A stretch of DNA of 32,870 nt from Ignavibacteria bacterium (GTDB taxonomy: Bacteria; Bacteroidota; Ignavibacteria; Tepidaquicellales; OLB5). Shown piece after piece: positions 1-32,870 of the stretch (position 1 is the stretch's first letter; every line of letters begins with the position of its first letter). The stretch is from assembly GCA_014879675.1 (NCBI GenBank), contig JACSRQ010000178.1, forward strand, positions 1-32,870, read 5' to 3'. Position numbers and translations under genes: made by a program. The notes under the pieces were generated by a model. The model was given only the letters and a program-made list of their open reading frames with translations, did no database searches and had not been told where the DNA came from.

Positions 1-18
1 ACAGATATATATATCTGT
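1..18. repeat. Perfect 18-bp palindrome at the window edge
   Basis: The first 18 bases, acagatatatatatctgt, are their own reverse complement. The palindrome overlaps the GTG start proposed for the anti-sigma factor gene by two bases. It could be an operator or attenuator-like hairpin, or simply the end of an upstream coding region, because the frame of the anti-sigma gene stays open to the left edge. Nothing in the window settles which. Confidence 0.4.
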
Positions 19-889
19 GTATCAGAACTTGAATATAAAAGAATACATATCATCCGGAGTGCTTGAGCTCTATGCAATGGGTGCTCTGACCGAAAAGGAA
101 GCCGCAGAAGTTGAGCAAATGGCAGCAGCACATCCTGAAGTAGAAGCCGAGCTTAATGCAGTTCAGCAGGCTATGGATAAGTATGCCGGAATGCACCGCA
201 GCAATCCGCGGCCCGAGCTTAGGCAGACGATAATGGATAGAATTGAAGAGCTTGAAGATGCCGCTGCCGGAAATGTATCGCCCATCAAGGAGAATGAAGT
301 TAAGCCGGCGCATGTTATGCCCGTGGGAGATGTATCCCGCGAGTATCCGCAGCCCGTTAAATTTAATTACCTCATGGCAGCCGTGTGGGTTTTCCTCGCG
401 CTTAATATTATCGGGAATGTTTTTTTCTATACCAGGCTTAAAGGTACCGAAGAACAGATGGCAGGTGTGGTAAACGAAAATAACAGGATGAAGCTTGAAT
501 ATGAGAAGATCAGGCTGGATATGGAAAAGAAATCCACGGATATGAAAATGGTGATGAACCGCAGTAATAAAGTTGTGGATATGAGCGGTATGGAAATTGC
601 ACCACAATCATTTGCAACGGTTTACTGGAATCCGAACACAAAACAGGTAATGCTGAATGTTGATAACCTGCCAATGCCTCCCGCTGATAAGCAGTACCAG
701 CTATGGGCGCTTAAGGATGGAAAGCCAATTGATGCGGGTGTGTTTGATATGAAGCAGGGAGCAGAGGGTGAGATGCACATGATGCCGGTCCAGATTCCCG
801 AGGCAGATGCATTTGCTGTTACTTTGGAGAAAAAAGGAGGAAGCCCAACGCCAACATTGACCCAGCTTTATGTGATGGGTAAAATTTAG
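17..889 (+). CDS. RskA-like membrane anti-sigma factor (start uncertain, near window edge)
   Basis: Likely inner-membrane anti-sigma factor that holds an ECF sigma factor inactive until cleaved or released. The N-terminal ~60 residues (LELYAMGALTEKEAAEVE and following) match the cytoplasmic sigma-binding part of the RskA family. A proline-rich linker follows, then one transmembrane helix at about residues 118-139, a charged coiled-coil-like stretch at ~142-182, and a C-terminal periplasmic domain from ~198 to the end with YQLWALKDGKPIDAGVF, the hallmark of the RskA C-terminal domain. The start is unsure. GTG at 17 gives 290 residues, TTG at 29 would give the family-typical MNIKEYISSG, and the frame is open to position 2, so the real start may lie outside. 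No Shine-Dalgarno is visible. The partner sigma gene is expected just upstream, outside the window. Only 8 bp separate it from the next gene. Confidence 0.85.
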   Translation: MYQNLNIKEYISSGVLELYAMGALTEKEAAEVEQMAAAHPEVEAELNAVQQAMDKYAGMHRSNPRPELRQTIMDRIEELEDAAAGNVSPIKENEVKPAHVMPVGDVSREYPQPVKFNYLMAAVWVFLALNIIGNVFFYTRLKGTEEQMAGVVNENNRMKLEYEKIRLDMEKKSTDMKMVMNRSNKVVDMSGMEIAPQSFATVYWNPNTKQVMLNVDNLPMPPADKQYQLWALKDGKPIDAGVFDMKQGAEGEMHMMPVQIPEADAFAVTLEKKGGSPTPTLTQLYVMGKI

Positions 890-897
890 TTTCTTCA

Positions 898-1371
898 TTG
901 CTAACAAAATTGGAAACTGAACAAAAAATAGAATTCATAAAAGCTTCAATTGCTGAAATTCCCTTATTAAGTAAAATGATAGAAAAGTTATACATAAGCG
1001 AAAACACTGTTTATTCCGAAGTGGATGTTAACAATGCTCTCACCGAGCTTCTGAGAAGTGATTCATACGGCGGCGCGTGGCTTATACATTCGCAGGGTGT
1101 AATTGCGGGATATATGATAATCGGAAATGCCTTTAGCGTTGAGTTTGGCGGCAAAACGGCATTTATCGATGAGCTGTATGTTATTGATTCAAACAGAGGC
1201 AAAGGAATTGGCCGAAAGGCACTTGAGTTTGCAGAAGTTTACGCAGGAGCAAAAGGATTTAAATATTTAAGACTCGAGGTTGAGCTTTCGAATACAACTG
1301 CGCAAAAAATTTACAGGGCAAACGGATTTAAAGAGCACGAAAGATACATTATGACGAAAAAGCTGAAATAA
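898..1371 (+). CDS. GNAT-family N-acetyltransferase
   Basis: Cytoplasmic acetyl-CoA-dependent acyltransferase of unknown substrate. Motif A is clear: FIDELYVIDSNRGKGIG, with the pyrophosphate-binding R-G-K-G-I-G at residues 100-105. Motif B follows with the usual NTTAQKIYRANGF at ~132-144. The length of 157 residues is normal for a single GNAT domain. The start is taken as TTG at 898. The first ATG, at 976, would remove the first strand of the fold (IEFIKASIAEIPLL), so it is rejected; TTG at 910 is an alternative. No Shine-Dalgarno is visible, and the gene begins 8 bp after the anti-sigma stop, so it is probably translated from the same message. The substrate (small molecule, antibiotic or protein N-terminus) cannot be read from the sequence. 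Confidence 0.85.
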   Translation: MLTKLETEQKIEFIKASIAEIPLLSKMIEKLYISENTVYSEVDVNNALTELLRSDSYGGAWLIHSQGVIAGYMIIGNAFSVEFGGKTAFIDELYVIDSNRGKGIGRKALEFAEVYAGAKGFKYLRLEVELSNTTAQKIYRANGFKEHERYIMTKKLK

Positions 1372-1386
1372 CCTGCCGAAAAGAAA

Positions 1387-1782
1387 ATGATCGAATCCAC
1401 ACAATTTATACTATATGTATCAAATCAGCAGAAAAGCTGTGATTTTTATATGAAGACGCTGGGGATGGAACCCGTTCTGAATGTTGAAGGAATGACGGAG
1501 TTTGAGCTTTCGGGAGGTACAAAGCTGGGAATTATGCCCGAAAAGGGGATAGCGAAAATTCTCGGTTCCATGCTGCCTGAGCCTTCCTCTGCAAAGGGTG
1601 TTCCAAGATGTGAGTTGTACCTGTTAGTCGATGATCCGGATCTATATCTAAAAAGAAGCATTGATGCAGGCGCTCTTGAGATAAGTCCCTTACAGAAAAG
1701 AGCATGGGGTGATACGGCAGGTTACGTGGCTGACCTTGACGGGCATGTAATCGCATTTGCCCAAAAGAGTTTAATCCAGTAA
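1387..1782 (+). CDS. VOC/glyoxalase-fold protein
   Basis: Small cytoplasmic protein of the vicinal-oxygen-chelate superfamily, with two beta-alpha-beta-beta-beta modules. The first module starts FILYVSNQQKSCDFYMKTLGM (residues 7-27), the typical opening of glyoxalase/bleomycin-resistance proteins. The second holds CELYLLVDDPDLYLKR (75-90) and closes with GYVADLDGHVIAFAQ (112-126). In metal-dependent glyoxalases the closing strand usually reads 'GHxIEL', supplying a Glu ligand; here that position is Ala124. The canonical His/Gln ligand of the first strand may be Gln6. This argues against a classical metal-dependent glyoxalase and for a binding protein or another VOC activity. It lies 15 bp after one GNAT gene and 10 bp before another, so the three are probably co-transcribed. 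Confidence 0.8.
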   Translation: MIESTQFILYVSNQQKSCDFYMKTLGMEPVLNVEGMTEFELSGGTKLGIMPEKGIAKILGSMLPEPSSAKGVPRCELYLLVDDPDLYLKRSIDAGALEISPLQKRAWGDTAGYVADLDGHVIAFAQKSLIQ

Positions 1783-1792
1783 ACGAGTTAAA

Positions 1793-2311
1793 ATGAATCC
1801 AAAAATTTGCAGACTTGAAAGATCCGACCTTCTAACCCTGATCAGCTGGGCAGAAGATGAGAAAACACTCATTCAATGGTGCGGACCCGTGTTTGATTTT
1901 CCGCTCACATTGCAGCAGCTTGATGTTTATTTCAGTGAAACTGAAAAGGATCTGCCCGCTAGGTACGTGTACAAACATGTAACAGGTGATGGCAAAATTG
2001 CGGGTATTTGCGAGCTGGGAAATATTGACCGCAGAAATGAAGCCGGTTCTGTTTGCCGCGTATTTGTTGATAAAGAATTCCGAGGCAAAGGAATAGCTAA
2101 AGAGCTCGTTGGTGAAGTATTGAAGTTTGGATTTGGCAAGCTTTTGCTCAACAGGATAGACCTGAATGTATATACTTTTAATGCAGGCGCTATCAAATGT
2201 TATGAAGAGCTTGGATTTGTGAAGGAAGGTGTAAAAAGAAGATCAACTAAACTCGGCAATGAGTATTGGGATTGCAGTATTTACAGTATGCTTAAGGAAG
2301 ACTGGAAATAA
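1793..2311 (+). CDS. GNAT-family acetyltransferase, RimJ/RimL type
   Basis: Cytoplasmic acyltransferase of the group related to ribosomal-protein N-acetyltransferases and aminoglycoside acetyltransferases. The acetyl-CoA loop RGKGIA is at residues 97-102, after the strand SVCRVFVDKEF. Motif B, NAGAIKCYEELGFVKEG, is at 130-146, a signature of the RimJ/RimL subgroup. The 172-residue length is typical. ATG at 1793 follows the VOC gene by 10 bp. It converges on the Nudix gene with only 6 bp between stop codons, and no terminator hairpin is visible there, so the two messages may overlap at their 3' ends. The actual acceptor is unknown. Confidence 0.85.
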   Translation: MNPKICRLERSDLLTLISWAEDEKTLIQWCGPVFDFPLTLQQLDVYFSETEKDLPARYVYKHVTGDGKIAGICELGNIDRRNEAGSVCRVFVDKEFRGKGIAKELVGEVLKFGFGKLLLNRIDLNVYTFNAGAIKCYEELGFVKEGVKRRSTKLGNEYWDCSIYSMLKEDWK

Positions 2312-2317
2312 CAGCTA

Positions 2318-2788
2318 TCACTTGGTTTGCAGGTATTCCAGCAGCCGGTTTATAAGCGGGATCTGCGCAGCTTTTATCTTCTGTTTCGCTTCATCTATTG
2401 AGAAAAATCCCACCTTATCAATTTCCGGAAATTCTTTGTACTCGCCTGAATTGGGCGGCCATTCCTCTTCGAATATATTGCAGGTATGAACATAGTTAAC
2501 CGGAAGATCGCTCTCAAATGCCCAGGCATGAACTTCCTTACCGCCTTTTTGCAGAATTGAACCCAGCGGAACAAACTCTCCAACCGGGGTAATGCCGGTT
2601 TCCTCTTTAAATTCCCGCATGGCAGTAACAAGCATCTGTTCGCCCTCTTCTGGTTCGCCTTTCGGAATGCTCCAGTGGCCATCATCTTTCTTGTTAAAAT
2701 ACGGTCCACCCGGGTGAGCAAGGAAAATTTCCGTATTCCCCTCTTTGATCCTGTACATTATCAATCCTGCGCTTTGTCTTCTGGGCAT
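2318..2788 (-). CDS. Nudix hydrolase
   Basis: Cytoplasmic pyrophosphohydrolase that cleaves nucleoside diphosphates linked to another group, with Mg2+ or Mn2+. The Nudix box G-x5-E-x7-REUxEExGU is complete at residues 44-66: G44, E50, R58-E59, E62-E63 and G65. It is preceded by WSIPKGEPEEGE. The N-terminus MPRRQSAGLIMYRI and the 156-residue length resemble the small 'NUDIX domain-containing protein' group related to diadenosine tetraphosphate hydrolases. The substrate remains unproven. It starts 29 bp downstream of the glycosyltransferase on the same strand, so the two probably form a two-gene unit. Confidence 0.9.
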   Translation of the reverse strand: MPRRQSAGLIMYRIKEGNTEIFLAHPGGPYFNKKDDGHWSIPKGEPEEGEQMLVTAMREFKEETGITPVGEFVPLGSILQKGGKEVHAWAFESDLPVNYVHTCNIFEEEWPPNSGEYKEFPEIDKVGFFSIDEAKQKIKAAQIPLINRLLEYLQTK

Positions 2789-2817
2789 AATTTTGTTATT
2801 ATTAATTATAATCCTTA

Positions 2818-3942
2818 CTAATGCGTATAAAATTCCAGAAGTTTTGAAGTCATTACATCAAGGTCAAACTTCTCCTCAACATTTTTTCTTGCTGCCTCAG
2901 CAAGTTTTTTTCGAAGCCCGTTGTTTTCTATTAACTTTGAAAGTGCTTCCGATTGGCTTTGTGCATTACGCGGTTCAAATAACAAGCCCGTTACACCATC
3001 TGTAATTATATCAAGCACACCTGATTTGCCGCTTGCTGCTGCCGGTACATTTAATGCCATCGCTTCTATCAGTACAAGTCCAAACGATTCATTATGCGAT
3101 GGAAATGAAAGTATATCAAAAGCAGCCATCAGCCGTGCCGGTTCATCGGTATGGCCGGTAAAAGTTATGTTCGTGATTTGAAGCTTTGATGCGAGCTGCC
3201 GTATTTCTGTTTCGTAACTGTCTTCTCCAAAGCTTGCGCCTCCTATGATACCAAAGTGAAGTTTACCCGGATACCTGCTGTTCAATATTTGCGCGGATTC
3301 CAGGAATTCTTCATGCCCTTTGCCCGGCGTCATTCTGCCAGCCATTCCTGCCAGCAGCTTGCCCTTGGGAATTGCCAAAGCCTGCCTGATTTCGTTTACA
3401 TCAATTTTAGCAGGATCAAATTTCCCGAGATCGATCCCGTCAGGGAGCAGGAGAACTTTATCCAACGTAACGGGGCAAGTATCGATCACATTTTGTTTTA
3501 TGAAGTTTGATATGGCAAAGATACCATTAACTCTTTTATAAAGGAAGCGGTGCAGTATATCTTTCTTACGAACGCCGCTTTCCATATGTTTGGTCAAGAA
3601 CAATTTTGCTTTTGAGGCAGAAATTCTCAGAGCCGGGGTCAAAACCCAGAGATCGTGTGAAAGGTGTGAATGCACAATATCGAAATCTGAATTATTAAGC
3701 AGTTTTCTTAGTTTTAATATAGAAGAAGGGATACTGCCTTTTTTCCCTAAAATTGGAATTGTACTAATTCCGCTTTTCCGGGCCTGTTCTTCCAGTTTTG
3801 AGCCGGCTGAACATAGCAGCTTCATTTCAGCGCCTCTCTCTGCCAGTTTCAGGGCAGTTTGTAGCGTTATTATTTCAAGTCCGCCCCATGAATTGGAGAA
3901 GCAGGAAAATAAAATGTTTAATTTGTGCTGAAATTGAGCCAT
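2818..3942 (-). CDS. Glycosyltransferase, GT4-like (GT-B fold)
   Basis: Transfers a sugar from a nucleotide-sugar to an envelope, lipopolysaccharide or exopolysaccharide acceptor at the cytoplasmic face of the membrane. The N-terminal half has the acceptor-loop glycines NSWGGLE (residues 18-23) and DIVHSHLSHD (88-97). The C-terminal donor domain has AGRMTPGKGHEEF (201-213), with the Arg and Lys that contact the donor phosphate, and the retaining-enzyme E-x7-E motif ESFGLVLIE (285-293). The length of 374 residues is normal. There are no transmembrane segments. Starting at ATG 3942 gives MAQFQHKLNILF, directly leading into the first Rossmann strand. It is adjacent to a Nudix gene, not to a polysaccharide cluster, so donor and acceptor cannot be inferred. 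Confidence 0.92.
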   Translation of the reverse strand: MAQFQHKLNILFSCFSNSWGGLEIITLQTALKLAERGAEMKLLCSAGSKLEEQARKSGISTIPILGKKGSIPSSILKLRKLLNNSDFDIVHSHLSHDLWVLTPALRISASKAKLFLTKHMESGVRKKDILHRFLYKRVNGIFAISNFIKQNVIDTCPVTLDKVLLLPDGIDLGKFDPAKIDVNEIRQALAIPKGKLLAGMAGRMTPGKGHEEFLESAQILNSRYPGKLHFGIIGGASFGEDSYETEIRQLASKLQITNITFTGHTDEPARLMAAFDILSFPSHNESFGLVLIEAMALNVPAAASGKSGVLDIITDGVTGLLFEPRNAQSQSEALSKLIENNGLRKKLAEAARKNVEEKFDLDVMTSKLLEFYTH

Positions 3943-3949
3943 ATTTATA

Positions 3950-3957
3950 CAAATTTA
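3950..3957 (-). promoter_or_regulatory. Possible Bacteroidota-type -7 box for the glycosyltransferase gene
   Basis: On the minus strand the sequence TAAATTTG matches the TAnnTTTG consensus of the Bacteroidota housekeeping sigma factor. A start of transcription a few bases downstream would give a nearly leaderless message for the gene beginning at 3942. No convincing -33 TTTG is found at the right distance. This is a weak match in an AT-rich region. Confidence 0.22.
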
Positions 3958-4194
3958 GCTCCTAATTCTGTTAAGTAAAAGGGAGTTGAAAAAAATTAAA
4001 ACAAGTAACGTTTACATGGTATTGAAGCTATACCGTATTAATGTTAACTTGAAATTCCAAAAAATACAAAATGGTTTATCTGAACAGCGGTAGGGGAAAA
4101 TGCAGAAAGGATTAGAAATAGCAGACTGAGCAAAGAAACCTGACTTAAAGGGTTAAAAATATATACGTAATATTGAAAAAAATGATGCGGAAGA

Positions 4195-4202
4195 AGAGGG
4201 AG
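4195..4202 (+). promoter_or_regulatory. Ribosome binding site supporting the GTG start of the sensor kinase
   Basis: AGAGGGAG lies 4 bp before GTG at 4207. The two ATG codons nearby (4182 and 4185) are in other frames, and the protein from this GTG begins directly with the first strand of a receiver domain, so GTG is chosen as the start. Confidence 0.55.
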
Positions 4203-4206
4203 TTAA

Positions 4207-7200
4207 GTGAGTAATCTCAACGGTTCCCCGCGTATAATGGTTGTTGAAGATGAAGGCATTATAGCCCAGGATATCAAGAATTGTCTTGAAGGCCTTGGCT
4301 ACGTAGTGCCTGATGTTGTATTTACCGGAAGAGAGGCGATCCTCCGTGCGGAGGAGCTGCGCCCTGACCTTGTGTTGATGGATATTGTGCTAAAAGGCGA
4401 GATCGACGGTATTGAGACCGCAGCCGAGATCAGGAAAAAATACAATATTCCCATTGTTTACCTTACGGCATATGAGGATGACAAAACACTCAAAAGAGCT
4501 AAGCTTACTGAGCCTTTAGGCTATATATTAAAACCCTTCGAAGAGAGATATCTCCGTTCAAGCATCGAAATGGCGCTGTATAAGCACCAGATGGAAACCA
4601 AGCTCAAGGAAAATGAACGCTGGCTAAGCGCTATTCTTAAAAGTGTTGGTGATGCCGTTATTGTTAGTGATGAATACGGCTTCATTAAGTTCCTTAATCC
4701 CGTAGCCGAAACCTTAACAGGGTGGACGCTTCCAGAAGTTATCGGCAAACGCGTTACAGAGCTGCTCAGGCTTTTGGATGAAGATACCCGCGAGCCGATC
4801 AAAAATCCCATCGAAAGAGTACTATCCGAAAACATTGTTATCGGCAGAAGTAATCACACCGTATTAATTGCGCGTGACGGCAGGGAGATATCTATCGACC
4901 ACAGCTCATCACCGCTGCGTGATGATAAAGGGCGTATAACCGGCGCCGTATTGATCATTCAGGATATTACCGAAAGGAAGATATCTGAAACTGCGCTTCG
5001 TGAAAGCGAAAACAAGTTCAGGAACCTGTTCGATTTTGCGACTGATGCAATATTCGTACAGTCGCTCAACGGGAGGATCATTTCCGTAAACAACCAGGCA
5101 TGTAAGCTCCTGGGTTATACCAAGGATGAGCTTGCTACCATGAAGTTTTCGGAGCTGATAAACGAAAACATAATTGATAATACCTTTGCCATTTACTCTT
5201 CGTTAAAGGAAAAAGGTAATTACCAGTTCGAAACCCAATACAAAAAGAAAGACAGCGCGTTTGTAGATGTAGAGATCAGTATGCGGCTGATAAAGCTGCT
5301 TGATGAAGAGGTTGTTCAGCTGTTTGTCCGCGATATAACCGAAAGAAAGCTTGCACAGGAAAAGATTGATATGCTTGCGCAGGCAATTAAAGGTATAGCC
5401 GAGTGTGTCAGCATTACCGATCTTGACGGCAGGATAATTTTTGTGAACGATGCGTTTGAAAGAACTTACGGCTATACTAAAGATGAGATACTGGGCAGAC
5501 CGATAAATGTTGTTAGAAGCAGCAGGAATCCATATGTATTAAATGATGAAATTCTCGAGCAGACCAATAAAGGCGGATGGCAGGGCGAAATTGATAACCG
5601 CGCCAAAGATGGCAGGGAGTTCCCCGTGCAGCTTTCGACCTCGATGCTTAGGAATGAAAAAGGCACAACCATTGCCCATATTGGAATTGCAACGGATATT
5701 ACTGAGAGGAAAAAAGCAGAAGCAGCTCTTAAACAAAGTGAAAAGAGATACCAGGACCTGTATGACAGCGCCCCGGATATGTATTTTTCAATATCTCCTG
5801 AGGGCCTCGTGAGGTCGGTAAACCGCTTTGGTGCAGAGTACCTTGGATTCAGTATTGATTCGCTGATCGGCAAAGAAGTATGGAGCCTCGTTCATATTGA
5901 TGATATTGCCGAGGTGAAAGGCAAGATAGAAGATATATTTTCAAGAAAAGTTGAAAGTGCTAACCTTGAGTTCAGAAAGATCCGTAAGGATGGCAGTATA
6001 ATATGGGTAAACGAAAGTACGCGGCTAATTTCAGATGACAATGGCAATCCGAAGGAACTGTTCATAATCTGCAGGGATATTACGGCTAATAAAGAGTACC
6101 AGATTGCGCTGCTTGACAGTGAGAAGAAATACAGGAACCTGACACAGAATGCACCTGTATCCGTGGCAAGGTTTTCTATGTTAACAAATGATTTTGAATA
6201 TGCCAACGACGAGTTTGCGCGCCAAATGGGATGCTCTGTAGAAGAATACAGCAGGCTGCCAAGGAATGTTAAGACTAACATAATCTACAGTGAAGACAGG
6301 AAAAAAGTTCAGGAAAACTATGAACTTTGGAAACATGACGGCTTTAAAGCCATACTGCATTTTGATTACAGGATACTGAACCGAAAGAATGAGCTGCTGT
6401 GGCTGGATACATTTATATACGCTGATTTTGATGAATCAGGCCGCGCAATTATGATGAACGAGATCTGCGTTGATATTACCGAAAGAAAAAAAGCTGAACT
6501 GGCGATAATAGCTAGTGAAAAGAAATACAAAAACCTTGCGGCCAATGCTCCTATTGCTGTAACACAGATATCGGGAGATACACTTAAGTATGATTATGTT
6601 AATTCAGAATTCGTCCGCCAGACCGGATTTACTAAGGAGGAGTATAATTCACTTGGCAGTGAAGAGTTGAAGGCAATGGCGTACTCTGAAGACAGGTTCA
6701 GGGTTTCCGAATTCTGGAAAAAATGGAAGGATGATGGATTCAAAGATACACAACATATTGATTACAGGATATACAACCGGTTTGGAGACCTGTTATGGAT
6801 AGACACATTCCTTTTCGCTGATTTTGATGATGACGGAAAAGTGATCTCGATCAACCAGATATGTATTGATATCACCGAACAGAAGAGCGCCCAGGAAAAG
6901 ATCCTCGAAAGTGAAAACAAATATAAGAATCTAGCCGCAAACGCACCCGTTGCTGTAACAAGGGTTATTCTTGCAAGCGGCGCATATGATTTTGTGAATG
7001 AAGAGTTTACCAGGCAATCGGGTTATACGATGGAAGCATTTAATAGCCTTGAAGATCCCGACCTGATCGAAATGATCCACAAAGATGACAGGGAAAAAGT
7101 ATTCAGGTTTTACAGGGATTGGGCTGAAAAGAATTACACCGGTACTCAGCATATTGATTACCGTATTGTGAATAAAACCACCGGTGTAGTTTGGCTTGAT

Positions 7201-9573
7201 ACATATCTTTATGCCGAATATGACAATACAGGTTTACCTGTGGCAATTAACCAGATATGTATTGATATTACAGAACGCAAAAAAGCTGAGACTGAGCTGG
7301 GCGAAAAAGATAAAAGATTTAAGGCTCTTATAGAAAACATTACCGATCTAATATCACTTGTTGATGGCAGCGGCAAGATAATTTATGCAAGCCCTTCAAT
7401 TACAAAAATACTCGGTTACGATGTTAGCAAGTACGAGAACAGTGAAATATTCGACTATATAGCCGAAGAAGACCTGCCGGTTGCAAAAAGGCTCTTTGAA
7501 GAAGTTCTTTCAGAACCGGGCAATATTGTAAGTAACGTGCAGTTCCGCTTCAGGCATGCTGACGGACATTTGATGTGGCATGAAGCAACAGCGCACAATC
7601 TTACCGGCGATCGATCTATCGGGGCAATCGTTGTAAACTACAGGGATATTACAGAACGCAAAAAAGCTGAGCAGGAAATAATCCTGCAGAAGTCATACTT
7701 CCAGCAGCTGTTCGAAAACTCTCCCGAAGGTATTGTAATTCTCGATAACCAGGACAGGATACTGAATGCCAATAAGGGCTTTGAAAAGATGTTCCAGTTC
7801 AGTACTGAAGAAATTAAAGGCAAGATACTAAACTCGATCATTGTGCCTGAAAGCATGATAGAGCAGGCAACTCAAATGACCCTGTTTGTGCTGAAAGGCG
7901 AAATTATTCACCGCGAAACTGAACGCAAGAGAAAAGATGGCAGCATGGTGGATGTATCTGTGCTGGCATATCCTATCACACTTGAAGAAGACCAGATAGG
8001 CGTGTACGGAATTTACAGCGATATAACAGAAAGAAAAGAAACTGAAAAAGCGTTAAGGAACAGCGAAGAAAGATACCGCGCATTTGTGAAACAGAGTACT
8101 GAAGGTATCTGGAGATTTGAATTCCTTGAACCTATCTCAGTTAAGCTGCCTGCAGATGACCAGATAAAAGCGATATTCAGGTATGGCTACCTTGCCGAGT
8201 GTAATGATGTGTTTGCACGCATGTATGGTTACGAAGCCGCAGGCGATATAGCCGGCGCAAGGATAGGCGAGCTGCTGATAGAATCAGACCCCAAAAACTC
8301 GGAGTATTTCCTGAAAAGTATTATGGGCGGCTATAAGGTGGATAATATTGAATCATATGAAAAAGATAAGAATGGTATAAGAAAAATTTTCATGAATAAC
8401 CTGGTTGGTATTGTTGAAAACGATACGCTTATCAGGATATGGGGATCCAAACGCGATATAACCGAAGCCAAGAAGGCACAGGAAGAGCTCAGCAGGACAC
8501 AGTTCAGGCTGGCAACCCTGCTCAAAAACCTGCAGGATGTTGTGCTTTATGAAACAGGCGGCGGCAAAGAGTTTATGAGCGAAAATGTTTATGAAATGCT
8601 CGGGTATCCTGCGCAGAATTTCGAAGAAAGAGATTTCTTCCGTACAATTACTCACCCGGGTGATTGGAAGAGTATTGAAGAAAAAACCAAAGAATGGCAC
8701 CGTACCGGCTCAACCGGAGTTTTGAACCTTGAGTTCAGGGTACGCCGTGCCGATGGAAGTTATGTTTGGGTTGAAGACCATATGATCAAGGTGAGGAATA
8801 ACGGCGATTCGCACATGGCGGGTGTACTTATCAATATTACCGAACATAAGACAACCGAAGAAAAGCTGAAACAGCTTGCTGAAAAGCTATCGCAATCCAA
8901 TAAAGAGCTTGAGCAGTTTGCGTATGTTGCTTCACATGACCTCCAGGAGCCGCTGCGTATGGTAGCAAGTTATATACAGCTTCTGCAGCGCAGGTATAAA
9001 GGTAAACTGAGCGGCGAAGCCGATGAATTCATAAATTATGCCGTTGATGGTGTTATCAGGATGAAAACACTTATCAATGACCTGCTGGTTTACTCCAGGG
9101 TTAATACAAAAGAATCTCCGCTGGAAGATGTAGATATCAACAAAGTGGTTGAGCAGACAAGAACGAATCTGCATGCAGCGATATCAGAAAGCGGTGCAAC
9201 AATTAACTCAGAGCCGCTGCCTGTTGTAAAAGCAAACAATCTTCAGATCAACCAGCTTTTCCAGAACCTGATCAGCAATGCAATAAAGTTCAGGAAACCC
9301 GATGCTGCGCCGGTTGTGAATATTTCGGCTAAACATGACGGGGACGAATGGCTGTTCACGGTACAGGATAACGGTATTGGTATTGATAAAGAGTTCAGCG
9401 ATAAGATCTTTGTGATATTCCAGAGGCTGCACAACAGCTCTGAGTATCCCGGTACCGGTATAGGGCTGGCTATCTGCAAAAGGATAGTTGAAAAACTGGG
9501 CGGCCACCTTTGGGTTGAGTCAACACCAGGCGAAGGCTCGACATTTACTTTCACCATTCCTGACAGGGAATAA
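4207..9573 (+). CDS. Giant soluble hybrid sensor histidine kinase: REC, 11 PAS, HisKA, HATPase
   Basis: Cytoplasmic sensor kinase of 1788 residues with no transmembrane segment. The N-terminal receiver domain (residues ~8-125) has the acidic pair E14-D15, phospho-acceptor D59, T87 and K109. Eleven PAS/PAC units follow, each closing with a variant of DITERK (DITANK, DITEQK and INITEHK among them). The kinase core has the H-box ASHDLQEPL with phospho-acceptor His1577, the N-box NLISNAIKFRK, the G1 box DNGIGID, and the G2 box GTGIGLAIC. The H-box is of the bacteriophytochrome-kinase type. PAS units 5-7 (nt ~6130-7280) are tandem copies. A receiver at the N-terminus instead of the C-terminus suggests that upstream phosphorylation modulates the kinase. 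The response regulator 118 bp downstream is its probable partner. The signals sensed are unknown; the PAS units show no decisive cofactor motif. Confidence 0.95.
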   Translation: MSNLNGSPRIMVVEDEGIIAQDIKNCLEGLGYVVPDVVFTGREAILRAEELRPDLVLMDIVLKGEIDGIETAAEIRKKYNIPIVYLTAYEDDKTLKRAKLTEPLGYILKPFEERYLRSSIEMALYKHQMETKLKENERWLSAILKSVGDAVIVSDEYGFIKFLNPVAETLTGWTLPEVIGKRVTELLRLLDEDTREPIKNPIERVLSENIVIGRSNHTVLIARDGREISIDHSSSPLRDDKGRITGAVLIIQDITERKISETALRESENKFRNLFDFATDAIFVQSLNGRIISVNNQACKLLGYTKDELATMKFSELINENIIDNTFAIYSSLKEKGNYQFETQYKKKDSAFVDVEISMRLIKLLDEEVVQLFVRDITERKLAQEKIDMLAQAIKGIAECVSITDLDGRIIFVNDAFERTYGYTKDEILGRPINVVRSSRNPYVLNDEILEQTNKGGWQGEIDNRAKDGREFPVQLSTSMLRNEKGTTIAHIGIATDITERKKAEAALKQSEKRYQDLYDSAPDMYFSISPEGLVRSVNRFGAEYLGFSIDSLIGKEVWSLVHIDDIAEVKGKIEDIFSRKVESANLEFRKIRKDGSIIWVNESTRLISDDNGNPKELFIICRDITANKEYQIALLDSEKKYRNLTQNAPVSVARFSMLTNDFEYANDEFARQMGCSVEEYSRLPRNVKTNIIYSEDRKKVQENYELWKHDGFKAILHFDYRILNRKNELLWLDTFIYADFDESGRAIMMNEICVDITERKKAELAIIASEKKYKNLAANAPIAVTQISGDTLKYDYVNSEFVRQTGFTKEEYNSLGSEELKAMAYSEDRFRVSEFWKKWKDDGFKDTQHIDYRIYNRFGDLLWIDTFLFADFDDDGKVISINQICIDITEQKSAQEKILESENKYKNLAANAPVAVTRVILASGAYDFVNEEFTRQSGYTMEAFNSLEDPDLIEMIHKDDREKVFRFYRDWAEKNYTGTQHIDYRIVNKTTGVVWLDTYLYAEYDNTGLPVAINQICIDITERKKAETELGEKDKRFKALIENITDLISLVDGSGKIIYASPSITKILGYDVSKYENSEIFDYIAEEDLPVAKRLFEEVLSEPGNIVSNVQFRFRHADGHLMWHEATAHNLTGDRSIGAIVVNYRDITERKKAEQEIILQKSYFQQLFENSPEGIVILDNQDRILNANKGFEKMFQFSTEEIKGKILNSIIVPESMIEQATQMTLFVLKGEIIHRETERKRKDGSMVDVSVLAYPITLEEDQIGVYGIYSDITERKETEKALRNSEERYRAFVKQSTEGIWRFEFLEPISVKLPADDQIKAIFRYGYLAECNDVFARMYGYEAAGDIAGARIGELLIESDPKNSEYFLKSIMGGYKVDNIESYEKDKNGIRKIFMNNLVGIVENDTLIRIWGSKRDITEAKKAQEELSRTQFRLATLLKNLQDVVLYETGGGKEFMSENVYEMLGYPAQNFEERDFFRTITHPGDWKSIEEKTKEWHRTGSTGVLNLEFRVRRADGSYVWVEDHMIKVRNNGDSHMAGVLINITEHKTTEEKLKQLAEKLSQSNKELEQFAYVASHDLQEPLRMVASYIQLLQRRYKGKLSGEADEFINYAVDGVIRMKTLINDLLVYSRVNTKESPLEDVDINKVVEQTRTNLHAAISESGATINSEPLPVVKANNLQINQLFQNLISNAIKFRKPDAAPVVNISAKHDGDEWLFTVQDNGIGIDKEFSDKIFVIFQRLHNSSEYPGTGIGLAICKRIVEKLGGHLWVESTPGEGSTFTFTIPDRE

Positions 9574-9638
9574 TTTTAACAGGGACTAAATTTAAACTTT
9601 TCCTGCCGCAGTGCCTGTATTTAATATGATTTTTTTAA

Positions 9639-9669
9639 TTGTTGTTAGCTTAATATTTAGGTATTTTTG
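9639..9669 (+). promoter_or_regulatory. Possible Bacteroidota-type promoter of the response regulator gene
   Basis: TATTTTTG at 9662-9669 matches TAnnTTTG, and a TTG at 9639-9641 lies 20 bp upstream, close to the spacing described for Bacteroidota -33 and -7 elements. The start ATG is at 9692, and a purine-rich AGAGGA (9673-9678) lies between. If active, the regulator can be made independently of the kinase. Confidence 0.35.
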
Positions 9670-9691
9670 AAACAGAGGAAAAAACTATAAG

Positions 9692-10132
9692 ATGGATTAT
9701 ATACCAAAGACTCTGCAGGTTCTGCTTGTAGAAGATAATGAAGGTGATGTTAGGCTTGTGAAAGAAGCTTTCAACGAAAGCAAGATCGATAAGGTATTTT
9801 CTGTTGCCAAAGATGGAGAAGAAGCATTGAACTATCTCTACAGGCGCGGGAAATATGCAGAGAGTGTTAGGCCGGATATTATATTGCTTGATATTAATTT
9901 ACCCAAAAAAAACGGTTTTGAAGTACTTGAAAGCATAAAAAAAGATGATGACCTGAAAAGAATTCCGGTCATCATGCTCAGCAGCTCAAGCAGCGAAGAT
10001 CATATTTCAAAATCATATGACCTGAACGCCAATTGTTACGTAACTAAACCGGTTGATTTTGATGAGTACACGCAGACCGTTAAAACCATTGAAGACTTCT
10101 GGTTCCAGATGGCTAAGCTTCCCGGCTCATGA
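9692..10132 (+). CDS. Single-domain response regulator, Rcp1-like
   Basis: Stand-alone receiver domain of 146 residues without an output domain. It has the acidic pair E14-D15, phospho-acceptor D67 within PDIILLDINLPKKNGFEVL, Ser97/Ser98 at the conserved Ser/Thr position and K119 in the VTKPVDF loop. The loop after helix 2 (YLYRRGKYAESVRPD) and the C-terminal extension (TIEDFWFQMAKLP) are typical of regulators resembling Rcp1, the partner of the cyanobacterial phytochrome kinase Cph1. The upstream kinase has the matching type of H-box, so phosphotransfer from His1577 to D67 is a reasonable inference. Its downstream target is unknown; it could act by protein contact or as a phosphorelay intermediate. 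A strong terminator follows. Confidence 0.93.
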   Translation: MDYIPKTLQVLLVEDNEGDVRLVKEAFNESKIDKVFSVAKDGEEALNYLYRRGKYAESVRPDIILLDINLPKKNGFEVLESIKKDDDLKRIPVIMLSSSSSEDHISKSYDLNANCYVTKPVDFDEYTQTVKTIEDFWFQMAKLPGS

Positions 10133-10161
10133 ATCTGCCCGCTGCATTTAAGAGTAAATAA

Positions 10162-10193
10162 AAAAAGCCTGTTCACTAATGAACAGGCTTTTT
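10162..10193. terminator. Bidirectional intrinsic terminator
   Basis: A perfect 14-bp stem (aaaaagcctgttca with tgaacaggcttttt) around a CTAA loop has an A-tract on one side and a T-tract on the other. It lies between the convergent response regulator and TlpA-like genes and should terminate both. Confidence 0.9.
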
Positions 10194-10210
10194 AATGTGC
10201 AGTGGTCACA

Positions 10211-10708
10211 TCAGTTAATCAGTTTTAAAACTTCCTTTTCAAACTCCTCATATTTTTTACTTCCGGAAAAGCTAGCGGACTTTTTACCTTCCTTATCGTA
10301 AAAATATGTTACAGGAATTTCGCCGCCCCAGCTTTTATCTATCACATCGGTAAGATCTTCCGGTTTTGGGAAAATTCCCTGGTATGTAACAAAATCCACA
10401 CCCTGCTTCTGCAAAAATGGCTTCAGCTTGCTCTCAGTTTCCGAGGCATCATCAAGCGATACAAAAATAAGCTTGAGTCCCTTATCACTGTACTCTTTAT
10501 TAAGCTTCATAATGTCGGGAAATTCCTTGACGCATGGCGGGCACCAGGTTGCCCAGAAGTTCACAAGGATAACTGAACCTTTGTTTGCTTCAATTACTGC
10601 CTTCATCTCTTCAGGGGTTGTGATCATTGTCACATCCTGCGAGTATGCAGTGCCGTAATAGCAAACTATGGCAAAAAATAAAACTGAAAATATTCTTATT
10701 CTTTTCAT
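10211..10708 (-). CDS. TlpA/ResA-type thioredoxin-fold protein, exported
   Basis: Periplasmic thiol-disulfide oxidoreductase. A hydrophobic signal segment covers residues 1-23 (MKRIRIFSVLFFAIVCYYG and following). The thioredoxin core has NFWATWCPPCVKEF with the redox pair Cys56-Cys59, and the cis-proline loop GEIPVTYFYD with Pro132. WCPPC is characteristic of the TlpA/ResA/CcmG group, whose members reduce apocytochromes or other exported thiols. At 165 residues it is one domain plus signal. It lies 65 bp downstream of the peroxiredoxin-like gene on the same strand. That arrangement suggests it may supply electrons to that protein, but this is inference. No cytochrome maturation gene is nearby. 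Confidence 0.92.
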   Translation of the reverse strand: MKRIRIFSVLFFAIVCYYGTAYSQDVTMITTPEEMKAVIEANKGSVILVNFWATWCPPCVKEFPDIMKLNKEYSDKGLKLIFVSLDDASETESKLKPFLQKQGVDFVTYQGIFPKPEDLTDVIDKSWGGEIPVTYFYDKEGKKSASFSGSKKYEEFEKEVLKLIN

Positions 10709-10753
10709 TTATTCCGGATAACTTTTGTTCTTTGGCTTCTATTCCAGGCGTTA

Positions 10754-10791
10754 ATTACTCTGCGCGTTCTATCTTACTCCGCGCGTTTGAT
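10754..10791 (-). repeat. Two diverged 19-nt tandem copies spanning a stop codon
   Basis: On the minus strand ATCAAACGCGCGGAGTAAG is followed at once by ATAGAACGCGCAGAGTAAT, 15 of 19 positions identical. The first unit encodes the last residues and stop of the peroxiredoxin-like gene (IKRAE, stop). The second would read IERAE and stop in another frame. It looks like a slippage duplication of the gene's 3' end that has since diverged. Confidence 0.6.
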
Positions 10792-11379
10792 TCCGCAGCC
10801 GAAGAATTTGGTTTCTTTAACTGTAACATCTTTACCTGCTGATATTTCATCAACAGCAGCTTTAAGATCGTGCGATTTCTGCTCTCCGGCAGCCTTGTTA
10901 TCGGTTATCCTGCCATGATATAGAATAGTATTCTCTTTGCTTATTACGAATACTTCAGGAGTTTTTGTAGCTCCGAACAAGTCTGCTACAACATTTTTGT
11001 TATCTTTAAGCATAGGGAACGAATAACCGTTCTTTTTTGCATGCTCCTGAACTGATTCAACACTTTCTGTGCTGTTTGAGTTTATTGCCCAAACTGTGAA
11101 TCCCTTATCAGTGTATTCTTTAGCATAGTCATTAATCCTGTCATTATAAGGCTGAACATTGGGGCACTCGGTTGACCAGAACATTACAATGACTCCTTTT
11201 GAAGATGATTTAAGCGCATCGGCCAAATTGTAGTTTGAGCCGTCAGAATTGGATATAGAAAAATCATCTACTTTATCGCCCGGTCCTTTTGCTGAGGATG
11301 GAATACCAGCAAAAAGATTTGCTGAAAATGTTAAAGCGAATAAAAATATTGTAACTGCTGAAAAAGTCTTCTTAAGCAT
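10774..11379 (-). CDS. Exported peroxiredoxin-like (AhpC/TSA, PRX-like1 type) protein
   Basis: Thioredoxin-fold protein of 201 residues exported by a signal peptide (residues 1-24, ending in a SANLFAG-type site). The redoxin core runs from ~35 (GDKVDDFSISNSDGSNYNL). The active-site region reads VMFWSTECPNVQPY with one cysteine, Cys72; the second cysteine of a CxxC pair is absent. A second cysteine, Cys195, sits in the C-terminal tail FFGCGIKRAE and could be the resolving residue. This combination matches the PRX-like1 group near AhpC/TSA. Peroxidase activity is not proven. The start ATG is well supported by a GGAGG ribosome binding site (complement of 11384-11388). It is the first gene of a probable two-gene unit with the TlpA-like gene. 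The 229-bp region up to 11608 is a divergent promoter region. Confidence 0.88.
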   Translation of the reverse strand: MLKKTFSAVTIFLFALTFSANLFAGIPSSAKGPGDKVDDFSISNSDGSNYNLADALKSSSKGVIVMFWSTECPNVQPYNDRINDYAKEYTDKGFTVWAINSNSTESVESVQEHAKKNGYSFPMLKDNKNVVADLFGATKTPEVFVISKENTILYHGRITDNKAAGEQKSHDLKAAVDEISAGKDVTVKETKFFGCGIKRAE

Positions 11380-11608
11380 TTTACCTCCAGGATAGATTTA
11401 TTTATTTGAAAAATTAGTGTTAATACTTATAAGCGGATCCTCATCTATAAAGTTTCCTGTAATTTAACAAAAATTGCAGTTTTAATGCTGTTTTTATTGA
11501 TGCAAACTGAGCTAACTGCACGTTTTTTGAAAGTAATTCCGTCATTTTCTTAACTGTTATTTAACAATTGAAGTTTTATAAGTATATTAACAGCAAATAT
11601 ACAAAAAC

Positions 11609-12775
11609 ATGCTCAAATTCTTGATAATTTTGTTGTTTTTTCTCACTTCGGGGGCAGCGTTAACAATTTCTCAGCCCGTTGCTAAATTTGCGGCAATTGG
11701 TGATTATGGCAGATGGTACACCGAAGGTGAAGCGCTGGTATCGGAAATGGTACACAATTGGAATCCGGATTTCATAGTTACTCTTGGTGATAATAATTAT
11801 GAGTACGGGGCGGATTCAACCATCGATTCAAACATAGGTCAGTTCTACCATGATTATATCCATCCATATACAGGGGTCTTCGGTGCCGGTTCAGCTGTCA
11901 ACAGATTCTTCCCCAGCCTTGGCAACCACGATTGGCTGACGGATAGCGCAAGGCCATACTTTAATTTTTTCACTCTTCCCGGCAATGAAAGGTATTATGA
12001 TTTCATAAAAGGCAATTGCCACTTTTTTGTTATCGATAGCGATGTGAATGAACCTGACGGTATAACCGCAAGCTCTGTTCAGGCAAATTGGCTTAGAAAT
12101 GGTTTAGCAGCAAGTAATACAAGATTCAAAATAGTGTACTTCCACCATCCGCCGTACTCTTCAGGGCAGCATGGCAATAACTACGATATGCGCTGGCCAT
12201 TTAAAGAGTGGGGGGCTACAGTTGTACTTTGCGGCCATGAACATAATTATGAACGCCTTGTTGATGGTACCGGTATGACATATTTTATCAACGGCCTCGG
12301 CGGCAAAGACTGGCGTGATTTTGGAGTGATCGTTCCGGAAAGCCGATACCGATTTACTTCCAATTACGGCGCGATGCTTATTACATCTTACAATGATAGT
12401 ATCAACTTTAGATTCTATTCAGTACCTGACTCACTGAAGGATGACACAACATTTGTTTTTAAGCCGATAGGTATTGAGCTGATTTCAACTGTTCCAGAAG
12501 AATTTGCTCTAGAGCAGAATTATCCCAATCCGTTTAATCCGGCAACAATGATCCGATTTTCAGTAATGCCAAATGCCAAAGCTCAAATGTCAAAAGTTGA
12601 GCTGATAATATATGATGTGCTTGGCAGGAAGATCAAAGAGCTTGTTAATGAAGAACTGAATTCCGGCACATACGAAGTACTTTGGGATGCTTCGGCTTAT
12701 CCAAGCGGTGTGTATTTTTATTCGTTGAGCACTCAATTGGGCACAATAACCCGGAAAATGGTTCTGACAAAGTAA
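11609..12775 (+). CDS. Secreted purple-acid-phosphatase-like metallophosphoesterase with T9SS sorting domain
   Basis: Predicted outer-surface or secreted phosphatase. A signal peptide covers residues 1-21. The catalytic domain (~26-285) shows all five purple acid phosphatase metal motifs: GDYG (Asp32), GDNNY (Asp61 and Tyr64, the tyrosine that gives these enzymes their colour), GNHD (Asn106-His107), VYFHH (His179/180) and GHEH (His210, His212). Length and spacing fit the small, tartrate-resistant type. A linker leads to the type A T9SS C-terminal sorting domain from ~296 (PEEFALEQNYPNPFNP to the end RKMVLTK), which should direct export through the outer membrane. That sorting domain contains the 7-nt repeat tract described separately. 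It may serve phosphate scavenging; the substrate is not deducible. Confidence 0.93.
   Translation: MLKFLIILLFFLTSGAALTISQPVAKFAAIGDYGRWYTEGEALVSEMVHNWNPDFIVTLGDNNYEYGADSTIDSNIGQFYHDYIHPYTGVFGAGSAVNRFFPSLGNHDWLTDSARPYFNFFTLPGNERYYDFIKGNCHFFVIDSDVNEPDGITASSVQANWLRNGLAASNTRFKIVYFHHPPYSSGQHGNNYDMRWPFKEWGATVVLCGHEHNYERLVDGTGMTYFINGLGGKDWRDFGVIVPESRYRFTSNYGAMLITSYNDSINFRFYSVPDSLKDDTTFVFKPIGIELISTVPEEFALEQNYPNPFNPATMIRFSVMPNAKAQMSKVELIIYDVLGRKIKELVNEELNSGTYEVLWDASAYPSGVYFYSLSTQLGTITRKMVLTK
12564..12600 (+). repeat. Heptamer-repeat tract in sorting-domain coding sequence, copy A
   Basis: After 'taa' come tandem 7-mers tgccaaa, tgccaaa, gctcaaa, tgtcaaa, then agttga. The 37-nt tract is shared almost base for base with three other genes in the window and encodes MPNAKAQMSKVE within the T9SS sorting domain of the phosphatase. 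Confidence 0.8.
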
Positions 12776-12897
12776 AAATTTTGACAAAAACTGTCTGTTT
12801 CAACATGATTTTTGTGAACCCCTAAATTATCCCTTATGCTTTAATTCAATTTGTTGTATATTTTGGCTTTACTAACCAACAAACTAACAAATCACAA

Positions 12898-14919
12898 ATG
12901 AAAAGACTTATTCAATCTCTGAGTAAGGCTGCCAACCTTTTTTTCCTCGTCTTTGCAGTAGTTTCGGGAATATTATTATTTCAGGCACAGGTCCCGCCGG
13001 GGCATGTGTTTGATGATAACAATCCTAATATTGAGCAGCCTACACTTGAATCTTTCTCACATTTCAATTCTAACCTGGGTGATCAGCCTGATGTAGTTAC
13101 AATTTCAGATTTCGACAATTTTGATGTCGGAATTGATAACTACGAACAGTACGGTTCTTCAAATCCGCTTAACCCGCTGTGGTTTTTCTTCGGTGCCAAT
13201 GCAAGCCCGCAGAATGCAAGGGGTACAACAAACGGCGGATTGAACTGGTACCTTTCAAATCCAAGCTACCCGGGAGGAACATGCTGCGACCCGTGGGCTG
13301 CACATACAGGCAGCGGCGTGCTGATATATGCCTCGGGTGTTAACGGGCAGTATGTCTACCGTTCAACCAATAACGGTATCACATGGAGCGCGCCGATACT
13401 TTCGGTAAGCGGAAACGACAGGAACCATGTATCGGCTGAATATACCGGTACAGGCCCCTTCGCAAATTATGTTTATGCAGCCATGACACCCGGTAACTTC
13501 GGAAGAAGTACTGATGCAGGCTTAACATGGACAACAACATTTTCCCCGAGCAACGCATTGCCGGGTGCTTACATAGCTGTTGGCCCCAACGGCACAACAA
13601 ACGGCGGATGTGTGATGTATGTAACCAATACAGGCTCCGATGCTTCGGGTTCAAGAGTTTATAATTTTTACCGCTCAACCAACGGCGGCGCAAACTTTAC
13701 ATTAATGTCCAGCCAGTCAGGGTGGTCAGGGTTTGTTGGTACTTATGCCGGTGGAAGAAATAATATTAATAACGCAAGAACCGCGCCGCATCCAAAAATT
13801 GCTATGGATAACAGCAACGGCCCTAACAGGGGCAGGTTGTATTTTATTAATGCGTCTAACGATCCTCCGGGTTCAGGTAATAAGCCGGATATATGGCTCC
13901 GTTACTCTACTGACCAGGGCGCAACATGGAGTGCAAGAGTTATTGTAAATGATAACCCCAATCCAACAGCCAGCGATCAGTGGTTCCCTGAAATATGGTG
14001 CGAAGGAACAACAGGAAAACTTTATATTCATTGGTACGATGACCGCGCTAATCCATCGAACTTCACAACAGATATTTATGCTACATACACTACAAATGGC
14101 GGCCAATCTTTTGCTACAAGCCAGAGATTGACTAACCAGTCATTTGTATTTCCAAATCCGCCCTGCTCTCCCGGTTGTTACCGCGGAGATTACACCACGA
14201 TGATGGCGAACAATCCAAAAGTTGGATTCAGCGTTTGGGGCGATCACAGGAACGGAACAGCGCTGAACATGGGTTCATATTTCCCTGATTTCGCCATGAG
14301 GGTTTCTCCTAATGCATTCGGGATGAACGGTATCAACGATAGCCAGTTTGTGTATGTTACAGTTCCGGCAGTTAAGTTATATAGTGATACCGCGCTGTTC
14401 ACGGCAACGGTAACAAATCCGCCGGGTTCAGGCACTATTACTCTCGACCTGCTGAATAAAACCACTAACACAGCACAGAACAGGTTGCTTACTTATCCTG
14501 ATTCACTCAGGTTGCGCATAAAAACTTCGGGCGGCGTGCCAAACGGCGGTTATACTGTTAGAGTAGTAGGCAACGGACCTAACGGTACTCCGGTTCACGA
14601 AAGATTTATTAATATCAATGTTGGATTTGTTGGCATTGTAAACCAGAATCAGCCTGCGGAATACTCGCTAGGGCAGAACTATCCCAATCCGTTTAATCCT
14701 TCAACCAAAGTCAGCTTCAGCATTGTGAACAGCGGCTTTGTGAATGTGAGCGTATATGATATTTCGGGAAAGCTCATCAGCAATTTGGTGAACCAGAACC
14801 TGAAGACCGGAACATATGAATATGAATGGAACGCAAAGGACTATCCCAGCGGAGTTTATTTCTACAGGATAACCACACCCGGCTTTACGGATACAAAGAA
14901 AATGATACTTGTGAAGTAG
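12898..14919 (+). CDS. Secreted Asp-box (BNR/sialidase-like) propeller protein with T9SS sorting domain
   Basis: Exported protein of 673 residues. A signal peptide covers ~1-31. The body (~60-480) carries repeated Asp-box motifs of the S/T-x-D/N-x-G-x-x-W/F type: RSTNNGITW (~155), RSTDAGLTW (~203), RSTNGGANF (~259), YSTDQGATW (~336) and YTTNGGQSF (~397). These are found in sialidases and many non-catalytic propellers. The Arg triad and Tyr/Glu of a sialidase active site cannot be assigned with confidence, so an enzyme function is not claimed. A beta-sandwich-like region (~485-580) precedes the T9SS sorting domain (EYSLGQNYPNPFNPSTKVSF to KKMILVK). That sorting domain lacks the heptamer tract. 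Upstream, TATATTTTGG (12857-12866) resembles a -7 box. A terminator follows at 14946. Confidence 0.88.
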   Translation: MKRLIQSLSKAANLFFLVFAVVSGILLFQAQVPPGHVFDDNNPNIEQPTLESFSHFNSNLGDQPDVVTISDFDNFDVGIDNYEQYGSSNPLNPLWFFFGANASPQNARGTTNGGLNWYLSNPSYPGGTCCDPWAAHTGSGVLIYASGVNGQYVYRSTNNGITWSAPILSVSGNDRNHVSAEYTGTGPFANYVYAAMTPGNFGRSTDAGLTWTTTFSPSNALPGAYIAVGPNGTTNGGCVMYVTNTGSDASGSRVYNFYRSTNGGANFTLMSSQSGWSGFVGTYAGGRNNINNARTAPHPKIAMDNSNGPNRGRLYFINASNDPPGSGNKPDIWLRYSTDQGATWSARVIVNDNPNPTASDQWFPEIWCEGTTGKLYIHWYDDRANPSNFTTDIYATYTTNGGQSFATSQRLTNQSFVFPNPPCSPGCYRGDYTTMMANNPKVGFSVWGDHRNGTALNMGSYFPDFAMRVSPNAFGMNGINDSQFVYVTVPAVKLYSDTALFTATVTNPPGSGTITLDLLNKTTNTAQNRLLTYPDSLRLRIKTSGGVPNGGYTVRVVGNGPNGTPVHERFININVGFVGIVNQNQPAEYSLGQNYPNPFNPSTKVSFSIVNSGFVNVSVYDISGKLISNLVNQNLKTGTYEYEWNAKDYPSGVYFYRITTPGFTDTKKMILVK

Positions 14920-14977
14920 AGCTTAAGATATAATTTTGTTTTTTGAAAGCCTGCAATTCTATTGCGGGCTTTTTTTT
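14920..14977 (+). repeat. Terminator-containing direct repeat, left copy
   Basis: About 57 bases starting agcttaagat, with aattttgttttttgaaag and the terminator hairpin, recur 316 bp downstream at 15236-15292. The copies differ mainly at two positions near the start and in the hairpin loop. The copies flank a 258-bp array of small palindromes. Confidence 0.8.
14946..14977 (+). terminator. Intrinsic terminator of the Asp-box protein gene
   Basis: aaagcctgcaat pairs with attgcgggcttt (one G-T pair) around a TCT loop, followed by a run of T. It lies about 26 bp after the stop codon at 14919. Confidence 0.88.
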
Positions 14978-15031
14978 GTTCGGGTAGAATGTAGTTGTTG
15001 GTGAAAAGAAAAACGATAGGGGTAAAATGCT

Positions 15032-15055
15032 GTTGTTGGTGATAACACCAACAAC
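15032..15055. repeat. Hairpin palindrome in the first intergenic array
   Basis: gttgttggtg, loop ataa, caccaacaac: a perfect 10-bp stem. A further gttgttggtg at about 14994 precedes it as a direct copy of the left arm. There is no coding function and no T-tract for termination. Confidence 0.7.
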
Positions 15056-15078
15056 GGGGGGAAATCATGCTCTAAATT

Positions 15079-15114
15079 CCCCTCTGGAGAGGGGTGACAT
15101 TGCGAAGCAATGTC
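15079..15114. repeat. Pair of adjacent small hairpins
   Basis: CCCCTC-TGGA-GAGGGG (15079-15094) is followed one base later by gacattgc-gaa-gcaatgtc (15096-15114). The series continues as ctgggtgtgttgtc. Short dispersed palindromes of this look are common between genes in this phylum. No ORF uses the segment convincingly. Confidence 0.65.
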
Positions 15115-15141
15115 TGGGTGTGTTGTCACAGAATCGTTCAA

Positions 15142-15236
15142 TCGTTTCAGCAGAGTCTCTCCGCAGCAGGACTCTGCGTACGGGTTCACTTCTTTTCCAG
15201 AGTCCTGCTAACGCAAAGACTCTGGTAAGTACTGAA
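15142..15236. repeat. Double-hairpin REP/MITE-like element, copy 1 (partial)
   Basis: Starts TCGTTTCAG. Outer arms cagagtctct (15151-15160) and aaagactctg (15215-15224) and inner arms ggactctg (15169-15176) and cagagtcc (15198-15205) are complementary. The element can fold as one long hairpin or as two CAGAGTC...GACTCTG hairpins. Relative to copies 2 and 3 it ends early, at gtaagtactgaag, and lacks the CATTCCCGC palindrome on the right. Confidence 0.8.
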
Positions 15237-15292
15237 GCTTAAGATTCAATTTTGTTTTTTGAAAGCCTGCAATATAATTGCGGGCTTTTTTT
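15236..15292 (+). repeat. Terminator-containing direct repeat, right copy
   Basis: Second copy of the 14920-14977 segment, starting agcttaagattc. It contains its own hairpin (15262-15288), so a transcript passing the first terminator meets a second. It has no gene of its own directly upstream. Confidence 0.8.
15262..15292 (+). terminator. Second, duplicated intrinsic terminator
   Basis: aaagcctgcaat, loop ata, attgcgggcttt, then T-tract. The stem is the same as that at 14946 with a changed loop. Confidence 0.8.
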
Positions 15293-15366
15293 ATATCTAA
15301 AAAAATCAATAGTTTAAGCTGTGTATTTTATGACTTAGGTCATTTTATTTAATCTGCAGTATGGGT

Positions 15367-15374
15367 TATATTTG
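15367..15374 (+). promoter_or_regulatory. Bacteroidota-type -7 box upstream of the YCF48/unnamed-module gene
   Basis: TATATTTG fits TAnnTTTG exactly. A transcription start shortly after it would lie downstream of the TTG codon at 15372 and about 50 bases before ATG 15432, which supports the ATG start. No clear -33 element is seen. The 15293-15366 stretch before it is AT-rich and otherwise featureless. Confidence 0.38.
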
Positions 15375-15431
15375 AAATATCACAGAGGTAATCGTGACAA
15401 ACTCATTGGTCTCTTAACTAATACCAAAATT

Positions 15432-17915
15432 ATGAAATCCCTGAAATTATTAATCGTTTTAACATTTGTGGTAAACAGCTTTCACGTATTTTCGCAGCAG
15501 GGCTGGTATAAACTTCCAAGCGGAACAAATGCCGAGATCAAGTCTATCGCCACCATTAACTCCAAATCATGGGCTGTTGGCGCCGGGGGACTGATAATTC
15601 GAACAACAAATGGCGGATTGAACTGGGAAATTCAGAACTCGGGAACAACCGGCAGTCTGAATTCCATAATATTTGCGTTCAGGCCTGATACGGTTGGTTA
15701 CATTGTTGGTGATAACGGGAAGATCCTGAGAAGTACAAATTCAGGCGAAAGCTGGATATCTGTAAACAGCGGTACCACGGCTAACCTCAATGCAGTATGT
15801 TCGTTAACGGATACTATTTCAGTTCTTGCAGTTGGAGATAATGGCAAGATAATCAGAAGCAGTAATTCAGGATTAACCTGGATAAACATCAATTCAAACG
15901 TTACAACAAAACTCAACTTTGCAGCTGTAAGCTGGCAATATGATATTTTCATAACAGGAGATGGTGGAAAAATACTTCACTCATTTGATTCCGGCTTTTC
16001 ATGGAACCAATCTTCAAGCGGTACGACAAATGATCTGTTGGGAGTGGCGGTTTGCCAATACTGGAATCCCGGACCGAAAGTAATTGTTGTTGGAAAAGGC
16101 GGCAGGATATTGAGATCAACCAACAACGGAGGTAACTGGGTGGCTTTATCAAGCGGAACAACACAGGATCTTAGGTCGATTGTAACTACATATTTATACT
16201 CGGACACGATATATTATTATCTCGCATGCGGCACAGGCGGAACAATGATCGAATCAACAGACGGCATTAACTGGAATTCAAGGGGAGTTCCTTTTTCAGA
16301 TAACCTGAACTGCATTACACTTCAGGATTTTAATACTGGTTATGGTACAGGAGCATATGGTACGATAATCAAATCTTCCGGAAATTATTTCTATGCCGAT
16401 AGTAAACTGCTTGATGCAAACACGATCAGTACGTTTTTCAGAAATGACGGCGGGTTTAATATGCTGAAAAGTCCATCTTCGGCAGGATTTGAATGGCCAA
16501 AAGGCACAGGTTTGCACGCAAGGTATGCGTCTGGACTTTGGCTTGGTGCAATGGTGAATAATGAAGTGAGAGTTGCAACTGCGCAATACGATAACGAATA
16601 CTATCCCGGTTTTACGGATGCCGGTTCTGTACCGCATGGCAGGAATGATACCAATTACAGGATATTCAAAATGATCAGCGGTAGCCCTGGGGCAGACAGG
16701 CAATCATGGCCAAACTCCCTGCTTGGCAATTCTGACCAGGGTGCGCCTGTATACTATGACAGCAGTTCATCTTCATGGAAACCACTGGATTTTGGCAACC
16801 AGACAATGTTTTATTCATATACTGATAGCTACCCGGAATCTCACATTAATTCTTTTGGAGGTAATACACTTCCGCTTAAAGCAGATGTTAAGCAATTGAA
16901 TTTTTCTGTTGATAAATCCGGTGCATTGGGCAATACCGTATTTTCACAATACACCATTATAAACAGAAGTACGGATGTGTGGAATGATCTTTATATAACC
17001 CTCTGGTCTGATGATGACCTTGGCAGCGGGGAAGATGATAAAGTAGGATGTGATTCTTCGCTGGGACTGGGCTACACATACAATTCCGAAAATGTTGATC
17101 CGGTTTACGGAACGGCACCGCCCGCAGTAGGTTTTTTACTGCTTAAAGGAGCCTACCTTTATTCAGGAAGCAGCAATGACACTGCTGTTTTTTGCCGGAA
17201 TAAGCAGAAGACAACCCTCACCGGCTACAGAGATCTGGGAATGAAGACATTTAATTTTGCGATCAATGGTGATCCTACAAACTCTGATCCGAATAATTGC
17301 TTTGAAACTTATAACCTGATGAAAGGTTTATACGTCGATGGAAACACGATATATCATCCCGAAGGATTTGTAACCACACTGCCTTTCTCCGGTGATCCGA
17401 TCTCAAACACAGGCTGGATAGCGCCATACGGCGCAGATTTCCGTTTATATGTAACTACCGGTCCGGTAAATATGAATCCCGGAGATACCCAGGTGATCGT
17501 TACCGCACAGATCATTGGCAGGGGAATAAATAATAAGAAATCTATAGATGTGCTCAAAACATACTCAAGAGAGATCAAAGACTATTATGCAAACTGCTAT
17601 AGCTTAGATCCTATTGGTATTTCAGAAGAGCACAATTATGCCGTGAAGTTCTCACTTGAACAAAATTACCCGAACCCCTTTAACCCGGTTACGGTTATTA
17701 AATATAGTATTCCGTATGAAAGCATGGTATCCATTAAGATCTTCGATATTACGGGAAAAGAAGTTTATAATATGAATGGATCAAGAATTCCCGGAAGTTA
17801 TGAAACAAGATTTGACGGGAGCAATTTAGCCTCCGGTGTTTATTTTTATACTATCCAGGCGATCTCGGATAAAGCTATATTTAATGAAACGAAAAAGATG
17901 GTACTTTTGAAGTAG
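15432..17915 (+). CDS. Secreted YCF48-like propeller plus unnamed acidic module with T9SS sorting domain
   Basis: Exported protein of 828 residues from ATG 15432. This start gives a clean signal peptide (MKSLKLLIVLTFVVNSFHVF). The in-frame TTG 60 bases upstream overlaps a likely promoter box and would bury the signal, so it is rejected. Residues ~24-320 form a propeller with repeats such as RTTNGGLNW, RSTNSGESW, RSSNSGLTW, HSFDSGFSW and RSTNNGGNW, as in YCF48/BNR-like proteins. Residues ~316-720 are a module not recognised from known families, with ASGLWLGAMV, LPLKADVKQLNF, DDDLGSGEDDKVGCD (~527-541) and PPAVGFLLL. The same order of motifs occurs in the protein at 22839-24593. The sorting domain from ~738 (KFSLEQNYPNPFNP) lacks the heptamer tract. 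No function is claimed. The terminator at 17936 closes the unit. Confidence 0.88.
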   Translation: MKSLKLLIVLTFVVNSFHVFSQQGWYKLPSGTNAEIKSIATINSKSWAVGAGGLIIRTTNGGLNWEIQNSGTTGSLNSIIFAFRPDTVGYIVGDNGKILRSTNSGESWISVNSGTTANLNAVCSLTDTISVLAVGDNGKIIRSSNSGLTWININSNVTTKLNFAAVSWQYDIFITGDGGKILHSFDSGFSWNQSSSGTTNDLLGVAVCQYWNPGPKVIVVGKGGRILRSTNNGGNWVALSSGTTQDLRSIVTTYLYSDTIYYYLACGTGGTMIESTDGINWNSRGVPFSDNLNCITLQDFNTGYGTGAYGTIIKSSGNYFYADSKLLDANTISTFFRNDGGFNMLKSPSSAGFEWPKGTGLHARYASGLWLGAMVNNEVRVATAQYDNEYYPGFTDAGSVPHGRNDTNYRIFKMISGSPGADRQSWPNSLLGNSDQGAPVYYDSSSSSWKPLDFGNQTMFYSYTDSYPESHINSFGGNTLPLKADVKQLNFSVDKSGALGNTVFSQYTIINRSTDVWNDLYITLWSDDDLGSGEDDKVGCDSSLGLGYTYNSENVDPVYGTAPPAVGFLLLKGAYLYSGSSNDTAVFCRNKQKTTLTGYRDLGMKTFNFAINGDPTNSDPNNCFETYNLMKGLYVDGNTIYHPEGFVTTLPFSGDPISNTGWIAPYGADFRLYVTTGPVNMNPGDTQVIVTAQIIGRGINNKKSIDVLKTYSREIKDYYANCYSLDPIGISEEHNYAVKFSLEQNYPNPFNPVTVIKYSIPYESMVSIKIFDITGKEVYNMNGSRIPGSYETRFDGSNLASGVYFYTIQAISDKAIFNETKKMVLLK

Positions 17916-17935
17916 GCTGGGGTCTGAAGTCTTGT

Positions 17936-17969
17936 AAAAAAGCCCGCTGCTAAATTGCGGGCTTTTTTT
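17936..17969 (+). terminator. Intrinsic terminator
   Basis: aaaaaagcccgc, loop tgctaaatt, gcgggctttttt: a 12-bp stem with A- and T-tracts, 20 bp after the stop codon at 17915. The GC part of the stem resembles the two upstream terminators. Confidence 0.9.
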
Positions 17970-17987
17970 ATGAGGTAAAGAGTATTC

Positions 17988-18114
17988 TCGTTTCAGCAGA
18001 GTCTCTCCGCAGGAGGTCTCTGCGTACGGGTTCACTTTTTTCCCAGAGCCCTGCTAACGCAGAGACTCTGGAAAGTACCGAGTTCGTTTGTCATTCCCGC
18101 GAAGGCGGGAATCT
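17988..18114. repeat. Double-hairpin REP/MITE-like element, copy 2
   Basis: Begins TCGTTTCAGCAGAGTCTCT. Outer arms are cagagtctct (17997-18006) and agagactctg (18061-18070); one inner pair is changed relative to copy 3. It continues gaaagtaccgagttcg and ends with the perfect hairpin attcccgc-gaag-gcgggaat (18093-18112). The whole 127-bp unit is nearly the same as copy 3, 277 bp downstream. No transposase is present. Confidence 0.85.
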
Positions 18115-18208
18115 TGAGTATACGTATCATCAAAACCTGGCAGGCTATACATCATTTCTTCTCCACATATTTCGCCCGCTTCGGGGCTCAGGTCATTGTT
18201 TCTATCTC

Positions 18209-18253
18209 AGCGATGGGCTGCACCCATCGCTATTATATACCACCCCTTCGGGG
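18209..18253. repeat. Two further palindromes between element copies 2 and 3
   Basis: agcgatggg-ctgca-cccatcgct (18209-18231) is a 9-bp perfect stem. ccccttcgggg (18243-18253) is a short stem with a stable tetraloop, flanked by tatata on the left and gatata on the right. A related degenerate fragment, cgcccgcttcggggc, lies at about 18173. These are non-coding, REP-like units. Confidence 0.7.
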
Positions 18254-18264
18254 CTATGATATAA

Positions 18265-18388
18265 TCGTTTCAGCAGAGTCTCTCTGCAGGAGGACTCTGC
18301 GTTGGGTTCCAATTTTCCAGAGTCCTGCTAACGCAGAGACTCTGGAAAGTACCGAGTTCGTTTGTCATTCCCGCGAAGGCGGGAATCT
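18265..18388. repeat. Double-hairpin REP/MITE-like element, copy 3
   Basis: Outer arms cagagtctct (18274-18283) and agagactctg (18335-18344), inner arms ggactctg and cagagtcc, then gaaagtaccgagttcg and attcccgc-gaag-gcgggaat (18367-18386). This is the best preserved copy. The remaining gap to the next gene (18389-18586) is AT-rich and shows no gene, terminator or convincing promoter. Confidence 0.85.
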
Positions 18389-18586
18389 ATTCTTCCGCTT
18401 CTAGGTCTTTTTAATTTTACCTCTTGCCGTTGATTAGAACAACAAGATCGCAAATCACAGACAGGTCACGAAGTGCTTTCCTAAATGTCTGCGCTGGTTA
18501 CAAAATTCTAAATGGTATTAATCTAAAAACATGCATATTATTGAACTTCAGGAAGGGTATGCCGAACATAAACCCGGGGCTTAAAC

Positions 18587-20335
18587 ATGAAAAAACTAAT
18601 ACTGCTTTCAGCGTTAATATTATTTTTTACCGCTGCTGCAAATTCACAGAACTGGATCACAACAGGCGGCAACCTGCAGCGAAACGGGATATCCGAAATT
18701 ACCGGACCCGGCAGCGTGGCTTCCGCGTACTGGACGGTGAACAGCACAAACACCACAGCGTGGGGGAATTCCGTTTACACTTACAACGATAAATTCGTTA
18801 CCTCGCGAGTTATACTCTCTCCATATACAGGCAGGGTTGAGCTACGCAATATAAACACAGGCGCGTTGATTTGGGAAAAGATGATAAATGCCTCTTCGCG
18901 AATGTATGCAGTTGGATTTAACGAAGACGCGGTTTATGCGCATGACTATAATACAGGCATTCTCTACGCGCTGAACGTATCGGATGGCTCGGTTAAATGG
19001 TCTATTACTTCAGATATGTTCCCCGGCAATACCGGTTTGCTTTTTGCATGCGATGGCGACCCGATAGATAAAGGCCGCCGCATAAATAAGAATACGGGAG
19101 TCGCAAGGTGGACAAACAATTACACAATCCCCGTCGGTCCCGATGGCGGATTCTGCATTTACGGTAATACATATTACCATTGGACAGGTTCGGTTGTCAC
19201 ACCAAAAAAACTTATAGCGATCGATCTTACCACCGGCGCCACAAAATATACTTCGGCGGATCTGCCGGGAGATGGCGACCAGGAAAATGATCTGTGCATC
19301 GGTCCGGATGGCACAATTTACATTTGCCGCGATGGCGGTTCATTGTATGCATTCAGAGATAACGGCAGCGCATTTGTTCAGCAGTGGGTACATACACCCG
19401 GCTATGTTGTAAAGGGTGTCGGAAAAGACGGGACGTTGTATGCTTCAAATATCAACGACCCATCACAGCAAGGGAATAGTAATGTGTACAGGCTGGATCC
19501 GGCAAACGGCAATATGCTTGACTCCGCCCAAACACGCACACCGATGGTTTATTTTGCGGCAGGGGCAGATTCAACCGTATATATCGCAACCGGCGAAACA
19601 TCCAATGGCAGATATGTTGCGTTTTCACCAAACCTGCAAACAGTTAAATGGACTTTGAATACTCCGTACAATTATTACAGCGGGCCATCGCTATCAAAAG
19701 ACGGAATTTTTATAGCCGTGGGTTCCGGCACTGAAATTAAAGCTTACAAGCCTACTATAAACATTAAGCCCGTCGCTGATTTCAGGGCAAGTAAAACGCT
19801 GATCTCAATGAGCGAACCAATTTCATTTTTTGATCAGTCTTCATTCAGCCCGGTTTCATGGTCGTGGCAGTTCCCGGGTTCCAATACGCCGGTTTCAACG
19901 CAGCAGAATCCGGCAAACATTACATACAGCTCTTCCGGAACTTACCAGGTAACTTTGGTTGCAGCTAATGCTTTCGGTAATGATACATTAATCAGAACAT
20001 GTTATATAACAGTGCAGAATGAAACCGGTATCAGCATAACAGGAAATGAAATACCCGGTAAGTACGAGCTTGAACAGAATTATCCTAATCCCTTTAATCC
20101 GGCAACTACGATCCAATTTTCAATAATGCCAAATGCCAAAGCTCAAATGTCAAAGGTTGAGTTAACAGTGTTTGATGTGCTTGGCAAAAAAGTCGAGATG
20201 CTTGTTAATGAAGAAATGGAGCCCGGTACTTATGAAGTAAGCTGGGATGCATCAGACTATCCAAGCGGTGTATATTTTTATACATTAACATCGGGTGATT
20301 TCAAACAAACAAAAAAAATGCTGCTGATCAAATGA
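18587..20335 (+). CDS. Secreted PQQ-like propeller with PKD domain and T9SS sorting domain
   Basis: Exported protein of 582 residues. A signal peptide covers 1-20 (MKKLILLSALILFFTAAANS). Residues ~25-390 form a propeller of the PQQ-like/quinoprotein type, with repeating strands such as NTGALIWEKMI, LYALNVSDGSVKW, GPDGTIYI, SLYAFRDNG and GKDGTLYAS. The tryptophan-docking and metal sites of true PQQ dehydrogenases are not evident, so it is probably a structural or binding protein. A PKD domain spans ~395-477, with SWSWQFPGS and YSSSGTYQVTLVAANAFG. The T9SS sorting domain runs from ~493 (YELEQNYPNPFNP) to KKMLLIK and contains the heptamer tract. The ATG has no clear Shine-Dalgarno. It is probably the first gene of a unit with the next two, with gaps of 36 and 3 bp. 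Confidence 0.9.
   Translation: MKKLILLSALILFFTAAANSQNWITTGGNLQRNGISEITGPGSVASAYWTVNSTNTTAWGNSVYTYNDKFVTSRVILSPYTGRVELRNINTGALIWEKMINASSRMYAVGFNEDAVYAHDYNTGILYALNVSDGSVKWSITSDMFPGNTGLLFACDGDPIDKGRRINKNTGVARWTNNYTIPVGPDGGFCIYGNTYYHWTGSVVTPKKLIAIDLTTGATKYTSADLPGDGDQENDLCIGPDGTIYICRDGGSLYAFRDNGSAFVQQWVHTPGYVVKGVGKDGTLYASNINDPSQQGNSNVYRLDPANGNMLDSAQTRTPMVYFAAGADSTVYIATGETSNGRYVAFSPNLQTVKWTLNTPYNYYSGPSLSKDGIFIAVGSGTEIKAYKPTINIKPVADFRASKTLISMSEPISFFDQSSFSPVSWSWQFPGSNTPVSTQQNPANITYSSSGTYQVTLVAANAFGNDTLIRTCYITVQNETGISITGNEIPGKYELEQNYPNPFNPATTIQFSIMPNAKAQMSKVELTVFDVLGKKVEMLVNEEMEPGTYEVSWDASDYPSGVYFYTLTSGDFKQTKKMLLIK
20124..20160 (+). repeat. Heptamer-repeat tract in sorting-domain coding sequence, copy B
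   Basis: Same tract as at 12564-12600 with one base change (aaaagttga to aaaggttga). Units: tgccaaa, tgccaaa, gctcaaa, tgtcaaa. Confidence 0.8.
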
Positions 20336-20371
20336 CGAAGTCAATTGTTTAGCCAACAATAACAATAAGCT

Positions 20372-21622
20372 ATGAAAACAATATTTATATTCTTATTCAC
20401 TGCCGCAACATTATACTCGCAGGGCTGGTTTGTGCAAACTACATTCAGTCCCGCGCAGTCACTGCAGACGGTCAGGTTCTACGACCAAAACACAGGCTAC
20501 ACTACCGCGCCCTTGTATAACGGGTCTAATTTCAATATTCATAAAACCACCAACGCCGGGCAGAACTGGAGCGATCAGAATTCTGGTTATACCTCGATGC
20601 GGTTCATGGCTATATGGATGCGCCATCCCGATACAGTGTATATGAGCGGGAACGACGGAGTAATAATCAGAACTGTAAACGGCGGGGCCAATTGGGTTAC
20701 TGTTAATTTTGAGTCAACTTTGCAGTTGTGGGGATTGTTTTTCACAAACCAGCAAACCGGATATGCTTCAGGCTCAACAGGCAGGATTATGAAAACTACC
20801 AATGCCGGCGTGAACTGGACGAACCTAAGCTCTCCCACGCAGACTTCGCTAAACTCAATTTACTTCATCAATGAAAATACCGGATTCATTTCCGGCTATG
20901 CCATCGCGCTTAAAACAACCGATGCAGGCGCTTCGTGGGTGAATATGAATGCACCATCGATCAGCGGCTTTGAGAATTTCAGGGAAATATTTTTCTTTAA
21001 TGAAAACCTGGGGCTTTATGTTTCGGATGCAGGAAGAATAGGCAAGACCACAAACAGCGGAGCTAACTGGACTCTTGTGAATTCCGGTACAACACAATCT
21101 CTGTTTGGGGTTTACTTCATTGATATGAATACAGGTTATGCATGCGGCAATGCAGGCGCTATCATACGCACAACTGATGGCGGCGATAACTGGTTTCCTC
21201 AAACCTCCCCATTGAATGAGATCCTGACAGACATTTGGTTCACCTCTGCATCTACTGGTTATATTTCAAACTGGTCGGGGAAGATACTGAAAACCACCAA
21301 CGGGGGAATCACTTTTGTTGAACCTATCAGCAGCGAAATTCCAAATGCTTATCGACTAGAGCAGAACTACCCCAACCCGTTTAATCCGGCAACTACGATC
21401 CGGTTTTCTGTAATGCCAAATGCCAAAGCTCAAATGTCAAAAGTTGAATTGACAGTATTTGATGTGCTCGGCAAGCAAATCTCAACACTTGTTAATGAAG
21501 AAATGAATCCGGGCACTTATGAAGTGAACTGGGATGCATCGGATTTTCCCAGCGGGATTTATTTTTATGAATTGCGTTCAGGCAGTTTCAGTCAAACAAA
21601 AAAAATGATATTGCTCAAATAG
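20372..21622 (+). CDS. Secreted YCF48-like seven-repeat propeller with T9SS sorting domain
   Basis: Exported protein of 416 residues. A signal peptide covers ~1-16 (MKTIFIFLFTAATLYS). Seven turn motifs mark the blades: KTTNAGQNW, RTVNGGANW, KTTNAGVNW, KTTDAGASW, KTTNSGANW, RTTDGGDNW and KTTNGGITF. Each is preceded by a NTGY/LGLY strand with glycine. The count of seven fits a closed propeller. YCF48-like repeats were named from a photosystem II assembly factor, but in T9SS cargo they are common and their role is generally unknown. The sorting domain from ~325 (YRLEQNYPNPFNP) to KKMILLK contains the heptamer tract and is very close to that of the upstream PQQ-like protein. It lies 36 bp after that gene and 3 bp before the phosphoesterase gene. 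Confidence 0.9.
   Translation: MKTIFIFLFTAATLYSQGWFVQTTFSPAQSLQTVRFYDQNTGYTTAPLYNGSNFNIHKTTNAGQNWSDQNSGYTSMRFMAIWMRHPDTVYMSGNDGVIIRTVNGGANWVTVNFESTLQLWGLFFTNQQTGYASGSTGRIMKTTNAGVNWTNLSSPTQTSLNSIYFINENTGFISGYAIALKTTDAGASWVNMNAPSISGFENFREIFFFNENLGLYVSDAGRIGKTTNSGANWTLVNSGTTQSLFGVYFIDMNTGYACGNAGAIIRTTDGGDNWFPQTSPLNEILTDIWFTSASTGYISNWSGKILKTTNGGITFVEPISSEIPNAYRLEQNYPNPFNPATTIRFSVMPNAKAQMSKVELTVFDVLGKQISTLVNEEMNPGTYEVNWDASDFPSGIYFYELRSGSFSQTKKMILLK
21411..21447 (+). repeat. Heptamer-repeat tract in sorting-domain coding sequence, copy C
   Basis: Identical over 37 bases to the tract at 12564-12600. The flanking sorting-domain sequence is also similar but shows more differences. Confidence 0.8.
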
Positions 21623-21625
21623 AAT

Positions 21626-22756
21626 ATGTCCTCATTGCTTTATAAATGTGCCCACGTACTGCAGGCTTTGTTAGTTTGTGGTTTTGTTTCCATGCTGTTC
21701 GCAGGACAGGCGGATTCAACCGAAAATATCGATACTTCAGGGATTGGACTTGATGGACCGTATATTTTCTACAGTGATGACCGTATAATTTCAAAACAGG
21801 TTGTTAGCATCGGCGGCCAATTTATCGCGCAGACCGATACTTTTGCCGCAGGTGATAATCCGATGTTTAAGTGCAACCTCCCCGGCTCCAATGGATTCCA
21901 ATTTACACTCGCCAAAAGTATTCCCTTTCAGGAATCAGTTTACCCAATGCCGGAAAAGATCATAGCAATTTCCGATATCGAAGGGAATATTGTTCCGTTC
22001 AGAGAATTCCTGATCAACAATGGTGTAATTGATAATGCTAATAAGTGGATATTCGGCAAGGGACATCTTGTCATCCCCGGCGATGTTTTTGACCGCGGTC
22101 TGAATGTTACCGAGTGCCTGTGGTTCATATATTACCTCGAGCAGGATGCAGAAAAAATCGGCGGGAAGGTTCATTTCATTTTGGGAAACCACGAAATTAT
22201 GAACATGAACGGTAACATTAAGTATGTAAGGAAAAAATATACCGACAATGCCAATCTGCTCGGCGCAGATTACAATCATCTTTATACACCTGCAACTGAG
22301 CTTGGCCGCTGGCTTGAAAGCAAAAATATAGTTGAGAAGATCGGCGACTATTTGTTCCTGCATGGGGGAATTTCGAAAGAGGTAAATGAACAGAATGCGG
22401 CAATTGAATCCATAAACAGTACAGCACGTGAGTATTATTTCCGCAGCAAGGATGCAAAGCTGTATGGCGATACACTTGTAAAACTTCTGTATAACTCAAA
22501 GCTTTGCCCGTTCTGGTACAGGGGTTATGTTGATGAAACGATTCTGGAAACGGATCTTGATAACACGCTAAACGCCTTCGCCGTTAACAAGATCGTTGTG
22601 GGGCATACCATTGTTGCTGATGTGCGTTATTTCTACAATAAAAAAGTGATCGGTATTGATACCGATCATGCGGAAGGTGATACCGAAGGCCTGCTTATAG
22701 AAAATGGTGTTGAGTACAGGATTGAAAGATCAGGTTCCCGTACACCTGTAAACTGA
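21626..22756 (+). CDS. Exported PPP-like (Shewanella-like phosphatase group) metallophosphoesterase
   Basis: Predicted periplasmic or surface phosphoesterase of 376 residues. A signal segment covers ~8-28. After a ~80-residue N-terminal region, the calcineurin-like core has SDIEGN (117-121 region), GDVFDRG (152-158), GNHE (187-190), HGGIS (246-250) and GHT (326-328). This order is that of the PPP phosphatase superfamily, closest to bacterial Shewanella-like members. In most PPP enzymes motif I is GDxHG; here the His metal ligand is Glu119. I recall other Bacteroidota relatives with the same SDIEG form, so it may be a subfamily trait. There is no T9SS sorting domain, unlike its neighbours. ATG 21626 lies 3 bp after the stop of the propeller gene, which points to translational coupling. 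The substrate is unknown. Confidence 0.88.
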   Translation: MSSLLYKCAHVLQALLVCGFVSMLFAGQADSTENIDTSGIGLDGPYIFYSDDRIISKQVVSIGGQFIAQTDTFAAGDNPMFKCNLPGSNGFQFTLAKSIPFQESVYPMPEKIIAISDIEGNIVPFREFLINNGVIDNANKWIFGKGHLVIPGDVFDRGLNVTECLWFIYYLEQDAEKIGGKVHFILGNHEIMNMNGNIKYVRKKYTDNANLLGADYNHLYTPATELGRWLESKNIVEKIGDYLFLHGGISKEVNEQNAAIESINSTAREYYFRSKDAKLYGDTLVKLLYNSKLCPFWYRGYVDETILETDLDNTLNAFAVNKIVVGHTIVADVRYFYNKKVIGIDTDHAEGDTEGLLIENGVEYRIERSGSRTPVN

Positions 22757-22794
22757 AACTCTTTTTTTGCATTCCCGTATAACATAGAATTTGT

Positions 22795-22802
22795 TATCTT
22801 TG
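22795..22802 (+). promoter_or_regulatory. Bacteroidota-type -7 box
   Basis: TATCTTTG fits TAnnTTTG exactly, within ttgttatctttggaac, 37 bp before ATG 22839. A similar ttgttgtatattttgg precedes the Asp-box gene at 12898. The T-run ending in TTTG at 22769 is too far upstream for the usual -33 spacing. Confidence 0.4.
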
Positions 22803-22838
22803 GAACATAATTGCTTTGCAACCTTAATTTAAACTAAA

Positions 22839-24593
22839 ATGAATAAGAACTTACTCTTTGTTTTGCTTTTTCTCACGGCTCTTATAATTGTTTCCTCCAT
22901 CAATGCCGATGTTCCGAAAGATTATTCACCAGTATCAACTAGCGCTTCAGTGCAGACAGGCTTCCTGCAGACGAACAATCTGAATGTCGCCGTAAGCTCT
23001 GATGGAATAATCAGCTATGACAGGTACACATTCACAACAGGTACCGCCGGTTTGATCTGGCCTGTTTCTACAAACCAGAGGCTGACAATGGATTATGCCG
23101 CCGGATTATGGATTGGCGCCAAAGTCGGACCCTCAAGAGAGCTTAGAACTGCAGCTTCGCTGCATGCTTCGCATTATTCACCGGGTAATATTCCGGTAAT
23201 TGGGCAGGTTCCGCCCACATCAGTTTGCAGCGATCCCCGTTTAAAGCTTTATCTTGTTAGCCTTGACGACCCGAATCTTTTTAACGGCGGTGTCAGGAAT
23301 AAAGTAGCAGGAAATAGAACCTATTCCATTTTATATGACTCCTGGGCTGCTTGGCCGGTTGATCTTGGGGCACCCTATATAGAGGTGAATGGAATTCCCG
23401 GTTACCAGCCGGAATTGAACGGCGACCGCCCGGGAATCTGGCACACTACTGCAAGGCCCAATGAACTTATGTTCTCGGTTTACATGGACTACACAAACTG
23501 TACAGGCGGATTACACACTTCAGCAATCAGTCTGCCCGGCGGAACGCTTCCCCTCGGGGTTGAAGTTCAGCAGCTTACTTTTTCATTTTCAGATAGTCCT
23601 TACAGAGATATGTATTTCAGCAAGTGGCGTATTATAAATAAAAGCAGTCTTAGCTGGGACAGCGTTTATATTGCATTGGTTGATGATGGGGATATTGGCA
23701 ACGGAGAAGATGATGCCGCGGGCTGCGATACTACCAGGGACCTTGGATACATTTACAACTTTGACAATAATGATGTTGATTATGGTGCTTCGCCTCCTGC
23801 TTTGGGTTACAGGATATTGCAGTCGCCAATGAGATTTACAGGCAACAACCAGGATACTGCAAAGCTCCCGTATGGGAATTATACGGGTTACAAGTTAACC
23901 GGAATGAGCGCATATAATGTTTTTGTAAGTACTGGCGGATCCTGTTTGGGAGATCCAAATAATGCCGCTGCTGCTTATAATTTTCTGAAAGGCAAAGACG
24001 GATGCGGTAACACAATGATAAACTGGGCAAGGGAACATCCTACAACTTACAAATATTCCGGAATAGCTTTTCAGCAACTGGGTTGGTATGATAGTTCAGC
24101 AGGAGATAAAAGACAGATCTTAAGCTGCGGTCCCTTTTCGATGAATTCCGGTAATGAGCAGTACATTGTTTCGGGAGTAATCGCAGGCAGAAGTTCAAGT
24201 AACTTAACAAGTTTATCAGCAATGATAGATAATTCCAATCAGGCAAAATTGTTCTACAACAATAGCTTCGGGGGTACACCCATAGGTATTACTCAAACCT
24301 CAACCGAAGTGCCGGTTAGGTTTTCGCTGGAGCAGAACTATCCCAACCCGTTTAATCCGGCAACTACGATCCGATTTTCTGTAATGCCAAATGTCAAAGC
24401 TCAAATGTCAAAAGTTGAGTTGACAGTTTACGATGCACTTGGCAGGTCGGTGGCAATGCTTGTTAATGACCGCCTCGCTGCAGGTACATATTCATATGAA
24501 TGGAATGCAGCAAACTTTCCCAGCGGCATTTATTTTTATGAGTTGAAAACAGAGGGATTCACTAAGACCAAAAAAATGGTAATGATAAAATAA
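22839..24593 (+). CDS. Secreted protein with unnamed acidic module and T9SS sorting domain
   Basis: Exported protein of 584 residues with a signal peptide at ~1-23 (MNKNLLFVLLFLTALIIVSS). Residues ~40-480 form a module not recognised from known families. It shares an ordered set of motifs with the C-terminal half of the protein at 15432-17915: AAGLWIGAKV, LPLGVEVQQLTFSF, INKSSLSWDSVYIALVDD, GNGEDDAAGCD with LGYIYN (~287-310), and PPALGYRIL. The acidic GxGEDDxxGCD motif could bind calcium, but this is a guess from composition. The sorting domain from ~488 (RFSLEQNYPNPFNP) to KKMVMIK has the heptamer tract. The gene has its own promoter-like box, and a terminator follows 30 bp after the stop. 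Confidence 0.87.
   Translation: MNKNLLFVLLFLTALIIVSSINADVPKDYSPVSTSASVQTGFLQTNNLNVAVSSDGIISYDRYTFTTGTAGLIWPVSTNQRLTMDYAAGLWIGAKVGPSRELRTAASLHASHYSPGNIPVIGQVPPTSVCSDPRLKLYLVSLDDPNLFNGGVRNKVAGNRTYSILYDSWAAWPVDLGAPYIEVNGIPGYQPELNGDRPGIWHTTARPNELMFSVYMDYTNCTGGLHTSAISLPGGTLPLGVEVQQLTFSFSDSPYRDMYFSKWRIINKSSLSWDSVYIALVDDGDIGNGEDDAAGCDTTRDLGYIYNFDNNDVDYGASPPALGYRILQSPMRFTGNNQDTAKLPYGNYTGYKLTGMSAYNVFVSTGGSCLGDPNNAAAAYNFLKGKDGCGNTMINWAREHPTTYKYSGIAFQQLGWYDSSAGDKRQILSCGPFSMNSGNEQYIVSGVIAGRSSSNLTSLSAMIDNSNQAKLFYNNSFGGTPIGITQTSTEVPVRFSLEQNYPNPFNPATTIRFSVMPNVKAQMSKVELTVYDALGRSVAMLVNDRLAAGTYSYEWNAANFPSGIYFYELKTEGFTKTKKMVMIK
24382..24418 (+). repeat. Heptamer-repeat tract in sorting-domain coding sequence, copy D
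   Basis: Same tract with one change: the second unit is tgtcaaa instead of tgccaaa, giving MPNVKAQMSKVE. Confidence 0.8.
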
Positions 24594-24622
24594 ACTGCAG
24601 GAAACATATTGTATCAAATCAG

Positions 24623-24648
24623 GCGGCATTTTCGAATGCCGCTTTTTT
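24623..24648 (+). terminator. Intrinsic terminator
   Basis: gcggcatt, loop ttcg, aatgccgc, then six T. It ends the cargo block and faces the convergent DUF3667 gene. Confidence 0.9.
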
Positions 24649-24659
24649 ATTGTTCATTT

Positions 24660-25466
24660 TCAGGATGAGCGGTAGGCGCTGATGAACACGGTTCCGATTA
24701 TCCACATAGTAACCAGCATCCAGTATGAGAATGTCAGGAACATTCCCGCGAGCACAGCCTTCCAGAGCGTTCGGTGATAGACTCTTTTTATTGCGAAGAA
24801 TAGGTATATGCCGGGAACGAGATATATGAATAGAAGAACCGAGAGATCCCCCAGCCCCTGCGTGATTACCCCAAGCAGGAAGTTCCACAGCACAAATGTG
24901 AAAAAGTGCAGGGTGAACACGACATGTTCGGAATAATAATAGTTCTTCGTTATGTAAACTATCTTAAGCAGTACCGAAAACAAAAACATGACAGCGAAAA
25001 TGTAGATAGTAACATTATCGTTGAGTTGGTCATTGAATTCATCTTTGAAAAGCTCTTTTGATTTGCTGCTTGAGCTTTCCTGCTCAAGGATAAAATTCCG
25101 CTGGAAGTCATCACTTTCGGCTACATCGACCAGCGCTTTGTACTGGTCCGGATCGCCCTTAATCATGATGAAAAACAGCACTAAACTTGTGAAAAGGAAC
25201 ATCTTGAGCGGTGATACATATTTCTGTATCCGGCCCGAAATATATTCATGGGTCAGGTATCCGGGCTTAAGAAAAAGATATTTCATGGAACTGAAGAAAC
25301 GGGAATCCCACGTAAAGAGCTCCTCGAAAAAATGGCCGAGTATTGAAAACACGGATTTTTTGTAGACTTCGTCACTTTTCTGCCCGCAGTTTGAACAGTA
25401 GTTCCCGGTCAGGTCGTGCCCGCAATTCTGGCAGATGTGTGCGGGGGTATGTTGCAAGTTATCCAT
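24660..25466 (-). CDS. DUF3667 membrane protein with N-terminal zinc ribbon
   Basis: Inner-membrane protein of unknown function. Two CxxCG knuckles (CQNCG and CSNCG, with Cys at 12, 15, 24 and 27 from ATG 25466) form a zinc ribbon. They are followed by a conserved amphipathic stretch with FTWDSRFFSSMKYLFLKPGYLTHEYISG(R), the signature of DUF3667. About five hydrophobic segments follow (near VSPLKMFLFTSLVLFF, VTIYIFAVMFLFSVLL, HVVFTLHFFTFVLWNF, LSVLLFIYLVPGIYLF and the C-terminal segment). ATG 25466 (MDNLQHTPAHICQNCG) is preferred over ATG 25484, because the extra MLFCRV is atypical, but no ribosome binding site decides. The 25467-25694 region contains nothing recognised and separates it from the divergent ABC operon. 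Confidence 0.85.
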   Translation of the reverse strand: MDNLQHTPAHICQNCGHDLTGNYCSNCGQKSDEVYKKSVFSILGHFFEELFTWDSRFFSSMKYLFLKPGYLTHEYISGRIQKYVSPLKMFLFTSLVLFFIMIKGDPDQYKALVDVAESDDFQRNFILEQESSSSKSKELFKDEFNDQLNDNVTIYIFAVMFLFSVLLKIVYITKNYYYSEHVVFTLHFFTFVLWNFLLGVITQGLGDLSVLLFIYLVPGIYLFFAIKRVYHRTLWKAVLAGMFLTFSYWMLVTMWIIGTVFISAYRSS

Positions 25467-25694
25467 AACCCGGCAAAATAACATTACTAATTGATTTTTG
25501 AAATTCCGTAAAGCAGGAACGTAAAGGCCTTACTACCCAACTTATCCCTTTTTTAAAACCTATAAATTCTCTATAATTGTGCTTCCAAAGCCACCACTAT
25601 TTGGCCTGCCCCCATACGGGTCTAGGCTGCACTATGTAAAGAGCTGTTTTTAAATGATTTCTAAGTTGAATTTTAAGTTCAAAAATCTATTATT

Positions 25695-26630
25695 ATGTCA
25701 ATAAAAGTAACCAACTTAACGAAATACTACGGCAACTATCTTGCTGTAGATAATATTTCGTTTGAAGCAAAAAAAGGAGAGATCCTTGGATTTCTGGGAC
25801 CAAATGGCGCCGGAAAATCCACAACAATGAAGATCATTACAACATACCTGCCGCCAACATCGGGCACAGTTGTTGTAGATGGCTTTGATGTTGAGGATAA
25901 ATCACTCGAAGTGAGAAAAAAGCTGGGCTATCTGCCGGAGCTCAACCCGCTCTACTATGATATGACCCCGGTTGAATATCTTGATTTCGTGGCTAAGCTT
26001 GATGGCGTTCCCGCAGGGGAGATCAAAAAGAAACGCGAGGAAATGATAAAGGTTTGCGGACTCGAGAGCATGCGCAAAAAAGATATCGGCACGCTTTCGA
26101 AAGGTTATAAACAGCGCGTTGGACTTGCGCAGGCTATGATAAACAATCCAGATGTGCTCATTTTAGATGAGCCTACATCCGGACTTGATCCGAACCAGAT
26201 CATTGAGATAAGGAATCTTATCAAAAAACTTGGCAAGGAAAAAACAGTGATACTTTCTACACACATCCTTTCGGAAGTAACAGCAACATGTAACAGGGTA
26301 ATAATTATCAACAAAGGCAAGATCGTTGCAGACGGAACTCCCGAGGAGCTCCAGGCAAAATCAAAAGGCCAGAGCCTTGTTATACTTGAAGTTAAAAATA
26401 ACTGCGATAAAAATGCTCTTTCAGGCAGCCTGAAGGATATTAGGAATGTTAACAAAGTTGAATTTGTGAAAGATACCGGCGATTCCTTTGTTTTCAATAT
26501 ATACGGTGATAAAGGTTCAGACCTGAGAGAAGTAATTTCAAATAAAGTTACCCAGCAGAAGGCTACAGTGCTCTCGATGCAGACAAAGCAGTCATCGCTG
26601 GAAGATATTTTCAGGGAGTTAACAAAATAA
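25695..26630 (+). CDS. ABC transporter ATP-binding protein, GldA-like
   Basis: ATPase subunit of an ABC-2-type system, working with the permease and auxiliary proteins encoded next to it. Walker A GPNGAGKST is at 35-43, the Q-loop region GYLPELNPLY has Glu82 where many ABC proteins have Gln, the signature is LSKGYKQR (134-141), Walker B VLILDEP is at 154-160 and the H-loop STHIL has His190. The Q-loop Glu with NPLY and the LSKGY signature are typical of the GldA group. A C-terminal ~90-residue domain follows. It is the first gene of a four-gene operon; the permease begins 4 bp after its stop. In Flavobacterium GldA/F/G are needed for gliding, but relatives are widespread in non-gliders, so a motility role is not claimed. 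Confidence 0.93.
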   Translation: MSIKVTNLTKYYGNYLAVDNISFEAKKGEILGFLGPNGAGKSTTMKIITTYLPPTSGTVVVDGFDVEDKSLEVRKKLGYLPELNPLYYDMTPVEYLDFVAKLDGVPAGEIKKKREEMIKVCGLESMRKKDIGTLSKGYKQRVGLAQAMINNPDVLILDEPTSGLDPNQIIEIRNLIKKLGKEKTVILSTHILSEVTATCNRVIIINKGKIVADGTPEELQAKSKGQSLVILEVKNNCDKNALSGSLKDIRNVNKVEFVKDTGDSFVFNIYGDKGSDLREVISNKVTQQKATVLSMQTKQSSLEDIFRELTK

Positions 26631-26634
26631 GAAT

Positions 26635-27357
26635 ATGAATACTAATAATATAAAAACAATATTTTCGAAGGAGCTTAAATCCTATTTTAATTCCCCGGTA
26701 GCATATATAGTTATGATAGTTTTCATGGTGATATCAGGCTTCCTGTTCACAATGAATTTCTTCCAGGTCAATATAGCTTCAATGCGGGAATTTTTCGGCA
26801 GCTTCTTTATTCAGCTTGTGCTTTTTGTAGTGTTTATTCCTGCGATCACAATGCGCAGCTTTTCAGAAGAAAAGAAACAGGGTACACTGGAGCTTCTGTT
26901 AACAAAGCCCATAACTGATATGGAGCTTATTTTAGGCAAATACCTTGCAGCGCTTACACTGATAGTCATAACGCTTTCACCCACAGTGCTGTATTTTATA
27001 ATCATTAAAATGATCGGGCCCATAGCATTCTGGCCGTTTGTGACCAGTTTGTTAGGCTACATTTTAATGAGCGCGTTTTTTATCGGTGTGGGAGTTTTTG
27101 TTTCATCAATTACCGAAAACCAGATCATTGCTTTTATAGTAGCAGTGCTTATCTGTCTTTTCTTTTTCCTGTTAGGCAAGCTTCTGATAGTTTTCCCGCC
27201 TTCAGTAGTATCAATTTTTGAGTATATAACCACCGATTATCACCTCGCTAATATTTCAAGGGGTGTAATTGATTCAAGGGTGCTGATATACTATTTCTCA
27301 ATGATATTCCTGTCACTTTTCCTCACCAAGGTATCTCTTGAAAGCAGGAAGTGGTAA
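26635..27357 (+). CDS. ABC-2-type permease, GldF-like
   Basis: Inner-membrane permease of 240 residues with about six transmembrane helices. The first helix follows KELKSYFNSPVAYIV, a motif usual at the start of GldF and NosY-like permeases. The cytoplasmic loop RSFSEEKKQGTLELLLTKPI is the coupling region conserved in this family. The remaining helices include LGKYLAALTLIVITL and IIAFIVAVLICLFFFLLG. It pairs with the ATPase 4 bp upstream. The next gene starts 51 bp downstream on the same strand. The transported substrate is unknown. Confidence 0.92.
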   Translation: MNTNNIKTIFSKELKSYFNSPVAYIVMIVFMVISGFLFTMNFFQVNIASMREFFGSFFIQLVLFVVFIPAITMRSFSEEKKQGTLELLLTKPITDMELILGKYLAALTLIVITLSPTVLYFIIIKMIGPIAFWPFVTSLLGYILMSAFFIGVGVFVSSITENQIIAFIVAVLICLFFFLLGKLLIVFPPSVVSIFEYITTDYHLANISRGVIDSRVLIYYFSMIFLSLFLTKVSLESRKW

Positions 27358-27408
27358 GCGGTAGAAGTTTATTTTTTAAACAAAAAATTAATGTATTAAC
27401 CAAGTCAT

Positions 27409-29139
27409 ATGGCAGAAGAATTAGAAAATAAAGACGAATTAAAAGAAGAGGAAATAATAGAAGAATCCTCAGAAGAGCTTGAAGAAGATGAGCGCTTAGC
27501 CAGCAGGAAGAAAAAAACCGAATCACGCCGCAGGCAGTCTATTATCAGCGTGCTGCTTGTTGTAGGTATCCTTGTGGTAATAAATATTATTGCGCTGCAG
27601 GTATTCTTCAGGTGGGATCTTACTCCAAATAAGATCTATACGCTTTCAGATGCAAGCAAATCAATTGTCGGAAGGCTTGATGATAAGCTTGTGGTAAAGG
27701 CATATTTTACCGATAACCTTCCTGCGCCGTACAATAACAACCGCCGCTACCTGCAGGAGCTTCTTGATGATTACAGGAATGCTTCCAACGGCAAGATATC
27801 TTACGAGATAATCAGCCCGAGCGATGAAACTGAGCTCGAAAATGAAGCACAGAAATACGGCATTCAGCCGGTACAGGTGCAGACCGTTAAGAACGACAGG
27901 GCGGAGGCTTTGAAGGCTTATATGGGTGTTGTACTTTTATACGGCGGCAAACAGGAAACTCTCCCGTTTATCGGAAGCACTGAGAATCTTGAATATGATC
28001 TCACAGGCGTTATAAACAGGCTTACACAACCCGAGCTTAAAAAGGTTGGATTGCTTGCAGGCCCCAACATGACAGGCGTTGATAAGATCGGGAAGGTTAA
28101 CCAGTATCTTTCGAAGTTCTACAATGTTACAAATGTTGACGCTTCCAAAAATACTCCTATACCTGCTGATATAAAAACACTGGTAGTGTTTTCACCTAAA
28201 GCCCCGCAGCAGCAGCAACAGCAAATGGGGCAGCAGCAAACACCGCCTTCCGTAGTTCCGGAAAATCTCAAGTTCGCGATTGACCAGTATATAATGAACG
28301 GCGGAAAAGTAATTTTTATGATGAGCAAGGTAAGTGTAACTTCTCAGCAACAATTCCAGATAGCTCAGGTTGTTCCAACCGGACTTGAAGACTTGCTTGA
28401 AAATTACGGCGCAAAACTAAACAATACAATTGTAACAGATAAAGAGTGTGCCTTCGTAAGCGTACCTGTTCAGCAGGGACCGATGCAGATGTACACACAG
28501 ATACCTTTTCCCTATTATCCAAAAATACTTAACATAAACAGGGATATTCCATCATTCGCAGCTATTGGGCAGGTATTTCTTGGCTTAACCAGCGATATCG
28601 ATCTAAATGCCGCTTCGACCAAGGGTGTTAAAGGTATGCCGCTGTTAACCACATCACCAAAATCAGGACTCAACAATGAATTTGCTATTGTCCAGGCAAG
28701 CGGTACAATGCTGCCTGATAGTATGTTCAAGTTCAGAGATCTTACAGTTGGCGCGGTTTACGAAGGAAAGTTCAAAAGCTTCTATAACGGCAAGCCGGTT
28801 CCGGCTGATACGGTTTCGGGTTCTTCACCTGCACCCACAAACGTTAAGCCTGAAAGCCCCGATACAAAGATCATAGTTATCGGCAACGGTGATTTCCCAA
28901 CCGATGAATTCCGCGGACCGGATGAGAGCCTCCTGTTCTTTGCAAATATGATAGATTATATGAGCGATGATGCAGGTCTTTCAATGATAAGATCCAAGGA
29001 TGCAAATCCGAAACCGCTTGAATCAATCGAAGACAGTACCAAAACACTTGTAAAATACGGTATGCTTGTTGGACCGCCGTTACTTGTGCTTCTGTACGGC
29101 TTGCTAAGATGGAGAAAAAAGAAAGCATCAAAAAACTAA
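27409..29139 (+). CDS. GldG-like ABC auxiliary protein
   Basis: Membrane-anchored periplasmic component of the ABC system, 576 residues. An unusually acidic N-terminal tail (~1-33, mostly Glu/Asp) and a basic patch precede transmembrane helix 1 (~46-68). The large extracytoplasmic part begins WDLTPNKIYTLSDASKSIV, which is diagnostic of GldG and related 'ABC-type uncharacterised transport' proteins. It continues with LPAPYNNNRRYLQELLDDYR and LEYDLTGVINRL. A low-complexity Gln-rich loop (PQQQQQQMGQQQTPP) lies near 266-281. A C-terminal helix (~546-566) is followed by the basic tail RWRKKKASKN. It lies between the permease and the DUF4340 gene, a common gene order. Confidence 0.92.
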   Translation: MAEELENKDELKEEEIIEESSEELEEDERLASRKKKTESRRRQSIISVLLVVGILVVINIIALQVFFRWDLTPNKIYTLSDASKSIVGRLDDKLVVKAYFTDNLPAPYNNNRRYLQELLDDYRNASNGKISYEIISPSDETELENEAQKYGIQPVQVQTVKNDRAEALKAYMGVVLLYGGKQETLPFIGSTENLEYDLTGVINRLTQPELKKVGLLAGPNMTGVDKIGKVNQYLSKFYNVTNVDASKNTPIPADIKTLVVFSPKAPQQQQQQMGQQQTPPSVVPENLKFAIDQYIMNGGKVIFMMSKVSVTSQQQFQIAQVVPTGLEDLLENYGAKLNNTIVTDKECAFVSVPVQQGPMQMYTQIPFPYYPKILNINRDIPSFAAIGQVFLGLTSDIDLNAASTKGVKGMPLLTTSPKSGLNNEFAIVQASGTMLPDSMFKFRDLTVGAVYEGKFKSFYNGKPVPADTVSGSSPAPTNVKPESPDTKIIVIGNGDFPTDEFRGPDESLLFFANMIDYMSDDAGLSMIRSKDANPKPLESIEDSTKTLVKYGMLVGPPLLVLLYGLLRWRKKKASKN

Positions 29140-29176
29140 TCTATAAATCTGAATATCCTAATAATAACAGGAACAC

Positions 29177-30097
29177 ATGAATAAGAATATTAAAATATTA
29201 CTGGCTGTATTCGCTGTATTGATAGCGGTTTACTTCCTCTTTTTCCGCAGCGGCGAAAAGGTTTCTACCGAGAAGATCGATGCCAAGCTGTTTGTTGCAG
29301 ACTCGTCAAAAATAGATAAAATTGAGATTGTTAAGATTTCGGAATCAATTACATTCGAAAAGCAAAATAACCAGTGGAAGATTACCAAGCCCATAACCTA
29401 TAATGCCGATACATCCGCGGTAAACGCAATGCTGAAAGATCTTAAGAACTTCATGCTCGAAAGCGTGGCCTCGGAAAACCCGGCAAAGTTCAGTGGCTAC
29501 CTTGATTCCGTGAATAACTCAAAGATCACAACTTATCAGGAAGGCAAACCTCTGGGTACATTTATACTCGGCAAATCACAGGCTAACGATAACTCATACA
29601 TCCAGAAGCCTGATGAGAACAGGATACTGCTCGCATCTAAGCTTTCTGCGGGTAATTTTACCAAACAGCTGAAGGATTACAGGGATAAATCGGTAGTTTC
29701 GGTTAGTTCATTCGGGCTCACTAAAATAACATTCAAATCAACTGATTCAAACAATGTTGATTTCACGGCAGCGAAGGATTCACTCAATGTTTGGAAAGTT
29801 GAAGGGGATTCAGTTTCTACTTCTGTTATGGATGGCTTCCTGAAAATGTTCGAAAATCTCAAAGCTGAAGATTTCAAGGATACTGTTATGACGACTTTCC
29901 CGGTACCGACATATACATTGACTCTAACCGGCCCAGCACAAACAACAGTGATAAACCTGTACAAGGAAAACTCCGAACCGCCGGCATTCATCTGCCAGGT
30001 TTCAGGCGTGAACCAGCTTTTCAGGTTCTACGCAGGTATGGCTGGCCAGATTATGAAAAAGAGATCAGATCTTATCCCGCCTAAACCGACTAAATAA
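29177..30097 (+). CDS. DUF4340 membrane-anchored protein
   Basis: Extracytoplasmic protein of 306 residues tethered by one N-terminal helix (~6-24, ILLAVFAVLIAVYFLFF). The body is predicted beta-rich, with FEKQNNQWKITKPITYNADTSAVNAML near 54-80. That is the recurring 'W.ltkP....aD...v..ll..l' unit of DUF4340, repeated around 195-225 as VWKVEGDSVSTSVMDGFLKMF. DUF4340 genes often follow GldG-like genes, so it probably belongs to the same envelope complex. The biochemical role is unknown. It starts 37 bp after the GldG-like stop, and the operon ends in a terminator. Confidence 0.88.
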   Translation: MNKNIKILLAVFAVLIAVYFLFFRSGEKVSTEKIDAKLFVADSSKIDKIEIVKISESITFEKQNNQWKITKPITYNADTSAVNAMLKDLKNFMLESVASENPAKFSGYLDSVNNSKITTYQEGKPLGTFILGKSQANDNSYIQKPDENRILLASKLSAGNFTKQLKDYRDKSVVSVSSFGLTKITFKSTDSNNVDFTAAKDSLNVWKVEGDSVSTSVMDGFLKMFENLKAEDFKDTVMTTFPVPTYTLTLTGPAQTTVINLYKENSEPPAFICQVSGVNQLFRFYAGMAGQIMKKRSDLIPPKPTK

Positions 30098-30124
30098 TTG
30101 GTTTTTTTACGAAAGAGAAATTAC

Positions 30125-30158
30125 AAAAGACCTGCAGAGATGCAGGTCTTTTTTTTTA
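30125..30158. terminator. Intrinsic terminator, probably acting in both directions
   Basis: aaaagacctgca, loop gaga, tgcaggtctttt, then more T: a perfect 12-bp stem. It ends the ABC operon. The 3' end of the minus-strand gene (stop near 30156) touches its T-tract, so it likely serves that gene as well. Confidence 0.9.
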
Positions 30159-32600
30159 TGCTTTGTTCATTTTTAGTGCAGCACGGTTCATGTAAACAAC
30201 GGCGACCGAAGCAACAACATAAAATCCAACGCCCGTCCAGTACGAAGCAGAGATACCGTAGTTCATCGCAATAATGATTGCAACACTTGTTGCTAGCACA
30301 CTCATTACACCGTTTATGCCCCACAGCCATGAAGCCAGCCGTGTGCCTTCTTTCAGCTTGCCCGCAAGCTTTATCCCCGCAGGGAAAACCATACCAAGGC
30401 ATAACCCCATAGGGAAAAGCATCGCTACCGATACCGCAATCCTGATAGTATTGTTGTATTCCCTGAACATTTCTATCAAATAAGGTGAAAACAAACCCGT
30501 GATTGCCAAAACAATTATCAGTGAAACAAATCTTCGGCTGTAACGCGGCGTATCAGACTTGCCGCCGAACCAGCTTCCGATCCCGCTCGAGAGCAGCAGC
30601 GTGAACAATGCCGCGGCAAGGCTGTACGTGGGGTGGCCGAGGAAGATGTTCAGCCTCTGGATCTGTGATATTTCTATCAGCATAAATCCCAGCCCTATCG
30701 CCATAAAAAATATAAAGAACGGAAATGATCCTTTAAGGTCTGCCTTCCGCGTAGTCATCTTAAGTGGTATTACCACACACAACACTGAAAGCACAAGCAT
30801 TGTTACGGTCAGCGTTATTAGTATGAGCAGCGCCTTTGCGTTGAACAGCAGGTCCCACTGTTTCCACAATTGGGGAGTGAGCATATCTTTAAATCCCATA
30901 TAATGGAAAATGAATGGCCTGTCATCATTCGGCGCTTTGATATCTATGGGAAAATTCTCCGTTGCTTTGTTACGAATATCGGTCGAAGATGTAAGCTTTA
31001 CCAGCATTGAATCAATTGCCTTTTCCGGTGAGAGGATAGTTTCAAAATCGAATGTTTGGTTAAGACTATCGGTAATGCGGAAATCTGCTTCAGTAAATGG
31101 TGAGCGGCTGATGAGTATTGTGCCTGTCGCCGCGCCATCGATCTCTTTTTCCTGCTGCATGCATTTAATTATCATCAGGTGTTTCCTGATATCCTTAACA
31201 CCAAGTGATTCCAGTGCGTCAGCGGATATATTGATGAGCTTGTAATGCTCTATAAGTGTTGACCTGAAGAATCTTGTTACAGTAAGTATTCCGTCAGGTT
31301 TCAGCCTTTCAAGCAGCATCTTCCACGTTTCAACAGTATATAACGCGTTTTCAGTAAGCACAAAGGCGCCGGATGAAGATGCCGACCAGTTATCAATAAC
31401 CGATATCTGTATTATATCAAACTTCCTGCCCTTATCCATCCGCTGAATGTAGCTCCGCGCCTCATCGCCTACAAACTCAACATTGGGGTATTTATCCAGG
31501 TGGCCGGTGAATCCGCCGAAATCTTCGTTAATAGCTGAGATCATATCTTTGTTGATCTCTATACCAAGCACGCTTTTCTGCCCGAACGCTATTGAAGATA
31601 GTACATCGCGTCCCGCGCCGCTGCCGATTATCAGCACATCGCTTTTGGGACGAAGATAGTTGGCAATGTTGGATACATCATACTTTAAGTGCGATAGCTC
31701 CGAAGTATCACCTGAGAAGTGCGAGAGCACGGTTGTTGAGTGCGCGTCAACATTCATCATAAGCTGACGTATCTTTTTCGATCGGTCGTATTTGTTGCTT
31801 AGGCCCCAGCCGAACGGTACTTCGTATTTGGTTGAGTCGCCATCTATGCTTACACGCGAAAAGGAGTTCCACTTTTCATACATAGGTTTTTCAGCATACT
31901 CTCCGCGGATCCATACAAGCCTGAGCAGTGCATCATGCTTGGAAACCAGTACAGTTTGATAAATAGAGAATACAGCAACTAGAAGAAGGAAAGCCATGAC
32001 AGTTCTGCCAAACCCGCTTGCTGAAAATTGCCTGCCCATAAATACAAGCGAAGCTGCGGCGGGGATAAGCGCGGTTATAAATACACCGGTCGGGCCGCCG
32101 GATACGTTAAGCACAATTACAACCAGAATGCAGCCCAGCGATGCCCCGGCGAGATCGGCCGCATAAAGCCTGTTCACTGAAGCAGGGAAACGCGTGAGGA
32201 TCAGCGATATCACAATACCGCTGAAAATGAACGGTATTGATATAACCGTATATGTGAGCACAGTTACAGATATTCCGGCAAGATTCATTCCGTGTGTGAA
32301 GGGGATCGCTATATGAAGCAGGAAGCTTGCCACTGTAGCCAGGCTGAAATAGAACGACTGTCGGGCAAGTACGGTGTTTATTGTTTCCTGGGGGAATTTG
32401 TGCGGGTAAATATACACAATGATCGCCCCGGCCGTTAAGCCGAACATCGCCAGCGATACCGCCATGAATGCAAAATGGTAGCCCATTGTTACGCTGAATA
32501 TCCGTGTTAGCAGTATCTCATACATCAGTGTGGATAGTGCTACCAGGAATATCCCCGCATATGTGCTTCCCGAAATTTTGCTGCCTTCAGGCGAATTCAT
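30156..32600 (-). CDS. Polytopic membrane protein with spermidine-synthase-like SAM-binding domain
   Basis: Inner-membrane protein of 814 residues. Residues ~12-220 form several transmembrane helices beginning YAGIFLVALSTLMYEILLTRIFS, typical of 'spermine/spermidine synthase domain' membrane proteins. A soluble Rossmann-like domain (~240-580) has the SAM-site glycine loop DVLIIGSGAGRD (321-332), acidic Glu348 (GIEIN) and Asp379 (VGDEARSYI). Helices return at ~590-810. In true spermidine synthases the catalytic loop reads like DSTDP; here the equivalent region is IQISVIDNWSASSSGAF (~398-413), without that DxxDP. Aminopropyl transfer is therefore doubtful, and a methyltransferase or other SAM-related role is possible. 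The minus-strand sequence upstream has TATATTTTG (about 32624-32632), a near match to a -7 box. Confidence 0.85.
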   Translation of the reverse strand: MNSPEGSKISGSTYAGIFLVALSTLMYEILLTRIFSVTMGYHFAFMAVSLAMFGLTAGAIIVYIYPHKFPQETINTVLARQSFYFSLATVASFLLHIAIPFTHGMNLAGISVTVLTYTVISIPFIFSGIVISLILTRFPASVNRLYAADLAGASLGCILVVIVLNVSGGPTGVFITALIPAAASLVFMGRQFSASGFGRTVMAFLLLVAVFSIYQTVLVSKHDALLRLVWIRGEYAEKPMYEKWNSFSRVSIDGDSTKYEVPFGWGLSNKYDRSKKIRQLMMNVDAHSTTVLSHFSGDTSELSHLKYDVSNIANYLRPKSDVLIIGSGAGRDVLSSIAFGQKSVLGIEINKDMISAINEDFGGFTGHLDKYPNVEFVGDEARSYIQRMDKGRKFDIIQISVIDNWSASSSGAFVLTENALYTVETWKMLLERLKPDGILTVTRFFRSTLIEHYKLINISADALESLGVKDIRKHLMIIKCMQQEKEIDGAATGTILISRSPFTEADFRITDSLNQTFDFETILSPEKAIDSMLVKLTSSTDIRNKATENFPIDIKAPNDDRPFIFHYMGFKDMLTPQLWKQWDLLFNAKALLILITLTVTMLVLSVLCVVIPLKMTTRKADLKGSFPFFIFFMAIGLGFMLIEISQIQRLNIFLGHPTYSLAAALFTLLLSSGIGSWFGGKSDTPRYSRRFVSLIIVLAITGLFSPYLIEMFREYNNTIRIAVSVAMLFPMGLCLGMVFPAGIKLAGKLKEGTRLASWLWGINGVMSVLATSVAIIIAMNYGISASYWTGVGFYVVASVAVVYMNRAALKMNKA

Positions 32601-32659
32601 CAGATCTTATTGATTTAAGAGAGCAAAATATAAGTGTGTATGATTAAATTAAATGTAAA

Positions 32660-32692
32660 AAAAAATATGCCGTCGTAATATCCGGCGGCATA
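32660..32692 (-). terminator. Intrinsic terminator of the partial cargo gene at the right edge
   Basis: Read on the minus strand, tatgccg and cggcata pair, extended by three more pairs including a G-T pair, and a long T-tract follows. It lies 28 bp downstream of the stop codon at 32720-32722 and before the membrane-protein gene. Confidence 0.85.
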
Positions 32693-32719
32693 TAAAGATA
32701 ATCATAAATGAATATATCG

Positions 32720-32870
32720 CTATTTCAGAACCACCATTTTTTTTGTTTGGGTAAATTCGCTTGTGATGAGTGAATAGAAATATACGCCGCTGGGAATGTT
32801 TGAGGCATCCCATTCGATTTCGTAAATGCCGGGTTTTAGATTTTCGTTTACAAGTACGGCGATCTCTTTG
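32720..32870 (-). CDS. C-terminal end of a T9SS cargo protein (5' part outside window)
   Basis: The minus strand from the right edge reads KEIAVLVNENLKPGIYEIEW, then DASNIPSGVYFYSLITSEF, then TQTKKMVVLK and a stop (cta at 32720-32722). This is the last ~49 residues of a type A T9SS sorting domain, matching those at 12775, 20335, 21622 and 24593 in the order LVNE, GTYE-like turn, WDAS, PSGVYFY and KKM-LK. The catalytic or binding part lies outside the window, so the function is unknown. The part that would show whether the heptamer tract is present is also outside. Confidence 0.9.
   Translation of the reverse strand, partial: KEIAVLVNENLKPGIYEIEWDASNIPSGVYFYSLITSEFTQTKKMVVLK

Follow-up and report, generated by a model that had tools for sequence, protein, structure and literature searches.

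Unrelated dispersed repeats, including a four-unit heptanucleotide cassette, in one loop of T9SS sorting domains of an Ignavibacteria bacterium

Repeats of bacterial genomes are usually thought to persist mainly between genes. Rickettsial palindromic elements, RPEs (Ogata, Claverie and co-workers), are dispersed repeats of intergenic DNA that also lie in frame in coding sequences, where they add short peptides to the proteins. The T9SS sorting domain is cleaved off after export. GTAG-tagged REPs and RAYT were treated by Di Nocera and others 2013 (PMC3733652), where RPE-4 and RPE-6 are also discussed, and intragenic GTAG-REPs are known. Heptanucleotide repeats are represented by the tandem repeat TAACTGA in Beggiatoaceae (PMC4679880), GGGAATC of Xanthomonas and GGGGAYT of Nostoc (PMC4692102), as well as by cyanobacterial STRR. 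In-frame genic repeats are already known from Rickettsia RPEs and GTAG-REPs. Searches of the open-licence literature found neither a description of repeats within the sorting loops of T9SS proteins nor one of recurrent hits on, or a concentration in, a single loop of a secretion signal.

The window is the whole stretch of DNA analysed, namely 32,870 nucleotides of contig JACSRQ010000178.1 of an Ignavibacteria bacterium (assembly GCA_014879675.1; draft genome, 3.79 Mb, 255 contigs). The following features were annotated in it:

11609..12775, + strand: secreted calcineurin-like phosphoesterase with a C-terminal T9SS sorting domain (PF00149, PF18962, TIGR04183)
12527..12608, + strand: block of about 80 nt (PNPFNPATxIRFSV + tract + KVEL), ends approximate, common to 20087-20168, 21374-21455 and 24345-24426
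12566..12594, + strand: 29-bp core of repeat R1 in the sorting-domain loop of gene 11609-12775, encoding MPNAKAQMS (pattern search, TRF)
12898..14919, + strand: BNR-repeat protein, sorting domain with the standard 10-residue loop and without the tract (family profiles, loop spacing)
15076..15096, + strand: copy of repeat R2 (ATTCCCCTCTNNAGAGGGGTG) in non-coding DNA; on other contigs, this family also lies within sorting loops
15372..17915, + strand: Ycf48-like/BNR protein, sorting domain with the standard 10-residue loop and without the tract (family profiles, loop spacing)
18587..20335, + strand: PQQ/PKD protein with the tract in its sorting domain (family profiles)
20126..20154, + strand: R1 core in the sorting-domain loop of gene 18587-20335 (pattern search, TRF)
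20372..21622, + strand: Ycf48-like protein with the tract in its sorting domain (family profiles)
21413..21441, + strand: R1 core in the sorting-domain loop of gene 20372-21622 (pattern search, TRF; predicted model)
22839..24593, + strand: protein with the tract in its sorting domain, no N-terminal domain recognised (family profiles)
24384..24412, + strand: R1 core with one substitution in the sorting-domain loop of gene 22839-24593 (pattern search, TRF)

All six proteins scored at the C terminus above the curated family cut-offs, with 31.9-47.3 bits for TIGR04183 (cut-off 23) and 36-46.4 for PF18962 (cut-off 27). In this genome, at least 150 sorting domains were scored, with 322 candidates. 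The host of R1 is the T9SS type A sorting domain (TIGR04183/PF18962) with its Ig-like fold, and it differs from the usual form by a loop lengthened with repeat-derived residues. The window also encodes a sensor histidine kinase of 1788 aa that combines a receiver domain with many consecutive PAS domains (4207-9573), and a repeat, CCCGCCTTCGCGGGAATGAC, is present twice in the gap upstream of gene 18587 (18090-18109 and 18364-18383, minus strand).

An earlier note on this DNA had described a tract of 37 bases in four of these genes, and its coordinates proved correct, each copy being at most one change away from the consensus. At all four sites, TRF reported an array with a period of 7 and 4.3 units. 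The proposed consensus TGYCAAA is valid for three of the four units, while the remaining one is a constant GCT unit; the 29-bp core of R1, ATGCCAAATGCCAAAGCTCAAATGTCAAA (also given as ATGCCAAATGYCAAAGCTCAAATGTCAAA), accordingly consists of TGCCAAA, TGYCAAA, GCTCAAA and TGTCAAA, and one substitution in total was found across the four cores. The products are MPNAKAQMSKVE in three genes and MPNVKAQMSKVE in the gene with the core at 24384. The spacing between the anchors FS and V(F/Y)D is 15 residues in the domains with the tract versus 10 in the two tract-free domains; the anchors themselves mostly apply, with minor departures (one IYD, one IFD and one YS for FS).

The tract is also less divergent than its flanks, as the note had stated: 1 of 29 columns is variable within it, compared with 8 of 39 on the left, 16 of 36 on the right, and, farther out, 71 of 90 upstream and 46 of 96 to the right. 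Variable third positions number 0 of 9 in the tract versus 34 of 57 outside (p = 0.0008).

The search of the draft genome and of relatives found the tract elsewhere. The 29-mer is present in 14 genomic copies within 3 mismatches, and the reversed-pattern control gave none, so R1 is not a product of chance. Five copies are located in sorting loops, the fifth of these domains being encoded on contig C103, one copy is located in a methyltransferase gene (contig C43), and the rest are mostly in non-coding DNA or at gene ends. A looser heptamer pattern gave 115 matches versus 2 for its control, and a scan of 225 kb revealed 12 arrays at period 7 and none at periods 6, 8, 9 and 10. R1 thereby behaves as a dispersed heptanucleotide repeat, with tandem 7-nt units and many copies, mostly intergenic. 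Other CAAANNN arrays differ in the number of units, and the core of R1 always has the same four. Since this GCT-bearing core is constant between genes, species and phyla, R1 behaves as a fixed cassette, which does not support the expanding repeat that had been considered. Known heptanucleotide repeats, including STRR, are likewise of 7-nt period, dispersed, mostly intergenic and partly intragenic, but R1 has a different unit and is a short fixed cassette with an interrupting GCT unit, often accompanied in other phyla by an inverted array downstream. Frequent period-7 arrays with a CAAA-like core were also observed in this genome (CAAATAC/CAAATAG/CAAATAA, GAAACGT and CAAAAGG, at five loci for example), and a small hairpin, CTTTC-N-GAAAGTC, adjoins some non-coding R1 copies (four loci).

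The GCT-bearing array, with up to 2 mismatches, was found in 12 of 15 genomes of the same family, the genome studied included, versus 3 of 24 genomes in the remainder of the order. An exact match to CAAATGHCAAAGCTCAAATGHCAAA is present in at least 111 stretches of GTDB representatives, and the MAG labels among the matches listed comprise Patescibacteria, Deltaproteobacteria, Nitrospirae, Planctomycetota, Omnitrophota, Chloroflexota and Ignavibacteria. Among the matches listed from other phyla, an inverted heptamer array lies within 200 bp downstream at 50 of 77 loci and upstream at 1 of 77. To judge from this arrangement, the GCT-interrupted array across phyla appears to be a palindromic element. 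An inverted partner arm for R1 is common in other phyla but rare in this genus, where it was found near 2 of 38 copies; here R1 is a direct heptamer array with no stable palindromic stem, and the GTAG tag is absent from it. No match to Rfam was obtained for the seven repeat-bearing loci tested. A role of R1 as a DNA uptake signal was rejected, the copies being too few (about 14-21 per genome).

The loop measures 10 residues in four orthologues of gene 11609-12775 from the same genus, which are 74-80% identical in the N-terminal part; the tract was therefore acquired as an insert, and the longer form of 15 residues is derived. Together with the copies elsewhere, mostly outside genes, this agrees with the suggestion of the note that a small dispersed repeat invaded the loop. 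With the tract present elsewhere and the longer loop not ancestral, neither of the two outcomes that the note had named as refuting it was obtained. Like an RPE, R1 is a dispersed repeat located in frame and absent from orthologues. In the methyltransferase, 29 of 29 bases of the tract are identical between the genome studied (G000) and G005, while the flanks share 52 of 90, 43 of 63 and 25 of 27 positions upstream and 374 of 520 downstream, most segments being 58-72% identical. As G005 is another assembly, its identical tract makes an assembly artefact unlikely. The methyltransferase orthologues of G002, G008 and G004 are without the R1 tract; where G000 and G005 have R1 in their loop, the G008 orthologue has a different palindrome, CCTGCCTGCCGAAACGAATGTGCAGGCAGG. 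The flanks of the C103 copy are at background similarity (0.64-0.72), and a pair of R1 copies in G006 is encoded in proteins unrelated to those of the window; these entries are therefore independent of the window insertion. By this comparison, R1 entered sorting loops at least three times, and its independent events number about three.

The four window copies share more than the tract. Their left 39 nt are 0.85-0.97 identical, compared with a mean of 0.66 and a 99th percentile of 0.82 for all pairs of the genome sample, and this unusual likeness means that the shared unit is longer than the tract; right after the tract, similarity drops to 0.53-0.70. Gene conversion seeded by the repeat had been proposed, and of this proposal the copying stands: the shared block of about 80 nt points to gene conversion or domain duplication and not to four insertions. 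The simplest reading of the sequences is one putative insertion followed by copying of the block.

The sorting domain was modelled with AlphaFold from 66 sorting domains of the same genome (pLDDT 88.3, pTM 0.80). The tract falls between the predicted strands 19-26 and 35-43, and the model thus places the insert in the beta2-beta3 loop. Foldseek returned generic Ig-like domains, among them the mirolase CTD of T. forsythia (8qb1, E 1.8e-3) and PorU (6za2, 5.7e-3), and the predicted fold is a beta-sandwich like that of solved T9SS C-terminal domains.

The repeat of the earlier note is real, but this loop has also received other dispersed families that are unrelated to it. Standard sorting domains have a constant spacing; many domains of this genome are longer, with loops encoding other dispersed repeats. 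At least three families besides R1 were found there, two of them GTAG-REP-like palindromes: R2, ATTCCCCTCTCGAGAGGGGTG...GACGGGGTGTG, with the loop peptide PLSRGVSEGRGV; R3, GTAGAGACGACCCGGCGGGTCGTCTC, with SVETTRRVVS; and R4, GTAGCACAGACATTCCTGTCTGTG, with SVAQTFLSV. R2 occupies 8 loops among 30 classified copies, R3 occupies 5 loops and is found at 14 places besides (the two strands of a palindrome being counted once), and R4 occupies 8 loops among 30 classified copies, with at least 5 further sorting-domain copies unclassified by locus. Searches with GTAGAGACGACCCGNCGGGTCGTCTC for R3 gave 25 matches, some copies being counted on both strands, and with GTAGCACAGACATTCCTGTCTGTG for R4 gave 49; both reversed controls gave none. 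R2-R4 were found in no other long gene of the genome, the remaining "ORFs" being frames of 80-113 codons made of the repeats themselves. Paralogy accounts for many of the loop copies, and the number of independent events is much lower than that of copies, probably one or two per family besides R1. Repeat-bearing loops also occur in relatives: G009 has GTAGGGAATGGTCGTGACCATTCC, G013 a palindrome with GTAG, and G015 an array of octamer-like units. For loops with PAFAETTRR, another family, R5 (CCTGCTTTCGCAGGAATGAC), was considered as the source; a mutated R3 (TCTGTAGAGACGACC) fits better, and R5 never occurs in a loop.

R3 and R4 start with GTAG followed by a palindrome and are present in many dispersed, mainly intergenic copies, as GTAG-REPs are. 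In the loops, GTA is read as a valine codon, and the frame avoids the TAG stop. The difference is that PMC3733652 stresses genes of DNA synthesis and repair, and mentions neither sorting domains nor Ignavibacteria. No cognate RAYT of R3 and R4 was identified among the RAYT-like genes inspected, which carry other repeats in their flanks, and R3 and R4 are for this reason called REP-like only. RAYT was likewise rejected as the mover of R1-R4: Y1 transposases are present, but the inspected flanks carry other repeats, for example TAGCTCCGTAGGAGC and GCGATGGGCGAAGCCCATCGG. The RAYT-like Y1 transposases (eight loci) are flanked by REP hairpins of their own, which also include GCCCACGG...CCGTGGGC. 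With RPEs, the repeats described here share the intergenic and in-frame genic location and the addition of short peptides; RPEs, however, are palindromes found in many unrelated proteins. The present case concerns several unrelated repeats that recurrently settled in a single loop within a single domain family, and R1 as it occurs in this genus forms a heptamer array that has no hairpin of its own.

Loop DNA was compared with the rest of the same genome, in which sorting domains were masked. In stretches of the genome studied, which were partly picked for long domains, 17 of 24 long loops match dispersed DNA versus 0 of 37 standard loops (p = 6e-10), some of the R4 matches being sorting domains missed by the mask; non-coding R4 copies also exist in this genome. 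In a sample of 800 kb of G008, chosen without regard to repeats, the same was found for 9 of 14 long loops versus 0 of 53 standard loops (p = 5e-8). Comparison of non-coding with coding DNA of G008 gave about 5-6 convincing inserts in non-sorting genes; together with the methyltransferase loop, these indicate that the sorting loop is a preferred but not the sole place of such inserts. In samples of G002, G012, G013, G016 and G018, loops filled by repeats were few or absent, so the repeat burden differs between species.

The tract is very probably a copy of a dispersed non-autonomous repeat settled in the loop and block-copied within the cluster, one of several unrelated families that paralogues have spread. 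R1, as a four-unit heptanucleotide cassette, would have entered the beta2-beta3 loop of a sorting domain and made it five residues longer, the array staying open since no frame of that strand contains a stop. A stretch of about 80 nt (PNPFNPATTIRFSV + tract + VEL) would then have been copied among the four clustered sorting domains by gene conversion or domain duplication. R1, R2, R3 and R4 have all settled in this loop in the genus, and hundreds of paralogous sorting domains would then have spread them. The loop may collect repeats by tolerating inserts, as a predicted surface loop of a domain that is cleaved off, rather than through a preference of the repeats for that DNA, and recombination among hundreds of paralogues may add to the collection. 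It is conceivable, though doubtful, that the loop is a true genomic landing and exchange site that many dispersed repeats enter and from which recombination among hundreds of sorting domains spreads them through the secretome, with R1 as a heptamer-based mobile element of many phyla.

Duplication only, of one sorting domain or of whole genes, would make the tract ordinary loop sequence conserved by common descent. The four window copies do share the left flank (0.85-0.97) and sit in one cluster, but the core also occurs outside coding sequence, in a methyltransferase and in sorting-domain proteins that bear no relation to those of the cluster, and third positions vary less in the tract than elsewhere; contradicted by the non-coding copies, this explanation is quite improbable and holds solely for the spread among the four window genes. 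Still harder to credit is in-place, microsatellite-like slippage building the array separately in each gene with the help of a native ATTCC (Ile-Pro) seed. This genome has many related CAAANNN arrays, and for heptanucleotide repeats slippage is a mechanism already proposed (PMC4679880), but an identical GCT-interrupted order across genes, species and phyla is not expected from it, and R2-R4, which occupy the same loop, lack a tandem structure. An unlikely role is likewise assigned to selection, either for a long loop that alters handling by the T9SS or for a functional repeat DNA or RNA (protein binding, mRNA structure, recombination site). The lack of variable third positions in the tract of four genes would suit it, as would the complete identity of the methyltransferase tracts between flanks that are mostly 58-72% identical; recent copying or homogenisation accounts for this conservation too, the occupation of the same loop by unrelated sequences implies that no particular peptide is needed, and most sorting domains work without an insert.

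A secretion signal with hundreds of copies per genome has taken up repeats again and again in a single loop, which offers a countable natural record of non-coding DNA turning into protein; the choice between a tolerant sink and a preferred site becomes testable for such loops. The peptides MPNAKAQMS, SVETTRRVVS, SVAQTFLSV and PLSRGVSEGRGV in sorting domains are to be read as repeat-derived, not as functional motifs. Repeat-derived PPLTKGGQRG, RPPLVPPGRG and SFANAQD were observed within long non-sorting proteins as well (G008 sample B, at about 374404, 53617 and 122262 of the joined stretch).
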